From an uncultured Acidobacteriota bacterium (GTDB lineage Bacteria > Acidobacteriota > Terriglobia > Terriglobales > Acidobacteriaceae), in assembly GCA_903873705.1 (NCBI GenBank), contig CAIQPK010000064.1:62001-126000 (forward strand): a stretch of DNA of 64,000 bases. Reading direction: 5' to 3'. A model generated the notes under the pieces. That model saw only the letters and a program-made list of their open reading frames with translations. It was not told where the DNA came from and did not search any database. The translations under genes were made by a program, and so were the position numbers. Every line of letters starts with the position of its first letter. Position 1 is the stretch's first letter. This document shows, piece after piece, positions 1 through 64,000 of this stretch.

Positions 1-822
1 ACTGCGGAGGACGTAAATAGTGCCACTAGGGATGTCGTCCGGCTCCATGGTGTCGGTGAAAAGCGGGCCGAGGTCGGGCCTCGTGAGGCGGCGACCGTTC
101 TCGTCTTTGTATAGGCCGCGTTGAAGAGAGCGGAGCAGCAGATTGCTTTCCGTTCCATTGCTGTAGATGACTCGAAGTCGAGCGTCAGTAGCACCATTGG
201 ACTCGCGCCGCCAGGATTCGCCGACGTTATCGACGTACAGCAGCTGGCCGTTGTAGATGAAGAAGTCACCCGCTTCTATGCTCGCATCCTTCACGAACCG
301 CTTGGCTTCGCGGAGGCCGGAGGTGAGTTCGCCTTGAGCTTGATCGAACAGGGGTTTGAATTTGTCGAAGTCTTTGCAGGGGAACCGGTCGGCAATCTGT
401 TCGGCGGCTACAACGTCCCCGCGTTCTTCGAGAGGCTTTACGTGGCGGAGGACGCTGATGTCGGTGTCATTGGAGTCGTTGAGTTCGGCGAGAAGGTCGT
501 CATCTTCCAGAGTGTCCACCGGCGATGTAGCCTCGGAACCGGCTAGGAGACGGTGAGGGTCCATCGGGAGCAGAATGGAGAGATCCTCGGCCGGAAGTTT
601 GCGTAGCTGGTCAAGCCGGACAGCGTAGATGCGCTCAAAGATATCCCCGTCGTGGCTGTGTCGGGGGGGATGACCGTTTGTTTCATAAAAACGTAGGATG
701 TCTTCAAAGCCGGCGATGATGCGCTCCTGCCGGGCAGTGTATCCGCCAGTTTGCTCCTCGGCGATTTCGACACCGAGTTCGTCGAGCAGTTCATCGCCTG
801 TGAGATTCTTAACCTCTTTCAT
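1..822 (-). CDS. GIY-YIG nuclease family protein, C-terminus cut by window edge
   Basis: The frame is open from an ATG at 822 to the window edge (274 codons) with no stop. The long N-terminal part is helical and charged. The last visible residues, SGTIYVLRS, match the first strand of a GIY-YIG nuclease fold, so the catalytic half lies to the left of the window. The start overlaps the stop of the helicase gene in an ATGA, so the two are translationally coupled. I recognise this protein type as the usual third partner of an MmeI-like methyltransferase and a DEAD helicase; in that setting it would supply DNA cleavage. The fold call rests on the nine terminal residues and on the neighbours. Confidence 0.72.
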   Translation of the reverse strand, partial: MKEVKNLTGDELLDELGVEIAEEQTGGYTARQERIIAGFEDILRFYETNGHPPRHSHDGDIFERIYAVRLDQLRKLPAEDLSILLPMDPHRLLAGSEATSPVDTLEDDDLLAELNDSNDTDISVLRHVKPLEERGDVVAAEQIADRFPCKDFDKFKPLFDQAQGELTSGLREAKRFVKDASIEAGDFFIYNGQLLYVDNVGESWRRESNGATDARLRVIYSNGTESNLLLRSLQRGLYKDENGRRLTRPDLGPLFTDTMEPDDIPSGTIYVLRS

Positions 823-2885
823 ACTTCTTCCTTCGCGGCCGCAGCCTTAGCTCTGCGGACGTATTCGGTATAGGCAGCGACACCTTCCGCAAGTTTTTTC
901 TCCCAAGGGTCATTGGAGGATAGCGAGGGTGGTCTACTGCGCTCCCGTTTGAAGACGACGGCGCGCTTCGTGAAATCTCGCGCTTCTTCTTCGCTCATAG
1001 TCACACGTCGAGCTGCGATTTTCTCCTGCATTTGCCGAAGCGTCTCTGCATTCATGCTTCGAGCGAGCACGGAATAAGCCTCGCCAAATGGGTTGATGGC
1101 ATCGATGAGGTCGACGCTCAGCTCACGGACATGCAGGACAAATTTCTTGATCCCCTGGAGCAGGCCGAGGTTGGCATGGATCTTGTCTTCCTGCTTCTGT
1201 GCACTTTGCACCAAGGTGAGGGCTGCAACGGCACGCTGGCGGACGGCTTCCACATCGTCTTCGCTGAGTTCAGGGTAACGTTCACGGACGATCTTTGCGA
1301 CTCGAACCTGTGTGGTCTCTTGCGGAAGCGTATTCTCATTGTCGAAGAGCCCCTTGCTGATGGTTTCCTTATCCTGCACAACGGCGGCGATTACATCGTT
1401 CAGATCTTCGCGGCAGATTCTGGCCGCTTCCGGACTGATCTCTTTCAGACCGGTAATCTCGATGTTGATTCGTCCGTTCGTTTCATCGACCCCGACGTTG
1501 GTTCGGCCTTCCTGATAGCCCTCTTGGCCGTAATCGAAGCCGTCCTGCGGGCCTGCATTCTTGGGGCTGAAGTCGAACTTTGGCGCGAGGACCTGCTCCA
1601 TCAGCAGACTCGCGGCGATGGCCTTCAAGGTGTCGTTCACGGCTTCGACAACATCGGACTGTGCAGCCATCGGCTCGGCGATCAGATTGGTAAAGCGCGC
1701 ACTTGCCTTGCCGGGAGCATCGCGTGTCACGCGCCCAATGATCTGGACGATCTCGGTCAGGCTGTTACGGTATCCGACTGTCAGCGCGTGTTCGCACCAA
1801 ATCCAATCAAAGCCTTCTTTGGCCATACCGAGCGCGATGATGACGTCGACATGGTCGCGGTCATTTCGGTGCGCGGGATCTCGTAGGGCGCCAAGTATGC
1901 GGCTGCGCCGGTTGCCGTCTGTGTCATCCACAAGATCGGCGACTTTCAAGATGCGCCCCGTCTCTTTGTGCCTCACGAGATGGAAGTCAGTCTTCGGGTC
2001 GCGCTCCATCCACTCGCCCAGCACGCTCAAAATGGCGCTGACTTCCTCATGCTTGTCCGTGGTGCTGGCGCTGGAGTTCACACTGGGAATATGCACGATG
2101 GTCTTAAGCTCTGGGTTTAGGACTTCTTCGATGGCCTCGAGGTAGTTGCCGGTGTAGAACCAGTAGCCGATGTCCAGTGACTTCAAGTATTCGTAGCCGT
2201 TGAGTTGCTCATAATACGTGTAGACGACAGTCTTGAACCGGGCTTCGTCGTCCGGGCTCAGGACGGCGACGGCGTCACCGCGGAAGTAAGAGCCGGTCAT
2301 GGCGACGACGTGAGCACTCCCCTTATCAAGTAGCTCTTTGAGTTGCGCTCCCAGCCGATTGTTGTCACTGGTTGAGACGTGATGGAATTCATCTATCGCT
2401 ATAAGCCGACTGTCAAAAGCTCCAGCGCCGTATGCCTCCAGCGCGAAGCGGAAGGTAGCATGCGTGCAAACCAGAGCCTTGTCGTCACCGGCAAGGAATT
2501 CGGCCACGGCTTTTACCTTGCCGCTGGAGACCCGATCGTCGTCTGCGCCAGGCATTGCGCATAGGTTCCAACGGGGCTTTACGATCCAGTCGGCCCAGAA
2601 ACCGCTGGCCGCAAGCGGCTCGTCGCTGAAACTTGCGCCTATGGACCGCTCTGGCACCACAATCAGCGCCTGCTTCACGCCCTGATTAGTCAACTTGTCG
2701 AGCGCAACATACATCAGGGCGCGGCTCTTGCCGCTGGCCGGTGGCGACTTGATCAGTAGGTATTGCTCGCCGCGCATCTGGTACACGCGCTCCTGCATGG
2801 GACGCATACCCATCTCGTTGACGTGCGTGGAGCGGCCCGTATGACTGGTCGCGATGGAGACGGAGGGAATCGAAACTCTGCTCAT
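819..2885 (-). CDS. DEAD/DEAH-box helicase of a restriction-like system
   Basis: A 688-residue superfamily 2 helicase. Visible motifs are Walker A PPASGKSR (about 48-55), Walker B DEFH (165-168), motif III TGS (197-199) and motif VI QIIGRVTRD (381-389), with the GMAKEGFDW motif V region just before it. The roughly 300 residues after motif VI are helical and probably contact partners. It resembles the helicase subunits of type III-like restriction systems and would translocate on DNA with ATP. Its ATG overlaps the methyltransferase stop by 4 bp and its stop overlaps the GIY-YIG start by 4 bp, so the three genes form one coupled operon. Confidence 0.85.
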   Translation of the reverse strand: MSRVSIPSVSIATSHTGRSTHVNEMGMRPMQERVYQMRGEQYLLIKSPPASGKSRALMYVALDKLTNQGVKQALIVVPERSIGASFSDEPLAASGFWADWIVKPRWNLCAMPGADDDRVSSGKVKAVAEFLAGDDKALVCTHATFRFALEAYGAGAFDSRLIAIDEFHHVSTSDNNRLGAQLKELLDKGSAHVVAMTGSYFRGDAVAVLSPDDEARFKTVVYTYYEQLNGYEYLKSLDIGYWFYTGNYLEAIEEVLNPELKTIVHIPSVNSSASTTDKHEEVSAILSVLGEWMERDPKTDFHLVRHKETGRILKVADLVDDTDGNRRSRILGALRDPAHRNDRDHVDVIIALGMAKEGFDWIWCEHALTVGYRNSLTEIVQIIGRVTRDAPGKASARFTNLIAEPMAAQSDVVEAVNDTLKAIAASLLMEQVLAPKFDFSPKNAGPQDGFDYGQEGYQEGRTNVGVDETNGRINIEITGLKEISPEAARICREDLNDVIAAVVQDKETISKGLFDNENTLPQETTQVRVAKIVRERYPELSEDDVEAVRQRAVAALTLVQSAQKQEDKIHANLGLLQGIKKFVLHVRELSVDLIDAINPFGEAYSVLARSMNAETLRQMQEKIAARRVTMSEEEARDFTKRAVVFKRERSRPPSLSSNDPWEKKLAEGVAAYTEYVRRAKAAAAKEEV

Positions 2886-5671
2886 ACTTGTACCTTCCCT
2901 GCTCGTTTGACGATTGGTTTGGATGTAGCACCGATCATCTTCGTGTACATCTCAAAAAGTTTCTCGAGTCGCTCAGTGTCATTACGAAAACGGCGACCTA
3001 TATAAATGCGCTCTAACATCTCATCATTCGCTTCGTGTGCGGCGCGGAGATTTTCCGGCATCGTTTCGGGATGATAGAGATCTGCAATAGTTGCTGGAAA
3101 GTGAGCTTCCCGGGCGAGCAAAATGTCTTCTGCGCAGCGTTTGAGATCAGTCTTGTTCTGTTCCGTGAGCGAAGGGGTGGGAAAGGTATTCCAACCTAAA
3201 GTATTTGAGTAGGAGAAGTCCGTGCGCATCCGCACACAAACTGTTCCGATCCACACCCAGTGCAACCGGGACGCAATGATCGACATATTCCACAGCGGCG
3301 CATCATACAGAGCGAAGTTTCGGTCGCCTATAATCGCCTCGGCTCCCACAAGACCGACGGGAAGGTACGGACGATTCTCTGATGAAACTCTAGGTACTAC
3401 CAATACATGATTCCGTGCGCGATTCATCTCGCGCATTTGATATGGCCTATCAGCTTTATCTCGTGCGCCTTTATCCGAACTCTGGAGTCTGAGGGACCGG
3501 ACCCGTTGAAATCGTTCAGCAAAATTCTGAATCCGCTCCGCATCAGGAATAGATTCATCTTCGACCCATATGCAATATCTCGGTAGACCACGGATGAACT
3601 CAGCTGAGCCATAAAAGCGCTTTATGAATTTTTCCCGTTGCCCATCAGTGAGTTCCATACGGGACATCTCTTGACTACTCAAAAGCAAATTGCCGCCGTC
3701 GATTGGCGTGTTTCCACGGATCATATCGGGAAAGCCGCGAGTGGGCCGACTTGCCTTTCCAATGATGACGTTTGGGCCAGAGATCAGATAGGCGTTGATA
3801 GTCTCCACGTCACGAAACGTGGAAGATGATTCATCGATCCCGACTGAGAATAGACGAGCCACTCCCAGGCGTCGCGCATTCAGGCCAATGATCACAACAG
3901 TCACGCCGGCATTGTTCGTTGCGAGGTTTTTCCATCGTAAAGAAGGATACGCGAAGTTGATCTTGAGTTTGTCACCAAGCAAGAATGACCAGAGAATCGC
4001 TACTTGCTGACCTTGGCATATCGAATTGGTTGATACGAACGCAAAGGCACCGTTAGCACTCCGCATAAAGTCCGCCGCCTTGATGAACCATCCTGCGACA
4101 TAATCCAGCAAGCTACAGTTCCGAATACGACCATGACAAATTTCGCTTATATCTTCTTTTTGGTCGGCAGACTGCCAAGCCGAACCCAAATAAGGTGGAT
4201 TACCGCAGATATAGGTTTCGCCGCCCTCATTTTCGAAGTCGATCGCAGATTGTTCTAGCGGGGTCTGAAACAAATCGTCAGAGTGCAACTTCACACTTGT
4301 CCCCGACGGTGGACAGACTTTCAGCCAGTCGACACGTAAAGCGTTGTCACAAACGATCCAATTCATTTCGTCAAGCGGAAGGAACTCAGCCTTTGCCGCG
4401 AGTGGACCGCGATGCTGTACGTCACATTGGTACTCGGCGATGACTAACGCAAGCCTGGCAATCTCAGCTGCGAAATCGCGCAACTCAATACCGCAGAAGT
4501 TCCTCTTGTAAAGGTCGCTGGGCCGCATGCGCTCTTCACGTCTGCGGTTGATTTCGGCTTCAATGGACCGCATCTGCTTGTAAGCGATAACGAGGAAATT
4601 TCCCGATCCACAGGCAGGATCAAAGACACGGATGCGGCTCATGCGCTGACGGAGGTTCAGCAACATACGGCCATTGTCGCCGGCGGCGTCGAGCTGGGCG
4701 CGGAGGCCATCGAGAAACAGCGGGTTGAGCACCTTCAAAATATTGGGCACGCTAGTGTAGTGCATGCCGAGCGCTCCGCGCTCTTCGTCGTCGGCGACAG
4801 CCTGAATCATCGAGCCGAAGATGTCGGGGTTGATGTGCTGCCACTCCAGCTTGCCCGCCTGCAACAAATAGCTGCGCGCAATGCGATTGAAAACCGGCGT
4901 TTCCGTGGAGTCCGCAAAGAGACCACCGTTTACGTAAGGGAACTGGTCCGCATAAGGGCGCAAGCCCTTCTCCATGCGCCCTCCCGGCTTCACATTCATC
5001 GCCTGGAAGATTTCCCCCATCACCTGATGGGTGTTGCTGCCGTCGCCCTCGCTCATCTGTTCAACGGTGTCGGTAAAGAGCCGGGTGCCATTGAATATGT
5101 CGGTGTGCTCAGCGAAAAAACAGAAAATAATCCGCGCCATAAAGTGGTTCATGTCATGGCGGCGGGCGGCGGTGCCCCAGTCCGGATTGGTGCGGAGGAG
5201 CTCGACGTAAAGCTTATTCAGACGCCCAGTGGCGCGAACGTCTATAGCGCTGTCTTTGATCTCCTTGACGGTGGAGATGCCGGCGAGCGGAAGAAAGAAG
5301 CCGAAATGGTTCGCGAGGTTAGGGAGAAAGTCTGCGATGTGCTCCGGCGCACTCGTCACATCTTCGGCCTCAAAGTAGTTGCCATCCGTGGCGAAGATGA
5401 ACTTGGCGCGTGAAGAGAAGGTCTTAGGGCTGGCTTTGAGCAGGTCGAGCGTCTGCCGCGTCTGCCCTTCAGGGCACGTAGCGAGGTGTATGTTGTTGAT
5501 CAGCAACACCGCACCGGGGACATCAGATTTGTTGGTATCGCCCTTGCGAAGGCGCTTCAGCGTCGCTTCCTTCTTATCGAAGGCCGCTAAAAACTGAAAC
5601 GGAAACTCGGCGGCGTCGTAATGCGCGGACGCAAGCTCGGATACCGCCGCCTCAATCTCAACTGCGTTCAT
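2882..5671 (-). CDS. Class I SAM-dependent DNA methyltransferase (MmeI-like)
   Basis: A 929-residue N6-adenine-type DNA methyltransferase. Motif I is DPACGSGNF (351-359) and motif IV is NPPY (491-494), followed by a long C-terminal region fitting a target-recognition domain. The first 300 residues resemble the N-terminal and helical spacer domains of MmeI. I cannot find a D...ExK nuclease motif in residues 1-130, where MmeI carries its endonuclease, so this looks like a methyltransferase-only member whose cleavage comes from partner genes. It is first in a three-gene operon with helicase and GIY-YIG genes, both joined by 4-bp overlaps. Function of the set as phage or plasmid restriction is inferred. 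Confidence 0.85.
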   Translation of the reverse strand: MNAVEIEAAVSELASAHYDAAEFPFQFLAAFDKKEATLKRLRKGDTNKSDVPGAVLLINNIHLATCPEGQTRQTLDLLKASPKTFSSRAKFIFATDGNYFEAEDVTSAPEHIADFLPNLANHFGFFLPLAGISTVKEIKDSAIDVRATGRLNKLYVELLRTNPDWGTAARRHDMNHFMARIIFCFFAEHTDIFNGTRLFTDTVEQMSEGDGSNTHQVMGEIFQAMNVKPGGRMEKGLRPYADQFPYVNGGLFADSTETPVFNRIARSYLLQAGKLEWQHINPDIFGSMIQAVADDEERGALGMHYTSVPNILKVLNPLFLDGLRAQLDAAGDNGRMLLNLRQRMSRIRVFDPACGSGNFLVIAYKQMRSIEAEINRRREERMRPSDLYKRNFCGIELRDFAAEIARLALVIAEYQCDVQHRGPLAAKAEFLPLDEMNWIVCDNALRVDWLKVCPPSGTSVKLHSDDLFQTPLEQSAIDFENEGGETYICGNPPYLGSAWQSADQKEDISEICHGRIRNCSLLDYVAGWFIKAADFMRSANGAFAFVSTNSICQGQQVAILWSFLLGDKLKINFAYPSLRWKNLATNNAGVTVVIIGLNARRLGVARLFSVGIDESSSTFRDVETINAYLISGPNVIIGKASRPTRGFPDMIRGNTPIDGGNLLLSSQEMSRMELTDGQREKFIKRFYGSAEFIRGLPRYCIWVEDESIPDAERIQNFAERFQRVRSLRLQSSDKGARDKADRPYQMREMNRARNHVLVVPRVSSENRPYLPVGLVGAEAIIGDRNFALYDAPLWNMSIIASRLHWVWIGTVCVRMRTDFSYSNTLGWNTFPTPSLTEQNKTDLKRCAEDILLAREAHFPATIADLYHPETMPENLRAAHEANDEMLERIYIGRRFRNDTERLEKLFEMYTKMIGATSKPIVKRAGKVQV

Positions 5672-5760
5672 CGTGGATACCTAGGAGAAAAGTATCGCAG
5701 ATGAGCTTGGACCTTCGAAAGAACTCCCCTTCCGAAGTCTCCAGAGCGCGAACGAGGCTG

Positions 5761-6390
5761 TCATCCCAGCAGTCGCTCTAAACCGTCCCAATCAATCGAT
5801 ATTGGTTCTCTCACCCTGGGATCGCACAAGCCTAGCTCGGCCAAAGTGTAATCCATTCTGCCAAAATTGCAGGGCGCACAGGTGACAACAACATTCTCAA
5901 GGTCGTTGGTACCCCCTCGCGCGTGAGGCAGGATGTGATCGAACTGTGCCCACATCGCTTGAAAAGCTGCATGCTGTGAACCGTTCGTGCGGCCCCACGG
6001 CAGAGCCTCCGGATACATCTTGTGCAGAATCTGCCTTATCTCCGAGCGGACGACCGGCACGCCACAAAAGCGACAGCAATAGCAGTCTCGTTCGAGGAGC
6101 TTTAGCTTATCCGCAAGCGAAGGCATCCTCGCCCGTATGCGGAACTCCTTCGTCAGAACGACGGGTGTGTCTTCAACCGCCCTATACAGGCGATATGGAC
6201 TTGCCTTGCCCCATAGGGACTCCACCCATTCACGAATCACCGGCATGTCGGCAAGCAGGATGAGTTCACCCGCTCTCTTTGTATCGCCTTCCAAATGCGC
6301 GGTCACAGCGTCACTCAGATACAGAGCCGCCACCGCTATTTCTGGTATCGCAGGACGTAGGCACGGCCGATTCGTTTCTCGCGGTTCCAT
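5761..6390 (-). CDS. HNH endonuclease
   Basis: With the ATG at 6390 the protein has 209 residues. A C-terminal HNH domain is clear: C-x2-C at about 106-109, DHILPHARGG (151-160), N166, and a second C-x2-C followed by Asn at 171-175. This is the zinc-bound beta-beta-alpha metal type, so DNA cleavage is the likely activity. The N-terminal 100 residues are not recognised. I prefer this start to the longer frame (to 6468) because the longer one runs into the upstream gene and GAGGTGAGG lies just ahead of 6390. It is the last gene of an operon with a 72-residue protein, a membrane J-domain protein and a zinc-finger protein. Confidence 0.8.
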   Translation of the reverse strand: MEPRETNRPCLRPAIPEIAVAALYLSDAVTAHLEGDTKRAGELILLADMPVIREWVESLWGKASPYRLYRAVEDTPVVLTKEFRIRARMPSLADKLKLLERDCYCCRFCGVPVVRSEIRQILHKMYPEALPWGRTNGSQHAAFQAMWAQFDHILPHARGGTNDLENVVVTCAPCNFGRMDYTLAELGLCDPRVREPISIDWDGLERLLG

Positions 6391-6403
6391 CTTTCTATCT
6401 GCC

Positions 6404-6622
6404 TCACCTCGTATTCTCCACGGCGCTGTCCTCACCAGGCAAGCCGGGTTCCGCCCGGCTAAGGGCAATCAGCGCTTCCGCAAAGTCAATCTCACCGCCC
6501 TCTGCTTTCGCAACTTCCTCCACCTGCCGGACGCATGCCTCCAGCTCGGGCGGCAGTCGCGCACTGGGGTCGAAGTGGTCGTCTGCTGAATACCATGAGT
6601 CGATCTCGGTGATGTCAGGCAT
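6404..6622 (-). CDS. Small acidic protein of unknown function (72 aa)
   Basis: The ATG at 6622 lies inside the end of the J-domain gene (8-bp overlap) and the stop is 13 bp before the HNH start, so it is embedded in the operon. The protein is acidic (start MPDITEID), rich in Glu/Asp/Ala, with a predicted helix around LEACVRQVEEVAKAE, and has no recognisable domain. Its size and place directly before a nuclease would suit an immunity, adaptor or inhibitor protein, but that is a guess from context only. The longer frame to 6676 would overlap the J-domain gene further and has no better start. Confidence 0.6.
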   Translation of the reverse strand: MPDITEIDSWYSADDHFDPSARLPPELEACVRQVEEVAKAEGGEIDFAEALIALSRAEPGLPGEDSAVENTR

Positions 6623-7664
6623 TCTTTGAAAGCTCCTCGTAGGCAGAGTTGATTCGGGCGAGTTCCCGATTCGCATAGGCGCGAAGTTCCGGCGCCATAT
6701 TCTCTAGTCGATCAGGATGCCATTCCCGAACTTTTCGATGATATGCAGCCTTGACGTCCTCTCGCGTCGCCGTGTGGTCGACTCCGAGGAGGGTATATGG
6801 AGCGGTTGACGAATCGCTGTATACCCCCGCGCTGCGATGGCGTCCCGCCTCCTCCGCTTCTGCAGTACTCATCCGTTCCCGTACTGCTTCCGTGATGAAC
6901 GCCGTGTACTCGGCTAGAGCCTGTTGATGTGAAGCTTCGGAGTCTGCAGCCGCCTGCGCAGAAAGATTGGCGAGAAAAGTAAGGAATTGCAGGGTCCCAA
7001 CTATGCAATCGGGTATTTCGAGCGCTAGCGCCACTGCGGCATCAATAACGTGCGGGACGTGAAACGTGATGATGTGGGCGGGCCAAGCCCTGGTAACCAC
7101 GTTCTCCGCTCGATTTCGGGACATCGGCTCCGTGGAAAGCTTCTGGTAAAGATTTGCATGAAGCGGCTTCTGCGTTCCTGCACGCGCGCCGACCGCCACG
7201 ATGACGTGGAGCATATCTGTGTCCCAAGAATCCATGACGGCATCAAAGGGGCCGGAATCGCGAAAGGCAATGCCCGTTTTCGCGAAGTCTTGGATAAGTG
7301 CTGAGGGGAACGGGTGGCAGTCAGCCTCCTCTGAAACATCTCTCTGTGCTTGCCAGACCTCCGCTTCGGCCCGCAAAGCTTTTCTTGCTGAAGCCCTGTC
7401 TTCAGCATCTTCTCTCGTGAAGCTGGCTACCACCGCTACTGCTCCCCCTACCAGGTACACGAGCGTCATCAGACCAGTGACAATCAGCCAAGCAAGGCCG
7501 ATGCCTCTTGAGAATGAGCCGTCATGCGCGAACATCAAGATGAGGAAACCGCTGACGCCAGACACAAAGAAGATCACAGTCAAACCGCCTCCGGTGTATT
7601 CGGGCTGTCGGATGCACATCATGAGCAGGAGCAGCACTAAAGGACAAACTATCCACCAGACCAT
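6615..7664 (-). CDS. Membrane-anchored J-domain protein
   Basis: A 349-residue protein. Residues 1-85 hold three hydrophobic segments (WIVCPLVLLLLMMC; LTVIFFVSGVSGFLILMF; IGLAWLIVTGLMTLVYLVGGAVAVV). A charged helical middle follows, and a J domain occupies about 290-349 with the essential HPD tripeptide in REWHPDRL. J domains stimulate Hsp70 ATPase, so this is probably a membrane-tethered Hsp70 co-chaperone. There is no zinc-finger domain in the protein; a separate zinc-finger ORF lies directly upstream and ends in TAATG with this start. The gene overlaps the downstream 72-residue ORF by 8 bp. The link to an HNH nuclease operon is unusual. Confidence 0.8.
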   Translation of the reverse strand: MVWWIVCPLVLLLLMMCIRQPEYTGGGLTVIFFVSGVSGFLILMFAHDGSFSRGIGLAWLIVTGLMTLVYLVGGAVAVVASFTREDAEDRASARKALRAEAEVWQAQRDVSEEADCHPFPSALIQDFAKTGIAFRDSGPFDAVMDSWDTDMLHVIVAVGARAGTQKPLHANLYQKLSTEPMSRNRAENVVTRAWPAHIITFHVPHVIDAAVALALEIPDCIVGTLQFLTFLANLSAQAAADSEASHQQALAEYTAFITEAVRERMSTAEAEEAGRHRSAGVYSDSSTAPYTLLGVDHTATREDVKAAYHRKVREWHPDRLENMAPELRAYANRELARINSAYEELSKNA

Positions 7665-7828
7665 TACTTCTGCCCCGTTCCACGGCAGACTTTACACACG
7701 CCCGACGCCGAACAGAACGCGCACGGCGTCTTGAAGTTGGCCAATGACCCGATGCCTCTATAGCCAGATTTGCCGGTGCCTCGGCACTGTTGGCACTTGC
7801 CGGTTCCGCTGCATTGCTTGCACGTCAT
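7664..7828 (-). CDS. DnaJ-type zinc-finger mini-protein (54 aa)
   Basis: Too short for most gene finders. The ATG at 7828 is preceded by a strong AAGGAG six bases upstream, and the TAA overlaps the next ATG (TAATG). The protein is almost entirely four cysteine repeats: CKQCSGTG, CQQCRGTG, CAFCSASG and CKVCRGTG. This is the CxxCxGxG arrangement of the DnaJ zinc-binding domain, which binds two zinc ions and helps hold substrates. Here it is a stand-alone protein next to a J-domain protein that lacks it, so the two together look like a split DnaJ. It is the first gene of the operon and lies divergent from an XRE regulator 85 bp away. Confidence 0.78.
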   Translation of the reverse strand: MTCKQCSGTGKCQQCRGTGKSGYRGIGSLANFKTPCAFCSASGVCKVCRGTGQK

Positions 7829-7913
7829 GAAGGTCTCCTTGCGATTGTGCGAGTTTCAGCAGCATAGCCTATCGTCTATGTACCGGACTGCGTAAAACCG
7901 AAAAGCTGGAGGG

Positions 7914-8204
7914 GTGTCTGACCCTCGCAAACTTCTCGGAAGTGCAGTCAAGAAGCGTCGGCTGAAGCTTGGGCTCACCCAGGAACAGCTCGCTGAGAGA
8001 GCGGACCTGCACTGGACCTATGTCTCAGGCGTTGAGCGCGGGGTTCGCAGCATAGGAATAGTCAAATTGACCGATATCGCCGAGGCTTTGCATGTCCGCG
8101 TACGCGAGCTCGAGACCTTTAGCCGGGCTTTGTCTCATTATCCAAACGCAGCCGTACTGGTTCTTTGTCCAAGTCCCCCAGCGGACCCGCCAGCGATGCG
8201 TTGA
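7914..8204 (+). CDS. XRE-family HTH transcriptional regulator
   Basis: A 96-residue protein, of which residues 7-65 form a typical XRE/Cro-CI helix-turn-helix (LGLTQEQLAERADLH, then YVSGVERGVRS). The start used is a GTG that sits immediately after GGAGG, which is closer than optimal, so the true start is not certain. It is transcribed away from the zinc-finger/J-domain/HNH operon, so it could regulate that promoter region. Its last 85 bp overlap the end of a convergent metallophosphoesterase gene, and the Pro-rich tail (about residues 80-96) may be a read-through rather than conserved. Confidence 0.75.
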   Translation: MSDPRKLLGSAVKKRRLKLGLTQEQLAERADLHWTYVSGVERGVRSIGIVKLTDIAEALHVRVRELETFSRALSHYPNAAVLVLCPSPPADPPAMR

Positions 8205-8799
8205 CGAACAACATGCTTGCGGTGTGACGAATGCCAGCCGCGCTATGGACATGCCCGAAAACGTGCAGCTTAAGTTGTAGACGCTTGAGCTCTTTTCTCA
8301 GGGCCATACAGCCCGAGTGGCGGTCTGAGCCGGGTTCTCCGTCCAGAATTCCCGAAGGCGGGATATGCGTAACGAGAATATCCGTGTCGCTCGGAATCGT
8401 CGCCCATACCTTCGCGCGGTCTGCTTCATCTGGCATAGCAAACGCACCAGACGACAGATTCGTGACTGGTGAGCCCCAAATTTTGACCCCACCCAGCTCC
8501 ACGCCGGAGTTGATGAGCAGATGAGCATTATTGATTTGCTTTTGGAATTCAGGCAGTGCGAGCAGCGTGTCATGATTTCCCGGAACTAGGACCTTGTAGC
8601 GATATGGCTGCTCAACCAACCATTCGTTGAAATCCTTCAGCACCGATGGACGACGCGAGAAGAAAGTGACGTCACCGGCATGGATGAGCAGGTCGCCCGG
8701 TGGGAGATAGATGTCACGATAGAGTTCGTGGGTGTCGCTGAGGCAAGTCACAATCAAGCTGAATGAGTCTCCAAATCGGGTCGGACCAAAAGCGTACAT
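8119..8799 (-). CDS. Metallophosphoesterase (MPPED2-like)
   Basis: A 226-residue calcineurin-like phosphoesterase. Metal-ligand motifs are in the expected order: SDTH, HAGD, PGNHD, THIPPSG and FGHVH. The short length and motif spacing resemble MPPED1/2-like phosphodiesterases; the substrate is unknown. The ATG at 8799 has AGAAGG just upstream. The alpha/beta hydrolase gene ends 35 bp before it on the same strand, so the two may be co-transcribed. The 3' end overlaps the convergent XRE gene by about 85 bp. Confidence 0.83.
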   Translation of the reverse strand: MYAFGPTRFGDSFSLIVTCLSDTHELYRDIYLPPGDLLIHAGDVTFFSRRPSVLKDFNEWLVEQPYRYKVLVPGNHDTLLALPEFQKQINNAHLLINSGVELGGVKIWGSPVTNLSSGAFAMPDEADRAKVWATIPSDTDILVTHIPPSGILDGEPGSDRHSGCMALRKELKRLQLKLHVFGHVHSAAGIRHTASMLFVNASLAGPLGDLDKEPVRLRLDNETKPG

Positions 8800-8834
8800 T
8801 ACCTTCTACGGCGAGCGAACGGAAAGCGTCCAAT

Positions 8835-9353
8835 TTAGAAAAGCTGGCTCGCTTTTATAACGGTATCGAGGTCTTCCCCATTCAGGTAGGCCGCCACGAT
8901 TTGCGTCAGCTGTGAGACATGCCGGTCCGTGTCGTGCGTCAGCCAAGGGAGATCATAAGCCCTGCCGAGCATCGGCCAATTTGCCGTTCGTCCCTCTATG
9001 ACCGCATCCAGCGAGGAATATAGAGCAACCCGGTTGTTCATCCTTCCACTCAGAGATATGCCGCACCCCGACGTTGGCGAGCTGATCGCAATGACGTGCA
9101 AGTCGGCTCTACCTTCCTCCTGTAGCTTCGCAGCGGCGAGGCCGCCCAAACTAATGCCGACGAGCAAAGAGCCGGGTGGAACGCCAAGATGGTGAAGAAA
9201 AGCGACCGAATCCCCAGCAGTACGATTACGGTCACCGTGAGGCAACTGGGGTCGGCTAACACCCCAATGACCGGGGACACTCCGCTTCAGCGCTTCTGCC
9301 AACTTCCTGACGCTTCCGTCCCTGCTTCCACCTAAACCATGTAACAGATACAT
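8835..9353 (-). CDS. Alpha/beta-hydrolase fold protein
   Basis: With the ATG at 9353 the product (172 aa) begins MYLLHGLGGS, the oxyanion-hole HG strand of an alpha/beta hydrolase. The nucleophile elbow is GISLGG, with Ser in the G-x-S-x-G position, and a late His in LPWLTHDTDRHVS could complete the triad. The protein is shorter than typical esterases (about 220-280 aa), so it is a minimal version. Substrate unknown. It lies upstream of a metallophosphoesterase on the same strand inside the island. Confidence 0.68.
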   Translation of the reverse strand: MYLLHGLGGSRDGSVRKLAEALKRSVPGHWGVSRPQLPHGDRNRTAGDSVAFLHHLGVPPGSLLVGISLGGLAAAKLQEEGRADLHVIAISSPTSGCGISLSGRMNNRVALYSSLDAVIEGRTANWPMLGRAYDLPWLTHDTDRHVSQLTQIVAAYLNGEDLDTVIKASQLF

Positions 9354-9502
9354 CAAACGCAACTCTCGCCCCTTTTCTGCGCTTCTTATAGAACACCATG
9401 CCAATCCCAAGCGGAAAACTTCACGTTGCCGCTCACCGAATCGGCGTAGCGAAGTTCTATCGTTCTACCGTTTTCCGAGCATCTCCCGCGTGGGTTTTCC
9501 GC

Positions 9503-10072
9503 TCACTTCCCTATGCGCTCCCGGACGGTGCCGTAGCCAATACCGAGCCTCTCGGAGATTTGGCGTAGGCTGAGGCCGTCAGCCTTGAGCTTGAGAATCT
9601 GCTCGCGGTCAACGATGCGCTTGGGCCGACCTAACTGAACTCCTGACGCACGAGCGTTGCGAATACCGGCGCTGACGCGCTCGCGTATAAGGTCACGCTC
9701 CAGCTGGGCCACCGCAGCCACAATCGTAAAGAGAGCCTGGCCGAGAGGCGACGAAGTATCCATGTTTTCTTGGTAGCTGATGAACTGCACGCCGGCTGCG
9801 CGGAACTCGTCCAACGCAGCGAGCAGGTGCTTGGTTGAGCGAGCAAATCGGTCAAAACGCCAGCACAGCACGGCGTCAACTTTTCGTTTGCGAACGTCGT
9901 CCATGAGCCGGTTTAATTCAGGCCGCGAATCCTTGGAACCGGACACGCCGACATCGACATATTCGGTGCAACCGGGAAAGTTCCGCGCAACGCAATAGGC
10001 ACGAAGGTCTCGCAACTGCATCTCGCAGCTTTGGTCCTTTGTGCTGACGCGGGCGTATATGGCAATTCGCAG
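9503..10072 (-). CDS. Serine recombinase/resolvase; start is CTG or the gene carries a 1-base slip
   Basis: Small serine recombinase of 189 residues when read from CTG at 10072. The N-terminus then reads MRIAIYARVS with the catalytic Ser at residue 10. Other hallmarks follow: CWRFDRFARS, the AQLERDLIRERV helix, GRPK, and a C-terminal HTH (SLRQISERLGIGYGTV). The first in-frame ATG (10021) would delete the catalytic Ser. A GGAG lies 8 bases before the CTG. An out-of-frame ATG at 10080 would give MSPLRIAIYARVS if the four-C run at 10072-10075 had one more C, so a frameshift or sequencing slip is the alternative. The gene follows a three-gene operon after 31 bp. Confidence 0.82.
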   Translation of the reverse strand: MRIAIYARVSTKDQSCEMQLRDLRAYCVARNFPGCTEYVDVGVSGSKDSRPELNRLMDDVRKRKVDAVLCWRFDRFARSTKHLLAALDEFRAAGVQFISYQENMDTSSPLGQALFTIVAAVAQLERDLIRERVSAGIRNARASGVQLGRPKRIVDREQILKLKADGLSLRQISERLGIGYGTVRERIGK

Positions 10073-10103
10073 GGGCTCATCTCCGAAGGGCGATTTATGA
10101 CGG

Positions 10104-10352
10104 CTATGCGTAAGGACTACCGGATAGCAGGAGGATGATGCCGCGATGCTCTACTGCGCGAATGCGAAAGTCGGGCGCATCGCGCTTCAGGAACATGACG
10201 GCCTCGAGCAGGGAAACCGCCGCAATGAGGCGCGGGGGTTCATCTGGCGCATCGTCCTGTTCGTGGAACCGAACGAACGCGAACAGATGCGATTCGCACG
10301 CACCTCTCGGACCGGGCCGAAACCCTTTCCGTGTCCCGTTGCTGGGTGACAT
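10104..10352 (-). CDS. Conserved hypothetical protein of mobile elements (82 aa)
   Basis: The start overlaps the stop of the preceding gene (TGATG) and the stop is 31 bp before the recombinase start, so it is part of that operon. The product contains a plausible compact alpha/beta domain (LFAFVRFHEQ, LLEAVMFLKRD, FRIRAVEHRGIILLLSG). I recognise no domain. Context suggests an accessory protein of the integrated element. Confidence 0.55.
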   Translation of the reverse strand: MSPSNGTRKGFRPGPRGACESHLFAFVRFHEQDDAPDEPPRLIAAVSLLEAVMFLKRDAPDFRIRAVEHRGIILLLSGSPYA

Positions 10353-10636
10353 CAGTATTCGCTCGGCAACAACAGCGTGGTAGCGCTGCGGTCGGCTTCA
10401 GTGAGAATCCAGATCTTCGTGCCATCTATTAATAGGTAGGCGCTCAAGATACGGAAGCCGCATTCAATCGCTTGCTCGTTCGCCGCGACATCTTCCTTGT
10501 CCAACGCGCCGGGGTCGCTATGGAGGTGGCGGGCAAGCAAAACGATGGGCAGGTCCCCGGAGGCTTCGATGGCCTGAAGCGCCCCGGGGGTCGCAACGAC
10601 GCGACCGAGCTTGAATCGCGGCTCGTTACTTGCCAC
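10352..10636 (-). CDS. Conserved hypothetical, plasmid/ICE-associated protein (94 aa)
   Basis: Chosen start is the GTG at 10636, giving VASNEPRFKLGRVVATPGAL; the longer frame reads low-complexity Arg-rich sequence and is likely a shadow of the upstream gene. The body contains LARHL, a run of acidic residues, and ends KIWILTEADRSATTLLLPSEY. I recall proteins of this type, small and with this conserved tail, on plasmids and integrative elements, without an established function. It overlaps the upstream gene by 11 bp and the downstream one by 1 bp, which supports coupled translation. Confidence 0.65.
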   Translation of the reverse strand: MASNEPRFKLGRVVATPGALQAIEASGDLPIVLLARHLHSDPGALDKEDVAANEQAIECGFRILSAYLLIDGTKIWILTEADRSATTLLLPSEY

Positions 10637-10985
10637 GGCCTTCGCCCTTCTCGGCAACTGCCGGTTTCTTCGCCGACGTAACCGTTTCTGGGCCTGAAGG
10701 AGCCGGCTGAACCTGGGTCGTGACTGGCTGCGGGTTCCCGGCCACTCCGGCAGCGGTAGCCGCCTTCGCAGCCCGCGCTTTCTCAAGGCCAGCTCGAATA
10801 CGTTCCTTGGCCTCGGGGCTCATCGGTTTCCGGACAACTGGCTCGCCGCTGAGCATGGCTATGGCCTTTTTGAGGCGCGCCGACTGAGCGACAAGCGTGG
10901 CACGGTCATTCTTGATTTGATCCAGAGCTTCCAGCTTGGCTGAGACTTCGCTCATTTCAGCTTGCAACGAGGCAACGATATCCAT
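10626..10985 (-). CDS. Coiled-coil hypothetical protein (119 aa)
   Basis: First gene of the four-gene operon ending in the serine recombinase. Residues 1-45 form a coiled coil (LQAEMSEVSAKLEALDQI and the following heptads). Residues 55-75 form a charged helix (PEAKERIRAGLEKARAAKAA), and the tail is Ala/Pro/Gln-rich and probably disordered. Similar short Lys/Ala-rich DNA-associated proteins occur in acidobacteria, but no function can be read from the sequence. Confidence 0.6.
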   Translation of the reverse strand: MDIVASLQAEMSEVSAKLEALDQIKNDRATLVAQSARLKKAIAMLSGEPVVRKPMSPEAKERIRAGLEKARAAKAATAAGVAGNPQPVTTQVQPAPSGPETVTSAKKPAVAEKGEGRGK

Positions 10986-11192
10986 GTAAACTCTCCGCCC
11001 GCAGTGGCAGGCAGAGTGGTTCTACGAACTTCAGTCGGACTTCGGCTACAGTCGACCCAGTTGCCAAAATAGTTTTACTTGTAAGTTGTCCCGGAATCTA
11101 GAGTGGCTTCAGACTTCTATCGTTTACATGGTTGATGAAGCAGTGCTTAAGGGCGGCGCTGCGCTAGATTGATCGAACCGGTGCAGTCTGCC

Positions 11193-11822
11193 CTAGTCGA
11201 CACTTTTTCGTCGGCCAAGGGCTGCAACCTTCGCTTTACGTCGTTGCATGAGTGAGTTCGTCCGTTTGATCAAGTCGTTGGCCGTAGCCAGCTCGTCGAC
11301 GTGCTCTTTCAATCGCCGGAACTGATCCAGAAACGCTTTGCGTGTTTTCGGAATGGTCTTCCGGGCAGCGTCATTCCAGCTGGGTTGAAGTTTGCGCAGC
11401 TTCAAGTCTCGAAGCCATGTCCAGTCAGCTCTTCCCTCTTGAAAGCTAGGAATCAGTTCTTGCCCGTGATTGGCCAGGAAAGTGTCGACGGTGTCGGACT
11501 CGCTCACGCATTGAAGCACGTAAGACATTGATTGGTCGCTCAGTCGCTCTGTCGTATCAAGGGCGCGACGATAAGCTGTTAAACCCTGCATGAAGCCCAT
11601 TGTGTATTGGTTCGCGTGTAGGAGCTTGAACCATCTTTGCACTTCAAAATCACCGTCTGGCAGGTATTTTCCGATCTCACAGATAGCCTCCTCCAAGCGG
11701 GTTCTGATGAAATCGGGATCCAGTTCATTCCAACGTAGAAGATTTAGTTGAGTCTCAAGTTCCGCAGAAAGCGGTGACTTTTGAGTTTTTCTAGAGCGAT
11801 TTGGAGATTTGCGGATGGTCAC
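11193..11822 (-). CDS. Hypothetical protein (209 aa)
   Basis: A largely helical, basic protein with no recognised domain. The first 18 residues are rich in Lys/Arg/Ser (IRKSPNRSRKTQK). Long helices follow (ETQLNLLRW, FIRTRLEEAICEIGKYL, AFLDQFRRLKEHVDELATAN). The basic N- and C-termini would suit a nucleic-acid-binding protein, but this is weak. It is flanked by about 200 bp of non-coding sequence on each side, so it is probably monocistronic. Confidence 0.55.
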   Translation of the reverse strand: MTIRKSPNRSRKTQKSPLSAELETQLNLLRWNELDPDFIRTRLEEAICEIGKYLPDGDFEVQRWFKLLHANQYTMGFMQGLTAYRRALDTTERLSDQSMSYVLQCVSESDTVDTFLANHGQELIPSFQEGRADWTWLRDLKLRKLQPSWNDAARKTIPKTRKAFLDQFRRLKEHVDELATANDLIKRTNSLMQRRKAKVAALGRRKSVD

Positions 11823-12002
11823 GGTCTACGTATAGCACACCTCTTTTTCACGAGAAAATCCAATGCTCACGGAAGTTGCGATTTGCGGCTAGGGAAGTCT
11901 TGGGCAGCGGGTAAACCAGAGTGAGGGGCGCTTCATGCGCAGTGGCGTCCCGACTATGCGCCGTCTCTTCGGGGTCGTCGCAAATTAGAAAGGAACAGCA
12001 TC

Positions 12003-12725
12003 ATGGCACATACATATTCGATCGCATTTTCCTCTAACAAACTGAACGACACGGCGACAACGCCCCGTTCGAGTGTCCAAGAGCTGCTGAACGTCGATTG
12101 GGTGCAGCGTGGCCCTTTCCTTTGCCTGAAGGTCGATGGCAAGTTCACCGGCGTGGACTGCGGGCTCCCCGACATGATCCACAACGGCGAGTGCGCTGAG
12201 TACTGGCGTAAGCAGATCACGGATCAGGTTACTGCATTGGTGCTCGATACCGAGGTGGTGCTCGATGCCGTGTTGGTGTTCGATTCGCTGGACGCGGCGC
12301 TCAAACAGTATGGGGTTAAGGAAAAAAGCTCCGTTGCCTACTCCTACCCGGAGGACGAGCTGCCCGGCTCCGGTGAATCGTCCATTACCTTGCCCGTCGC
12401 ATCTGCCCGGACCTTAGCCGACATGAAGACCGTCGCTGCTCTGGAATGGGTTCACGACGGCCCGAACCTCAACCTCGTGAACGGAGCGGCTGTTCTTCAC
12501 CGCATCGCAGTGAACGAGGCTTACCCGATCGGTCCCGAAACCATCGAGCTGCTGGAAATCTTGCGCTCGACTCCGTACTTCAACGCCAACGTCGTCGTCC
12601 ATCTGATCGCATTCCTTGTTGAACACGACATGGAACTTCAGGAGTACTTGGACGAGGTCTACTTCGCCAAGAAGGCAGCGGACGGGAACGTCTCGCTGGC
12701 AGAAACGCAGACCTCCTCGATCTAA
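12003..12725 (+). CDS. Hypothetical protein (240 aa), start of replication/integration block
   Basis: Starts with a good AGGAA upstream of ATG at 12003. No domain recognised. The sequence has a mixed alpha/beta N-terminal half and a helical C-terminal part (ETIELLEILRSTPYF, VVVHLIAFLVEHDMELQEYLDEV). It is the first of four co-directional genes that end with a tyrosine integrase, so it probably belongs to an integrated plasmid-like or satellite element. Confidence 0.6.
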   Translation: MAHTYSIAFSSNKLNDTATTPRSSVQELLNVDWVQRGPFLCLKVDGKFTGVDCGLPDMIHNGECAEYWRKQITDQVTALVLDTEVVLDAVLVFDSLDAALKQYGVKEKSSVAYSYPEDELPGSGESSITLPVASARTLADMKTVAALEWVHDGPNLNLVNGAAVLHRIAVNEAYPIGPETIELLEILRSTPYFNANVVVHLIAFLVEHDMELQEYLDEVYFAKKAADGNVSLAETQTSSI

Positions 12726-12827
12726 CGGCAAACTCGGCATCGCCGGTTCCCCGGCAGTCGATCTACCAACACCACTGCCCACATGCCCGGCGCGCTGCAC
12801 AATCGGCGCGCCGGCCAAAAACCAACC

Positions 12828-12875
12828 AGGAAGCAAACGAGCCAGGAAGCAAACGAGCCAGGAAGCAAACGAGCC
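12828..12875 (+). repeat. Three tandem copies of a 16-bp repeat abutting a start codon
   Basis: The unit AGGAAGCAAACGAGCC occurs three times without mismatch (12828-12843, 12844-12859, 12860-12875) and ends exactly where the ATG of the next gene begins at 12876. Each unit contains AGGA, a possible ribosome-binding sequence. Sixteen is not a multiple of three, so unit gain or loss would change the frame of the longer ORF that starts at 12783. Confidence 0.9.
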
Positions 12876-13850
12876 ATGAGCAGCAAAACGTACGAACCGA
12901 AATATCAGTGCTGGGTAGAAAAAGACTTTTTGGCTGATCGCGCCGTGATGCGAATGACACCGACGCAGCGCCACTTCTACCGCGCGCTCTTGCAGGCCGC
13001 CTTCAACGTGGACACGCGGCCCTACCTGCCCGCCGATGACAACGAACTCTGGCAGATTGCGGACGCCGACTCCATAGAGCAGTGGCAGGGGAACAAGGCC
13101 TCCGTGTTGGCTAAGTTCCAGCCTTTCACAGCCGGTGACGGCACCGAGCTTTGGTCGCACAAGCGCATCCTGAGCGACTGGGGTCAGGTTCTGGACTATG
13201 TGGAAAAGAAGCGCAAGGGCGGCCTGGCGCGGCAGCAGAAGTCAGCACCTGCTGAGCACGATGCAGCGTCTGCTTGCAAACCGAAAGTATTAAAAGGAAA
13301 GGAAAAGGAAATCGAAATGGAAACTGTAACCGAACCGGCTACGGCCTTCGGTACGGTTACGGATTCGAATTGGAATCCCCTTGCAGATCCGCTGTCTTCC
13401 CCTGCGAACGGTTCGGGCGGTACGGTTACGGCTCTAATACAGAAACATATCAACGGGATCTGCAATATGTGGGCCTCCTTGTACGGCAAGCCGGCAGAAG
13501 ACAGTGACGTGGGCAACATCATCAACCGGTTTTACGACGGTGACGCGGTGTGGGCCGAGGCTGAGATTCAGAACGTTCTGATTTGGGCAAAGAGCAAAAG
13601 CAATCACTGGGGGCCAGATAAAAATAACCTGCGATCCACCGCCGATCTCCTGCGCGACTTCAACGAGATTCATCGCCAATGGTGCCTGTACATGGAGAAG
13701 GTTCGCGAGGGCGACGCAGCCAAGCACTTCATGCGGGAGTCGAGGAACAGCACGCCGGCACCTGCCGGCATCGCGCCCGCAGGACCGGGGGTAGGAGTGG
13801 ACGAAGAATTCGGTTCGTTTCCAATCGATGAAGATGAGCTCGACGATTGA
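12876..13850 (+). CDS. DUF1376-like phage/plasmid replication-associated protein
   Basis: A 324-residue protein from the ATG at 12876. Residues 1-110 resemble the DUF1376 domain found in phage replication proteins (YQCWVEKDFLADRAV, MTPTQRHFYRALLQAAFN, then a short WSHKRI element). The middle is low-complexity and the C-terminal part (about 190-280) is a helical domain with ICNMWASLYGKP. The family is common in phages and satellites next to replication genes; an exact role is not established. The start is chosen because the alternative upstream start reads through the 16-bp repeats. Confidence 0.62.
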   Translation: MSSKTYEPKYQCWVEKDFLADRAVMRMTPTQRHFYRALLQAAFNVDTRPYLPADDNELWQIADADSIEQWQGNKASVLAKFQPFTAGDGTELWSHKRILSDWGQVLDYVEKKRKGGLARQQKSAPAEHDAASACKPKVLKGKEKEIEMETVTEPATAFGTVTDSNWNPLADPLSSPANGSGGTVTALIQKHINGICNMWASLYGKPAEDSDVGNIINRFYDGDAVWAEAEIQNVLIWAKSKSNHWGPDKNNLRSTADLLRDFNEIHRQWCLYMEKVREGDAAKHFMRESRNSTPAPAGIAPAGPGVGVDEEFGSFPIDEDELDD

Positions 13851-13932
13851 GACATCTCTGTGTCTCGCGGCAATGCGAGGCTACGATTCAGAACTTCGCG
13901 ACTTGGAGGCGCGCTTAGATGGAGAAGATCAC

Positions 13933-14199
13933 ATGTCATCTGAAACACTTGAATCTTTTGTTGATGGCACGACGGCAGCCGAATTCCTCGCTCTGAAGCC
14001 CCGCCGCGTCCTTGAGCTGGCCCGGGCCGGCGACCTGCCCGCCTATCCTCTTGGACAGGGAGTGCGCCGCGTATGGCGCTTCCGCCTGAGCGAACTCGCC
14101 GCCGCCCTCAAGCAGATCCCTGCTCCAGCGCTGGTTTACGGAACGCCCGAGACGCGCTATCGTTCGAAGCCAGCCAAGCGCTCGGCGGGGAGCAAGTAA
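13933..14199 (+). CDS. Excisionase-like HTH protein (88 aa)
   Basis: From the ATG at 13933, which has GGAGAAG eight bases upstream, the product contains a winged-HTH of the MerR/excisionase type: SFVDGTTAAEFLALKPRRVLE, then LPAYPLGQGVRRVWRF. Its stop is 4 bp before the integrase ATG, the usual xis-int arrangement. It would bind DNA to direct excision or regulate the integrase. The frame is open further upstream (to 13828), but the extension overlaps the previous gene and lacks a better start. Confidence 0.68.
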   Translation: MSSETLESFVDGTTAAEFLALKPRRVLELARAGDLPAYPLGQGVRRVWRFRLSELAAALKQIPAPALVYGTPETRYRSKPAKRSAGSK

Positions 14200-14203
14200 G
14201 ACA

Positions 14204-15400
14204 ATGGCACGTTACGGCATGGGCTCGCTGCGCAAAGAGCCGCTCAAACGCGGAGGTCATTCGTGGATTTACCGCTGGTACGTGACGCGGCCCTCCGACG
14301 GCAAGCGTGTGGAGCGTTCTCTTGTCATCGGCACGACAGAGGACTACCCGACCGAGCGTTCCGCCTGGGCAGAGGTGATGACCACGAGCTTGCCCGAGCG
14401 CGCACAGTCCATCGCCTTCAAAGGCAACATGACTGTCGCCGGCATCGCCGCTCACTTCGCTGAGCACGAACTCGGTGATCAGACTGTCAGTGTGCGGCCA
14501 TTGAGCCACACGACCGTCTCTGCATACAAGCGCTGCATCTCCCTCCGTATCCTCCCCCGCTGGGGGAAAGAACCCGCCACTTCGGTCAAGCCCTTAGCGG
14601 TTGAGCAGTGGTTGAAGTCTTTGAAGGAGAAAGAGGGACTCGCAAACGCAACCTTGGCAAAGACGCGCAATGTCCTGTCTCTCATCTTCAAGCACGCGAT
14701 TCGTCACGAGCTCATCTCGAGCGGAGAGGGGAGCAATCCGCTGGAACTCGTCCGCTGCGGGACAACGTCAGATTATGAGTCGCTGACTTTGGAGCCGGCG
14801 CAGGCGTTCGACATCTGGACACGACTCCCGCAGGCAGAGCGGCTCTTACTCCTTCTCTGCGCGACGACCGGTCTCCGCGTCAGCGAGGGGCTTGGTCTCC
14901 AGTGGGGCGACATCGACATTCACCGCGCTTGTATCCACATCCGCCGCACGTGGACAGCGGGCAAGATTGGGCGACCGAAGACAAAGGCCTCGCGCGGAAC
15001 AGTTCCGTTGCACTTGCTGTTGGCAGAGCACTTCGCAGCGTGGCGTGCTGAGACGCCATACGCATCTGATCAGGCTTGGGTGTTTGCCTCGTTCAGGCTG
15101 AAGGGTCGCCAGCCGCGGACCGCTTCGATCCTGGTTGAAGACTATCTGCGACCTGCGGCGGTCAAGGTTGGCGTGCTTACGGTGGATGACCCGCGACGCT
15201 TTGGGTTCCACACGCTAAGGCACTCGCTAGCAACCTTTCTGGTTGGCGCGAATGTAGACCCCAAAACGGTTCAGGCGACCCTGCGCCATGCGGATGTATC
15301 TACGACGCTCGGCATCTACACACACGCGAACAGCGACGCGAAGATGGCCGCTCAGGGTGTGGTGCTGGATGCGTTCTTTGCCGAGCAAAAGGCATCGTAG
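14204..15400 (+). CDS. int: Tyrosine recombinase/integrase
   Basis: A 398-residue phage-type integrase. An N-terminal arm-binding region and a core-binding domain (about 75-175) precede the catalytic domain. Catalytic residues appear as Arg225 (TTGLRVSEGL), His336 and Arg339 (HTLRHS), His362 (LRHADVS) and Tyr372 (LGIYTHA), with a Lys around 258-261. All are intact, so the enzyme should be active. It follows an excisionase-like gene by 4 bp. It may be the integrase that placed the island at tRNA-Phe, though it lies 6.7 kb from the tRNA end, with the GTPase operon between them. Confidence 0.92.
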   Translation: MARYGMGSLRKEPLKRGGHSWIYRWYVTRPSDGKRVERSLVIGTTEDYPTERSAWAEVMTTSLPERAQSIAFKGNMTVAGIAAHFAEHELGDQTVSVRPLSHTTVSAYKRCISLRILPRWGKEPATSVKPLAVEQWLKSLKEKEGLANATLAKTRNVLSLIFKHAIRHELISSGEGSNPLELVRCGTTSDYESLTLEPAQAFDIWTRLPQAERLLLLLCATTGLRVSEGLGLQWGDIDIHRACIHIRRTWTAGKIGRPKTKASRGTVPLHLLLAEHFAAWRAETPYASDQAWVFASFRLKGRQPRTASILVEDYLRPAAVKVGVLTVDDPRRFGFHTLRHSLATFLVGANVDPKTVQATLRHADVSTTLGIYTHANSDAKMAAQGVVLDAFFAEQKAS

Positions 15401-15414
15401 TCTGTCGCCAAAAG

Positions 15415-17433
15415 CTAAATTCGGACGCTAGCAGAGTCGATGGCGGAACGTATTATATCTTCTCGGAAGGAACGATCGTCCGCTCGGCCGTCGTCTAATG
15501 CTTCCAACAACATTCCCAACAAAGATGGGTCCTGCGTCAGAGACAGAAAGTCGCCTGTAGGAAGCCCTCCATCCACGAAGGCTCGTACTATGCCTCGCCG
15601 TAGGCGCAAGCATACGTCCCAGTTTTGCCAAAACCAGCGTGACTCCGGCAGTGCGGACTCCAAGATTACGGACGCCTGGTGGTTAAGAGAAGAATCCCAG
15701 AGCATCCTGTGCAACGATTCAAACCCGAACCTAAACAGCCTCCCCGACCCGGGAGTAGGAACTTTTAGCGCCAGTGCGACTAAGAATGCTTGAAACGTCT
15801 GCCGAGGAGCTCCTTCAACAGAATCACTGGCCCGGTCGATTGCTCTGGCCCATGGCAGCGGGCCAGAGCTGACGACCTCTCCAGTCAGAAAGTTCAAAAT
15901 CTCGGCGAAAGCGGCAAGTTCCGAGGTTGTCTCAAATGTTTCGACGATACCCCGATCGAGCGTTGCTGGTGCGATCATACTGGCGAGCTGAAGCCAAAAC
16001 GGATTTGTAGGCTCCTGATGAAACGCTCGGGATAGGAGCGCCGCAGTACGTCTAACCGCCTCAATAGGATGGAACTTGAAGATTGCTTCCGCTACTCGCG
16101 GCGATGGATTCGCGGAAAGTGCTTCGCACAGAGTGCGGACCAGCGGCAGTTCATTTTCTACGGCCTCAATGAGACCGAGTAGAGACTCTTCAGGAAGCGT
16201 GTTCAGAACATTGGTTGATAGGAGGTTCGAGTTTCTAGCCGCCAATGCCGCATAAACTTCTGGCTTTTGGGCGAAAGACGCAAGCTCGGAGACAGAGCTA
16301 TACGTAGCGACCGCTACGATTAAATCTTTTGCAAACTCGCCAATCGAGCTAACTGCGGCTTGAATCAGATTAAGCATTTCCGGTCGCGCATGACTCCAGA
16401 GGAAGCGGATGTTCTCCTCTTTCGTCGATAACAACTTCCAAGCCGGCCCACCAGGAGAGGCGATGAACCATTGAAGAGTCAAAACGGCGTTTTGAGCGCC
16501 GAGTAAAGATTCGTACGAACGATCGAATGTAACAAGCTGACGTTTAAACGCCTGAGCATCGGACTCCGATGGGTAGAGATCTTCTGTTTTCTTGAAAAGA
16601 GAGGCGAGACGGTCTGGATGCGCGTCATGTTCATATTGCAATGTGTAGGCCGAAGCAAGGACACAAAAGCTCCTCGGAGTGGCAGGAAGAAGATGACCGA
16701 ACTCGCGAAGATACCTTCTGAAGCGGCTTGGCTGAACATTGAGCAGGTCTTTACTGGCTTCGTTGAGCCAGCTTAGATCACCAAGGTCATCGAGAGGCTT
16801 CCTCTTATCGCCAATACTGTCCGACATGAAGTCGAATTGAAGGACCGGATTGCGGCTGGAGGAAGTCCGAGGGAGAGTTCTGAATCGAAACGAGTTCCTC
16901 AACCCCGGCCACTGTTGCGACCAAACGCTCAAAAGTGCGCTTGCTTGCTGATTCGGCTTCAAACTAATCAAGGAATTTGATGAACCGAGATACACAGCAT
17001 CTATAACGGACTCGCTTAAGTAATCCGCGCTTGCTTCGCGAGAAGGCATCTCCAGATATGAAGCGATGGGCAGTTGATAGCTCGCGAATCCTTCACTTAT
17101 ATTAGGTCGTTCGAAAAACTTAGTGAGGGCCGTGATATCCCACGCTTGATCGATTATTTCGCTATTCAGAATCAAAACATGGCTCCAGACACAACCTGGA
17201 CGCGACATCTCGGTGGCGGGCCATGTCCGGATGATCGCGTACCGCTCTGAATCGGGCAGCGGTGAACCGGTCCAGTATCCTTCTGCTCCAGCCACCGATG
17301 CGTTTGGCGCTACATCACTAAGCACTAGGAGGCGTTCCAATTCGCGCGCATTGAAGCGCACAGACGCCGCTAATAAGTGGTGCCCATCACTATAGCCAAA
17401 TAGGGCTTGGTCGACTTTGAGTTCATTGAGCAT
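15415..17433 (-). CDS. GTPase-associated protein 1 (GAP1-N1 type)
   Basis: A 672-residue protein. The N-terminus has the signature I associate with GAP1-N1 domains: QALFGYSDGHHLLA (about 9-22) followed by RTWPATEMSRPGCVWSH (about 69-85). The long remainder is helical and matches the layout of the GAP1 middle and C-terminal domains. These proteins were described as partners of double-GTPase systems in predicted bacterial conflict loci. The gene starts 7 bp after the stop of a GTPase gene and ends the operon. Biochemical activity is unknown; a regulatory or effector role is inferred from family context. Confidence 0.75.
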   Translation of the reverse strand: MLNELKVDQALFGYSDGHHLLAASVRFNARELERLLVLSDVAPNASVAGAEGYWTGSPLPDSERYAIIRTWPATEMSRPGCVWSHVLILNSEIIDQAWDITALTKFFERPNISEGFASYQLPIASYLEMPSREASADYLSESVIDAVYLGSSNSLISLKPNQQASALLSVWSQQWPGLRNSFRFRTLPRTSSSRNPVLQFDFMSDSIGDKRKPLDDLGDLSWLNEASKDLLNVQPSRFRRYLREFGHLLPATPRSFCVLASAYTLQYEHDAHPDRLASLFKKTEDLYPSESDAQAFKRQLVTFDRSYESLLGAQNAVLTLQWFIASPGGPAWKLLSTKEENIRFLWSHARPEMLNLIQAAVSSIGEFAKDLIVAVATYSSVSELASFAQKPEVYAALAARNSNLLSTNVLNTLPEESLLGLIEAVENELPLVRTLCEALSANPSPRVAEAIFKFHPIEAVRRTAALLSRAFHQEPTNPFWLQLASMIAPATLDRGIVETFETTSELAAFAEILNFLTGEVVSSGPLPWARAIDRASDSVEGAPRQTFQAFLVALALKVPTPGSGRLFRFGFESLHRMLWDSSLNHQASVILESALPESRWFWQNWDVCLRLRRGIVRAFVDGGLPTGDFLSLTQDPSLLGMLLEALDDGRADDRSFREDIIRSAIDSASVRI

Positions 17434-17440
17434 GGAAGGG

Positions 17441-18292
17441 TCAGCCCTGTTCCGACAGCCACAAAACCGGCCGGCTCAGATCGCTACTCACATCACCGCC
17501 ATGCTGTACGACGATTCGCTCGCTCGGAATCTTTTTCAGCAGGGCCGTTCGAACCTCGGCGTTGTCGGCATTTTCGCTAACATCGCCGCCTTGAGCCGAA
17601 ACGCCATAGACTTTCAGCGAGAAGCTCTGAGGATTGGTAACCAAGAATTGCCAAAGAAAAGGCATCTCCGCTCGGAGCCAGCTGTCCGGCGTCACCTCGT
17701 CGTTTGCAGCAACGTCCCAAGCTGAAATCACGATCGCTAGCTTGCGAAGTTTTATGTCGTATGGTTGCTGCTGCATCCCGCGAAGCAGATCTACAAGCTT
17801 GGCTTGCTCTGATACGCAATCATGTGTCCATTCGGTGGCATCGGCAAAATTGTCTGGGCCTCCTACAAGATCAACTCCTGCATCAAGAATTGAAACGGCC
17901 TGATGTGGACGGTCTGCTGTCATAAAAAGCAGAATGCCGCCGTCACTATTGACATGCTCTACAAATTCCGGTGTACAGGTTCTCGTAGCGAATTGATTTT
18001 TGAATGCTTCTCCCGACAAATCCCGGAAACTCAACGCAAAGGATCTTTGGCCGGCTTGATCCTTCAGATACATCACTATGTCATTCTCTTCCGCGATTGA
18101 CGTGCGGAGTACACGTTTACAGCGGCGCCACATCTCAACGATCCGGTCAAGATAAGAGGAGTCCCCCTTCAATGTCTCCAGCTCCAGAGTTGACTTAAGT
18201 TCCCCCGCATTTAGCAGATGCCAAAATGCCGCCAAGAAGGTCGTCTTGCCCGATGAGGGCATCCCGATAATAGTGTGATAAATCTCAGGCAT
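17441..18292 (-). CDS. TRAFAC-class GTPase of a GTPase-centred conflict system
   Basis: From the ATG at 18292 (283 aa) the protein starts MPEIYHTIIG followed by P-loop GMPSSGKTT (10-18). G3 is DLSG (91-94) and the G4-like motif is SAWD (190-193). This fits one of the two double-GTPase proteins that occur in tandem in these loci. The start is chosen over the longer frame (18334) because GGGAGC precedes it, and the overlap with the upstream stop is then only 8 bp. It sits between a second GTPase and GAP1. Confidence 0.8.
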   Translation of the reverse strand: MPEIYHTIIGMPSSGKTTFLAAFWHLLNAGELKSTLELETLKGDSSYLDRIVEMWRRCKRVLRTSIAEENDIVMYLKDQAGQRSFALSFRDLSGEAFKNQFATRTCTPEFVEHVNSDGGILLFMTADRPHQAVSILDAGVDLVGGPDNFADATEWTHDCVSEQAKLVDLLRGMQQQPYDIKLRKLAIVISAWDVAANDEVTPDSWLRAEMPFLWQFLVTNPQSFSLKVYGVSAQGGDVSENADNAEVRTALLKKIPSERIVVQHGGDVSSDLSRPVLWLSEQG

Positions 18293-19214
18293 CCCGGTGC
18301 TCCCACGTCTGAAAACGATCCGCGAGCTTGTCAAACTCCGTCACTGCTATCAATTCAGATATCGAGGGTAAGTTGCGTGATTTCAGCTGACCGTACCAGC
18401 TGCGCAACAACACATCAACTCCGAAGGCTCTGTCGAGGCCCCCTGTCGGATCGCGAGCTGCGACCGTGAAGAAGTCAAGGGACTTCAGACGGGGGCCGAA
18501 ATCTTCGTTCAATTTCTTCCTAAAAACATCTAGTCGTCCGTCCAAAGTCGCCCAATCGCCAGCCTGCTGAAGCAAATCCTGTTTTGTCGTGACGATCTGT
18601 ACCACACTGTTCAGGTTCACAGCCTTTGTATCCGTCAACATACGGAGCGTTTGCCGAACGATCTGCATTGCTCCCGCTCTTTCTTCAAGGTCAGCCAGTC
18701 GCCCGCCATCCATCAAGATGCAAACGATATCTGCCTTCGGAAATTCTTCAAGGTCCGCGACAAGTTCCGGGTTGCCTCGAGCGCGGTTATAAAGTTCGCC
18801 GGCGCGATCCGAGATGACGATGTCTTCGCGGTGATATGGCTCCGTCAACGAAGTGAATGCGAAATGAAAATACTGGAGACCCTCGGAGAGAGGAGTCCGG
18901 GCAGTATCTGGAGTTTGCATCCCTGAATCCAGACGTTCATAGTGTGCTCGCTTCTCCAGAGCGACGATTGTCTGTATTCCGCAACTCATCCGATCCGCAA
19001 AAACATCATGGAGGAAGCGATCATAGATGGAGCAGATCAGCGTGCTCTTTCCGCTATGCGCGTCGCCCACGAGCGTGACGACAGTGACCGGCCGCACGCA
19101 CAAGAGCGTGTCAACTTCTGAAATAGAGAACGCTTCAGAAGTCGAGAGGTCGAGTAACTCCTGAGAGATTACTTCGTCTCCCGTTGAGATCGCTTTGTCA
19201 TCCGCTTCAGCCAC
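18285..19214 (-). CDS. TRAFAC-class GTPase, second of the pair
   Basis: A 309-residue GTPase with P-loop GDAHSGKST (50-58), G3 DRAG (136-139) and G4 TKQD (210-213), the last close to the canonical NKxD/TKxD. A short acidic N-terminal extension precedes the G domain. It is paired with the GTPase encoded directly downstream (8-bp overlap), consistent with a two-GTPase module that switches together. The cognate helical protein GASH lies 15 bp upstream. Confidence 0.8.
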   Translation of the reverse strand: MAEADDKAISTGDEVISQELLDLSTSEAFSISEVDTLLCVRPVTVVTLVGDAHSGKSTLICSIYDRFLHDVFADRMSCGIQTIVALEKRAHYERLDSGMQTPDTARTPLSEGLQYFHFAFTSLTEPYHREDIVISDRAGELYNRARGNPELVADLEEFPKADIVCILMDGGRLADLEERAGAMQIVRQTLRMLTDTKAVNLNSVVQIVTTKQDLLQQAGDWATLDGRLDVFRKKLNEDFGPRLKSLDFFTVAARDPTGGLDRAFGVDVLLRSWYGQLKSRNLPSISELIAVTEFDKLADRFQTWEHRDA

Positions 19215-19229
19215 GATTGCGCCTCCTGT

Positions 19230-20291
19230 CTAGAGCTGTCCTGTCACCATGCGTTCATGCATTGCTTGAAGTGCCAAGTGTTCAAACTCCATCTCTGCCT
19301 TTACCGTCATGGAAGTTGACTGCTCGAATGCAGTCATCCACGCCCCATGGCCGACCTCAGCGCTCTTCGAAAGTGCGAAAAAGATAGGACACAGATCAGA
19401 AACAGCCGTGATCGAGGTCTTGATATTGAGAGCCTTCACGTCTTCAGCGGGGGCGCTATTTCCGAGAGCCAACACGGAAGTTTTCCCGCCCCGAGCTTTT
19501 TTGACGGGCAATAAAGCACGCCGTATCAGTGAAGCTGCAGCATGAGGACCCGCAATTGTTTTGCTTAAGTCAGCGAGGTCGACACCGACTGCCACCGCCG
19601 CCAACCCTGGCGGAAGATCGCTAAATGGCCGATTCAATAGACGACTCCATCCTCCAATCAACCAGGATAAGATGTCTAATTCTTCTCGAGCTTCCTGTAG
19701 CTCTGAGACAACAGAGCTTAGTACATTCTGCGTTCCGCTCAAGGCAACGTGCGCATTCCGACGAAGTTCTTCAATTCCTCGCGCATATAGTTCACCTGCG
19801 GCGGACAGTGAAGTCGCGGCGCTTATCTCAGCTGCCGTTACGGTTGACGCCGGAAGCGGCACGAAATCAGTGCTAAGCGAAGTGCGCTCACGCACTGCCA
19901 TGTTCTTCAGGGCCGTTCTAAAAATATCGATGTGACTTACGTTGACGATGGGAACACGCAAACCATTTGCAGAAGCTGAAGCGACAACGGTTGCCGGGAA
20001 TTCCTCGCGGTTTTGCGTCGCCTGCCAGAGAATTGCCTCCGCAATCACCGCAGCTTCCCGCTCCTTTTGAACGAGTGAGAACATGCTATCGGTCTTCGCT
20101 ACCTCCGAACGGAACCATTCCGAACCCGTCTCGCTGACGGTCAACCCAAAATAGAAGCGAGTCAGCGTAACGGATTGTTCATCCGTTAGCGAGGCGCTCA
20201 TCGCTGTAATTGCCTGCTGCCTAACAGTAAACGTTTCTGGCTGAAGGCTGATATTTGCGCCTTGATAAATGTCTGCTAGTGTGACCGCCAT
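19230..20291 (-). CDS. GASH-like all-helical GTPase-associated protein
   Basis: A 353-residue protein with mainly helical sequence and no catalytic motif. The C-terminal part (HGAWMTAFEQS, then EFEHLALQAMHERMV) resembles the family annotated as GTPase-associated system all-helical protein (GASH), which accompanies the two GTPases and GAP1. It probably acts as an adaptor between GTPases and effector. Its ATG overlaps the phosphoesterase stop and it lies 15 bp before the next GTPase gene. Confidence 0.65.
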   Translation of the reverse strand: MAVTLADIYQGANISLQPETFTVRQQAITAMSASLTDEQSVTLTRFYFGLTVSETGSEWFRSEVAKTDSMFSLVQKEREAAVIAEAILWQATQNREEFPATVVASASANGLRVPIVNVSHIDIFRTALKNMAVRERTSLSTDFVPLPASTVTAAEISAATSLSAAGELYARGIEELRRNAHVALSGTQNVLSSVVSELQEAREELDILSWLIGGWSRLLNRPFSDLPPGLAAVAVGVDLADLSKTIAGPHAAASLIRRALLPVKKARGGKTSVLALGNSAPAEDVKALNIKTSITAVSDLCPIFFALSKSAEVGHGAWMTAFEQSTSMTVKAEMEFEHLALQAMHERMVTGQL

Positions 20292-21580
20292 CAGTTTGCC
20301 TCTTCTCGCCTTGTTCCTGCGACCCTATTCACTTGTTCCTCAAGCTTATCTACTATATTCCGCTCTTTTGCACGGAGGAGAGCTCGCCGAGACCGTTCAA
20401 AACTCGGGAGCTTTTGATCTTCCTCTTCAAGTAGGTTTAAGGTTCCGACGATCTGAGCTCTCTGCGAAACAGAAAGCCTAAAGAAACGAATGCTTATTCG
20501 ACGCAGGTCGTCCATGGAGCTTTCCTCCATTTCCACAATCTCAAGAGCTGTTTTTGAAGTTTCGGCAATCGATGGGACATGAACATTCGGTTGCTGGATA
20601 TACGGATCAAGCCGTATGCTGTGTTCGAAAACCTCTTGACCTCTGTCGCGCTTAGCAACAAACTCGCCTGGTCGTTGCTGCCAGACCCTTACGTGAATTT
20701 GCGCCTTTAGCATCCTGATGCCATCCTCTTTCGCGACATCCAGCTCGATGAGGTTGTATCCGGGTTCCCAGCCGCGCTCAACTCTATCCGGATGGGCCGC
20801 ACTAGCTGCGACTTGAATAAAGTCACGACAAAGCCGAATTCGGTTCGAATGTACGTGACCAAAAAGCAGCAGGCGTGCTACTGAACTCAAGTGATCATCG
20901 AGCTGTTCACCATTGCCCAACCAGGAGTAGGGATGATGACATATGACTAGATTTTCGACATCCGGACCTGTAGTGATCTGAAAGGCAGACGGATCTACAA
21001 AAAGCTCTTTCGGCTTATCTCGTTCGCCACACATGAAGGTGGAGTTTAAGCCGATTACGCGTAGTTTTGTTCCCTCTGAAAAATAGAGATCCCGCACGCA
21101 CATAGTACGGTTTGGGGGATACAGAGAACAAAAGAATTGCTCCGCGAAGGAGTTGTATGGCCCCAAGGATCGATAGAGAAGAGGTCCGGATTCTGAATCC
21201 GAGAGTTGCTCGCGCATCAGTGTGTCCAGCATCAATTCACTACTGTTCCGAATCGCATTGTGAACGCTTCGAACCAAGGGTTTGTTCGCGACGTCGCGAA
21301 CAATGTCATGGTTACCCGGAATTACAAGTACTTTTGAGAGATCACTGCCACATCGCCCGCAAAGCTCTTTAAGCCACTGATATGCGTACTCATATTCAGC
21401 CTCAGCTCCTTGGAAAGCTACGTCGCCTGAAACCACAACTACATCAGGTTGCTTTTGAAGTTTGCGGCAAAATCTCTCGGCATCAGCGGCTAATTCATTC
21501 CGAAGATGGGCGTTTGGATCCATCGCGGTTCCCACCTCGCCGGTGCGAAAATGCAAATCCGAGATGTGAAGAATCAGCAC
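20291..21580 (-). CDS. Calcineurin-like metallophosphoesterase of the GTPase system
   Basis: A 429-residue protein. The first 260 residues are a complete metallophosphoesterase: HISDLH at the start, VSGDVAFQG, PGNHD, ICHHPYSW and FGHVHSN. The C-terminal 150 residues are helical and may bind partners. It is first in an operon of GASH, two GTPases and GAP1, joined by overlapping or very close ends. As the only obvious catalytic hydrolase other than the GTPases it is the best candidate effector (nucleotide, phosphoprotein or nucleic-acid phosphodiesterase). The substrate cannot be read from the sequence. Confidence 0.82.
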   Translation of the reverse strand: MLILHISDLHFRTGEVGTAMDPNAHLRNELAADAERFCRKLQKQPDVVVVSGDVAFQGAEAEYEYAYQWLKELCGRCGSDLSKVLVIPGNHDIVRDVANKPLVRSVHNAIRNSSELMLDTLMREQLSDSESGPLLYRSLGPYNSFAEQFFCSLYPPNRTMCVRDLYFSEGTKLRVIGLNSTFMCGERDKPKELFVDPSAFQITTGPDVENLVICHHPYSWLGNGEQLDDHLSSVARLLLFGHVHSNRIRLCRDFIQVAASAAHPDRVERGWEPGYNLIELDVAKEDGIRMLKAQIHVRVWQQRPGEFVAKRDRGQEVFEHSIRLDPYIQQPNVHVPSIAETSKTALEIVEMEESSMDDLRRISIRFFRLSVSQRAQIVGTLNLLEEEDQKLPSFERSRRALLRAKERNIVDKLEEQVNRVAGTRREEAN

Positions 21581-21611
21581 TGCACCATTCTAACGGTTTA
21601 GCCACAGCTGC

Positions 21612-21851
21612 TTAGCCGCTCGTTCGAGAGTCTCGTCGCCGCGCATCACTCGCCGGCCATCTGCCGGCGGTTGGCTGGCCGGACGATTGAATTCTCCCGG
21701 GCGATTGTTGCTTCTTTTCTTGCCCCAGGTTTGCCTTCGCAACCGCAAAAGCGAACCTACGTTCTTCGGCCGTCCAAAAGCGAGGTCCTCTCTGTTGAAG
21801 AGCAATTAGACGGATTTGTGAGCTCGCGGAAAGAGCCAATAATGAGTTCAT
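21612..21851 (-). CDS. Possible small protein upstream of the GTPase operon (79 aa)
   Basis: An ATG at 21851 has GAGGTG five bases upstream, and the stop is 31 bp before the metallophosphoesterase start on the same strand. The product begins MNSLLALSASSQIRLIALQQ and contains FWTAEERRFAFAVAKA; its tail is Arg/Ser-rich and unlike a folded protein. No family recognised. It may be a small regulatory gene or a remnant. Confidence 0.35.
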   Translation of the reverse strand: MNSLLALSASSQIRLIALQQRGPRFWTAEERRFAFAVAKANLGQEKKQQSPGRIQSSGQPTAGRWPASDARRRDSRTSG

Positions 21852-21986
21852 GATGCACCTCTAATGCGGGGTGAGAAGTTGGCTTGCGCAGACAAAACAC
21901 TCTAGCGACGGCATCCGATCATTCCGCCACGGACGCTGCGAGCCCTTCGATAGGCGTACCCATCGCGCATCGTACGTCGATTCCTT

Positions 21987-22010
21987 CTCGGAGGGTCTCG
22001 GCCCTCCGAG
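21987..22010. repeat. Hairpin in the spacer between island and tRNA-Phe
   Basis: A perfect 9-bp inverted repeat, CTCGGAGGG and CCCTCCGAG, with a 6-base loop. No T-run follows on either strand, so it is not an obvious intrinsic terminator. The rest of 21852-22150 shows no convincing gene and may hold regulatory or recombination sequence at the island end. Confidence 0.6.
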
Positions 22011-22151
22011 CACCGTCGAGCGTTCAGCTCGCGCGGCTAATTCCCGACTCCCTGCATTCGCCAAGATGCCGGAAATCACCGCAGCCCCAAACGAATCCGG
22101 GTGAAATGCGGGTGACGTTTTCTCACCGCTTCTTCTAAGTTATTGAAAAGG

Positions 22152-22226
22152 TGGTGGCCAGAGACGGGATCGAACCGCCGACGCCGGCCTTTTCAGGGCC
22201 GCGCTCTACCACTGAGCTATCTGGCC
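22152..22226 (-). tRNA. tRNA-Phe (GAA), CCA encoded
   Basis: On the minus strand the sequence folds as a full cloverleaf: acceptor GGCCAGA paired with TCTGGCC, D arm with AGCTCAGTGGTAGAGC, anticodon stem CGGCC/GGCCG around loop CTGAAAA (anticodon GAA), T arm with GGTTCGATCCC, discriminator A and encoded CCA at 22154-22152. The 3' end faces the accessory region to the left, which makes it the likely attachment target of the island. Confidence 0.95.
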
Positions 22227-22355
22227 TTGGCATGGTTATCCAACGCATAGGCCGCCAAGTGCGCCGTGCGCTTGTTCGTTTCGAATCGCCTGCCTGGGGA
22301 AGGGATTTGACCATCAGCGCAAACTGCCGCGCGGTCTTCGAGAACGCCGAAACCC

Positions 22356-22384
22356 AGTATAGCAATCTCGCCGCCTCCCGCCAA
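22356..22384 (-). promoter_or_regulatory. Candidate sigma-70 promoter for tRNA-Phe
   Basis: On the minus strand, TTGGCG (22384-22379) and TATACT (22361-22356) are separated by 17 bases. The -10 is a close match to consensus. The tRNA 5' end lies about 130 bases downstream, which would imply a processed leader. No other promoter of this quality is visible between here and the tRNA. Confidence 0.45.
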
Positions 22385-22396
22385 ACCCAACCTCCT

Positions 22397-23377
22397 CTAC
22401 TCCGCCAGAAACCGCAGCAGCTCCTTGTTGAAGACCTCCGGCGCCTGCAGGTGCGGCACGTGGCCAATACCCGGAAGAATCACCACCTCGGCGCCTCCGG
22501 GAATGGTTGCGGCGATGTGTTTCGCATACTTCGGAAACTCCGTGAAGTCCTTCTCGCCGCCCAGCACCATTGCCTTCACCTTGATGTGCGCCCAGTCATC
22601 CGTTACCGGATCGAGATACGGCATCTGCCGATAGATCGCGCTCACCATCGCCAGCCTCGGCCAGTCGCTGCTCAGCGTCGGCGCATAGCTGATGCGCACA
22701 TACTGCTCATACTCCGGCTTCCAGTCGCCCGGAAAGTAGCGCGAAATCGTCGCATACGCCTGCGCCCAGTTCTGGTCCGGGGTGCGCGCCATGTTCGCTT
22801 TGTACGCGGCCTCCGCGCTCACCCACGGCGTCTCCCAGCGCACGTCGGTCAGCCCGATCGCGTCATACAGCATCACCCGCTCCGTGATATCCGGATAAGA
22901 AGCCGCAAACCGTGCCGCCAGCATCCCGCCCATCGAGTGCCCCACCACCGCCACCCGCTTCACGCCAAGCGAATCCAACAGCGTCCGCGTGTTCAGCGCC
23001 ATATCGTGAAAGTTGTAAGGAATAATCGCCTTCGACGACCGCCCAAACCCGATCTGGTCCGGCACCACCACCCGATACCCCGCCCGCCGCAGCGCCTCAA
23101 TCGGCCCGCCAAAGTAGAACCCCCCAAAATTCATCCCATGCAGCAGCACCACCACCCTGCCATTCGGCGCGCCCGCTGGCAGAACGTCCATATAGGCCAT
23201 CTGCACATCCTGCCCATACACCGTCAGCGGCAAAAATTTCACCGGATACGGATAAGCAATGTCCTCATAAGTAATGCTCCCCGCCTTCACATCTAACGGA
23301 GCCTTCGTCGCACTCGCCTGCCCTTGGGCAACACCCGCACCCATCGCCAACACCATCACCGCCGCCAAACCCCGCAT
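22397..23377 (-). CDS. Secreted alpha/beta hydrolase
   Basis: From the ATG at 23377 (GGAGGAG six bases upstream) the protein has 326 residues. It begins with a signal peptide (MRGLAAVMVLAMGAGVAQGQA). The mature part is a complete alpha/beta hydrolase: LLHGMNFGG oxyanion region, nucleophile GHSMGG, GGEKDFTEF acidic region, and GIGHVPHLQ carrying the catalytic His. The substrate is not evident; ester or lactone hydrolysis is likely. It is the first protein gene beyond the tRNA and shows the C-ending codon bias of the chromosomal part. Confidence 0.85.
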   Translation of the reverse strand: MRGLAAVMVLAMGAGVAQGQASATKAPLDVKAGSITYEDIAYPYPVKFLPLTVYGQDVQMAYMDVLPAGAPNGRVVVLLHGMNFGGFYFGGPIEALRRAGYRVVVPDQIGFGRSSKAIIPYNFHDMALNTRTLLDSLGVKRVAVVGHSMGGMLAARFAASYPDITERVMLYDAIGLTDVRWETPWVSAEAAYKANMARTPDQNWAQAYATISRYFPGDWKPEYEQYVRISYAPTLSSDWPRLAMVSAIYRQMPYLDPVTDDWAHIKVKAMVLGGEKDFTEFPKYAKHIAATIPGGAEVVILPGIGHVPHLQAPEVFNKELLRFLAE

Positions 23378-23551
23378 CTTCATCTCCTCCACAACCGTTC
23401 CACTCAATCCTCTCCCCTCCAACACTCATCCCTCAACTCAATCCCACTCTAAGCTCAAACGCTCTAAGCTTTTCCCAACCCAGCGCCACACAACCACACC
23501 CGCCGCGCCATCATACCGACAACTCCCAACCCCAAGCACCAAACCCACACA

Positions 23552-23615
23552 CCCACTGACCCACTGACCCACTGACCCACTGACCCACTGACCCACTGAC
23601 CCACTGACCCACTGA
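23552..23615. repeat. Eight tandem copies of CCCACTGA
   Basis: Eight perfect, uninterrupted copies of an 8-bp unit. The array ends two bases before TATGCT (23618-23623), a possible -10 for the adenosine deaminase gene, and CTGACC within the array sits 16 bases upstream of it. Confidence 0.95.
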
Positions 23616-23670
23616 TTTATGCTGGAACATTCACCCCGGCAGCACAAACAACAGAGGAGAGGCCAACCCC

Positions 23671-25296
23671 ATGGACGCATCGCACGAGCACCCCAATCCC
23701 CCCATCCGCCTCTGGCCCGCCCTCGTCCTCCTCGCCTTGCTCGCCATCGTCCCCATCGCCCTCTCCCACGCTCCCGGCAGCACCGCCTACTCCTTCCCCA
23801 CCAACGCCAACGAGATCCGCGCCGCCCGCGCCTTCGATATCGCCCACAACCTCGGCCACGCCCGCCTCTACGCCTTTCTCCACAACATGCCCAAAGGCGG
23901 AGACCTCCACAACCACCTCACTGGCGCCGTCTACTCCGAAACCTTCATCCGCGAAGCCGCCGCCGACAACCTCTGCGTCTCACCCACCGACTTCTCCCTC
24001 ACCGGCAAACCCGCCCCCTGCGCCGCGCCATCCTTCCCCGCCTCCAAGGCCATCGCCGACCAGGCCACCTGGGACAACATGAACAACGCCTTCAGCGTCC
24101 GTTCCTACGTCCCCCACACCGGCTTTACCGAGCACGACCAGTTCTTCTCCACCTTCAACCGTTTCGGCGCACTCGACATCAACAAACACGGCGGCGAGTG
24201 GGTCCACGAAATCGTCACCCGCGCCGCCTCCCAGAACGAGCAGTACGTCGAAATCATGGACGTAGCCGCCGTCCCCGCCATCTTCGGCCTCGCCGCCAAG
24301 CTGCACCTGCGCGACACCACCGACGCTGGCCTCGCCGACCTCAAGCACCAGGCCGAAGCCGCCGGCCTAGCCCAGGTCGTCGCCGCTGCCTCCGCCGAAA
24401 TGGCCAACATGGACGCCCAGCGCAACGCCATCGAGCACTGCGGCACACCCCAGGCCCAGCCCGGCTGCACCGTCACCGTTCGCTGGATCGACAGCGTCAT
24501 CCGCGACCTCTCCAACGAACAGGTCTTCACCCAAACCCTCGTCGCCTTCGAGACCACCAAGATCAATCCCAACGTCGTCGCGGTCAACTACCTCCGTGCC
24601 GAAGACTGGCGCGGCTCTGTCGACCAGTACGCCATCGGCATGCGCTTCCTGCAATGGCTCCGCCCGCAATACCCCGCCGCCCACCTATCCCTCCACGCCG
24701 GCGAGCTCACCCTGGGCATCGTCCCCCCCGAAGCCCTCCGCGACCACATCCGCCAGGCCGTAGAAATCGCCGGTGCCGAACGCATCGGCCATGGTGTAGA
24801 CATCGGCTACGAAAACGACGCCACCGGCCTCCTCCGCGAGATGGCCCAGAAGAACATCATGGTCGAAATCAACCTCACCTCCAACGACGCCATCCTCGGC
24901 GTCAAGGGCGACGAGCACCCCCTCGCCGCCTACCTCGCCGCGCACGTCCCCATCGCGCTCTCCACCGACGACGAAGGCGTCTCCCGCATCGACATCACGC
25001 ACGAGTACGTCAAGGCCGTAGAGGACCAGGGCTTCGGCTACGCCGACCTCAAACGCGCCGCCCGCACCTCCATCGAGCACGCCTTCCTCCCCGGCCCCAG
25101 CCTCTGGGCGCCACCCACCAACCGCACCCGCTTCGTCCAGATGTTCACCAACCGCGTCGACGCCTGCTCCGACGCCGTCACCCCCAACGCCCTACCCCCG
25201 GGCCCCTGCAAAGACTTCCTCAACAAAAGCCCCCGCGCCTCCCAGCAGTACGAACTAGAACGCCGCTTCGCCACCTTCGAATCCAACATCCGCTAA
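23671..25296 (+). CDS. Adenosine deaminase family protein, membrane-anchored or secreted
   Basis: A 541-residue metal-dependent deaminase. An N-terminal hydrophobic segment (LWPALVLLALLAIVPIAL, about 11-30) suggests export or membrane anchoring. Adenosine-deaminase motifs are in order: GGDLHNHLTGA (metal ligands His-x-His), LSLHAGE, RIGHGVDI, and LSTDDEGVS (metal Asp). Length and leader resemble the extracellular ADGF/CECR1 type more than cytosolic Add (about 340 aa). It would convert adenosine to inosine, possibly outside the cytoplasm. GAGGAGAGG precedes the ATG by about 8 bases. A purine nucleoside permease gene lies at 50 kb in the same window. Confidence 0.85.
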   Translation: MDASHEHPNPPIRLWPALVLLALLAIVPIALSHAPGSTAYSFPTNANEIRAARAFDIAHNLGHARLYAFLHNMPKGGDLHNHLTGAVYSETFIREAAADNLCVSPTDFSLTGKPAPCAAPSFPASKAIADQATWDNMNNAFSVRSYVPHTGFTEHDQFFSTFNRFGALDINKHGGEWVHEIVTRAASQNEQYVEIMDVAAVPAIFGLAAKLHLRDTTDAGLADLKHQAEAAGLAQVVAAASAEMANMDAQRNAIEHCGTPQAQPGCTVTVRWIDSVIRDLSNEQVFTQTLVAFETTKINPNVVAVNYLRAEDWRGSVDQYAIGMRFLQWLRPQYPAAHLSLHAGELTLGIVPPEALRDHIRQAVEIAGAERIGHGVDIGYENDATGLLREMAQKNIMVEINLTSNDAILGVKGDEHPLAAYLAAHVPIALSTDDEGVSRIDITHEYVKAVEDQGFGYADLKRAARTSIEHAFLPGPSLWAPPTNRTRFVQMFTNRVDACSDAVTPNALPPGPCKDFLNKSPRASQQYELERRFATFESNIR

Positions 25297-25350
25297 CCAC
25301 TAACTCCATCCTTTACAGTCGTAATGCCGCAACGAAGCGAAGCAATCTCC

Positions 25351-25486
25351 ACTTGCACTTACCGTTGCACTGGCGCTTGCACTTGCTGTTGCACTTGCTG
25401 TTGCAGTTGCTGTTGCAGTTGCAGTTGCAGTTGCAGTTGACGTTGCAGTTGCACTTGACGTTGCACTTGCCGTTGCCGTTGCCCTC
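25351..25486. repeat. Hexamer-like low-complexity array (GTTGCA/CTTGCA units)
   Basis: About 22 imperfect 6-base units based on TTGCAC, TTGCTG, TTGCAG and TTGACG run through the spacer after the deaminase gene. No gene-like frame with a start and ribosome site is present. It forms the left half of a composite repeat with the palindromic element at 25502. Confidence 0.85.
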
Positions 25487-25501
25487 CCCAACCCCAGCAA
25501 C

Positions 25502-25546
25502 CGTCATCTCGACCGGAGCGAAGCGCAGTCGAGAGATCCCCGCATT
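25502..25546. repeat. Dispersed palindromic repeat, copy A
   Basis: The sequence CGTCATCTCGACCGGAGCG...CAGTCGAGAGATCCCCGCATT has near-complementary ends (CTCGAC with GTCGAG). Related copies occur at 28065 and 29716, each next to TTGC-type hexamer arrays. Confidence 0.8.
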
Positions 25547-25627
25547 CCCCAACACCGGCAACCAGGCTAATTCCCACACCCGCTGCTACACTTAACCAGC
25601 CCGCGCACCCATAAAACCGGAGACCCC

Positions 25628-25972
25628 ATGGCCAAGCGCCTCATCCTCTTCATCCTCCTCTTCATGGTCTTCATCCTCTGCATGTTCTTCGGTGGCAACT
25701 GGGACGTCATCCGGCTCACCCAGCAGGTCGCCGCCATGCAGAACCACACCACCGCCTGGAACCCCATCCCCTCCATCCACTACGTGGTCGGCCGTTACAT
25801 CCTCATCGCCAACGGCATTCTCTTCGCCACCGCCCTGATGGTTCTCATCGCCCTCCTCCAGGCCTTCACCCGACGCTCCCGCAGCCACATCCCCATCACC
25901 CTCGCCGCCTGGCTCATCGCCATCTTCGCCGGCCTCGCGCTCAAGTTCGGCCTCACTCCCGCCAGCTTTTAG
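25628..25972 (+). CDS. Small membrane protein (114 aa)
   Basis: Three hydrophobic segments are visible: LILFILLFMVFILCMFFG (about 5-22), YILIANGILFATALMVLIALL (about 58-78) and ITLAAWLIAIFAGLALKFGL (about 90-109). No domain recognised. The ATG at 25628 follows a spacer made of repeats. Function unknown. Confidence 0.65.
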   Translation: MAKRLILFILLFMVFILCMFFGGNWDVIRLTQQVAAMQNHTTAWNPIPSIHYVVGRYILIANGILFATALMVLIALLQAFTRRSRSHIPITLAAWLIAIFAGLALKFGLTPASF

Positions 25973-26213
25973 CCTGTCACCCTTCCAGAAATCTCCCGAA
26001 AATCGCGTCTTTTCCCCAAAGGTTGCAGTGAAACAATTCGCGACATCCTTGCCGAATTGGTAAACTTCTATCACCACATACGCATCCGTCAGTAATAGAC
26101 CACGCAATCCGCGGCCCTCGCACAACACCAACGCCGCACCCGTGTCTATTCAGGAACGTTAGGAACACCGTCCCTCCCGCCGCCAGGGCGAGGGACCAAA
26201 GGATTCCACCAGG

Positions 26214-27992
26214 ATGACCGACGCACAGCTTTCCGGCCCCGCTTTCGACCTCACCGCACGTCAGATCGCCTACTTCTCCATGGAGATCGCGCTAGCCAAG
26301 GCCCTGCCCACCTACTCCGGCGGCCTCGGCATGTTGGCCGGCGACACCCTCCGCTCCGCAGCCGACACTGGCGCGCCCATCGTCGCCGTCTCCCTCGCGC
26401 ACCGCCGCGGCTACTTCCAGCAGCACCTCGACGCCGTCGGCCAGCAAACCGAATCCGACGTCGTCTGGTCCCCTGAGACCACCCTCCCCTCCGCCGGCGT
26501 CACCATCTCCGTCGCCATGCAAGGCCGCGAAGTCCTGGTCCGCGCCTGGCGCTTTGACGTCGTCGGCACCTCCGGCCACGTGATCCCCGTCTTCCTCCTC
26601 GATACCGACGTCGAAGGCAACGAGCCCTGGGACCGCACCCTCACCGACCACCTCTACGGCGGCGACACCTACTACCGCCTCTGCCAGGAAACCATCCTCG
26701 GTCTCGGCGGCATCGCCCTCCTCCACGCTCTCGGCATGACCCCCGAAGTCTGCCACATGAACGAAGGCCACGCCGCCCTGCTCTCCATCGGGCTGCTCGA
26801 AGCCCAGCTCGGCAACACCCCGCTCCGCGATGCCACCGAAGCCGACATTAAGGTCGTTCAGCAACAATGCATCTTCACCACCCACACCCCCGTCCCCGCC
26901 GGCCACGACCAGTTCGGCGTCGACCAGATGTACGCCGTCCTCGGCCATGACCGCGCCGCCGCCATAGAACGCCTCGGCTGCCTCCACAACGGCCTCATGA
27001 ACATGACCTACATCGCCCTCCGCTTCTCCCGCTACGTCAACGGCGTAGCCATGCAGCACGGCAAGGTCTCCCAGCAAATGTTCCCCGAGTACACCGTCCA
27101 CGCCATCACCAACGGCGTCCACGCCGCCACCTGGCTCTCGCAACCCTTCCAGCAACTCCTCGACAAGGAAGTTCCCGCCTGGCGTCACGACAACCAGTAC
27201 TTCCGCTCCGTCTACGGCATTCCTTCGGCCACCATTGCTGAAATCCACCACCTCGGCAAGCAGCGCCTCTTCGCCACCATCAAGGAGCGCACCGGAGTTG
27301 AGCTCGACCCCAGCGTCCTCACCCTCGGCTTCGCCCGCCGTGTCGCCACCTACAAGCGCGTTTCGCTGCTCCTCGAAGATCCCGCCCGCCTCGCCAAGAT
27401 CGCCAAAAAGCTCGGCGGCCTCCAGATCATCTTCGCCGGTAAAGCCCACCCCGCCGACAAGGCCGGCAAAGGCCTCATCCGCGACGTCTTCGCCGCCGCC
27501 GCCAAGGGCAACACCGCCAAGCTCCGCATCATCTACCTCGAAAACTACGACTGGGAACTAGGCGAGCAGCTCACCCAGGGCGTCGACGTCTGGGTCAACA
27601 CCCCGCTCCGCCCTTACGAGGCCTCCGGCACCTCCGGCATGAAGGCCGCCCTCAACGGCGTCCCTTCCCTCTCCGTCCTCGACGGCTGGTGGATTGAAGG
27701 CTGCGCCGAAAACATCACCGGCTGGGCCATCGAAGACCTCGATAACGAAGTCCACGAAGCCGCCGTCCTCTACAACAAGCTCGAGAACTCCATCGCCCCC
27801 ATGTATGCGAACAAGGCCGCCTGGGCCCAGATGCAGCGCCACTGCATCGCCATCAACGGCGCCTTCTTCAACACCCACCGCATGTTGGGCCAGTACGTCT
27901 CCAACGCCTACTTCCCCGCCTCGGCCTCAGTAGCCGTAACCGACCAGCCTCAGACCCCCGAAATCGAAACTCCCCAAAGCGTCCTGGCCTGA
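26214..27992 (+). CDS. glgP: Alpha-glucan phosphorylase (short type)
   Basis: A 592-residue glycosyltransferase family 35 enzyme that releases glucose-1-phosphate from alpha-glucans. Landmarks are YFSMEIAL and TYSGGLGMLAGD near the N-terminus, CHMNEGHAALL, FTTHTPVPAGHD, TLGFARRVATYKR (phosphate-binding region), and VNTPLRPYEASGTSGMK near the C-terminus, where the pyridoxal-phosphate site lies. It belongs to the shorter group of bacterial alpha-glucan phosphorylases and lacks the N-terminal extension of longer versions. It lies alone on the plus strand after a 240-bp spacer. Confidence 0.92.
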   Translation: MTDAQLSGPAFDLTARQIAYFSMEIALAKALPTYSGGLGMLAGDTLRSAADTGAPIVAVSLAHRRGYFQQHLDAVGQQTESDVVWSPETTLPSAGVTISVAMQGREVLVRAWRFDVVGTSGHVIPVFLLDTDVEGNEPWDRTLTDHLYGGDTYYRLCQETILGLGGIALLHALGMTPEVCHMNEGHAALLSIGLLEAQLGNTPLRDATEADIKVVQQQCIFTTHTPVPAGHDQFGVDQMYAVLGHDRAAAIERLGCLHNGLMNMTYIALRFSRYVNGVAMQHGKVSQQMFPEYTVHAITNGVHAATWLSQPFQQLLDKEVPAWRHDNQYFRSVYGIPSATIAEIHHLGKQRLFATIKERTGVELDPSVLTLGFARRVATYKRVSLLLEDPARLAKIAKKLGGLQIIFAGKAHPADKAGKGLIRDVFAAAAKGNTAKLRIIYLENYDWELGEQLTQGVDVWVNTPLRPYEASGTSGMKAALNGVPSLSVLDGWWIEGCAENITGWAIEDLDNEVHEAAVLYNKLENSIAPMYANKAAWAQMQRHCIAINGAFFNTHRMLGQYVSNAYFPASASVAVTDQPQTPEIETPQSVLA

Positions 27993-28019
27993 CAACAAAC
28001 AGCTAATCAATCCGCATTC

Positions 28020-28180
28020 GCCGTTGCCCTTGCCCTGCCGTTGTTCTCCCCCAACCCCACCACCCGTCATCTCGACCGGAGGCCGCGCTCTTTGCGGCCG
28101 CAGTGGAGAGATCCCCGCATTGGCACCTGCCGTTGCTTTTGCGTTGCCGTTGCTGTTGCCCTCGCCCTTGCCTGTACTTC
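28020..28180. repeat. Composite intergenic repeat, copy B
   Basis: A palindromic core (28065-28121: GTCATCTCGACCGGAGG ... GGAGAGATCCCCGCATTGG, with an inner CCGCGCTC/GCGGCCGC stem) is flanked on both sides by TTGC hexamer arrays (GCCGTTGCCCTTGCCC before, GTTGCTTTTGCGTTGCCG after). It fills most of the spacer between the phosphorylase and the GAF gene. Confidence 0.75.
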
Positions 28181-28287
28181 ACCTCCCCGTAAACCCGAAG
28201 CCAAATGCCTGATCCCGCAACCACGCTTTCCGCTTTACACCGCCCTCCCCATCCACTACCGTCAATGAACAACGCGTCGGGCCAAAC

Positions 28288-29094
28288 ATGACCACCACAA
28301 CAACGGACACCGGCATGAAGCTCCGCGACCTCTGCGACGACGACGCCTTCCTTGGCCGCGCTCTCCGCAAGCGCGACCCCATGCACGCCATCGACGCCCT
28401 CCGCCGCCTCGCCCACGTCTTCGCCACAAGCCCTGCCGACGGTCTCCAACAGCTCGTCGAAATCGCCGTCGACGCCACCGGCGCCGACTCCGCCGGCATC
28501 TCCCTCGACGAGTCAGCCGACCCCGCCCGCCAGAACTTCCGCTGGATCGCCGTCGCCGGAACCTTCGCCGAATACCTCGGTGGCACCACCCCGCGTTTCG
28601 CCAGCCCTTGCGGCACCTGTCTCGACCGCGGCGCTCCCCAGCTTTACAGCGTCACCAAGCCGTTTTACGATTCGCTCGGCGTCACCGCCCGTGAAATCCC
28701 TGACGGCATCCTCATCCCTTGGCACTCGGTCGATCAGCAGGGCGGCGACGCCCGCGGAACCCTCTGGGCCGTCTCCCACCGTGAGGGTGACGCCTTCGAT
28801 ATCGAAGACTACCGCCTCCTCGCCTCGCTCGCCGACTTTGCCGCCATCGCGGTCCGCTACGACCAGCAGCACAAGGCCATCGTCTCCCAGGCACGCTTCG
28901 CCGCTGCCGGCGAGATGGCCAACCGCCTCGCTCACCGCATCAACAATCCTCTCCAGGGCCTCACCAACACCCTCTTCCTCGCCTCTCAACCCGGCCAGGA
29001 CGCCCACCTCTACGCCCAGCAGGCACTCGACGACCTAGCCCGCCTCTCCCGCACCGTCAGCCAGCTCCTCAGCCTTGATTACAACGCCCAGTAA
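28288..29094 (+). CDS. GAF-domain protein with histidine-kinase H-box but no ATPase domain
   Basis: A 268-residue protein. Residues about 40-195 are a GAF sensor domain (ATGADSAGISL, SPCGTCLDRG, PWHSVDQQGGDARGTLWAV). Residues 200-265 form a two-helix HisKA-like segment with LAHRINNPLQGLTN, where His216 is the phospho-acceptor position. The protein then stops: there is no HATPase_c domain with N, G1 and G2 boxes, and none follows in the next gene. It could be a dimerising sensor phosphorylated by another kinase, or a truncated kinase. No clear ribosome site; the ATG at 28315 is an alternative. Confidence 0.75.
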   Translation: MTTTTTDTGMKLRDLCDDDAFLGRALRKRDPMHAIDALRRLAHVFATSPADGLQQLVEIAVDATGADSAGISLDESADPARQNFRWIAVAGTFAEYLGGTTPRFASPCGTCLDRGAPQLYSVTKPFYDSLGVTAREIPDGILIPWHSVDQQGGDARGTLWAVSHREGDAFDIEDYRLLASLADFAAIAVRYDQQHKAIVSQARFAAAGEMANRLAHRINNPLQGLTNTLFLASQPGQDAHLYAQQALDDLARLSRTVSQLLSLDYNAQ

Positions 29095-29165
29095 TCCTCC
29101 AACCCCGCGTCATCACTGCCGCTGAAAACCAGCATCTACCGTTGGTGTTGCGTGCCGGTTCTCAC

Positions 29166-29192
29166 CGGCATCCTGAGCGCAGCCAGGACCCT
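29166..29192. repeat. Short dispersed repeat, GCATCCTGAGCGCAGC type
   Basis: The spacer before the peroxiredoxin gene contains GGCATCCTGAGCGCAGCCAGGACC, a partial copy of the family seen at 40474 and 51159. Confidence 0.6.
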
Positions 29193-29228
29193 CACGCGCT
29201 ACCATAGAAGCTCCAAGGAGCCCACCAC

Positions 29229-29702
29229 ATGCCCGCCCCCCAACTAGGCAAAAAAGTCCCCGACTTCACTCTCCCCGACCAGGACAACAACCCCGTCTCC
29301 CTCTACGACTTCAAGGGCAAAACCGTCGTCCTCTTCTTCTACCCCAAGGCCGACACCCCTGGCTGCACCATCGAAGCCTGCGAATTCCGCGACAACTTCC
29401 CCAAATTCAAAAAGCTCCAGGACTCCCGCGTAGTCATCCTCGGCATCTCCCGCGACACCCCCAAAGCCCAGAAGAAGTTCGCAGAAAAGTTCAGCCTCCC
29501 CTACACGCTCCTCGCCGACGAGAACCAGGAGATCGTCAAGAGCTGGGAGCTCGTCAAACCCAAAACCATGTACGGCAAGCTGGTCACCGGAGTAGCCCGC
29601 ACCACCTACGTCATCGGCCCCGACCAGAAACTCCAGCACATCTTCGAAAACGTCAAACCCGAAGGCCACGCCGAACAGGTCCTGGCCCTCCTGAAGCAGT
29701 AA
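29229..29702 (+). CDS. bcp: Thioredoxin-dependent peroxiredoxin (Bcp type)
   Basis: A 157-residue peroxiredoxin that reduces hydroperoxides. The AhpC/TSA fold starts at VPDFTLPDQD, with the active site YPKADTPGCTIEAC. Peroxidatic Cys46 and a second Cys51 five residues on are the arrangement of Bcp/PrxQ atypical 2-Cys enzymes. Length is usual for the family. An AAGGAG lies upstream of ATG 29229. It is monocistronic between repeat-rich spacers. Confidence 0.93.
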   Translation: MPAPQLGKKVPDFTLPDQDNNPVSLYDFKGKTVVLFFYPKADTPGCTIEACEFRDNFPKFKKLQDSRVVILGISRDTPKAQKKFAEKFSLPYTLLADENQEIVKSWELVKPKTMYGKLVTGVARTTYVIGPDQKLQHIFENVKPEGHAEQVLALLKQ

Positions 29703-29715
29703 CCAAACCTAGCAA

Positions 29716-29802
29716 CGGTCATCTCGTCCGAAGCATCCCGCACGTTACGATGCGCGGTGGAGAGACCCCAGCAGGGGCAATTGCTGTTGCCGTTGCTTGT
29801 TC
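29716..29802. repeat. Composite intergenic repeat, copy C
   Basis: GGTCATCTCGTCCGAAGC ... GGTGGAGAGACCCCAGC followed by GCAATTGCTGTTGCCGTTGC is a diverged copy of the composite elements at 25.4 kb and 28.0 kb. Confidence 0.65.
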
Positions 29803-29869
29803 TACTTCGCGAAACTTGGCCAAACTCCGCGACCTTTGCGTCAAGGCTTTTGCTCACTTCCGCGCCGCC

Positions 29870-30517
29870 CTAAGGCTTCACCACCGGCACCGCCAGGGTC
29901 ACCACCAGCGCCGGCACCTTGAACTTCACCACCGTCCCCGCCGCCACTCCCCCCTCGGTCCCCTTCTCGGGAGCCGAATCCGCCAGCTCTTTCTTCCCTT
30001 CTTTCCCAAAAAACGTCTGCGCATCGCTGATCGCGCCCACCGGCCCCACCCGCGTCACCTGCAGCGTCAGCTCGCCCTGGCTCTGGAACTTCCCCGCCGC
30101 GGCCACCGCCAGTACCGTCAGCCCCACCGGCGTCCCCGCCGGCAGCACTCGACCATCCGACACCTTCACCGGCGCCCCCAGCACCGCCCTCACCATGTCC
30201 CCATTCCTCGACTGCCCCGAGTCCGCGCCCTGTTTCAGCACCACCGCAATCTCCGCATTCGGAGCCAGCGATAACCCCCGCGTAACCGGCATCACCGGGC
30301 TCGCCTCTGCGCTCGCATCCACCACCGGCTGCGGCGGAGCCCCCGCCACCGGCCCCAGCGTCGCGCTGTCCACCACCGATTGCGTGCTCGTCGGCATGCT
30401 CTGCGCCATCGCAGCAGCCGTACACAGCGCCAGCAGCAGCACCGCAATCAAAACCCATTCATCCATGCTCAGAAAGCGGCGACGTCCGCCCGGATTCCTT
30501 CCCTGGTGTGCCAACAT
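29870..30517 (-). CDS. Hypothetical membrane-anchored or secreted protein (215 aa)
   Basis: From the ATG at 30517 (GAGG nine bases upstream) a basic N-terminus precedes a hydrophobic segment (WVLIAVLLLALCTAAAMA) ending like a signal peptide. The mature region from about residue 80 reads as beta-rich (NAEIAVVLKQ, VLPAGTPVGLTVLAV, GELTLQVTRVG), with a Lys/Glu-rich linker. No family recognised. Another possible start is the ATG at 30466. The C-terminal 30 residues are Val/Ala-rich (KFKVPALVVTLAVP). Confidence 0.6.
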   Translation of the reverse strand: MLAHQGRNPGGRRRFLSMDEWVLIAVLLLALCTAAAMAQSMPTSTQSVVDSATLGPVAGAPPQPVVDASAEASPVMPVTRGLSLAPNAEIAVVLKQGADSGQSRNGDMVRAVLGAPVKVSDGRVLPAGTPVGLTVLAVAAAGKFQSQGELTLQVTRVGPVGAISDAQTFFGKEGKKELADSAPEKGTEGGVAAGTVVKFKVPALVVTLAVPVVKP

Positions 30518-30609
30518 GAATAATGACCTCGTCTCTTCTCGTTTCTTAGGATGGGTCTGAGCAGCCCGGTGTTGCACCCGCGCCGCCGCAATCGCACCGC
30601 CCAACGCCC

Positions 30610-31323
30610 ATGTTTCTTCCCGAAATCGCCATCGCCGCCGGCTCCCTCACCACCGCGCTCACCCTCGGCAGCGCGGCCCTGCTTCCCCAATCCCAGCTTT
30701 TCGGCCGCACCCTCATCGCTGGTAACGACCCCAACGAAATCGCCCTCACTTACGACGACGGCCCCAACGACGCCTGCACCGAGCCCCTCCTCGAGCTCCT
30801 CGCCCGCCACCACACCCGCGCCACCTTCTTCATGATCGGCCGCTACGTCCGCCACTCCCCCACCCTTGCCCGCCAGGTCCTCGCCGCCGGACACCTCATC
30901 GGCAACCACACCGTCACCCACCCCTGGCTCGCCTGGCAATCCCCTGCCCGCATCCGCGAAGAGCTCCGCGGCTGCAATCAAGCCCTCGAAGACGCCCTCG
31001 GCATCTCCATCCACTACTTCCGCCCACCCCACGGAGCCCGCCGCCCGTACGTCCTCCAGCAAGCCGCTGAGCTGGGACTCACCACCGTCCAGTGGAACGC
31101 CATGGGCAAAGACTGGCAGCCCATCCTTCCCGCCGCCATCGTCGCCAACATTGACCGCAGCCTGCCCCGCCGCCGCAACCGCGCCGCCAACGTCCTCCTC
31201 CACGACGGCTCCCACCTCGTCATGGGCGCCGACCGCACGGCCACCATCGCCGCCACCGAGATCCTCCTCACCCGCGCCGCCAACACCCCCACCCGCTTCG
31301 TCACCGTCGACGCCTGGACCTAA
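30610..31323 (+). CDS. Polysaccharide deacetylase (CE4/NodB family)
   Basis: A 237-residue protein with the NodB motifs: TYDDGPND (catalytic Asp and metal Asp), FFMIGRYV, GNHTVTHP (metal His residues), RPPHGARRP, and LLHDGSH near the C-terminus. It would deacetylate N-acetylated polysaccharide such as peptidoglycan or chitin. A hydrophobic N-terminus (LPEIAIAAGSLTTALTLGSAAL) may be an uncleaved anchor. The ferredoxin gene starts 85 bp after its stop. Confidence 0.88.
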   Translation: MFLPEIAIAAGSLTTALTLGSAALLPQSQLFGRTLIAGNDPNEIALTYDDGPNDACTEPLLELLARHHTRATFFMIGRYVRHSPTLARQVLAAGHLIGNHTVTHPWLAWQSPARIREELRGCNQALEDALGISIHYFRPPHGARRPYVLQQAAELGLTTVQWNAMGKDWQPILPAAIVANIDRSLPRRRNRAANVLLHDGSHLVMGADRTATIAATEILLTRAANTPTRFVTVDAWT

Positions 31324-31408
31324 GACCTTCTCAGCAGCCTCTCCGCCAATATCCCGCCCGTCCGCGCTGCTCGTCAATGCCGTATCCGCGATAAACTCAC
31401 TATTGACC

Positions 31409-31843
31409 ATGTCTGAACCAGAAATCACGCTCCCCGAAGTCGACCTCTCCCAGCCCCCCGCCGAGAACATCGTCCGCGTAACCTTCCAGCCCGAAGGCAA
31501 GACCGTCGAGTTCCCCTTCGACACCCTGCCCTACGACGGCCACGGCCTCCCCATGAGCATCCTCGACGTCGCCGAAAACTACCACATCTTCCTCGACCAC
31601 GCCTGCGGCGGCGTCTGCGCCTGCACCACCTGCCACATCCACGTCAAAGCCGGCGCCACCGGCCTCTCCGAAGCCGAAGACCTTGAACTCGACCGCATGG
31701 ACACCGCCCCCGGCCTTCAACTCAACTCCCGCCTCGGCTGCCAGGCCGTTATTGAAAAACCCGGCGCCTACGTCGTCGAAATCCCGAGCTGGAACAAGAA
31801 CTACGTCCAGGAAGGCAAGCCCGCCGCCGTAGTCAAGAAGTAG
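31409..31843 (+). CDS. 2Fe-2S ferredoxin (adrenodoxin/ISC type)
   Basis: A 144-residue protein from ATG 31409. The cluster ligands are spaced C-x5-C-x2-C (Cys66, Cys72, Cys75 in CGGVCACTTC) with the fourth at Cys111 (RLGCQAV). This is the adrenodoxin/Fdx pattern used in iron-sulfur cluster assembly and P450 electron transfer. It has a longer N-terminus than Fdx of E. coli. A strong hairpin follows the gene. The frame is open far upstream, but that part is a shadow of the deacetylase gene. Confidence 0.9.
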   Translation: MSEPEITLPEVDLSQPPAENIVRVTFQPEGKTVEFPFDTLPYDGHGLPMSILDVAENYHIFLDHACGGVCACTTCHIHVKAGATGLSEAEDLELDRMDTAPGLQLNSRLGCQAVIEKPGAYVVEIPSWNKNYVQEGKPAAVVKK

Positions 31844-31865
31844 CCCAACACCTTCGCTCCACAAA

Positions 31866-31909
31866 AACGCCCGGTTGTGACACTCCAAAGAGTGCCCCAA
31901 CCGGGCGTT
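31866..31909 (+). terminator. Hairpin terminator after the ferredoxin gene
   Basis: AACGCCCGGTTG pairs perfectly with CAACCGGGCGTT, and an inner stem GACACTC/GAGTG extends it. It lies 22 bases after the ferredoxin stop. The T-run is short (TTC), so it may act in both directions only weakly. Confidence 0.7.
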
Positions 31910-31962
31910 CTGCATTCCCACGTCCTGCATAACGTAGCTCCAGCACTCCACTGGAGCCAATC

Positions 31963-32520
31963 ATGTTGCCTCGTCTTATCGCATTCGTTCTTGCCACCGC
32001 CTTCATCGCTCTCGCTCAGGCTCAGGCCCCCGGCGATGGCCACCAGAAAAAACCTATCGTTTACACGCCAACGGTGCCCTTCACAACAGGATGGGAAGCC
32101 AGCAAGAAGGGCGACTACAATCCCCTCGACGTCGTCAGAATTTCCGAACCCGGCGTCCGGCATCCCTGCCGCATCCCTGTATTTACAGCCGACTCGCTTA
32201 TCTGCAAAGGAGGCTTCCGCAGAAAAGAGGTCAGCTACGCTAGAAACGACGTAGCCGCTCTCATCCTTCCGCCTTATCACGGCGAGCGTAACCGCTTCAT
32301 CGCTAGTTGGATCTTCAGTGGAGTCTGTATCGCCGGCTCGTTCTTCGCTCCAACCATCGCGGTCGCCATCCTGCTTCGTGTAGCTGCAGGCGCCCCGCTT
32401 GCATTCGTAGGGTTCGAGCTCCTATTCGGGTCGAGTATGTCCGAAGACGGTAACGATCACGACGCCGACTGGCTGTTCTATCAGAGCCCCGGAACATCTC
32501 TGACAGTCACCTTGCACTGA
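31963..32520 (+). CDS. Secreted/membrane hypothetical protein (185 aa)
   Basis: A signal peptide (MLPRLIAFVLATAFIALAQAQA) is followed by a region with KEVSYARNDVAALILPP and two hydrophobic segments near the C-terminus (FIASWIFSGVCIAGSFFAP, VAILLRVAAGAPLAFVGFEL). No family recognised. The gene just downstream (32566) appears to encode a related protein, with YDRDDVQSIAIAP at the corresponding place, so the two are probably tandem paralogues. Confidence 0.6.
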   Translation: MLPRLIAFVLATAFIALAQAQAPGDGHQKKPIVYTPTVPFTTGWEASKKGDYNPLDVVRISEPGVRHPCRIPVFTADSLICKGGFRRKEVSYARNDVAALILPPYHGERNRFIASWIFSGVCIAGSFFAPTIAVAILLRVAAGAPLAFVGFELLFGSSMSEDGNDHDADWLFYQSPGTSLTVTLH

Positions 32521-32565
32521 CCGAACTTTGCTTGTTCAAAGTCGAGCGCCACCCTGGAGCGATCT

Positions 32566-33055
32566 ATGTCGTCACCTATCCTTGCTGCTCTTCTCGCTGC
32601 CACACTCGCCATCACAGCCCACGCGCAAGCGCCCATCGGACGCCGCCCTCCGCTCTCCACCTGGCCCGCACTCATGACCTTTCGCACCGGCCTCATCGTC
32701 GCCACATGCGACGGCCTCGAAGACTTCTGCGCCCGACCCACCTTCGAAGCCTACCGCCTCAACTGCGCCGGCCCGCAAGGCCCACGCTCATGGCGTCTAC
32801 GACCGCGACGACGTGCAGTCGATCGCCATCGCGCCAAAACATTACCACGCGCTAAACGGCGCACCCAAAGCCCTCGCCGAAGGTGGCGGCGCATTTCTTC
32901 TGCTCAGCGCCGCATGCGGCGTCGACGGAGGCCCGCCCTGCAAAACCCCCGCCATCGTCGGATTGGCATTATTGGCTTCGTCGATGGCCGTCAAGATCGC
33001 GCAGATCCACCATCACCCGCAACCACTCCAGCTGATCTATCAGGCTCCGAACTAA
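32566..33055 (+). pseudogene. Frameshifted paralogue of the 31963 gene
   Basis: The first frame from ATG 32566 encodes a signal peptide (MSSPILAALLAATLAITAHAQA) and continues to about 32775 (FEAYRLNCAGP), then turns into Arg-rich nonsense. A second frame carries on with RKAHAHGVYDRDDVQSIAIAP and a plausible hydrophobic stretch (AFLLLSAACG, IVGLALLASSMAVKI) to a stop at 33055. A one-base indel near 32765-32785 would restore a single ORF of about 163 residues. It is either a pseudogene or a sequencing error. Confidence 0.65.
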
Positions 33056-33975
33056 AACAGCTTCGGCCACTCCAGCAGCGAGTGCTTCTTCAGGTCCGGT
33101 GCCAGCGTCAGCGTCACCTCGTGCTTGTCCCGCAACACCGTCAGGCTCACTGCCTGCCCCTTGTTCGCCCGCAGATGCTTTGCCCAGTCCGAAGTCGACG
33201 CCACATTTGACGCATCCATCTTCAGCACCACATCGCCCGCCCGCAAACCCGCGAGCGCCGCCGGACTGTTCGCCTCAACGCCATGCACCAGCAACCCTGT
33301 CTTAGGAGGTGCTCCAAAGAATCCCGCCAGCTGCGGCTCCATCGTCTCCAGCGTCGCACCCGTGTAAGGCGTCGTCCGCAGCACGCTGCCGATAAAGCTC
33401 TGTCCGTGCGCCTGCGGTTTGGGCGCTGGTTCTTCCACCGTAAAGCGCTCAATCAGGATGCTCTGAACTTCATCACTCGGCGCCGGCGGCTCCGGCGACG
33501 TCATCCTCTGCCAAGCCATCCGTTCCACGTCCTGCCGGTTCGCCAGCTTGGCCTCCACCGTCATCGCCCGCCCCTGCCGCAAAATCGACAGGCTCACCGC
33601 CGCCCCCGGCGACGACTCCCGAATCTTCCGCCGCAGCTCATCCGCATGGTCAATGTTCTGCCCATTGATCTGCAACACGATATCGTGCGGCTGCAGCCCG
33701 GCCTTACCCGCCGGCCCATCATGGTCCACCATCGTGATCTCGGCGCCGTGCGGTCCCTGCAGCCGCAGCGCATTCACCTGGTCATCAGCGAGGTCATGGA
33801 ACTCCACGCCAAGGTATCCCTGCGCCCGCTCATGCGTCCCCGGCGCAGACCCCTCTGCCAACGCGAACGGCACAGCACCCACCGCCAGCACGCACCCCAG
33901 CACCGCCTGCGTCCACACGCGGCGGCGCAAGACAGGCAGATCAAGTCGAGCGAGTAGTTCAGTTTGAGCGAGCAT
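33052..33975 (-). CDS. Two-PDZ-domain membrane or periplasmic protein
   Basis: A 307-residue protein. One hydrophobic segment (VLGCVLAVGAVPFALA) serves as signal or anchor. Two PDZ domains follow: the first around YLGVEFHDLA to DIVLQINGQNI, the second around TGLLVHGVEANSPAALAGLRAGDVVLKMD. There is no protease domain, unlike DegP or DegS. It lies 24 bp after an anti-sigma-like gene and is probably co-transcribed with it, so it may tether or scaffold envelope-stress signalling; that is inference. An ATG at 33993 is an alternative start. Confidence 0.72.
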   Translation of the reverse strand: MLAQTELLARLDLPVLRRRVWTQAVLGCVLAVGAVPFALAEGSAPGTHERAQGYLGVEFHDLADDQVNALRLQGPHGAEITMVDHDGPAGKAGLQPHDIVLQINGQNIDHADELRRKIRESSPGAAVSLSILRQGRAMTVEAKLANRQDVERMAWQRMTSPEPPAPSDEVQSILIERFTVEEPAPKPQAHGQSFIGSVLRTTPYTGATLETMEPQLAGFFGAPPKTGLLVHGVEANSPAALAGLRAGDVVLKMDASNVASTSDWAKHLRANKGQAVSLTVLRDKHEVTLTLAPDLKKHSLLEWPKLF

Positions 33976-33999
33976 CGAAATCAGCATGATCACAAGTCG

Positions 34000-34971
34000 T
34001 TATTGAATGTCCGCAGTCCCCTGCAAAAACTGAAAGGAAGCCGTACGAATCGCGGGATTCGCATCCTGCGCAGAAACCGTCCGCAGCACCTGCCGCACGC
34101 TGGAGTCCGCCTGCACCGGCTGCAGCAGCGAGACCGCCCGCGTCCGTACACTCGGGCTCGCATCCGTCATCAGCGACTTCAGCACCGCATCGCGGACCCG
34201 CTCATCCTGTGCCACATACGGCTGCAAACCTTCGAGCGCCTTCAGCCGCACCGTTGCGTTCTTGTCCGAGCGCAGCGACGCCAGCAGCGCCGTACGAATG
34301 CCATCATTAGCTCCGCTCGCCGAGTCGCCCTCGCAGCTGTGCCCAGCCAGGCATTCGCTCGCCAGCAGCGCAACCGAGTTCGCATGAACATCATTCGTCG
34401 TCGCCAGCTTCGTGCCCAGCATCAACAGCTGACGAATCTGCGGATCATCCAGAGACCCCTGGACCGACTCCGGCACCATGCGGTTGTAATTCACCTGGAC
34501 GATCTCCGAGTTCGGCGTCTGCACAATCCCCGAAACGCTGGCAATCGCGCCCTGCGACGTGTTCGACAGAATCACCGGAACCGGCAGTTTCGGCGCATGA
34601 GCCACCTGGTAACGCGTCAGAAGATTCCCACCCAGAAAGCCCATGCCAATCAGCAGCGTTGTCAACGCCGGCGCCGACTGCATCGTCCCCACCCAGCGAA
34701 AGAAGTTGCCCATCAAACGTGCCGCGAACGACCGAGGCGGCAAGGCGTCGAGCATCTCATCCAGCCGCATCCGCGAAGCCGCCACCAGGTTTGGCGAAGG
34801 TTCCACCATCGGCATCAGCGCGAGTTCTGCTTCCAGCGCCTGCAGTGCCTTCCACTCCCGCCGGCAATCTTCGCAATCGGTAAGGTGCTGCTCCAGCGGG
34901 AACTGCAGCTCATCGGGCAGCTCACCATATTGAGCCAGGATCATGTTCTGTTGTGCGTTATCGCAAATCAT
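34000..34971 (-). CDS. Anti-sigma factor with zinc finger and HEAT-like repeats
   Basis: A 323-residue protein. Residues 1-45 are a zf-HC2-type anti-sigma domain (HLTDCEDC, giving H-x3-C-x2-C). A transmembrane segment lies near 105-120 (ALTTLLIGMGFLGGNLL). The external part from about 190 contains HEAT-like repeats with NATVRLKALEGL, SPSVRTRAVSLL and NPAIRTASFQFL. It follows the sigma factor gene on the same strand and would sequester it at the membrane. HEAT repeats in the sensor part are unusual and suggest a protein-binding input. Confidence 0.8.
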   Translation of the reverse strand: MICDNAQQNMILAQYGELPDELQFPLEQHLTDCEDCRREWKALQALEAELALMPMVEPSPNLVAASRMRLDEMLDALPPRSFAARLMGNFFRWVGTMQSAPALTTLLIGMGFLGGNLLTRYQVAHAPKLPVPVILSNTSQGAIASVSGIVQTPNSEIVQVNYNRMVPESVQGSLDDPQIRQLLMLGTKLATTNDVHANSVALLASECLAGHSCEGDSASGANDGIRTALLASLRSDKNATVRLKALEGLQPYVAQDERVRDAVLKSLMTDASPSVRTRAVSLLQPVQADSSVRQVLRTVSAQDANPAIRTASFQFLQGTADIQ

Positions 34972-35116
34972 TACGACGTACCTCGACCAGCCTCAAAATT
35001 TGTTCACCCTGCATGCGCGGTTCTATGCCCGCTGCATCTCTTACTCACTACCAAATGGCCCGACCGCTCTTGCGTACCTTCACTACGCTCTACTCACTAC
35101 TCTCTACCCACTGCTC

Positions 35117-35881
35117 TTACCGCACATCCGCCAGGCTAGCCCGCAACTTCCGTGTCGCGCGGAACAGCGTGTTCTTAGCCGTCTCCTCGGTGGTCGAGAG
35201 CATCTCGCCAATCGTCCGCAACTTCAGCCCCTGGTAGTGCTTCAACTCAAAAACCATGCGTTCCCGCGGCGTCAAATGGGTCAGCGCTTCATTGATCGCC
35301 TCGTTCATCACCTTGCGTTCAAGCTCCCGTGCCGGGTTCGCCATTGCACGGTCGTCCGAAATATTAGCCAGCAGGTCCATCTCGTCGCCCGAAGCATCGA
35401 GCGCCGTCGAAGGATCTTCCCTGCGGCTCTTGCGGCGACGAAGCTGGTCCAGGCACAGGTTCGTCACAATGCGATAGAGCCACGTATAAAACGAGCACTC
35501 AAACCGGAAGTTCGCCAGGTGCCGGTAAGCCTTGATGAAGGCCTCCTGGTGCACATCCTGCGCATCCTGCTCGTGCCCCAGCATGTGCAGCGCCAGCCGC
35601 AACACCGAGCGGTCGTACCGCCGCACCAGCGTGTCAAACGATGACCGGTCGCCGGCCTGTGCCGCGCGAATCAGTTCATCATCCTCGGCCCGCTGCAGCT
35701 GACGCGCTTCCAGCTGTTCGGCCGTCATCTTGCCGCGCGAAACGGATTGGGTAGCAGCCTTCGGCATCACTGCGGAAGATTCTACTGCTACGGGCGCACC
35801 CGTGGCTTCCTGCAAGCCAAGAGCGAACGGGCTGGGACGGCGGCCAATCTGGCCGCTTACAAAAGCTGCTTCAACGCTCAT
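35117..35881 (-). CDS. ECF-type RNA polymerase sigma factor
   Basis: A 254-residue sigma-70 family protein. Sigma region 2 is visible at DDELIRAAQAGDRSSFDTLV to FYTWLYRIVTNLCLDQLRRRK, and region 4 at LTHLTPRERMVFELKHYQGLKLRTIGEML. The N-terminal 60 residues are an extension without similarity to the core. An anti-sigma gene and a PDZ protein gene follow on the same strand. RpoE-like function in envelope stress is likely but not proved. Confidence 0.88.
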   Translation of the reverse strand: MSVEAAFVSGQIGRRPSPFALGLQEATGAPVAVESSAVMPKAATQSVSRGKMTAEQLEARQLQRAEDDELIRAAQAGDRSSFDTLVRRYDRSVLRLALHMLGHEQDAQDVHQEAFIKAYRHLANFRFECSFYTWLYRIVTNLCLDQLRRRKSRREDPSTALDASGDEMDLLANISDDRAMANPARELERKVMNEAINEALTHLTPRERMVFELKHYQGLKLRTIGEMLSTTEETAKNTLFRATRKLRASLADVR

Positions 35882-36112
35882 GCTGTTCTGACTCCGGAGT
35901 CAGGTCAACTGCTCACTACACTCCTTCAGACGGACACCCCCGGAAAATGTGAGCATCCGCCCTACTTTCAACCCCTCGCGCGGATGAAGAATCCGTCATC
36001 GTGCTCCCCGCTCGCCACAGGCGTCCCGAAAGCACACTTCCCGCGTCTTACCCTCCGGGCGGGCCACAAAAGGCACGCGGCAGCACTCTTCCCCAGCACC
36101 AAGGAGCGACTC

Positions 36113-37162
36113 TTGTCCGACCTACTCAGGCCCCAGCTCAACCGCCGTAGTTTTTTACGCCAGACCATCGGTTTTTCGGCCCTCGCTGCCTTCTCCCCAG
36201 CCACGCTCTTCGCCCAGCAGGGCGGTAATGACTCCCCCGCACCCGACCCCGCCAACCAGCACCTCCTCATGATCGGCGACTGGGGCACAAATAAGTACCT
36301 CGGCCAGCAGATCGCCGTCGCCTCCGGCATGAAAAACTTCGTCGACAACCGAAAGATCAAGCCCGGCGCCCTCTTCATGCTCGGCGACAACTTCTACGGC
36401 TCGCTCATCGGCGGCGTCGACTCCCCCCGCTGGCAAACCCAGTTCGAGCAGATGTACCCCACCTCCCACTTCCCCGGCAAGGCCTACGCCGTCCTCGGCA
36501 ACCACGATTACGAGTTCAAAATCGCCTTCAAAGTCGACACCGAGCTGGCCTACGCCGCCCACGCCCAGGGCACCCGCTGGACCATGCCCGCCCCCTGGTA
36601 CACCTTCAAATTTCCTGAAAACGACCCCATCATCACGTTCATCTGCCTGGATACCAACCTCCCCGGCACCAAGGGCGACTTCTTCGGCACCGGCATCACC
36701 ATGACCAAGGCCCACCGCGACGAGCAGGACGCCTGGCTCCGCGCCGAGCTCGCCAAACCCCGCACCACACCCTTCCTCGCCATGGTCGGCCACCACCCGC
36801 TCTATACCAATGGCATCCACAAGGACAATCCCATCCTCATCAAGGACTGGGACCCCCTCCTCCGCCAGTACAAGGTCGACTTCTACATCACCGGTCACGA
36901 CCACGACCTCCAGCACCTCGAGTTCGGCGGCCACCCCACCAGCTTCGTCATCTCCGGAGGCGGCGGCGCCGAGCTCGTCGACTGGACCACACCTCCCGAA
37001 AAGCGCGGACCTTTCGGCGGCAAAGTCCTCGGCTTCACAAACATGGAGCTCAACAAGAACGCTGTCATCATGCGCCACTACAACCAGGCCGGCCAGGAAC
37101 TCCACTCCTTCCGCAAAACCCCCGACGGCAAGGTAGAACTCCTCCGCCCCGCCGTCTCCTGA
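36113..37162 (+). CDS. Tat-exported metallophosphoesterase (acid phosphatase-like)
   Basis: Start chosen at TTG 36113, which has AAGGAG six bases upstream; no suitable ATG is nearby. The 349-residue product has a twin-arginine signal (NRRSFLRQTIGFSALAAF). The mature enzyme shows purple-acid-phosphatase-like motifs: GDWGTN, LGDNFYG, LGNHDY, GHHPLYTNG and TGHDHDLQ. The closest known type is tartrate-resistant acid phosphatase, which uses a binuclear metal centre to hydrolyse phosphomonoesters. It is divergent from the sigma factor gene. Confidence 0.87.
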   Translation: MSDLLRPQLNRRSFLRQTIGFSALAAFSPATLFAQQGGNDSPAPDPANQHLLMIGDWGTNKYLGQQIAVASGMKNFVDNRKIKPGALFMLGDNFYGSLIGGVDSPRWQTQFEQMYPTSHFPGKAYAVLGNHDYEFKIAFKVDTELAYAAHAQGTRWTMPAPWYTFKFPENDPIITFICLDTNLPGTKGDFFGTGITMTKAHRDEQDAWLRAELAKPRTTPFLAMVGHHPLYTNGIHKDNPILIKDWDPLLRQYKVDFYITGHDHDLQHLEFGGHPTSFVISGGGGAELVDWTTPPEKRGPFGGKVLGFTNMELNKNAVIMRHYNQAGQELHSFRKTPDGKVELLRPAVS

Positions 37163-37258
37163 TCTCAAATCGTTCAATTCAGTACAGATCTGGGCCCCCA
37201 TTCGCGGCCTCATCACCACGGGTGGGGTCGACAGAGCGACCACGATAGACTGCTACCC

Positions 37259-37873
37259 ATGCCGTCCCTCTTCCCCGACCCCACCGCCGCCCCCGCCACC
37301 TGGATCAACGCCCACTGCGACGGCGGCGCCCGCGGCAACCCCGGCCCCGCCGGCTACGGCGCCCATATCACCGACGACGCCGGCCACGTCATCGCCGAGC
37401 TCTCCGAGTTCCTCGGCTTCAAAACCAACAACTTCGCCGAATACTCCGGCCTCCTTGGCTGCCTTCAGTGGGCCCTCGACCATCACCACACCCACCTCCG
37501 CGTCGTCTCCGACTCCGAGCTCATGGTCAAGCAGATCCAGGGCAAGTACAAAGTTAACAGCCCCGACCTCCGCCCCCTCTGGGAGGAAGCCCGCCGCCGC
37601 ATCGGCAAGCTCCAGGGCTTCCAGATCACCCACGCCCTCCGCCACAAAAACAAGGACGCCGACCGCCTCGCCAACGACGCCATGGACCGCGGCATGAAGC
37701 GCGCCCCAGCCGACCGCGACGCAGCAAAGCCTTCACCCGCCTCGCCCAGTCCCGCCCCGCCTGCGGCCAAACCTGCCGCCATGCTCCGCGGTTTTACCCG
37801 CGACGGCGCCATCCACTTGCTCGGCGGGGCCACCCTCCCCGACGGCGTCTTCGTCAAAATCATCGTCGAATAA
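37259..37873 (+). CDS. Ribonuclease HI family protein
   Basis: A 204-residue protein. The RNase H fold covers residues 15-145 with the acidic residues Asp21 (HCDGGARGNPG), Glu61 (NNFAEYSGL), Asp85 (VVSDSEL) and Asp135 (KDADRLAND), so catalysis is expected. It would remove RNA from RNA-DNA hybrids. A C-terminal extension of about 60 residues is Ala/Pro-rich and ends with a short conserved-looking segment (TRDGAIHLLGGATLPDGVF). This is longer than typical RnhA (about 155 aa). Confidence 0.88.
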   Translation: MPSLFPDPTAAPATWINAHCDGGARGNPGPAGYGAHITDDAGHVIAELSEFLGFKTNNFAEYSGLLGCLQWALDHHHTHLRVVSDSELMVKQIQGKYKVNSPDLRPLWEEARRRIGKLQGFQITHALRHKNKDADRLANDAMDRGMKRAPADRDAAKPSPASPSPAPPAAKPAAMLRGFTRDGAIHLLGGATLPDGVFVKIIVE

Positions 37874-37908
37874 CCAACCGGGCCGCCTCCGCCGCATCCA
37901 ACTTCGGA

Positions 37909-38748
37909 ATGAGTCCGCGCCGGCATCTTTTCCTGCTTCTCGCCATCGCAGCCACGGCATGGGCCCTGCCAGCCACCGCCCAGCATCAGCATGGCGTCTC
38001 CTCGGAAAACAGCGAGCCCCATGCCATCGCGCTGCTCCAGGCCGCCGTCCACTCCGAACTCGCCGCAGCCGAAACCGACCACAGCGTCTGGACCTATCGC
38101 GACCACGATAAAACCGCCGACAAGGACGCCCTGTACGACGTCGTCGACAGCCCCCAAGGCGGCGTCCGCCGAGCGATTCAGTTCGACGGCCACCCCGTCG
38201 GCCCCGACACCCGCGCCGCAGAGACCCAGCGCATTACCGACTTCGTCCGCGACCCCGCCGCCCAGGCAAAGCAGCACCGCGCCGGACAGCACGACGATGC
38301 CCAGGCCCGCCAAATGCTCCTCATGCTCCCCAATGCCTTTATCTGGACCGTCAAAGGCGATTCCGGCGACCTCACCACCCTCACCTTCCGCCCCAACCCC
38401 ACCTTCCATCCGCCCAACATGGAAGCCCGCGTCATGGGCCTGATGGCCGGCGAGCTCATCATCGCCCGCGCCGATAACCGCATCCGCACCCTTCGCGGCT
38501 CGCTCACCGACGACATCAAGATCGGCTTCGGCATGTTGGGCAAGCTGCGCGCGGGCGGCACTTTCGACGTAGAACGCCGCGAAATCGCCCCCCACATCTG
38601 GCAGATCACCGAAACCCACGTCCACATCGACGGAAAGGCCCTGCTCTTCAAAACCATCGGCCAGCAGGAAGACGAAATCAAGTCAGACTGGAAGCCTTCC
38701 ACCGCCAAAACCCTGCAGGAAGCCGCCCGCCAGCTAGACGCCGGCTGA
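37909..38748 (+). CDS. Secreted hypothetical protein (279 aa)
   Basis: A clear signal peptide (MSPRRHLFLLLAIAATAWALPATA) is followed by a His-containing N-terminus (QHQHGVSSEN). The C-terminal half resembles acidobacterial periplasmic proteins of unknown function: LTFRPNPTFHPP, GELIIARADNRIRTLRGSL, and ITETHVHIDGKALLFKTI. It lies 35 bp after the RNase HI gene and may be co-transcribed. No enzymatic motif is visible. Confidence 0.7.
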   Translation: MSPRRHLFLLLAIAATAWALPATAQHQHGVSSENSEPHAIALLQAAVHSELAAAETDHSVWTYRDHDKTADKDALYDVVDSPQGGVRRAIQFDGHPVGPDTRAAETQRITDFVRDPAAQAKQHRAGQHDDAQARQMLLMLPNAFIWTVKGDSGDLTTLTFRPNPTFHPPNMEARVMGLMAGELIIARADNRIRTLRGSLTDDIKIGFGMLGKLRAGGTFDVERREIAPHIWQITETHVHIDGKALLFKTIGQQEDEIKSDWKPSTAKTLQEAARQLDAG

Positions 38749-38834
38749 GCCGTTCCGTTACTACCCTCTACCCACCACACTCTACCCACTGTTTTTCCCG
38801 CATCCCCACCCCCAGCATGGCACTCTAATACACA

Positions 38835-40361
38835 GTGAAAAGTTCGAGACTCATCTTCAATCTGGTCCCCGCCGCCCTTCTGACGCTGGTCACCGCCGCG
38901 TCCGTCGCGCAGGATTCCACCGCCAAAAACGAGACGCTCCCCCCCGCCCCCAGCGCCGTCCTCGCCCAGTACGGCCCCGGCACCACCGCCGGCTCCGGCA
39001 AAGTCTTCACAGCCTCAGGCACCTACACGGGCCCCGGCGACGTCAAAATCGAGCACTCCACCACCGGCCCCCTTCCCCTCTCCATCGACGACGCAGTCAC
39101 CTACGGCCTCGACCGTAACCTCCGCCTCATTCTCGACCGCGCCAACCTGAAAGTTGTCCGCGGCGACCGCCTGCAGGTCACCAACGCCCTGGTTCCATCG
39201 CTCCGCTTCAACGCTTTTACCAACACCCAGGAAATCAACCTCGCCGCCATGGGATTCAAGCCCCAAAGCCTCGCCGCCTTCGGCTTCCCCCCTGGCGCCA
39301 TCCATACCATCCTCAAGGTCAACGTCACTCAGGCCCAGCTCGGCATTAACCAGACGCTCTTCAATGCCCCCGCCTACGAGCTCCTCCGCGGTGCAAAGGA
39401 CGAAGAAGACGTCGTCAATCTAAACGGCCTCGTCGGCCGCGGCGACCTCGTCAACGCCGTCATCGTCGCCTACCTCAAGGTGCTTGCCGACCAGTCCAGC
39501 CTCGCCAACGCCCAGGCCCTCGAGCGCGCCGCCGGCACCGTCTTCAATCAAGCCAGCGAAAGGCAAAAAGCCGGCGTCGGCGTCCACATCGACACCCTTC
39601 GCGGCCAGGTCGACCAGCAGACCCGCCAACAGCAGCGCATCGCCGCCGAAGCCACGCTCGCCAAGGACATCATCCAGCTCAACCGGATCATGGGCCTGCC
39701 CGCCGAGCAGCAACTCCTGCTCACCGACACCGCCCCCTTCGCCGACCTAGCCGACATGGACCTCGACCGCGCGAAAGAAACCGCCTATCAGCGCCGCAAG
39801 GACTACCTCAGCCTCCTCGCCCAGATCCGCGTAGCCGACCGCGAACGCCTAGCCGTCAAGTATCAGCGCCTGCCCACGCTAGCTTTCGGCGGTTTCTACG
39901 GCGTCCTCGGCGAAACCACCGGCCTCTACCACGGCGTCTTCGCCGCCACCGGCAGCCTCAAGTTCCCCATCTTCCGCGAAGCCGCCCAGCGCGGCGACAC
40001 CGAAGTCATCACGGCCCAGCTGCTCTCCCTCCGCCAGCGCGAAGCCGACATGCGCGTCACCATCGAAGCCCAGATCCGCTCGAGCCTCCTCGACGTCAAC
40101 TCCGCTCACGAGCTCGTAAAAGTGGCCCAGAGCAACGTCGCCCTCGCCCAGGAAGAACTCTCCGACGAGCAGCAGCGCTTCTCCGCCGGCGTAGACGATA
40201 ACCTCCCCGTAGTCGACGCCGAAGCCTCCCTCGCCGGCGCCCAGGCCCAGCTCGTCAAGGCCCTCTACCAATACAACACTGCGAAGCTCATGCTCGCCCG
40301 CTCCACCGGCATCGTCGAATCCCAATACCGCACCTACCTCGGCACCAACGTCACACCCTAG
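38835..40361 (+). CDS. TolC-family outer-membrane protein
   Basis: A 508-residue protein read from GTG 38835. It has a signal peptide (NLVPAALLTLVTAASVAQ), then the long-helix pattern of outer-membrane efflux proteins with two repeats: the first around LRLILDRANLKVVRGDRLQ, the second in QIRSSLLDVNSAHELVKVAQ and AQEELSDEQQRFSAGVDDNLPV. It would form the outer-membrane channel of a tripartite exporter or secretion system. No pump or adaptor gene is next to it. The start is not well supported by a ribosome site. Confidence 0.83.
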   Translation: MKSSRLIFNLVPAALLTLVTAASVAQDSTAKNETLPPAPSAVLAQYGPGTTAGSGKVFTASGTYTGPGDVKIEHSTTGPLPLSIDDAVTYGLDRNLRLILDRANLKVVRGDRLQVTNALVPSLRFNAFTNTQEINLAAMGFKPQSLAAFGFPPGAIHTILKVNVTQAQLGINQTLFNAPAYELLRGAKDEEDVVNLNGLVGRGDLVNAVIVAYLKVLADQSSLANAQALERAAGTVFNQASERQKAGVGVHIDTLRGQVDQQTRQQQRIAAEATLAKDIIQLNRIMGLPAEQQLLLTDTAPFADLADMDLDRAKETAYQRRKDYLSLLAQIRVADRERLAVKYQRLPTLAFGGFYGVLGETTGLYHGVFAATGSLKFPIFREAAQRGDTEVITAQLLSLRQREADMRVTIEAQIRSSLLDVNSAHELVKVAQSNVALAQEELSDEQQRFSAGVDDNLPVVDAEASLAGAQAQLVKALYQYNTAKLMLARSTGIVESQYRTYLGTNVTP

Positions 40362-40431
40362 CCCTGCAACCGCCACTCCGGTAGCATCGCTGTACGCGTC
40401 GGAGAAATCGTCCAGCGCAACGGCTTCTGCC

Positions 40432-41871
40432 ATGCAGACCTTCTTCCGGCATAAATCCCGCCCTCGCTCTTTTAGGATGGTCATCCTGAGCGCAGCGAAG
40501 GACCTGCTTCTCCTGTCCGGGTGCACCGTGCTCGCGTGCGCCATCACCACCGCTGTCCCTGCCCAGACCCTCGCCCAGCCCGGCTGGAAAAACTCCGGCC
40601 TCAACGCCGAGCACTGGTGGCGCAACGCCATCTTCTACCGCGTCGACGTTCCCCACTTCCAGGACTCCGACGGCGACGGCCGCGGCGACCTCCCCGGCAT
40701 CGCCCAGCGCCTCGACTACCTCCAGTCCCTTGGCGTCGACGCTATCATCGTCGCGGCCGACCCCGCGGACGACACCTTCGGCGACCTCGTCCGCGCGGCC
40801 AACGCCCGCCACCTCAGAGTCCTTGTCAGTCTCCGCCCCGACCCGCACATCCTCGACCTCGCCCGGCTCTGGCTAACCCGAGGAGCAGCCGGCCTCTACA
40901 CCGAAACTGCCCAGCCAGACACCCACCTCTCAACCCACGAACTACGCTCCCTGGTCGACAGCTTCCCAGGCGAACGCATTCTCCTCGACCGCCCCGGAAC
41001 AGACGCCCCGCCGAGCGAAGCTCATCTCGTCGTCACTCCCCTGGGCTCGCAACCCCCTGCTGTCCCATCCACCGAACCATCGAAACGAACCCGCAAACCA
41101 GCAGCAGCCCACCCCGCTCCTCTGCCAGCCAGTGAGCAGCCCGGCAACATTGCCGGCGCACTCCAGAAAACCTCCGCCGCCCAGCTCTACACCGTGGCCA
41201 CCGCCGTACTCGTGCGCTCCGGCCAGGAGATCGGCCTCCAAACCCCTTCCCCTCTGCCCTGGACCCCCACCAACATCACTCCACCGAAACCCGCTGAGCC
41301 CGTCGCCGAAGAACCTGCCAAACCCGAGCCACCGCCCGACCCCAGCGTCTACGGCGCCTTCAAACCCTACGTCCCGCCCCGGCCTAAGCCCGCGCCCAAG
41401 CCCCCCGGAGCCCCACCCGACCCCGCCACCCTCCCCGGCTTCACCACCGGCAAGCTACTCGACCCGCCGGCTCCCAACGCCGCCACCGCCAACGTCGCGC
41501 TCGAAGACGCCGACCCCCTTTCGCTGCTCAATTTCTATCGCCGCCTCGCGCAGCTCCACCATGACAACCCCGCCCTCCGCAGCGGCGCCATCATCCCCCT
41601 CGATCACGCCAACGCGCTTGCCTGCATCCACCAGGCCCCCGCCAGCGCCCGCAACGCCTCCCCCGTGGTCGTCGCCGCCAACCTCACCGACCAGCCCATG
41701 CAGCTCCCGCTCGAAGACGACTTCAAGAAGCTCCGCCTGCACAACGGCTCACTACGTCCCCTGCTCGCCTCATGGACAGCCGACGCGCCGTCGCTCTCCA
41801 GCTACAACCTCATTCTGCCCCCGCGCAGCGTCTATATCGGCGAACTCTACCGCTCCTCCGCCACCCGCTAA
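40432..41871 (+). CDS. Degenerate GH13 (alpha-amylase-like) secreted protein
   Basis: A 479-residue protein. Residues about 55-110 match the start of a GH13 barrel (WWRNAIFYRVDVPHFQDSDGDGRGDLPGI, LDYLQSLGVDAIIV). Residues about 355-479 resemble the C-terminal part (SLLNFYRRLAQLHHDNPALRSG, LPPRSVYIGEL). The central barrel with the catalytic Asp, Glu and Asp motifs is missing; a Pro/Ala-rich stretch (about 230-340) replaces it. It should not be an active glycosidase. The signal peptide is encoded by a dispersed repeat (40474-40509). An internal ATG at 40477 is an alternative start. Confidence 0.6.
   Translation: MQTFFRHKSRPRSFRMVILSAAKDLLLLSGCTVLACAITTAVPAQTLAQPGWKNSGLNAEHWWRNAIFYRVDVPHFQDSDGDGRGDLPGIAQRLDYLQSLGVDAIIVAADPADDTFGDLVRAANARHLRVLVSLRPDPHILDLARLWLTRGAAGLYTETAQPDTHLSTHELRSLVDSFPGERILLDRPGTDAPPSEAHLVVTPLGSQPPAVPSTEPSKRTRKPAAAHPAPLPASEQPGNIAGALQKTSAAQLYTVATAVLVRSGQEIGLQTPSPLPWTPTNITPPKPAEPVAEEPAKPEPPPDPSVYGAFKPYVPPRPKPAPKPPGAPPDPATLPGFTTGKLLDPPAPNAATANVALEDADPLSLLNFYRRLAQLHHDNPALRSGAIIPLDHANALACIHQAPASARNASPVVVAANLTDQPMQLPLEDDFKKLRLHNGSLRPLLASWTADAPSLSSYNLILPPRSVYIGELYRSSATR
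40474..40509. repeat. Dispersed repeat inside a coding region
   Basis: GGATGGTCATCCTGAGCGCAGCGAAGGACC is a member of the CATCCTGAGCG...GAAGGACC family also present at 29166 and 51159. Here it lies within the 5' end of the amylase-like gene and encodes MVILSAAKDLL. Confidence 0.75.
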
Positions 41872-42866
41872 TTGTTCGTCTTCGCAATATCCGGCCCCAG
41901 CGCCGTCTGCGCATCCGGCGCCGGTTCCGCCGGAATCGGTTCTTCCGTCCGCGGCGCCTGTAGATCGAGATGATTCGCGGTCAGCCCATCCCGCAGAATG
42001 CGGAACGCATCCTCCGGCGTATCGGCAAACTGAAAAAGATCAAGGTCGCTCACCGCGATCGCGCCCTTATCCGCCAGCAGTTCAAGATCGATCACATTCT
42101 TCCAGTACTTTGACCCATAGATCACCACCGTGATCTTCTTCGCCAGCTTGTTGGTCTGCGCCAGCGTCAGCAGCTCGAACATTTCATCCAGCGTCCCAAA
42201 GCCGCCCGGAAAAATCACCAGCGCCTTCGCCAGGTACGCGAACCAGTACTTGCGCATGAAAAAGTAGTGGAAGTTGAAGTTTAACTCAGGAGAAATGTAC
42301 GGGTTCGGCAGCTGCTCGAACGGCAGCTTGATGTTCAACCCAATCGTCTTCCCACCCGCCTCGTAAGCGCCCCGATTGGCCGCTTCCATGATCCCCGGCC
42401 CACCGCCGGAGCACACCACGAACCGATGCCGCCGTCCCGGCAGCTTCATCGACCAGTCGGTCAACAGATGCGCCAGCTTCCGCGCCGCTTCGTAGTACCC
42501 GGCCATTTCAACCGCAGCAGCCGCGCGCGTCAACTGCAGCGCGGTCGCTTCGCCCGACTCCACTTTCTCCAGCGTCGCCGGCTGCTCCTCTTCCGGTGCC
42601 GCCTCAGTCGACCCCGTATTCGCCAGCAGCTGAAGCTCGCGGCTCGCCACATCCCGCGCTCGGAACCGCGCCGACCCGAAGAACACGATCGTGTCCTGAA
42701 TGCGCTCCCGCCGAAACCGCACCAACGGCTCCTGGTACTCCGCCATGATGCGCAACATTCGCCCATCAGGCGAGTTCAAAAAGTCGTTGTTCTCATAAGC
42801 CAGCGGTGCATTTTCCAGCGGCGAAGGCTGGGGAACTTCTGCGTGATCGTCCATATCAGTTGTCAT
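41868..42866 (-). CDS. LOG-family Rossmann-fold protein (lysine-decarboxylase-like)
   Basis: A 332-residue protein with the LOG signature PGGFGTLDEMFEL, preceded by CSGGGPGIMEAANRGA and FFGSAR. Family members are nucleoside 5'-monophosphate phosphoribohydrolases, so release of a base from a nucleotide is likely. About 50 residues of Glu/Ala-rich sequence are inserted after FFGSARFRARDVASREL, and the C-terminus is Pro/Ala-rich. The start overlaps the end of the upstream gene by 11 bp. Confidence 0.82.
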   Translation of the reverse strand: MTTDMDDHAEVPQPSPLENAPLAYENNDFLNSPDGRMLRIMAEYQEPLVRFRRERIQDTIVFFGSARFRARDVASRELQLLANTGSTEAAPEEEQPATLEKVESGEATALQLTRAAAAVEMAGYYEAARKLAHLLTDWSMKLPGRRHRFVVCSGGGPGIMEAANRGAYEAGGKTIGLNIKLPFEQLPNPYISPELNFNFHYFFMRKYWFAYLAKALVIFPGGFGTLDEMFELLTLAQTNKLAKKITVVIYGSKYWKNVIDLELLADKGAIAVSDLDLFQFADTPEDAFRILRDGLTANHLDLQAPRTEEPIPAEPAPDAQTALGPDIAKTNN

Positions 42867-43620
42867 CTTTCGTCCGCGTGCACAGTAACTGCGCACTCAA
42901 AGGGTGCCGCGGCACCTCCGGAAGTTGGAGCTGTGCCGTCCCGGGCAGCGACCGGTCCACCTCTCGCAGCCGCTCCGGATCCGACTGGCCCTTTTCGCCA
43001 ATCAACCCCGCCCGCACCGGCTTGAATCCTGCCGCGCACGTGCAGTTCAGCAGCGTACCGGCACCATTCAAGCTGCACCCATCGGCATTGGCCACCAGCA
43101 GCGGACGCTTCGTCTCCAGGTCAAGCGCCGCATGCTTCCAGCTGTAAACTTTTGGCACCAGCGTCACCGTTGCACTGTAACGTTGCACCTTCACCGACAG
43201 AGCAGCCGCATTCTTCACCCGCAGAACACTCTTGCCCGCCGTCACCGTTTCCGCCGCCATCAACACGCCGTTCCAGTACGACGACGACGCCGGCTCAATC
43301 TGCATCGTCCCATGCGCCGTCACGCCCCTGCCAGCCAGCTTCGCCACCGCATCGTTCTGTCCGCGCAGCAGTATCTCGATCGTCTGCACCGTCGAAGGTC
43401 CCAGGTCGCCATGCGCATACACCGGTCGGAAGTTACGCTTGGTCATCAACACCAGGTAGCGGTTCCAGCCCCGCCACTGCACCCGCAACACGCCCGTCAC
43501 CGTCGCCTGCGCGTCTTGCTTCAATACCAGCGAGTTGTCGCTCTGTGCCGCTGCCATGCTGCAGGTCAGCAGCATCGCCATCCACCAGCCACCACGTAGA
43601 ACACGTCCCACCGCCATCAT
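42856..43620 (-). CDS. Secreted hypothetical protein (254 aa)
   Basis: Start at ATG 43620 with GGGAG nine bases upstream (a second ATG follows directly). A signal peptide (VLRGGWWMAMLLTCSMAAAQ) leads into a beta-rich mature region (LVLKQDAQATVTGVLRVQWRGW, YLVLMTKRNF, GRGVTAHGTMQI) and a C-terminal segment with three cysteines (DGCSLNGAGTLLNCTCAAG). No family recognised. Long frames upstream of 43620 are shadows. Confidence 0.65.
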   Translation of the reverse strand: MMAVGRVLRGGWWMAMLLTCSMAAAQSDNSLVLKQDAQATVTGVLRVQWRGWNRYLVLMTKRNFRPVYAHGDLGPSTVQTIEILLRGQNDAVAKLAGRGVTAHGTMQIEPASSSYWNGVLMAAETVTAGKSVLRVKNAAALSVKVQRYSATVTLVPKVYSWKHAALDLETKRPLLVANADGCSLNGAGTLLNCTCAAGFKPVRAGLIGEKGQSDPERLREVDRSLPGTAQLQLPEVPRHPLSAQLLCTRTKDDN

Positions 43621-43646
43621 GGAAGCATACTCCCGCACCGCCGCCT

Positions 43647-43967
43647 TCAGCGACGGTAGTCGCGATAGTGATAGGCCTCGGTCACCCCTATCCAGATATC
43701 CAGCAAACCCAATCCGCTGATCACCCCGCGCATCCATCCCTGCAGCAGCACCGCCTTCACTGCAGGATGCGCTAGTATCCACGCATTCTGGTCCCACAGC
43801 CGCGGGATCCACGGCAGCGCCACCACGAACACCCCGATATACAAACAGAACATCACCAGCACTATCAGGCTCATCCGCTGCAGCCACACCGGTGCGGGAG
43901 CGCCGTCCGGATCGCGCTCCACAGGAGAGAGTTGCTGGTCGGGAAATAGGGGCCGTTGCGGAATCAT
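43647..43967 (-). CDS. Small membrane protein (106 aa)
   Basis: One strong hydrophobic segment (LIVLVMFCLYIGVFVVALPWI) and a weaker one (WMRGVISGLGLLDIWIGV) are visible. The C-terminus ends TEAYHYRDYRR. The protein looks conserved rather than random but belongs to no family I can name. The start at 43967 has GAGGAG almost touching it; a GTG at 43994 is possible. It ends 26 bp before the next gene on the same strand. Confidence 0.6.
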   Translation of the reverse strand: MIPQRPLFPDQQLSPVERDPDGAPAPVWLQRMSLIVLVMFCLYIGVFVVALPWIPRLWDQNAWILAHPAVKAVLLQGWMRGVISGLGLLDIWIGVTEAYHYRDYRR

Positions 43968-44093
43968 GCTCCTCACAACGGTAGCAGGCGACACCCGTCG
44001 CTGTCGTCTCGCTGCCGCAAAGGTGCTGAAAGCAGAAACGCCATCCGGGAAAGTTCATCCTCGGATGGCGTCGTCGCGACCTGCGGCAACAGT

Positions 44094-44513
44094 CTAGTGG
44101 TGGCCGTGATCGTAATGCCCGTGTTGCCCTTCGGTATGGTAGCGGCCCCGGTTGTCACTCCAATGGCTGCCGTGGAACTCGTGGAAGTCACGGTTGTCGA
44201 AGTGTTCGCCGCGGTTAGGATAAGCGCCGTGATACCCAAAGCGCGGATCGTAGCTGCGATTGATGTGACCGTAGAAAACCGGCCCGCGATGCCACCGGCC
44301 CGCACCCACAAAGGCACCATTGCTGAACCATTCCGGTCCATAGTAGCCATAGGGAGCACAGCGATAAGGAGCATAGCCGTAATATCCATAGGGGCAAGCG
44401 GGCTCAGCACCGATACCGATGCCGATCGAAACCTGCGCCTGCGACTTCGGCGTCGCCATGGTGAACAGCACAAATGCGAACGCTGAAAGGAGAATGTATT
44501 TGAATCCGCGCAT
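44094..44513 (-). CDS. Secreted Gly/Tyr/His-rich protein (139 aa)
   Basis: A signal peptide (MRGFKYILLSAFAFVLFTMATPKSQA is its region) precedes a mature part rich in Tyr, Gly and His (ACPYGYYGYAPYRCAPYGYYG, then many HxH and HGH elements at the end). Such proteins are frequent in acidobacteria and may bind metals or coat the surface; no activity is established. Confidence 0.6.
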   Translation of the reverse strand: MRGFKYILLSAFAFVLFTMATPKSQAQVSIGIGIGAEPACPYGYYGYAPYRCAPYGYYGPEWFSNGAFVGAGRWHRGPVFYGHINRSYDPRFGYHGAYPNRGEHFDNRDFHEFHGSHWSDNRGRYHTEGQHGHYDHGHH

Positions 44514-44622
44514 GGCGAAATACCTCACAGGCCATAGGAGGCCCCATCCGTACAAACGGTTGCGCTCGCGCCAAATTATCCGCGCCGATTAATTCCGCAT
44601 TGCCCGGAAAAGGGTTGTCCGC

Positions 44623-45528
44623 CTAAGTACGTTTTCGAAACGCCTTCTTGCGAGGCGGCAAAGGCTTCTTCAGCTGTGCCGCTTCCGGCAGCGTCTTCTT
44701 CCGCTCTACCTTCTTGCCCGCTGCTGCCCGATTCAGCGCCTGCACCTCGCCCTGCGTTAGCTCGCGAAACGCCCCCGGCGGCACATCCAGAACCAGCGCC
44801 CCATAACCAATGCGTCGAATCTTCTCAACATGATGCCCAATCTCTTCAAACATCTTGCGCAACTGTCGATTGCGCCCCTCGGTCAGTGTGACCTCGAACC
44901 AGGGGTTCTCACCTTTGCGCACCTGCTCAATCTTCGCCGGCTGCGTCAGCACCCGGTCCCGACGCCCCGAGCGCACCTCATTCAACCTGCCGCGATCGAT
45001 CATGATGCCCCGCCGCAGCGCCTCGATCGCCTCACCCGTCGGCGCGCCCGAAACCTTCACCAGGTACGTCTTCAGCACGCCCGCAGCAGCCTTTGAGAGC
45101 TTGTTAGCCAGGTCGCCATCGTTGGTCATCAGCAACAGACCTTCGCTCAGATAATCCAGCCGCCCCACCGGATACAGTCGCAGCATCTTGCTGTGTTCGC
45201 CAACAGCCTTCTTCTGCGCATCCTGCCCCAGCAACTGCATCACCGTCGGCCGCTTCTCCGGGTCATCGAGCGTGGTCACATACCCGCGCGGCTTGTTCAC
45301 CATGAAGTAACGCTGCTGCTCGCGTCCGTGCAACAACTTGCCGTCCACGCGAATGTGGTCGCGGTCAATGTCTGCCTTCGTGCCCAGCTCGGTAACGATC
45401 TTGCCGTTCACCTGCACGCGGCCTTCCAGGATGATCGTCTCCGCCGCCCGGCGCGACGCGATGCCCGCCTGGGACAGAATTTTTTGCAGGCGCTCGCCTG
45501 CGGGGTTGCCTTCGGTTTCCGCACTCAT
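44623..45528 (-). CDS. rluB: 23S rRNA pseudouridine synthase, RsuA/RluB family
   Basis: A 301-residue enzyme. Residues 10-60 are an S4 RNA-binding domain (RLQKILSQAGIASRRAAE, GRVQVNGKIV). The catalytic domain has PVGRLDYLSEGLLLMTNDG, with the active-site Asp in GRLD, and EGRNRQLRKMFEEIGH. It isomerises uridine in large-subunit rRNA. A Lys/Arg-rich tail follows. It is usually found beside scpB, as here, though a Thr-rich gene on the opposite strand now lies between them. Confidence 0.88.
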   Translation of the reverse strand: MSAETEGNPAGERLQKILSQAGIASRRAAETIILEGRVQVNGKIVTELGTKADIDRDHIRVDGKLLHGREQQRYFMVNKPRGYVTTLDDPEKRPTVMQLLGQDAQKKAVGEHSKMLRLYPVGRLDYLSEGLLLMTNDGDLANKLSKAAAGVLKTYLVKVSGAPTGEAIEALRRGIMIDRGRLNEVRSGRRDRVLTQPAKIEQVRKGENPWFEVTLTEGRNRQLRKMFEEIGHHVEKIRRIGYGALVLDVPPGAFRELTQGEVQALNRAAAGKKVERKKTLPEAAQLKKPLPPRKKAFRKRT

Positions 45529-45703
45529 CCCTTCATTATCTCCCCAAATCAGCTGACTCCGTTCATCCAGCCTGCATCCAACTCCCCTGTTGCACGCAGT
45601 AGCGCAATTCAGTTCATTGCGCCGGCCTCAGTTTGATGACAGCCGACGCCATCAGTCAGGCGCGATACCGGGCCCGGCTTCACATCACAACGAGGAGATC
45701 ACC

Positions 45704-46123
45704 ATGCGCACGAACCCATTGTTCAAGCCTTTTGCAGTAACTGCTCTGTCCCTGGCATTTCTCACTGCAGGCGCCCACGCCCAGGAGACCAGCACCTCCA
45801 CAACCACCTCAACGCAGGCGACCCACAGCACCACGGCAACCGGCGTCGACGCCAACGGCCAGCCCGTCACCAAGGTTCGCCGTCGCACCAACGTGCAGCA
45901 CGCCACCACCACCACCGCACCCGACGGCACCCAGGTCACCACGCGCCAGGAAGCGACTCACCACGCGACCGCGACCACCACGCCCGACGGCACCACCGTC
46001 GTCCCTGAAGCCGACCGCACCGCCACGCGCACGCAAACCGTCACCACGCCCGACGGCCAGACGCAGACCAACTCCGAATCTCACACCAGCACCACCACCA
46101 CGACACCTCCGCCCTTGTTCTAA
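45704..46123 (+). CDS. Secreted Thr/Ala-rich low-complexity protein (139 aa)
   Basis: The ATG at 45704 follows GAGGAG. A signal peptide (FKPFAVTALSLAFLTAGAHA) leads to a mature region made of Thr/Ser/Ala with repeated (T)TTPDGT and TAPDGTQV motifs. No fold is predicted; it may be a periplasmic or surface-exposed disordered protein. A strong terminator follows. Confidence 0.65.
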   Translation: MRTNPLFKPFAVTALSLAFLTAGAHAQETSTSTTTSTQATHSTTATGVDANGQPVTKVRRRTNVQHATTTTAPDGTQVTTRQEATHHATATTTPDGTTVVPEADRTATRTQTVTTPDGQTQTNSESHTSTTTTTPPPLF

Positions 46124-46146
46124 ATCGACGAAGCGCGCACCAAATC

Positions 46147-46177
46147 AAAAAGGCACAGCCGTCGGCTGTGCCTTTTT
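46147..46177 (+). terminator. Intrinsic terminator
   Basis: AAAAAGGCACAGCC, loop GTC, GGCTGTGCCTTTTT: a perfect stem with A-tract before and T-tract after, so it works for the plus-strand Thr-rich gene and probably for the converging scpB transcript as well. Confidence 0.9.
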
Positions 46178-46204
46178 CCCTGCTAACAACTAAGAACTAA
46201 CAAC

Positions 46205-47284
46205 TCACAACTCCTCATCAGCCGGATTAGTCGACCCATCCGGCGTCCCATCCGCCTGCGCCTCATGCGTCTCCGCCTGCGGCTCAACATCCTCCGGCGA
46301 GTCATGCTCCCGCTCATGGCCTTCCGGCTCGTCCGACTTATCGCTCACCAGCTCTTCAGCAGACTCATGCAGCGCCGGCGTCTCTTGCGGCGCCGCATTC
46401 AACTCGTCCAAACTGCTTTCGCCCGAACTCTCATCACCCGTCTCTTCGCTCACGCGCCGCGGCTCATCCATCGGAATCTCCTCCTGCACCGGATCGACGT
46501 CGGCCAGTTCGCCCGCCATCTTCTCAAACTCTTCGATGCTCGGAAGCTCGTTGATGTCCTTCAGCCCAAACCGCACCAGGAAGTCCTTGGTCGTCTTGTA
46601 GAGTATCGGCCGGCCAATCACCTGCTTGCGCCCTGCCGTAGTCACCAGCTTGCGCGCCATCAGGCCGCCCAGCACGCCGCCCGAGTCCACGCCACGGATC
46701 TCCGATATCTCCGGAGCCGTCACCGGCTGCTTATACGCGACGACAGCCAGCGTCTCCAACGCCTGCAGGCTCAACTTCAGCGGTGGTTTCAGGCTCTTCA
46801 CAAACCCGCGCACCGCATCGTGATACTCCGGCTTGGTCGCCAGCCGGAACCCGCCCGCAACCTCGCGAATCTCCAACCCTCGCCCCTCAGCCGCATAATC
46901 GCCAATCAACTCTTCCAGCAGCGACCGGAAATGCTCCCGCAGTGCCCGCTCGCGCACCTTGGTCTCAGCCGCCGCATCCCTGGCCAGCTTCTTCTCCGCC
47001 TCAGCCGGATCGACCGCAACGGCAGGCGTCTCTTCCGCCACCGGCGCTGTTGCCCCTTCTTCCGCAACCTCTACATCAGGAGACAGCAACTCCGCATTCA
47101 GGGCGTCTTCATCCCCGGCATCGTCGTCTTCGGCAGCTTCATCCAGCGCCAGCAGCGTCTGCTGTGAACGCAGAGCGTCCAGCTCCGCCTGGCCTTCTTC
47201 ACCTAGCAGGCCAACCAGTTGCGCCAGCGTTACCGGCTCTTCGGAGGCATAAATTACGGCTTCAATCTTTGCTTTCAGACTCAT
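46205..47284 (-). CDS. scpB: Segregation and condensation protein B, with acidic insert and tail
   Basis: A 359-residue ScpB from ATG 47284. Family landmarks are SLKAKIEAVIYASEEPVTLAQL at the start and SLQALETLAVVAYKQPVTAPEI, VDSGGVLGGLMARKLV and GRPILYKTTKDFLVRFGL in the second winged-helix domain. ScpB is normally about 180-220 residues. Here about 75 acidic residues (about 40-115) interrupt the first domain, and about 90 acidic residues form a C-terminal tail. It would bind ScpA and Smc in the condensin complex. ScpA is not adjacent but at 53.9 kb. Confidence 0.87.
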   Translation of the reverse strand: MSLKAKIEAVIYASEEPVTLAQLVGLLGEEGQAELDALRSQQTLLALDEAAEDDDAGDEDALNAELLSPDVEVAEEGATAPVAEETPAVAVDPAEAEKKLARDAAAETKVRERALREHFRSLLEELIGDYAAEGRGLEIREVAGGFRLATKPEYHDAVRGFVKSLKPPLKLSLQALETLAVVAYKQPVTAPEISEIRGVDSGGVLGGLMARKLVTTAGRKQVIGRPILYKTTKDFLVRFGLKDINELPSIEEFEKMAGELADVDPVQEEIPMDEPRRVSEETGDESSGESSLDELNAAPQETPALHESAEELVSDKSDEPEGHEREHDSPEDVEPQAETHEAQADGTPDGSTNPADEEL

Positions 47285-47430
47285 GGGCGCAGCGTTGAGT
47301 GTACCAATCCCCGCCTCCCCGCGCCGGTCTACACCGGTCACGCCTCAGCAGTAATTCCGCCTATTTGTGCGGCTTATCCAGCGGCCATTGTGGATTACGC
47401 GGTCGATATCCCGAACATCGGACAATGCCG

Positions 47431-49089
47431 CTACTTGGCCATTGTGTAGAAGAGCCAATACAGCGCCCCGGCCAGCAGAGCCGCCGTCGGCAGCGTCAGG
47501 AACCACGCCAGTGCAATGTTACGGATGGTACTGAACTGCAATCCGCTGCCATTGCCCGCCATCGCTCCCGCCACGCCAGACGACACCACGTGCGTCGTAG
47601 ACACCGGCAACCCGAACCGGTCAGCACCAAAGATCGTCAGCATCGAAATAATCTCCGCCGAAGCCCCCTGGGCATACGTCAAGTGCGTCTTTCCAATCTT
47701 CTCCCCCACCGTGATCACAATCCGCTTCCACCCGAACATTGTTCCAAAGCCCAGCGCCAGCGCCACCGCTACCTTCACCCACGTCGGTATGAACTTGGTT
47801 GAGGCATCCAGCTTGTCGCGATAATTCGCCAGGATCAGCTTGTCCCGGTCCGTCAGTCTCAGCCCGCCATCGGGCCCAAACTTCCCTACCAGCCCCAGCG
47901 TCTCCGAGACCAGGTACATCTGGTTGCGCATATTCGCCTGGTCGTCAGCCGGAACGTTGCCGATCGATCCCGCACCCACCGCATCCGCGCGAATCGTATC
48001 CACCATCCGGCGCAGCGCCAGCGTCGTGTCCGAGTTGTACTTATGCGTCGCGATAAAGTGCTGCAACTCCGCCCCGGAAGCCTGCGGCGTCGTAATCGAA
48101 TCGAACCCGGCCGGTCCCGGCAGCGTTGCGCTCGGCTGAATGTAGTGCCCCAGCGTGTCGCTGGTCTGCTGCGACACCGCCACAAAATCAAACAGTTGAT
48201 CCGGCCCAATCGTATGGTTCAGCGCATACGCCGTAGGCACCGTGCCCACCAGGATCAGCATGATCAATCCCATGCCCTTCTGACCGTCATTCGACCCATG
48301 CGCAAAACTCACGCCCGTACAGGTCAAAATCAGCACACACCGAATCCAGAACGGCGGCGGAAGGTCGCCTTCAGGCGCCTCGTAAAGCTGCGGATCGGTA
48401 ATCACCCGCTTCGCCACCCACAGCAGAATGAACGCCCCTACAAATCCGATCAGCGGCGAGAAAAACAGCGCCTTCGCTATCTTCGTCACCTGGCTCCAGT
48501 CGATCCCCGACGTCAGCGACCCCGGATGCATCCACTGGTTCGCCAGCCCCACCCCCAGGATCGATCCGATCATCGTATGCGAGCTCGAAGCCGGCAATCC
48601 CCGCGCCCACGTCAGCAGGTTCCACAGGATCGCCGACACCAGCAGCGCAAACACCATCGAGAAGCCCGACCCTCTCGACACCTTCAGGATCAGTTCAACC
48701 GGCAGCAGCGACACAATCGCGAACGCCACCGTTCCCGAGCTAGTCAGCACCCCGATAAAGTTCCAGAACCCCGACCAGATGACCGCCGCATGTGGATCCA
48801 GCGAGTGGGTATAAATCACCGTCGCTACCGCGTTCGCCGTATCGTGAAACCCGTTGACGAACTCGAACCCCAGCGCAATCACCAGCGCGAGCCCCAGCAG
48901 CATATAAGGCAGCAGCGTCGTCGGGTGCGTCGCAGAAAGGTCGCCGATCAGCTTGCTCAGCACATACACAACGCCGACCACGGCAATCGCGCCAATGAAG
49001 AACAGCATCCCCTTGGGAGGTTTTTTATACCGAAGTTTGCGCTCAAGGCGCGACGTGGGCTGCGGAGTTGGCGCGGTGATCGTTGCCAT
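47431..49089 (-). CDS. pit: PiT-family inorganic phosphate transporter
   Basis: A 552-residue polytopic membrane protein. PiT signature segments occur at both ends: LGFEFVNGFHDTANAVATVIYT (about 94-115) and GADRFGLPVSTTHVVSSGVAGAM near the C-terminus. Between them are many hydrophobic segments and a large hydrophilic loop (about 300-430). It would carry phosphate with protons or cations. The gene is alone, with about 90 bp to scpB. Confidence 0.9.
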   Translation of the reverse strand: MATITAPTPQPTSRLERKLRYKKPPKGMLFFIGAIAVVGVVYVLSKLIGDLSATHPTTLLPYMLLGLALVIALGFEFVNGFHDTANAVATVIYTHSLDPHAAVIWSGFWNFIGVLTSSGTVAFAIVSLLPVELILKVSRGSGFSMVFALLVSAILWNLLTWARGLPASSSHTMIGSILGVGLANQWMHPGSLTSGIDWSQVTKIAKALFFSPLIGFVGAFILLWVAKRVITDPQLYEAPEGDLPPPFWIRCVLILTCTGVSFAHGSNDGQKGMGLIMLILVGTVPTAYALNHTIGPDQLFDFVAVSQQTSDTLGHYIQPSATLPGPAGFDSITTPQASGAELQHFIATHKYNSDTTLALRRMVDTIRADAVGAGSIGNVPADDQANMRNQMYLVSETLGLVGKFGPDGGLRLTDRDKLILANYRDKLDASTKFIPTWVKVAVALALGFGTMFGWKRIVITVGEKIGKTHLTYAQGASAEIISMLTIFGADRFGLPVSTTHVVSSGVAGAMAGNGSGLQFSTIRNIALAWFLTLPTAALLAGALYWLFYTMAK

Positions 49090-49352
49090 ATAGGGTCTTC
49101 GAGCAGTGCCTGTCTAGAGTCGAGAAGTGCGTTCAGTTCCTGTTCGGTTCGGAGAAGCTCTGCATCAAACGGTCGTCCAGCGTCTTCGCTGCAAGAGCGG
49201 TAAGAGACCATGGGTGGTCGGTGGAATGTCAGTCGGGTTTGCGCGACAAGCGCGAAGAGTGTCGGGAAATTTTCCCTTGCAAATTGTAACCGCCCCGGAA
49301 AGCTATAGTCGTAAATGCGTGCACTACTTGTGATGCGCAAAGGAGAGTAAGC

Positions 49353-49934
49353 GTGCCGAAATTCACAATCGTCCGGGGTGATATTACACAACGCCAAACC
49401 GACGCTATCGTCAATGCTGCCAACACTTCCCTGCTTGGAGGAGGCGGTGTAGACGGCGCAATCCACAGGGCAGCCGGCCCCGCTCTCCTGGAATCGTGCC
49501 GAAAACTCGGTGGCTGCCCCACCGGACAGGCCAAAGCCACCCCCGGTTTTCTGCTCCCGGCAAAGTGGGTCTTCCACGCTGTCGGCCCCGTATGGGACGG
49601 CGGCGGCCAGGGTGAACCCGCACTCCTCGCCAGCTGCTACCGCGCCTGCCTCAACCTCGCTCGCCAGCACGCCGTCCAGACCATGGCTTTCCCCGCGATC
49701 TCCACCGGCGTCTACAACTTCCCCCGCGGATTCGCCGCCCAGATCGCCGTCATGGAATGCCGCCAGCACGCCGACGCCGCCGGCGTCTACAACTTCCCCC
49801 GCGGATTCGCCGCCCAGATCGCCGTCATGGAATGCCGCCAGCACGCCGACGCCGCCGGCGTGCAGCTCATCGAGTTCGTCTGCTTCGACGAACCCACCGC
49901 CGCCACCTTCGACGACATCTTCGACTCCCTCTAG
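49353..49934 (+). CDS. Macro-domain protein with internal 25-residue duplication
   Basis: A 193-residue macro domain (ADP-ribose binding/O-acetyl-ADP-ribose deacetylase type). The start is GTG 49353 with AAAGGAG about 8 bases upstream. The binding motifs [22 protein letters not shown] and [12 protein letters not shown] are intact. Residues 119-143 are repeated exactly at 144-168, duplicating the substrate loop and the helix behind it. A normal macro domain of this type has about 170 residues and one such loop, so the fold must bulge out one copy or be damaged. Confidence 0.85.
49707..49856. repeat. Perfect 75-bp tandem duplication
   Basis: Bases 49707-49781 are repeated without a mismatch at 49782-49856, in frame inside the macro-domain gene. 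Lack of any difference points to a very recent event or an assembly artefact. Confidence 0.95.
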
Positions 49935-50001
49935 CCACCGCAGCGGGTTCCCCATGTCCTGATTCTCGGACACGGGCCGCCACGACACCCAATCCGCGCC
50001 C

Positions 50002-51054
50002 CTATTCACCCGGCACATGCTCCGCCGTCGTCTCCCAGTGCCCCGTCAAATAGTGCAGCACCGTGCTCCCCGCCAGCCACCCCGACTCCAGCGCCACCCG
50101 CGTCCCAATGTACGGCGCCGTCACTGACTCCACCGCCGTATGCCCTGGCCGCGGCATGCAGTAATTGCTCCCCGTGCGCAGAATCATCACCCGCCGCCGG
50201 TCAACGCGATGCATCTCCGTCAGCCGCTCAATCGCATTCATAAACCCGGAGTCTTCCATCTCCGTCATCACGAACACGCCCTTGCCGCCGGTAAACAACC
50301 GCACCCAGTCCCGCGCAAACTGCGTCATCACATCGCCGTGCCAGAAGTAGTCCGAAGCAAACGTATCGCCCTTCAGCACGAACGGCGGCTTCTGCGCATT
50401 AGGAAACCCGGTGTACTCCGCACGAAACGCCGCCACGACCGGATCATCCACCAGCTTCAAATTCTTCGTCTGCTCAAACGCCCAATCCGCCAGCTTGCCA
50501 TTCAGCTCAAACAAATTCGACCGCGTCCACGGCGCCTGCGCGTAGCTCTCCGGATTGGGTGCCTTGGCGCTCACCGGAAATTTTCCGTAAGGCCACTCCT
50601 TCGGCGCGTCATGCGGATCGATCTCCCGAGAAACATCCCCCACTGCATAAGTAGCCCACGCAGCCGACCCCACCGACGCCATCTTCGGGTCCACCCCCGC
50701 AATCCCGTTGATCAAAAAATATGCCTTCGTCAGGTCGAACCGCGGGTCCAGCCCCAGAGCCATCATCGACGCCGTAGCATTCACCAGCGTCGTCCCGCTC
50801 ACCATCCCCAGCACGGTGTGCTCCTTGTTCGTCCGCAGCGGATGCACGCCACCCGGAAACGCAATCACCTCATCCAGGTGCTCGCGCTCCGCCCACAACT
50901 GAAACTCCCCAGGCACATCGCCCGTGTCCGCACCAATCTCAAACGTAACCACAATCACCGCCCGAATGGGCCACGGCTTCCCCTGCGCCGCCGCATGAAC
51001 AACGCACACAAACATCAACATGAAGGCAGAGATACACAATGAGCGCAGGCGCAT
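50002..51054 (-). CDS. Purine nucleoside permease (NUP family)
   Basis: A 350-residue protein with signal peptide (LCISAFMLMFVCVVHAAAQG). The rest matches the NUP family in AVIVVTFEIGADTGDVPGEFQLW, FPGGVHPLRTNKEHTVL, ASYFLINGIAGVDP-like FLINGIAGVDPKMAS, and the end ILRTGSNYCMPRPG. NUP proteins were linked to nucleoside uptake in fungi and bacteria, but the fold resembles nucleoside phosphorylases, so the biochemical role is not settled. It is probably periplasmic. Confidence 0.8.
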   Translation of the reverse strand: MRLRSLCISAFMLMFVCVVHAAAQGKPWPIRAVIVVTFEIGADTGDVPGEFQLWAEREHLDEVIAFPGGVHPLRTNKEHTVLGMVSGTTLVNATASMMALGLDPRFDLTKAYFLINGIAGVDPKMASVGSAAWATYAVGDVSREIDPHDAPKEWPYGKFPVSAKAPNPESYAQAPWTRSNLFELNGKLADWAFEQTKNLKLVDDPVVAAFRAEYTGFPNAQKPPFVLKGDTFASDYFWHGDVMTQFARDWVRLFTGGKGVFVMTEMEDSGFMNAIERLTEMHRVDRRRVMILRTGSNYCMPRPGHTAVESVTAPYIGTRVALESGWLAGSTVLHYLTGHWETTAEHVPGE

Positions 51055-51158
51055 GGCAGAGGGTCTCCTGAGTGTGACGGGTATGCCCCAAGACTATCGC
51101 ATCGTCCACCACAGCCGAAATCCGCCAGACTGTTCTACTTCGCACCCACCCTCGATCT

Positions 51159-51213
51159 GTCATCCTGAGCGAAGTAGCTCGCGTCTTTGCGAGCGACGCA
51201 GTCGAAGGACCCC
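51159..51213. repeat. Dispersed repeat, CATCCTGAGCG...GTCGAAGGACC copy
   Basis: TGTCATCCTGAGCGAAGTAG ... CGACGCAGTCGAAGGACCCC with an inner hairpin GCTCGC/GCGAGC around TCTTT. Same family as 40474; it fills part of the spacer between the permease and aldo/keto reductase genes. Confidence 0.8.
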
Positions 51214-51328
51214 GAAACCGCCATGCCTGCCGATACCGCTCGTACCTTCCCGCCATGGGTCTCCTGAATCCCCACCACCCCACCCCGCATCTCACGAAGC
51301 GCAAGCCAACCCAACCGGAGAAAGCACT

Positions 51329-52180
51329 ATGCCCACACCCCCAAAAACCTTCAAACTAGGCGGCGACCTCGAAATCAACCGCCTCGGCTACGGCGCCATG
51401 CGCATCACCGGCAAAGGCGTCTGGGGCGAGCCCGCCGACAAGGCCTCCGCCCGCGCTGTCCTCCGCCGCGCCGTCGAACTCGGCGTCAACTTCATCGACA
51501 CCGCCGACAGCTACGGCCCCGACGTCAGCGAAATCCTCATCGGCGAAGCCCTCGCTCCCTACGCCAAAGGCACCGTCATCGCCACCAAGGGCGGCCTCGT
51601 CCGCACCGGCCCCGACCAGTGGCTCCCCGTCGGCCGTCCCGAGTACATCCAGCAGCAGGTCGAAATGAGCCTCCGCCACCTCCGCACCAACACCATCGAC
51701 CTCTGGCAGCTCCACCGCATCGACCCCAAGGTCCCCGTCGAAGAAACCCTCGCCCCCATCAAGGAAATGCAGAAGGCCGGCAAGATCCGCCACGTAGGCC
51801 TCAGCGAAGTAAAGCCCCACGAAATCGACCAGGCCCGCAAGTTCATCGACATCGTCAGCGTCCAGAACATGTACAACCTCACGCAGCGCCAGCACGAAGA
51901 CGTCCTCACCTACTGCGAAAAGGAAGGCCTCGCCTTCATCCCCTGGTTCCCCGTAGCCGCAGGCAAACTAGCCCAACCCGGCGGCAAGCTAGACGAAATC
52001 TCCCAACGCCACGGCGCCACCGTCTCGCAACTCTCCATAGCCTGGCTACTCCACCGCAGCCCGGTCATGCTCCCCATCCCCGGCACCTCATCGATAGCCC
52101 ACCTCGAAGAAAACCTGAAGTCCGCCGACGTCACTCTCTCCGAAGCCGAAATGAAAGAAATCGAAGACGCCACCAGATAA
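51329..52180 (+). CDS. Aldo/keto reductase
   Basis: A 283-residue NADPH-dependent (alpha/beta)8 reductase. Catalytic Asp and Tyr lie in FIDTADSYGPDVSE, Lys in ATKGGL, and His in LWQLHRID. The C-terminal nucleotide-binding part reads PIPGTSSIAHLEEN. The start is ATG 51329, with GGAG upstream. Upstream sequence in the same frame is repeat-derived and was excluded. The substrate is unknown. Confidence 0.9.
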   Translation: MPTPPKTFKLGGDLEINRLGYGAMRITGKGVWGEPADKASARAVLRRAVELGVNFIDTADSYGPDVSEILIGEALAPYAKGTVIATKGGLVRTGPDQWLPVGRPEYIQQQVEMSLRHLRTNTIDLWQLHRIDPKVPVEETLAPIKEMQKAGKIRHVGLSEVKPHEIDQARKFIDIVSVQNMYNLTQRQHEDVLTYCEKEGLAFIPWFPVAAGKLAQPGGKLDEISQRHGATVSQLSIAWLLHRSPVMLPIPGTSSIAHLEENLKSADVTLSEAEMKEIEDATR

Positions 52181-52198
52181 CAATCACGCAAAACGAAT

Positions 52199-52224
52199 GC
52201 GCGCTGAGCATCGGCTCAGCGCGC
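52199..52224 (+). terminator. Hairpin terminator after the aldo/keto reductase
   Basis: GCGCGCTGAGC pairs perfectly with GCTCAGCGCGC across a 4-base loop, followed by TTCGTCTTT. It starts 19 bases after the stop codon. Confidence 0.8.
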
Positions 52225-52663
52225 TTCGTCTTTCATCAGTCTCTGCACTCATTCCCGAAAAGCAAAAAAACGTAACAAAATGCCGGTTTATGATTGCAAT
52301 CCGCCGTCACTCATGGCATCTTCAAACATATTGTTTCGAAAGGACGCCCTCATGACAGTTGTTCAACACAATTTGCCTAGCGGGCAGCGTCGGTCGTGGT
52401 TTGACTCACGTTGCTATTGGGCGTCTTTCCGGTCGCGCTAACCGACCCACAGCGCCCATCCGCACAACTTAACGTTCGCTGGCTCGCATGAGCGCAGTCG
52501 TGTCTTCGGCCTGCATGGCCGCGTGCACGCACTGCTCCATACGCCTGCCTCCGCGCACACGCGCCCCTCAGCGAAGGACCGCCGTCTGCGTCGAGCAAGG
52601 GCACCGCGCCCGCGACAACGCACCTCTGTGCCGCCGGCAAATGAGCGGCTAGAAACGATCGAC
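52225..52663. other. Long spacer before the AAA ATPase, with a possible 29-codon ORF
   Basis: About 440 bases without a convincing gene. An ATG at 52352 with AAAGGA upstream opens a 29-residue frame to 52441 (MTVVQHNLPSGQRRSW...), which could be a leader peptide or chance. The first 120 bases are AT-richer (CAAACATATTGTTTCG) and may hold a promoter. The remaining sequence is GC-rich with several short inverted repeats but no clear riboswitch. Confidence 0.4.
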
Positions 52664-53932
52664 ATGCGCCATCTTCTGCAACACCTTATGAGCGGTCAAA
52701 ACCAGTTCGCCTCCGGCGGCCTCATGCTGATGGTCTTCGGCAGCATTGGCGTCTTCCTGCGCTCTCTGCCGGAAGCCATCTGGTCGTGGCTCGTCCGTCA
52801 ATTCACCATGACCATTACCGTCAAAGATGACGACGCTGCCTTCGCCTGGGTCAAAGAGTGGTTCCTCGAACAGGAGTTCTCCAAACGCCTCCGCCGCGTC
52901 GACCTCGACACCACTCTGCGTGGTGCGGAGATGGCCTTGAGCCCCGCTCCCGGCCGTCATCTCTTCTGGCACGCCGGACGTCCCTTCTGGGTGTGGCTCT
53001 ATCGCAGCGAAGACACCAAAGGCCGTAGCCAGCGCCGCGTTGAGTCGCTCACCTTTCAGACCATCGGACGCCAGCAGCTCTTCCTCAAGCGTTTCGCTGA
53101 CGAGATCGTCGCCTGTCATCGCCGCAAGGTGCGTGTCACGTCTTGCCTCTATGTCTACGACGACTACTGGACGCAGGTCGAAGCCTACTCGCCGCGTCTG
53201 CTCGACTCCGTCATTCTCAAGCCCGGCGAGAAGGAGCACCTGATGCAGGACCTCGAACGCTTCCGCACCACGCGCTCGCGCTATCGCCGGCTCGGTGTGC
53301 CTTATCATCGCGGCTACCTGCTCTACGGTCCTCCGGGAACCGGCAAGACATCGCTCGTCTCCGCCATCGCCGCGAAGTACGGCATGTCCATCTACGTTGT
53401 CAACCTCACCGAGTTCAATGACCGCACGCTCAAAAGCGCGATGAACGACGTCCCCGAGAACTGCGTCATTCTCTTTGAGGATATCGACTGCATGCGCGCC
53501 GGAAACCGCCGTGCCGATGCACCAACTGAGGACAAGAATGAGCCAGCGAGAGGCGAAGCCGACAGCAAACCCGCAGCCGGCGTCACCCTCTCAGGGCTCC
53601 TTAATGTGCTCGATGGCTTTCATGCGCCCGAAAACGTGGTCTACATCATGACGACGAACAAGGCTGAAACGCTCGACCCTGCACTCCTGCGGCCGGGGCG
53701 GATTGACTACCGGCTCTACATGGGCGAAGCCGCGGAGTCGCAGCGTATGGAGCTCTATCGCCGCTTCTTCCCCGAAGCCACAGAAGCCCAGGGTCGCGAG
53801 TTCGTCCAGGCCCACTGCGCGGAGACGATGGCCGAGTTTCAAGGTCTGCTACTGGCTCTGGAACAAGGCAGCGACATCACTCCGCTCGTCGAACCCATCG
53901 GCGAGTTCGTCGCGGCAGGCGACAGGAGCTAG
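52664..53932 (+). CDS. BCS1-like AAA ATPase, membrane-anchored
   Basis: A 422-residue protein. A hydrophobic segment near the N-terminus (GGLMLMVFGSIGVFLRSL) is followed by a BCS1_N-like region of about 150 residues and an AAA domain. Walker A is GPPGTGKTS, Walker B ILFEDIDCM, then sensor/second region ETLDPALLRPGRIDYRLYM with the arginine finger. This is the layout of mitochondrial Bcs1 and of its bacterial homologues, whose roles are largely unknown. An acidic, Ala-rich insert (RRADAPTEDKNEPARGEADS) follows Walker B. No partner gene is adjacent. Confidence 0.83.
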   Translation: MRHLLQHLMSGQNQFASGGLMLMVFGSIGVFLRSLPEAIWSWLVRQFTMTITVKDDDAAFAWVKEWFLEQEFSKRLRRVDLDTTLRGAEMALSPAPGRHLFWHAGRPFWVWLYRSEDTKGRSQRRVESLTFQTIGRQQLFLKRFADEIVACHRRKVRVTSCLYVYDDYWTQVEAYSPRLLDSVILKPGEKEHLMQDLERFRTTRSRYRRLGVPYHRGYLLYGPPGTGKTSLVSAIAAKYGMSIYVVNLTEFNDRTLKSAMNDVPENCVILFEDIDCMRAGNRRADAPTEDKNEPARGEADSKPAAGVTLSGLLNVLDGFHAPENVVYIMTTNKAETLDPALLRPGRIDYRLYMGEAAESQRMELYRRFFPEATEAQGREFVQAHCAETMAEFQGLLLALEQGSDITPLVEPIGEFVAAGDRS

Positions 53933-53942
53933 GCTCGTCCAG

Positions 53943-54869
53943 CTAGCTCCAGTCGTCCCTAACCGCCGCCTGGTCCGCAAACACCTGCTCAAACTGCTCC
54001 GTCTTCTTCACCAAAATATCCCCAAACTGCGCCGCCTGCCTTAGCAGGATCGCCTGCAGCCGCACCAGCTCCAGCATCGCCAGGAACGTGCAGATCAGCG
54101 CCCGTTCCGACTTCGTATTGTGCAGCAGCCGCCGCAGGCTGATCGGCTTGTCCTCCATCAGCAGCCGCCGCTTCACAAAGTCAATCATCTGCGCCACCGT
54201 CACCGACTCCTCGTCGACGTTATGCACCGGCCGCTCCCGCAACCGGTTCAGGATGTCCTGAAACACCCGCACCAGGTCCGGCACATCCGCCGCAATCTCG
54301 CGCTCCGCATCAACTGACTCCAGCCCCTCATCGCGCAGGAACGACTTCATCCCGGGCTGCGACCACGTCGCCTCTTCAATCTGCTGCTTCTGCATCAGCA
54401 TCTGCGCCGCCGCCTTGAAGCGCTCATGCTCCAGCAGCCGCTCCACCAGCTCGCGCCGCGGATCGTCCGCGTCCGTCCCCGTCACGTCAGATGGATCGCG
54501 CGGCAGCAGCGTCTTCGACTTGATATGAATCAGCAGCGACGCCACGTAAATAAACTCACCCGCCGCATCCACGTCCACCTGCTTCAGGTGGTGCGTGTAC
54601 TCCAGGAACTGCGCGGTAATCTTCGCCATCGGAATGTCGTAGATGTCGATATTCTGCCGCCGGATCAGATCGAGCAACAAGTCCATCGGCCCGTCATAAA
54701 CCAACCCCACCGTAATCGAAAACGGCGACTGCGAAGCCTCAGCCTTGTCCTTCTCCTTGTCCGAAACCTTGCGCGGCTCAGGCAGCGGTGCCGGCACCGG
54801 CTGCGGCTCCAGCGCAAACGGCTCTTTCGCTTCCACCAACGGCTCTTCGACCTTCACATCATCACTCAT
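53943..54869 (-). CDS. scpA: Segregation and condensation protein A
   Basis: A 308-residue ScpA kleisin. The family opens at YDGPMDLLLDLIRRQNIDIYDIPMAKIT and continues with GEFIYVASLLIHIKSKTLLP, and a C-terminal winged-helix ends with TFLAMLELVRLQAI. A 50-residue Glu/Pro-rich extension precedes it. It links ScpB to Smc heads. It starts 3 bp after trpS ends and is separated from scpB by about 6.7 kb of unrelated genes. Confidence 0.9.
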   Translation of the reverse strand: MSDDVKVEEPLVEAKEPFALEPQPVPAPLPEPRKVSDKEKDKAEASQSPFSITVGLVYDGPMDLLLDLIRRQNIDIYDIPMAKITAQFLEYTHHLKQVDVDAAGEFIYVASLLIHIKSKTLLPRDPSDVTGTDADDPRRELVERLLEHERFKAAAQMLMQKQQIEEATWSQPGMKSFLRDEGLESVDAEREIAADVPDLVRVFQDILNRLRERPVHNVDEESVTVAQMIDFVKRRLLMEDKPISLRRLLHNTKSERALICTFLAMLELVRLQAILLRQAAQFGDILVKKTEQFEQVFADQAAVRDDWS

Positions 54870-54872
54870 CGT

Positions 54873-56033
54873 CTACGCGAGCCCCATAGCCTGGTGCACT
54901 TCCACCATCGTTTCCTGCGCCCGCTTGGCCGCGCGCACCGCGCCGTTCGCCAGCACGTCCTTGATCACGCCGGGCCGCTGTTCCAGGTCTCGGCGATGCT
55001 CCTGCACCGGCGCAATCATCCGCACAATGCCATCAGCCACCCAGCTCTTGCACTCAATGCACCCGATCCCCGCCGTCCGGCAACCATCCGCCGCCTTGAG
55101 CTTCGTCTCTTCGTCGGAAAAAACCTTGTGCAGATCGAACACCGGGCAAACATCCGGATTGCCCTTATCCTCGCGCCGCACCCGCGCCGGATCGGTCACC
55201 ATCGTTTTCAGCTTCGCGCGCAGCGTGTCCTCCGGCTCCGACAGCATGATCACATTCCCGTAGCTCTTGGACATCTTGCGTCCATCCAGCCCCGGCAGCT
55301 TCGGCGAAGGCGTCAGCAGCACCTTCGGCTCCGGCAGAATCTCTCTCCGCCCAAAGCCCGTAATCTTCTTCGTCTGCCCCGCCGCTTCATACAACTGGTG
55401 CGCAGAAAAATGCTGCAGCCCCTTATCGCCGGCCAGCTTGCGAGCCTTCTCTTTGATCGCTTCCATCTCCCACGGCGCCGCATCTGGCGAGAGCACAAAC
55501 TCCCCCGGATAAAGCTGGTTGAACCGCCGCGCCACCTCGCGCGTCAGCTCCACGTGCGCCACCTGGTCCGCGCCCACCGGCACAAAGTCCGGCTTGTACA
55601 ACAGAATGTCCGCAGACTGCAGCAGCGGATACCCCAGGAACCCATACGTGCTCAGGTCCTTGTTCGAAAGCTGTTGCTGCTGGTCCTTGTAGCTCGGCAC
55701 CCGCTCCAGCCAGCCCAGCGGCGTAAACATCCCAAACAGCGTATTCAGCCGGTCATGCTGCAGCACGTCGCTCTGCTTGAAGATCACGCAGCGCCCGGGA
55801 TCGAGCCCCGCCGAAAGAAAGTCCAGCGTGATCTGAAAGATGTTCTCCTGCACCCGCGTTGGGTCGGCGTAATCGGTCGTCAGCGCATGAAGGTCGGCGA
55901 TGAAGAAGTAGCAGTCGTACTCCTGCTGCAGCTTCACCCAGTTGAACAGCGCGCCCATGTAATTGCCCAGGTGCAGGCGTCCGGTAGGCCGCATGCCGCT
56001 CAAAACCCGCGGCCGAGGTGTGGTTCTGGTCAT
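54873..56033 (-). CDS. trpS: Tryptophan--tRNA ligase
   Basis: A 386-residue class I synthetase. Class signatures are HLGN (residues 21-24, in TGRLHLGNYMGAL) and KMSKS (GRKMSKSYGN). FIADLHALTTDY and GYPLLQSADILLYKPDFVPVGADQ are typical of TrpRS. A large C-terminal helical part contains ECKSWVADGIVRMIAPVQEHR. Start taken as ATG 56033; a TTG at 56072 would add 13 residues. It is directly upstream of scpA. Confidence 0.93.
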   Translation of the reverse strand: MTRTTPRPRVLSGMRPTGRLHLGNYMGALFNWVKLQQEYDCYFFIADLHALTTDYADPTRVQENIFQITLDFLSAGLDPGRCVIFKQSDVLQHDRLNTLFGMFTPLGWLERVPSYKDQQQQLSNKDLSTYGFLGYPLLQSADILLYKPDFVPVGADQVAHVELTREVARRFNQLYPGEFVLSPDAAPWEMEAIKEKARKLAGDKGLQHFSAHQLYEAAGQTKKITGFGRREILPEPKVLLTPSPKLPGLDGRKMSKSYGNVIMLSEPEDTLRAKLKTMVTDPARVRREDKGNPDVCPVFDLHKVFSDEETKLKAADGCRTAGIGCIECKSWVADGIVRMIAPVQEHRRDLEQRPGVIKDVLANGAVRAAKRAQETMVEVHQAMGLA

Positions 56034-56146
56034 GGAAAAGGGGCTCACTTCACTATCTGATTCACGCTCCAAGCGGAGCTTTTCTTCGGACTCTCAGAAT
56101 ACATGCACCCCTGCCCCAACTTTGGTGCAGACCGCTCAACTAACCG

Positions 56147-56854
56147 CTAGAAACGCACCCCAAGAAGCGCATTGAAAATCGCCATCAACGGACCGAAGAA
56201 CGTCAGCACCATCGCGAACCCAAAAAAGAAGAACCCGATCATGAAGTACATGCTCATCCGCTGAAACGTCTGCGCCGCGTTGTACGGCAGGAAGTTCACG
56301 AGGATCTTTCCACCGTCAAAAAACGGAAACGGCATCAGATTGAACACGAACAGCAGCAGGTTGATCAGGATGCAGTGGTAAAGCAGCAACACCACCGGAA
56401 AGATCGACGGCAGGTCCATCGTATCGACCCCCGGAACGCGCCTCGCCAGCAGCGCAGCCGTCTGCAAAGACATCGCCGCACCCTGATTCACCCGCACCAG
56501 GACCATCAGCGTCACCAGCGACAATACCGCCGTCACCAGCTGCATCGCCGGCCCCGCCAGGATGGCCACCGTCTCATCCCGCACCATCCGCCGGAAATTG
56601 CCCGCCGTCATCGTCACCGGCTTGGTCCAGCCCATAATGAACGGCGGTGACCGCAACACATAAATCAGTGGAAACAGCGCCGTCCCAAACGCATCGAAGT
56701 GCTGCATCGGATTCATCGTCAACCGGCCCATCATCTTCGCTGTGGGATCGCCCAGCCGATTCGCCGCCCACGCCTGCGCGCAATCGTGCAGCGACAGCGC
56801 AAACAACATCACCACAATTTCGAAGATGCTCAGCCCAAAATCAATCGTCGACAT
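56147..56854 (-). CDS. Site-2-protease-like membrane protein with altered active site
   Basis: A 235-residue polytopic protein of the S2P/M50 family. The landmarks align with active relatives: ALSLHDCAQAWAANRLGDPTA, MGRLTMNPMQHFDAFGT, VAILAGPAMQL, and NLMPFPFFDGGKIL. The zinc motif is changed: HExxH is here HDCAQ (residues 23-27), so Glu and the second His are both replaced. The C-terminal Asp ligand (FFDGG) is kept. It may be a pseudoprotease or use altered metal binding. The start at 56854 fits the family; the frame is open to 56926. Confidence 0.82.
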   Translation of the reverse strand: MSTIDFGLSIFEIVVMLFALSLHDCAQAWAANRLGDPTAKMMGRLTMNPMQHFDAFGTALFPLIYVLRSPPFIMGWTKPVTMTAGNFRRMVRDETVAILAGPAMQLVTAVLSLVTLMVLVRVNQGAAMSLQTAALLARRVPGVDTMDLPSIFPVVLLLYHCILINLLLFVFNLMPFPFFDGGKILVNFLPYNAAQTFQRMSMYFMIGFFFFGFAMVLTFFGPLMAIFNALLGVRF

Positions 56855-56928
56855 AGTCTCTAGGGTAACCCCAACAGACACACCCAAGACACCTGTGGCA
56901 TCATGGCTGCAACAATTCGGAGGCACCG

Positions 56929-58122
56929 ATGAGATTCTTGCCCCTGCTAGCGCTGGCCCTCAGCTTTACCCTCGCAGCAGCCGCGCAGGCACCCGCGAGT
57001 AAATCCGAAGCTGACCTGAAAGCCGAGTACGAGCAGGCTCAGAAGTTCTATACGGCTTCAAACTTCACGGCAGCCCTTCCGCTTTTCGAAGACCTGCACG
57101 CGCAGGATCCCCAAAACCCAGCTTACGAAGAGCGGCTCGCTATGTCGCTCCTGGGCTCCGCAAATAACCAGGGCCCTGCGCACAAGGCTGCACGTGCTCG
57201 TGCCAAGAGTCTCTTGCTTGAAGCCCAAAAGCTTGGAGACAACAGTCCTCTACTGGTCACGGTTCTTGAAAAGCTCAATAACGCTGACGCGGAAGGCGAC
57301 GGTCCATCCGAACCCGACACGCCTGCGAGAACGGACTTCGCACAAGCAGAAAAGCTCTTTGGCAGCGGTGACATGAAGGGAGCACTGGAGCTATATAAGA
57401 AGGCGCTTTCGGAAGAACCCAACTTCTACGCAGCCGCGTTATACGCCGGCGATTCGCTCTTCAAAACAGGAGACTGCCCTCAGGCCGGTTTGTATTACGC
57501 CAAGGCTATCGCTATCAATCCCGATGAGGAAACGGCGCACCGCTACTGGGCGGACTGCCTGGCTAAGTCGAAGGAAATGAAGCTGGCGGAAGACCAATAC
57601 ATCCAGGCCGTCATCGCCCAGCCGTACCAGAAGACCCCACGACAAAGCCTGAAAACCTGGGCCGACCTGAACCATTCCCGCATTGTGCCGCCACCAATCA
57701 CGCTGCCCAACGCCGCCAACAAAGGTAAGGACGGGGCCATTACCATCACGCTGGATGCTTCAGAAAAAGACACAGCAGTTTCTTCCCTCGCACTGATGTA
57801 CTCCATGAACTCAGCATTATGGCAAGGCGAAAAGTTCAAAAAGGCTTATCCCAACGAGAAGCAATACCGTCACTCTCTGGCTGAAGAAGTCGATAACATT
57901 CGCGGCATGCTCAAAGTTGCGAAGGAAATGAAAATCTCCGACAGCAAGCTCAGTTCCTCCAACAAGTTTCTCCGCGACATTGACCAGGACGGTATGCTCG
58001 AATGCTGGATCCTCCTCGACAACCCCGATCAGGGCATCGCGCAGGACTACGCCACCTACCGCAAAGACCACCGCGATCTGATGGCTCAGTACATCGCGAA
58101 ATACGACGTCCATCCCATGTAG
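56929..58122 (+). CDS. Secreted TPR protein (397 aa)
   Basis: A signal peptide (MRFLPLLALALSFTLAAAAQA) precedes TPR-like helical pairs: EQAQKFYTASNFTAALPLFEDLHAQDPQNPAY, QAEKLFGSGDMKGALELYKKAL, YAGDSLFKTGDCPQAGLYYAKAI. A non-TPR C-terminal region follows (SLALMYSMNSALWQGEKF, RDIDQDGMLECWILLDNPDQG). It may be a periplasmic protein-protein adaptor. Codon use here is less C-biased than in the neighbours. The gene starts 74 bp from the divergent S2P-like gene. Confidence 0.78.
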   Translation: MRFLPLLALALSFTLAAAAQAPASKSEADLKAEYEQAQKFYTASNFTAALPLFEDLHAQDPQNPAYEERLAMSLLGSANNQGPAHKAARARAKSLLLEAQKLGDNSPLLVTVLEKLNNADAEGDGPSEPDTPARTDFAQAEKLFGSGDMKGALELYKKALSEEPNFYAAALYAGDSLFKTGDCPQAGLYYAKAIAINPDEETAHRYWADCLAKSKEMKLAEDQYIQAVIAQPYQKTPRQSLKTWADLNHSRIVPPPITLPNAANKGKDGAITITLDASEKDTAVSSLALMYSMNSALWQGEKFKKAYPNEKQYRHSLAEEVDNIRGMLKVAKEMKISDSKLSSSNKFLRDIDQDGMLECWILLDNPDQGIAQDYATYRKDHRDLMAQYIAKYDVHPM

Positions 58123-58125
58123 CCG

Positions 58126-58875
58126 CTACTTCTCCCGCTTCACCTTCGCTGGAATCCCCAGCGCCAGCGACTTCTCCGGCACATCCCTGGTCGCCAGCGC
58201 GAACGCCCCCAGCATCGCATCCGGCCCAATCCGAGACCCCGCCAGCACCGTCGCGTGATACGTCACCCGCGCCCGCGGCCCAATCTCCGTAATCTTGTTC
58301 GTCACATCAGCCTGGTGCTGAATGTTGTGCGTGTGCGAGTAAATGTTCGCGTAGTCCGAGATGCTCGTTCGCTCATGCAGCGTAATCCCGCCACGATCGT
58401 CCAGCAGCACATGCCGATGGATCCAGCAGTCATCGCCGATCGACAGGTTGTACCCAAAGCTGAACTGCACATGCTGGAAGATCCTGACCCGCTCGCCCAT
58501 GTGCGCAAAAATATGCCGCCCCAGCACCTGCCTCAGCCTCTCCCCCAGCCACTGGTTAGCCCCCATGTGCGACGCATCGAACTGCAGCCACAGCCAGATC
58601 AGTGGCTTCCGCGGATAGTACCGCACCGGGTCCATATCGCCGTAATACTCCGGCTCCAGCGTCACATTGCGCGCATCAAGATGGTCCCCCGCAATCCCCG
58701 TCGGCGGCGCCTTCTTCGCATACAACAAATTCCGCAGCGTAAAGCTGACAATCTCCGCCCGCTCTTCATAACCGGTATGCCGCGTAAGCGCGCTATCCAG
58801 CGTAGCCAGCCACTGCAGATAAAGCGCTTCAGCTTTAGGTTGAGGACGAAGTTCGCGGTATTGGAAAACAGGCAT
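58126..58875 (-). CDS. Hexapeptide-repeat acyltransferase
   Basis: A 249-residue protein. Residues 120-245 carry left-handed beta-helix repeats (IFAHMGERVRIFQHVQFS, LSIGDDCWIHRHVLLDD, GGITLHERTSISDYANIYSHTHN). His residues in SHTHN fit the acceptor-activation site of O-acetyltransferases. It ends with GALATRD-like ALATRDVPEKSLALGIPAKV, as in CysE/NodL/WcaF relatives. Likely acetylates a sugar in cell-surface polysaccharide. It ends 3 bp from the convergent TPR gene. Confidence 0.85.
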   Translation of the reverse strand: MPVFQYRELRPQPKAEALYLQWLATLDSALTRHTGYEERAEIVSFTLRNLLYAKKAPPTGIAGDHLDARNVTLEPEYYGDMDPVRYYPRKPLIWLWLQFDASHMGANQWLGERLRQVLGRHIFAHMGERVRIFQHVQFSFGYNLSIGDDCWIHRHVLLDDRGGITLHERTSISDYANIYSHTHNIQHQADVTNKITEIGPRARVTYHATVLAGSRIGPDAMLGAFALATRDVPEKSLALGIPAKVKREK

Positions 58876-59092
58876 GATGGCTTCTCACAGATGGCTAGTG
58901 GAAACTGCGTTAGTGACCCGGCGCAAGCTCCCACGCGCCGCTGACAACGTAGCGGTCAGCAACAACAGCGAAAGCGCGCAGTTTGGATCATCACCACACT
59001 CATGCGAGCAACAGAATACCCGACCCAACGCCTGCCCACACCTGACATCCACCCCGCCGCCTTGCAAAAGGCGTTACGATCCCAACCAAAGC

Positions 59093-60484
59093 TCATTCGG
59101 GATACACCCCAAAAATGCTCAGGCATTCACCCGGCCCAAAGATCTTCGCACTACCTTCATGCACCGTCCACCACGTTCTCCAGGCAAACTGCGACTCCTC
59201 CGGCGTACGCTCACGCTTCTGCTTCGGTAGCCGATGATGCGTGAGCGCCATCAGCGAGCTATCCGGATCATTCGAAGCCAGAGGAGAGGTGAAGGCGTCA
59301 ATCAGCAGTGGCACGGCCTTGGCAGACGCGGTATTCGCCATCCCGTCAAACGCGCTGAAGCGATCCTGCCTTCTGCTTTCGCTTCGAAGCCGCGCCTCAA
59401 AAAACGGTAGTTCGCTCTCACCGCCCAGAATGCCGAGACCACGCAGAGTGCTCATTCGCACTTCCTCGTCGGCATCCGTCGAAAGCTCTTCAAGCAACGG
59501 CACATACGACTTGTCGCCCATCTGGCTCAAGTCTCTCGCCGCCTCCCACCGTATGGAACCGGGCATCCAGTCGTGTTCATCTCGAGGCTTCTTTGCAGGC
59601 ACAGCGGTCAGCCGCGCCAGCGCCGCCCTCGCCTCCACTGTGTTCAGGTGATACAGCGCTCGGAGTCCCCTGATCCACTCGCCAGAAGGCACCACCCAGG
59701 CCGCAAACACCGGCTCCATGCCCGCCGCCGGATGAGCAGCCAGGCCGTCGTACACGGCATCGCGCCAGAGCGTGCGCGTAAAGTCAGCTTCCCCCTCGGC
59801 AGCCGTCCATGCCTTGGCCTCCAGGGCATCCTTCTTCGAATCGCGGCCCGCAGGCGCCGGTGCCGGCCGCCAGTGATAGGGCACCGCCGCCTCCGCAACC
59901 AACCCTTGTTCCATGGCCAGCAACTTCCCCGCATCAGGCGGCAGTACATCCAGCGACAGCGTCAGCGTTTCGGTCTGCTCCTTGCCGCCTTCTTTTTCAA
60001 AGTTCATCTCGAAGACGTTTTGATAGCGCGACCAGAGCCCCCACCGCACCGTCTTCGTCACCACCACGTCGTAGTGGCCGGGTTTAGAGATGTGAAAGTC
60101 ACCCTGCAACAGGTAGCGGCGACTGCTGACACCATTCGGACGTACTTCCGTCAATCCACCGGACAGGCAATCGATACTCGTCAACCTACAGAAAGGCCCG
60201 CTCTCAAACTTCGGCTCACCATTGCCCGGCGTCGCGTCCGGAACCTCGATGACGAGCGGTGCTCCGGCGACACATCCCAAACCCCACGCGATCCCCAGCG
60301 CCTCCCGACTGCGATTCGCCGCGCTCACATCAATCCACACTGGCTCGCCCAGCAGCACCGTCTGCTTGGAAAGCGCGATCCGCAACTCCAGCGGCCCCTC
60401 ACGCTCCGCCGACTGCGCCAGCACTGACAACCACGGCAGAGCCGTCACCCCGAGCAGCATCGCCATCGTGTACGCGCGCTTCAC
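59093..60484 (-). CDS. Secreted HEAT-repeat-like protein (463 aa)
   Basis: A signal peptide (MKRAYTMAMLLGVTALPWLSVLAQS) precedes a beta-rich N-terminal domain (ELRIALSKQTVLLGEPVWIDV, SKPGHYDVVVTKTVRW) and then helical HEAT-like repeats (WEAARDLSQMGDKSYVPLLEEL, DEEVRMSTLRGLGILGGESELPFFEA). A C-terminal WRTWW element follows. It resembles acidobacterial periplasmic proteins of unknown role. Confidence 0.72.
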   Translation of the reverse strand: MKRAYTMAMLLGVTALPWLSVLAQSAEREGPLELRIALSKQTVLLGEPVWIDVSAANRSREALGIAWGLGCVAGAPLVIEVPDATPGNGEPKFESGPFCRLTSIDCLSGGLTEVRPNGVSSRRYLLQGDFHISKPGHYDVVVTKTVRWGLWSRYQNVFEMNFEKEGGKEQTETLTLSLDVLPPDAGKLLAMEQGLVAEAAVPYHWRPAPAPAGRDSKKDALEAKAWTAAEGEADFTRTLWRDAVYDGLAAHPAAGMEPVFAAWVVPSGEWIRGLRALYHLNTVEARAALARLTAVPAKKPRDEHDWMPGSIRWEAARDLSQMGDKSYVPLLEELSTDADEEVRMSTLRGLGILGGESELPFFEARLRSESRRQDRFSAFDGMANTASAKAVPLLIDAFTSPLASNDPDSSLMALTHHRLPKQKRERTPEESQFAWRTWWTVHEGSAKIFGPGECLSIFGVYPE

Positions 60485-60510
60485 TCGTCGAACCCTCGCT
60501 TCACTACCGC

Positions 60511-61239
60511 CTACTCGATCGCATAAACAATCTGCACCGTAGCCGAGCTGTCCACCCGCTGCGGCTCAATCGCCAGCGGCGCCGGAGCATTCGCATCAGC
60601 GCTCTTGAACGCAGCATTCATCATCATCCGCGGCCGCACCACCTCCGCGCTGATCGTATTCGTCGCATACACCGGCTTACCCAGCACCACGCCCATGCTC
60701 TTCGCCAGCTGATCCGCCATTACCTTCGCCCGCTCGGTCGCGCGCCGTATCGCCTCCGCATCCAGCGCCACGCTGCTCTTCATCCGCCAGTTGATGTCAC
60801 CGCTCTGGTTCGCGCCAGCCTGTATCGCCGCATCCAGGATCAGCGCCGCATCCTTCGGCGCCACGCTCACCGTCCAGCTCTGGTCCACGCGAAACTTCAT
60901 GCCCTTCTGCGCCTTCATCTCGTAATCGCTCAACCGCGAAACGCTCTGCGCCTGGCTCTGAATCTCCGACTTCTGCGCCCCCGCATCCAACATCGCCTTC
61001 ACAATCTTGTTCGACGACTCCGACGCCGCCTTGTACGTCACCGGCAGCGTCAGCCCATACGTCGTAAACCCGATATGAATCTCCGCCACCTCGGCATCGG
61101 CCTCCGCATGGTCGCTCGCCGAAACCGAAACCGTCCGGTTGTCCTTGCTGATCGTCAGCGAAGGCGCATTCATCGTTTGCGCGGCCGCAACGGCCCCGCT
61201 CAACAGGCAGCTTCCCAGCAACATCATCGTTACGCGCAT
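60511..61239 (-). CDS. SIMPL-domain (DUF541) periplasmic protein
   Basis: A 242-residue protein with signal peptide (MRVTMMLLGSCLLSGAVAAA). The SIMPL domain begins TVSVSASDHAEADAEVAEIHIGF and includes the typical pairs VSRLSDYEMKAQKGMKFRVDQSW and RATERAKVMADQLAKSMGVVLGKP. E. coli YggE, of the same family, is linked to oxidative stress. The 59-residue ORF upstream ends 2 bp before this start. Confidence 0.88.
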   Translation of the reverse strand: MRVTMMLLGSCLLSGAVAAAQTMNAPSLTISKDNRTVSVSASDHAEADAEVAEIHIGFTTYGLTLPVTYKAASESSNKIVKAMLDAGAQKSEIQSQAQSVSRLSDYEMKAQKGMKFRVDQSWTVSVAPKDAALILDAAIQAGANQSGDINWRMKSSVALDAEAIRRATERAKVMADQLAKSMGVVLGKPVYATNTISAEVVRPRMMMNAAFKSADANAPAPLAIEPQRVDSSATVQIVYAIE

Positions 61240-61241
61240 GG

Positions 61242-61421
61242 CTACTCTTCTCCGGTCTTGTCCAGCAGGTCCGCCAGCGTTTCCTTATGCTTCGGCTTCG
61301 CAGCGTCCTTCTCTTTGACGGTCGGCAGCGGAAAAGAGGACTTAAGCGTTCCCACCCGCTCCCGCGCATTCGCCTTCACCGCCTTGGTTATGGAAAACAC
61401 TTTTTTCTTAGCCTTGGCCAT
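61242..61421 (-). CDS. Small Lys-rich protein (59 aa)
   Basis: Too short for most gene finders. From ATG 61421, with AGGA about eight bases before it, the frame gives MAKAKKKVFSITKAV...ADLLDKTGEE and ends 2 bp before the SIMPL gene. It is basic at the N-terminus and has a C-terminal helix. The codon pattern and spacing look coding. No known family. Confidence 0.6.
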   Translation of the reverse strand: MAKAKKKVFSITKAVKANARERVGTLKSSFPLPTVKEKDAAKPKHKETLADLLDKTGEE

Positions 61422-61512
61422 CGTCCATCCTCGCGCTCTCGCGTTGACAGCTTACTCCACCGCACCCATCCTCCAACCGGAGTATTCTGAAACTCAGGCG
61501 GAGGTTACCCCG

Positions 61513-61890
61513 ATGGAAGAACGCGACTTTTTTGATGAGCGGCCCGAGCCCAGGACCCACACCCTCACCTGCCCCCACTGCTCGGTTGCAGCAACCTACC
61601 AGCTCAACTGGCTGGTCCGCCGCAAAAAGTCCCAGTGCCCCCGCAACGCCGACGAGCGCGATCGCGCCCGCTTCGCCAAGGCCCAGAGCTACATGGTCCG
61701 CCGCGACGACCAGGTCGCCTGCACCAACGTCCGCTGCCGCAAGCGCTTCGAAGTCACCGGCCTCCAGACCGTAGCCGACCTCATCGACACCTCCAAGCTT
61801 CCCGCCGACCACCGCGAAGTCCCCGCCCCCGTCCAGACCAACGACCGCGAAGCCGCCCTCCGCGCCCGCTTCGCCCGCAAAACCTACTAA
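61513..61890 (+). CDS. Zinc-ribbon-like protein (125 aa)
   Basis: Starts MEERDFFDERPEP. Two cysteine pairs, CPHC (about 20-23) and C-x4-C in CTNVRC (about 70-75), with further basic residues between (RRKKSQCPRN), suggest one zinc site. The C-terminal 50 residues are Ala/Arg-rich. It is divergent from the small Lys-rich ORF. Probably nucleic-acid or protein binding; not recognised otherwise. Confidence 0.6.
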   Translation: MEERDFFDERPEPRTHTLTCPHCSVAATYQLNWLVRRKKSQCPRNADERDRARFAKAQSYMVRRDDQVACTNVRCRKRFEVTGLQTVADLIDTSKLPADHREVPAPVQTNDREAALRARFARKTY

Positions 61891-62199
61891 GCGTCTCTCG
61901 AGGAGCGGCACGACAGGGATGAACCAAGCCAGTTAACCCCGCTTCAAGTCGAGCTTTAACTCCTTCCCTAAGCCCTTCATTCCGAATTCCTTATCCCCCT
62001 GAGCCTGTTCCGGTTCTGTCCCCCCTCTAGCCACAACCCTCGCGAGACCAGCACCACCGCCTTCGCAAACTTTGCGTGTGTTTTGCCTTTGCGAACTTTG
62101 CGTGAAACGCCTTTGGCCTTCGCCCTTGCTTTTCCAACCCACCCAGCCCACCTGTGATTTAATAGAGCCTGACAAACGAGCACACCGAAGGAGCCACCC
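61891..62199. other. 309-bp spacer, no gene seen
   Basis: Contains two copies of a short CTTTGCGTG-type motif (around 62072 and 62095, CAAACTTTGCGTG and CGAACTTTGCGTG) and a GAAGGAG just before the next gene. No frame with start, ribosome site and coding character was found. Confidence 0.5.
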
Positions 62200-62484
62200 A
62201 TGGCCAACATGATCCTCCCCCACGACGAGCGCCACCTCACCCCCGACGAAGTCGAGTCCCTCGACCGCCGTCGCCGTCGCGGCCAGCTTTTCCTCACCAT
62301 GGGCTTCCAGTGCCTCATTGTGGCCACCCTGCTCACCGTCTGGGCCGGCCAGGACCTCACCTACTCCCCCGGCTGGGCACACCCCATCGCCTATTGGGAC
62401 GGCATCGCCTTCATCGCGGCCTTCATCTTCCTCGTCAACGGCATCCGCCTCAAGCGCGGCTCCAACGAGTTCATCAGCTACTAA
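62200..62484 (+). CDS. Small membrane protein (94 aa)
   Basis: A charged N-terminus (DEVESLDRRRRRGQ) precedes two hydrophobic segments (LFLTMGFQCLIVATLLTVWAG and IAFIAAFIFLVNGI). GAAGGAG lies upstream of ATG 62200 and a hairpin terminator follows. Function unknown. Confidence 0.68.
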   Translation: MANMILPHDERHLTPDEVESLDRRRRRGQLFLTMGFQCLIVATLLTVWAGQDLTYSPGWAHPIAYWDGIAFIAAFIFLVNGIRLKRGSNEFISY

Positions 62485-62510
62485 CTTCGACCGTCACTCA
62501 CGACGCACCA

Positions 62511-62536
62511 ACGGCGAGCCATCCAAGGCTCGCCGT
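62511..62536 (+). terminator. Hairpin terminator
   Basis: ACGGCGAGCC pairs with GGCTCGCCGT across ATCCAA, 26 bases after the stop of the small membrane protein gene. The following TTAGTGTTTG is only weakly T-rich. Confidence 0.65.
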
Positions 62537-62563
62537 TAGTGTTTGCGCATCTCCCGCTTCTAA

Positions 62564-62644
62564 GTACCCCAAGGCTCTAGCCTTGGGTCTCATAGGCTCT
62601 ATTAGGTACCCCAAGGCTTTAGCCTTGGGTCTCATAGGCTCTAT
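62564..62644. repeat. Two direct copies of a 39-bp palindrome-containing repeat, plus a third hairpin
   Basis: Bases 62564-62602 and 62606-62644 are nearly identical (one C/T difference in the centre). Each contains CCCAAGGCT paired with AGCCTTGGG. A third hairpin follows at 62652-62679, CGGGCTTTA with TAAAGCCCG. The array lies between two converging genes and may act as a bidirectional terminator or be a REP-like element. Confidence 0.88.
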
Positions 62645-62692
62645 AACGAATCGGGCTTTAGCCCCTGGGGTAAAGCCCGCACCAGCAATCCC

Positions 62693-63157
62693 TCAATGCC
62701 GCCGCCCACCCAGCGCCCAAACCTCCTCCGGCCGTCCCACCATCAGCACCACAAAGCACAACACAAACACCGACCAGTCCAGCGACGCCCCCCAATACAT
62801 CCAGAACGCCGCCCCCGGCCCCGGATACCCACCCGACAGCCACATCGCCCCCATCAGCAGCATCCCGAAGAAGCTGGCCAGCTTCGTCCTCAAGCCCAGC
62901 ACCAGCGCCACCCCGATCAGCAACTCACCATAAGCCACCGCAAACGCCATCGGCGTAGCCGCATGAGCCAGGATGAACCGCAGCACCGGCACCATGAACG
63001 GAAACGCCCCATGCTGCACAAACCCGGCAAGGTATTTCTCAAACCCGCCATGCAGCGTAAACGCCGTCCCAAACACCTTGTACTGCCCAAACACCAAGAA
63101 AAACAGCCCCACCCCAATCCGCAGCAGGGCCACCGCACGCGCATTCCCATCTCTCAT
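62693..63157 (-). CDS. DoxX-family membrane protein
   Basis: A 154-residue protein with four hydrophobic segments, starting ALLRIGVGLFFLVFGQYKVFG, which is the DoxX N-terminal pattern, and including MAFAVAYGELLIGVALVLGL and ASFFGMLLMGAMWLS. The start is ATG 63157; a TTG at 63163 would add two residues. DoxX-like proteins are found in quinone- and sulfur-oxidising systems and in redox stress, but the role of this type is open. Confidence 0.75.
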   Translation of the reverse strand: MRDGNARAVALLRIGVGLFFLVFGQYKVFGTAFTLHGGFEKYLAGFVQHGAFPFMVPVLRFILAHAATPMAFAVAYGELLIGVALVLGLRTKLASFFGMLLMGAMWLSGGYPGPGAAFWMYWGASLDWSVFVLCFVVLMVGRPEEVWALGGRRH

Positions 63158-63227
63158 GCCCAAAAGTCTACCCGACGCACACCCCGCCGCTCTGCTATCG
63201 TGACTAGTTCACCCGAGGACCCACTCC

Positions 63228-64000
63228 TTGCTCGCGATCATCACCTTCCTTCAAGACACGGCACAGCAGCCCGTAGGATTCAGTCCCGCTCATCACGATC
63301 ATGCCGGCCCCGCCGCGCTGCATGCGTTCTCGACACTCGAAGTGGCCGCCGCCGCGCTCCTCATCCTCGCCTCCGCAGCCCTCTTCGCCTACCGCCTCCG
63401 CCCCATCGCCACGAACATCCTGCACGCCAAAAAAGACCCCGCTAACACCCTCGCCCCACTCAACAAACGGACCTGGGCGTTCTTCTGGGAAGTTCTTTGC
63501 CAGGCCAAAGTCATCCAGCAGCGCCCCCTCCCCGGCATCGCCCACGCCTTCGTCTTCTGGGGATTCCTCGCCTTCGCGCTGGTCTCGCTCAACCACATCG
63601 CCACGGGCTTCCACCTCGAATTCCTCGAAAGGATAGGCGTCGTCGGCGCCTTCTACTTCAACTTCGCCGCCCTCTGGGCACTGCTCGTCGCCATCTCCAT
63701 CGCTGGCCTTTTCGTCCGGCGCTTCTTCGTCCGCCCCATCTGGCTGGGCAAAAAAGTCTCCTACGAATCCGGCTTCATCGCCTTCCTCATCTTCGTGCTG
63801 ATGGCCACCTACCTCGCCTCATTCGGCGTCAACGACAACAGCACCGCAGCCACCGCCCTCTGGTGGACCCACACCCTCGCCCTGCTCATCTTCCTCCCCC
63901 TCATCCCCCGCACCAAGCACCTCCACCTCGTCCTCTCCCCGCTCACCGTCTTCCTCGAGCGCAAGGGCTTCTCCGACATCCCACCCCTCCAGGGCGACGA
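63228..64000 (+). CDS. Membrane subunit of a heterodisulfide-reductase-like Fe-S oxidoreductase, C-terminus beyond window
   Basis: The frame runs from TTG 63228 (GAGG nine bases upstream) to the window edge without a stop. Hydrophobic segments occur at LEVAAAALLILASAALFAY, GIAHAFVFWGFLAFALVSL, VVGAFYFNFAALWALLVAISIAGLF and FIAFLIFVLMATYLASFG. WGFLAF and HTLALLIFLPLIPRTKHLH match NarI-like membrane domains fused to cysteine-rich (Fe-S)-binding regions in GlpC/HdrD-type proteins. His residues in these segments could ligate haem. The Fe-S part is expected to the right. Confidence 0.72.
   Translation, partial: MLAIITFLQDTAQQPVGFSPAHHDHAGPAALHAFSTLEVAAAALLILASAALFAYRLRPIATNILHAKKDPANTLAPLNKRTWAFFWEVLCQAKVIQQRPLPGIAHAFVFWGFLAFALVSLNHIATGFHLEFLERIGVVGAFYFNFAALWALLVAISIAGLFVRRFFVRPIWLGKKVSYESGFIAFLIFVLMATYLASFGVNDNSTAATALWWTHTLALLIFLPLIPRTKHLHLVLSPLTVFLERKGFSDIPPLQGD

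What the first reader, a model, noticed from the sequence alone, without database searches (positions are those of the whole stretch)
5761..7828. Split DnaJ (stand-alone zinc finger plus membrane J protein) in an operon with an HNH nuclease
Seen: a 54-residue ORF made of four CxxCxGxG-like repeats, a TAATG junction, a three-TM J-domain protein with HPD, an 8-bp overlap with a 72-residue ORF, then an HNH nuclease 13 bp on; an XRE regulator is divergent. Known: DnaJ normally has J domain and zinc finger in one chain, and HNH nucleases occur in defence loci. Inferred: a membrane-associated chaperone sensor may control the nuclease, with the 72-residue protein as adaptor or inhibitor. I know no described system with this layout, and it sits between defence and mobility genes in an island.
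Basis: partly seen in the sequence, partly recalled or inferred. Interest (0 to 1): 0.78.

Follow-up and report, generated by a model that had tools for sequence, protein, structure and literature searches.

The report
Mobile zinc-finger and chaperone gene pair
A tiny stand-alone zinc-finger protein is encoded directly in front of a membrane chaperone partner on a mobile DNA island of an acidobacterium, and related loci pair the same finger with other protein-remodelling engines, suggesting an undescribed swap-in chaperone module; the neighbouring nuclease seems to be separate cargo.

Summary
The sequence observation is correct. What recurs elsewhere is zinc finger (ZN, 54 aa) + membrane J protein, not the four-gene operon. 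ZN belongs to a compact family (22 of 56 columns invariant in nine members) found at ten loci in sampled Acidobacteriota genomes (Terriglobia). One other locus, in another genus, repeats divergent XRE / ZN / membrane J protein, without 72-aa or HNH genes. The HNH relatives whose surroundings I read (G153, two partial pieces in G193, one plasmid) have no ZN or J; no 72-aa relative was found in the two sets searched. At four more loci ZN sits directly upstream of an AAA+ ATPase, three with an N-terminal hydrophobic segment. So a J or AAA+ gene follows ZN at 6 of 10 loci, against roughly 0.4-0.8% of genes. Three loci have another cysteine-rich protein; one nothing recognisable. The window copy lies in a 26.5-kb tRNA-Phe island (54-bp direct repeats) with MmeI-type and GTPase-associated conflict genes. 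Best reading: a mobile two-gene module in which a BSD2/FIP-like finger delivers clients to a membrane remodelling engine (here J protein plus host DnaK). Defence is inferred from location only; ZN-J contact is untested. The HNH-effector idea is not supported.

The parts
7664..7828 (-). ZN: 54-aa stand-alone DnaJ-type zinc finger, four CxxCxG/A-type motifs in two tight pairs around a GYxGxG linker
   Evidence: homologues at nine further loci
6615..7664 (-). Membrane J-domain protein, 349 aa: N-terminal hydrophobic segments, unassigned middle, C-terminal J domain with HPD
   Evidence: a J protein also directly follows ZN in G319
7914..8204 (+). Divergent XRE-family regulator, GTG start
   Evidence: divergent helix-turn-helix genes also at the ZN loci of G319, G629 and G015 (the G629 one scores just under the Pfam cut-offs)
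6404..6622 (-). 72-aa ORF, overlaps J by 8 bp; no homologue found; membership doubtful
5761..6390 (-). HNH nuclease ORF, 209 aa from ATG; neighbour, probably independent cargo
8119..8799 (-). Calcineurin-like metallophosphoesterase (PADLOC PDC-S10, 1.1e-64); homologues in the held stretches of four other ZN loci (G319, G019, G316, G242)
9503..10021 (-). Small serine recombinase; homologues near the ZN genes of G629, G676, G235, G242, weaker near G316; G319 and G015 have large serine recombinases instead
819..5671 (-). MmeI-type methylase/restriction protein (2882-5671) and DEAD helicase (819-2885); the same pair lies near ZN in G629
22151..22204 (.). Right att-like direct repeat, exactly 54 bp, overlapping tRNA-Phe (22152-22226, -); the left copy lies about 4.4 kb before the window start

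Best explanation
ZN and the J protein form a mobile two-gene co-chaperone module. Shown: the finger is a conserved family, encoded immediately upstream of a membrane-anchored J protein in two genera and of an AAA+ ATPase at four other loci, mostly near serine recombinases. Inferred: ZN is a small holdase/adaptor finger that binds an unfolded or specific client; the partner anchors the complex at the inner membrane and supplies the ATP-driven step, here by recruiting host DnaK through the HPD motif, elsewhere through the AAA+ ring. The divergent XRE protein probably represses the pair until stress or infection. The biological role (phage conflict or stress tolerance) is inferred from the island only. 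HNH and the 72-aa ORF are probably separate cargo.
For: ZN-J order with divergent XRE repeats in G319; the junction is TAATG in the window and directly abutting in G319. At 6 of 10 family loci the next co-directional gene after ZN, from a 1-base overlap to 48 bp on, is a J or AAA+ gene; such genes number 19-36 places in each of four genomes, about 0.4-0.8% at an assumed one gene per kb. Five of the six partners carry an N-terminal hydrophobic segment. Serine recombinase genes lie in the held stretch at 7 of 10 loci, 8 with the weaker G316. Precedents: ZnJ2, a stand-alone DnaJ-type finger, is a holdase (PMC5818400, discussion read); plant FIP, a DnaJ-type finger, binds the membrane AAA+ protease FtsH5 (PMC5915565, passages read); Shewanella AtcJ heads an operon of dedicated partners (PMC6715715, abstract). 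Island: exact 54-bp repeats, GC 52-59% inside.
Against: ZN-J contact is untested; no complex could be predicted and both single models are poor (pLDDT 50.5 and 54). ZnJ2 showed no synergy with DnaK, with or without DnaJ. Three ZN loci are followed by an unrelated cysteine-rich protein and one by nothing recognisable, so ZN may be promiscuous cargo. Only two J pairings are known; the two J proteins are significantly alike only from residue 214 on, and their middle regions do not beat shuffles (z 0.57). The three membrane AAA+ partners are homologous, so pairings are not all independent, and the class 'J or AAA+' was set after seeing the data. The ZN tree does not resolve partner swapping. Two more distant fingers outside the class have neither partner.
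Confidence: 0.48

Rival explanations
1. ZN is independent cargo of a recombination hotspot: a small orphan finger (redox, metal or nucleic-acid binding) carried by serine-recombinase islands, next to J and AAA+ genes only because such islands shuffle genes.
For: ZN is followed by an unrelated cysteine-rich protein at three loci and by nothing recognisable at one; resolvase, metallophosphoesterase and XRE recur around it in different orders; more distant fingers outside the class stand without such partners.
Against: 6 of 10 loci have a J or AAA+ gene in the next co-directional position, far above the rough 0.4-0.8% base rate; overlapping or abutting junctions at three loci (window, G319, G015).
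Confidence: 0.27
2. One reading: the membrane J protein plus finger senses infection and unleashes the HNH nuclease, with the 72-aa protein as adaptor or inhibitor.
For: Tight spacing of the four genes in the window; DnaJ can mediate phage sensing for bNACHT25 (PMC12169576, passages read).
Against: HNH relatives that were read in context have no ZN or J, and G319 has ZN-J without HNH or 72-aa; no homologue of the 72-aa protein in the sets searched.
Confidence: 0.08
3. Anti-phage system proper: the ZN-engine pair inactivates a phage protein, or denies the phage DnaK/DnaJ, at the membrane. (A specific form of the best explanation, so its odds overlap with it.)
For: Island with MmeI-type methylase, helicase and GTPase-associated conflict genes; the same MmeI-helicase pair near ZN in G629; the AAA+ partners' best PADLOC models are IetA, 8.1e-35, 1.4e-32 and 3.3e-13.
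Against: No PADLOC model for ZN, and only an E 0.28 match for J; the IetA matches rest mainly on the AAA+ part; no phage assay; a location argument only.
Confidence: 0.3

Closest known systems
Plant stand-alone DnaJ-type zinc fingers (BSD2, ZnJ2, FIP, ORANGE)
   Same: Finger motifs without a J domain; FIP pairs with the membrane AAA+ protease FtsH5; ZnJ2 is a holdase
   Different: Plastid proteins; ZN is 54 aa, bacterial and operon-linked to its presumed partner; no curated family over cut-off and no solved structure with a significant match
Anti-TRAP (RtpA) of Bacillus
   Same: 53-aa protein with a DnaJ-like finger (recalled); the only NCBIfam match of ZN, 14.9 bits
   Different: Far below that family's cut-off of 65 bits; four motifs in ZN against two in AT (recalled); no trp context seen
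Type A DnaJ/Hsp40
   Same: J domain and four-motif finger both exist here, as neighbouring genes
   Different: Two chains, membrane anchor, C-terminal J domain, no other DnaJ domain found by Pfam; a one-chain DnaJ is also in the genome (L002)
AtcJABC network of Shewanella
   Same: Dedicated J protein in an operon with partner proteins (abstract); the NCBIfam model of this cold-adaptation J protein is the best match of the J domain
   Different: AtcJ is short, a J domain plus 21 residues (abstract); that it has no membrane anchor or finger partner is recalled
DjlA
   Same: N-terminal membrane anchor and C-terminal J domain (DjlA layout recalled; J-domain match 8.9e-09)
   Different: No TerB domain detected in the middle region by Pfam, which can miss distant cases
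IetAS defence system
   Same: AAA+ partners at other ZN loci match IetA models best
   Different: The window locus has no AAA+ gene next to ZN; neighbours of the other AAA+ genes were not scanned for the IetS protease

Membership tests
Stand-alone DnaJ-type zinc finger (BSD2/ZnJ2/FIP kind) | CxxCxGxG-type motifs and no J domain in the chain | tested here: met
   eight cysteines invariant in nine members, no J domain
Stand-alone DnaJ-type zinc finger (BSD2/ZnJ2/FIP kind) | DnaJ central-domain profile over its cut-off | tested here: not met
   PF00684 17.7 bits against 32.7 (DUF7895 20 against 27); so 'works like', not 'is a member'
Stand-alone DnaJ-type zinc finger (BSD2/ZnJ2/FIP kind) | DnaJ cysteine-rich fold | tested here: inconclusive
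   pLDDT 54; best solved chains E 0.16 or worse, DnaJ 1exk E 2.3
Type A DnaJ | J domain, G/F, finger and C-terminal domains in one chain | tested here: not met
J-domain protein | PF00226 over cut-off with HPD | tested here: met
   40.9 bits against 27.8
DjlA | TerB domain between anchor and J domain (recalled) | tested here: inconclusive
   no Pfam family at E up to 10 in the window protein's middle region; sequence profiles only, and HMMER's filters drop weak matches
IetAS | IetA ATPase with IetS protease | tested here: not met
   Window: ZN and J match no Iet model and the engine is a J protein; IetA-like matches only in other genomes, IetS not searched for there
HNH defence operon (e.g. Septu PtuAB) | HNH protein of the family plus ATPase partner | tested here: not met
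   PtuB E 0.054; no PtuA match among the ten neighbouring proteins scanned

The most novel reading that the evidence does not exclude
A new modular, horizontally mobile proteostasis weapon: one tiny zinc-finger client adaptor mated with interchangeable remodelling engines (Hsp70-recruiting membrane J protein, membrane AAA+, Bcs1-like AAA+), used in phage-host conflict by extracting or disarming phage or host membrane proteins. A shared sensor region between the J protein's middle and the AAA+ N-terminus (z 5.35 in one of four pair tests, HMM E 0.46) would strengthen it but is unproven.
Probability: 0.22. Interest if true: 0.78.

Novelty: new variant of a known kind. Interest (0 to 1): 0.55.

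Why it matters
If the pair is functional, it is a bacterial case in which the client-binding finger of DnaJ has become a free adaptor that can be mated with a J protein or with AAA+ engines. It would link Hsp70 and AAA+ recruitment through one 54-aa protein and could be tested with two small genes in a laboratory strain. It would also add protein remodelling at the membrane to the functions carried by acidobacterial defence islands.

Tried and rejected
HNH as part of the system: rejected because its relatives that I read in context lack ZN and J (motif scan only; 22 of 23 plasmid records were not read in context). TerB middle domain (DjlA-like): my first guess from reading the sequence; Pfam showed none. 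Shared middle domain of J and AAA+ partners: one of four pair tests stood out (z 5.35, 0 of 300 shuffles; the others z -1.1 to 1.5), the profile search gave E 0.46 with one unrelated ORF ranked higher, hhalign probability was 3.6; left open. The middle regions of the two J proteins do not match each other either (z 0.57). Structure: two AlphaFold jobs gave poor models, so no fold search was run. Relatives in viral contigs: five scans gave none. Plasmids and phages gave, for J, only matches to its C-terminal third and, for ZN, borderline ones; the AAA+ N-terminus had no plasmid match. The two borderline plasmid fingers that I looked at (Rhodococcus, Streptomyces, E 0.05 and 0.07) had no annotated J or AAA+ gene nearby (many neighbours are 'hypothetical') and were dropped. 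Two distant fingers elsewhere in the phylum (G853, G902) have neither partner and are not in the count of ten; with them it is 6 of 12. The genome-contig scan used one narrow peptide pattern, so its 6 loci are a lower bound; the whole-genome searches were samples of larger groups. Literature: seven searches showed, in the top rows listed, no finger-J or finger-AAA+ operon in bacteria; most matching papers were not opened, and subscription journals and preprints are not held.

Full report
What is there. The J domain passes Pfam's cut-off (40.9 bits against 27.8), as do HNH and XRE; ZN reaches only 17.7 bits against 32.7 for the DnaJ central domain. Hydropathy gives three N-terminal hydrophobic segments in J. 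The genome also holds a one-chain DnaJ with J domain and zinc motifs (L002); J-domain matches number four places in this genome. So this is not a split of the housekeeping gene.

Organism. Records whose contig positions coincide with unnamed relatives are titled Acidobacteria or by name; one of the same family is Occallatibacter savannae (G629) and one of the same class is titled Terriglobia (G242). I therefore write Terriglobia for the group.

The finger family. A two-row ZN profile matched 7 of 398 same-family genomes, the window's own included; a six-row profile matched 7 of 379 in the class, the window's own included and overlapping the first set; the genome-contig scan gave 6 loci from 170 candidate stretches. 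By contig positions these are ten distinct loci: window, G319, G021, G629, G019, G676, G015, G235, G316, G242. Nine members align over 56 columns with 22 invariant, including all eight cysteines and the GYxGxG linker; identity to the window's ZN is 52-63%. The tenth, G015, lacks its N-terminus in frame. In the wider phylum search 4 of 366 genomes matched, two of them new and distant (G853, G902), without J or AAA+ next to them. Viral contig scans found none.

What follows ZN. J protein: window and G319. In G319 the order is divergent XRE, ZN, J with a hydrophobic N-terminus, then a gene on the other strand; HNH and 72-aa are absent there. AAA+ with N-terminal hydrophobic segment: G021, G629, and G015, where the ATPase is split into two ORFs. 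AAA+ that I call Bcs1-like from reading (Pfam says AAA): G019. A cysteine-rich protein of about 122 aa: G235, G316, G242; a homologue also lies near ZN in G319. Nothing recognisable: G676, only a 64-aa ORF without a Pfam family 88 bp on. The J or AAA+ start lies between a 1-base overlap and 48 bp from the ZN stop. In four of the genomes J plus AAA+ places number 19, 22, 29 and 36, about 0.4-0.8% of genes if one gene per kb is assumed; 6 of 10 at that rate has a nominal binomial probability of 2e-12 to 5e-11, and 3 of 5 partner types 9e-7 to 5e-6. These figures are rough: the base rate comes from four genomes that I chose knowing their partners, the class was defined afterwards, and the three membrane AAA+ proteins are homologous (48-59% identity in the AAA+ part). 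The ZN tree is too weak to show partner swapping (no strongly supported branch).

Neighbourhood. Divergent helix-turn-helix genes occur at four loci: window, G319, G015 (over a Pfam cut-off) and G629 (22.8 against 23 and 26.8 against 27 bits). Metallophosphoesterase homologues lie in the held stretches of five loci counting the window. Serine recombinases lie at the window, G629, G676, G235, G242 (small), G319 and G015 (large), with a weaker match at G316; none was seen at G021 or G019, though G021 is held for only 536 bases on one side.

The nuclease and the 72-aa ORF. HNH relatives at E 1e-12 or better: 3 of 299 class genomes counting the window's own, G193 only as two partial pieces near contig ends, and one near-full-length hit among 23 plasmid records. 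Motif scans of the stretches held for G153, G193 and that plasmid, 9.8 to 19 kb, showed no ZN or J; the other 22 plasmid records were not read. The 72-aa protein has no plasmid match and no match better than 0.74 in held loci. I treat both as neighbours.

The island. The 3' part of tRNA-Phe (22152-22226) is repeated exactly over 54 bp about 4.4 kb before the window. GC in 2.5-kb bins is 52-59% between the copies; outside, 33 of 39 bins are at 60% or more, the lowest 57.7%. Within are a large serine recombinase, two RepB/ParB-like genes, the helicase and MmeI-type genes, HNH, J, ZN, XRE, metallophosphoesterase, resolvase, a tyrosine integrase (14204-15400) and GTPase-associated conflict genes (15415-21580). 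The MmeI-helicase pair recurs within about 3-7 kb of ZN in G629, with a third shared gene (50% identity over 400 residues; T5orf172 domain). This supports a mobile, conflict-rich setting, not a particular function of ZN-J.

Mechanism. Stand-alone DnaJ-type fingers are known chaperones in plastids; ZnJ2 held clients but showed no synergy with DnaK (PMC5818400, discussion read), and FIP binds the membrane AAA+ protease FtsH5 in two-hybrid and pull-down tests (PMC5915565, passages and outline). A dedicated J protein in an operon with partners is known in Shewanella (PMC6715715, abstract). DnaJ is needed for bNACHT25-mediated phage resistance, and J-domain mutants did not restore it (PMC12169576, passages). 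From these I infer a client-binding finger handing its client to a membrane-anchored engine, with the engine type interchangeable. That step, the role of DnaK, the XRE repression and the defence role are all untested here.

Verdict. It is a new variant of a known kind (stand-alone DnaJ-type fingers), of moderate interest, rising if a physical ZN-engine complex and a phage phenotype are shown.

Noticed in passing
window -4365 to 22204 (contig G000:C64): A 26.5-kb integrated island at tRNA-Phe with exact 54-bp direct repeats and lowered GC; its left end lies outside the window.
   Followed up: yes
window 15415-21580: GTPase-associated conflict genes: GAP1-N1, two double-GTPases, GASH helical protein, metallophosphoesterase with GAAD adaptor domain.
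   Followed up: partly
window -383 to 5671; L036 835-6342: A three-gene set (401/431-aa T5orf172-type protein, DEAD helicase, MmeI-type protein) shared by the window island and the ZN locus of G629.
   Followed up: partly
L041 6217-6582, L042, L043 6241-6609, L024 4584-5135: A cysteine- and histidine-rich protein of about 122 aa beginning like MSHRHFCD follows ZN at three loci and lies near it at a fourth; no Pfam family over cut-off.
   Followed up: partly
L039 7932-9808: In G015 the ZN start is missing in frame and the membrane AAA+ gene is split into two ORFs, so that copy looks decayed or misassembled.
   Followed up: no
window 8119-8799: Metallophosphoesterase of PADLOC class PDC-S10 with homologues in the held stretches of 4 of the 9 other ZN loci; it overlaps the XRE gene tail to tail.
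   Followed up: partly
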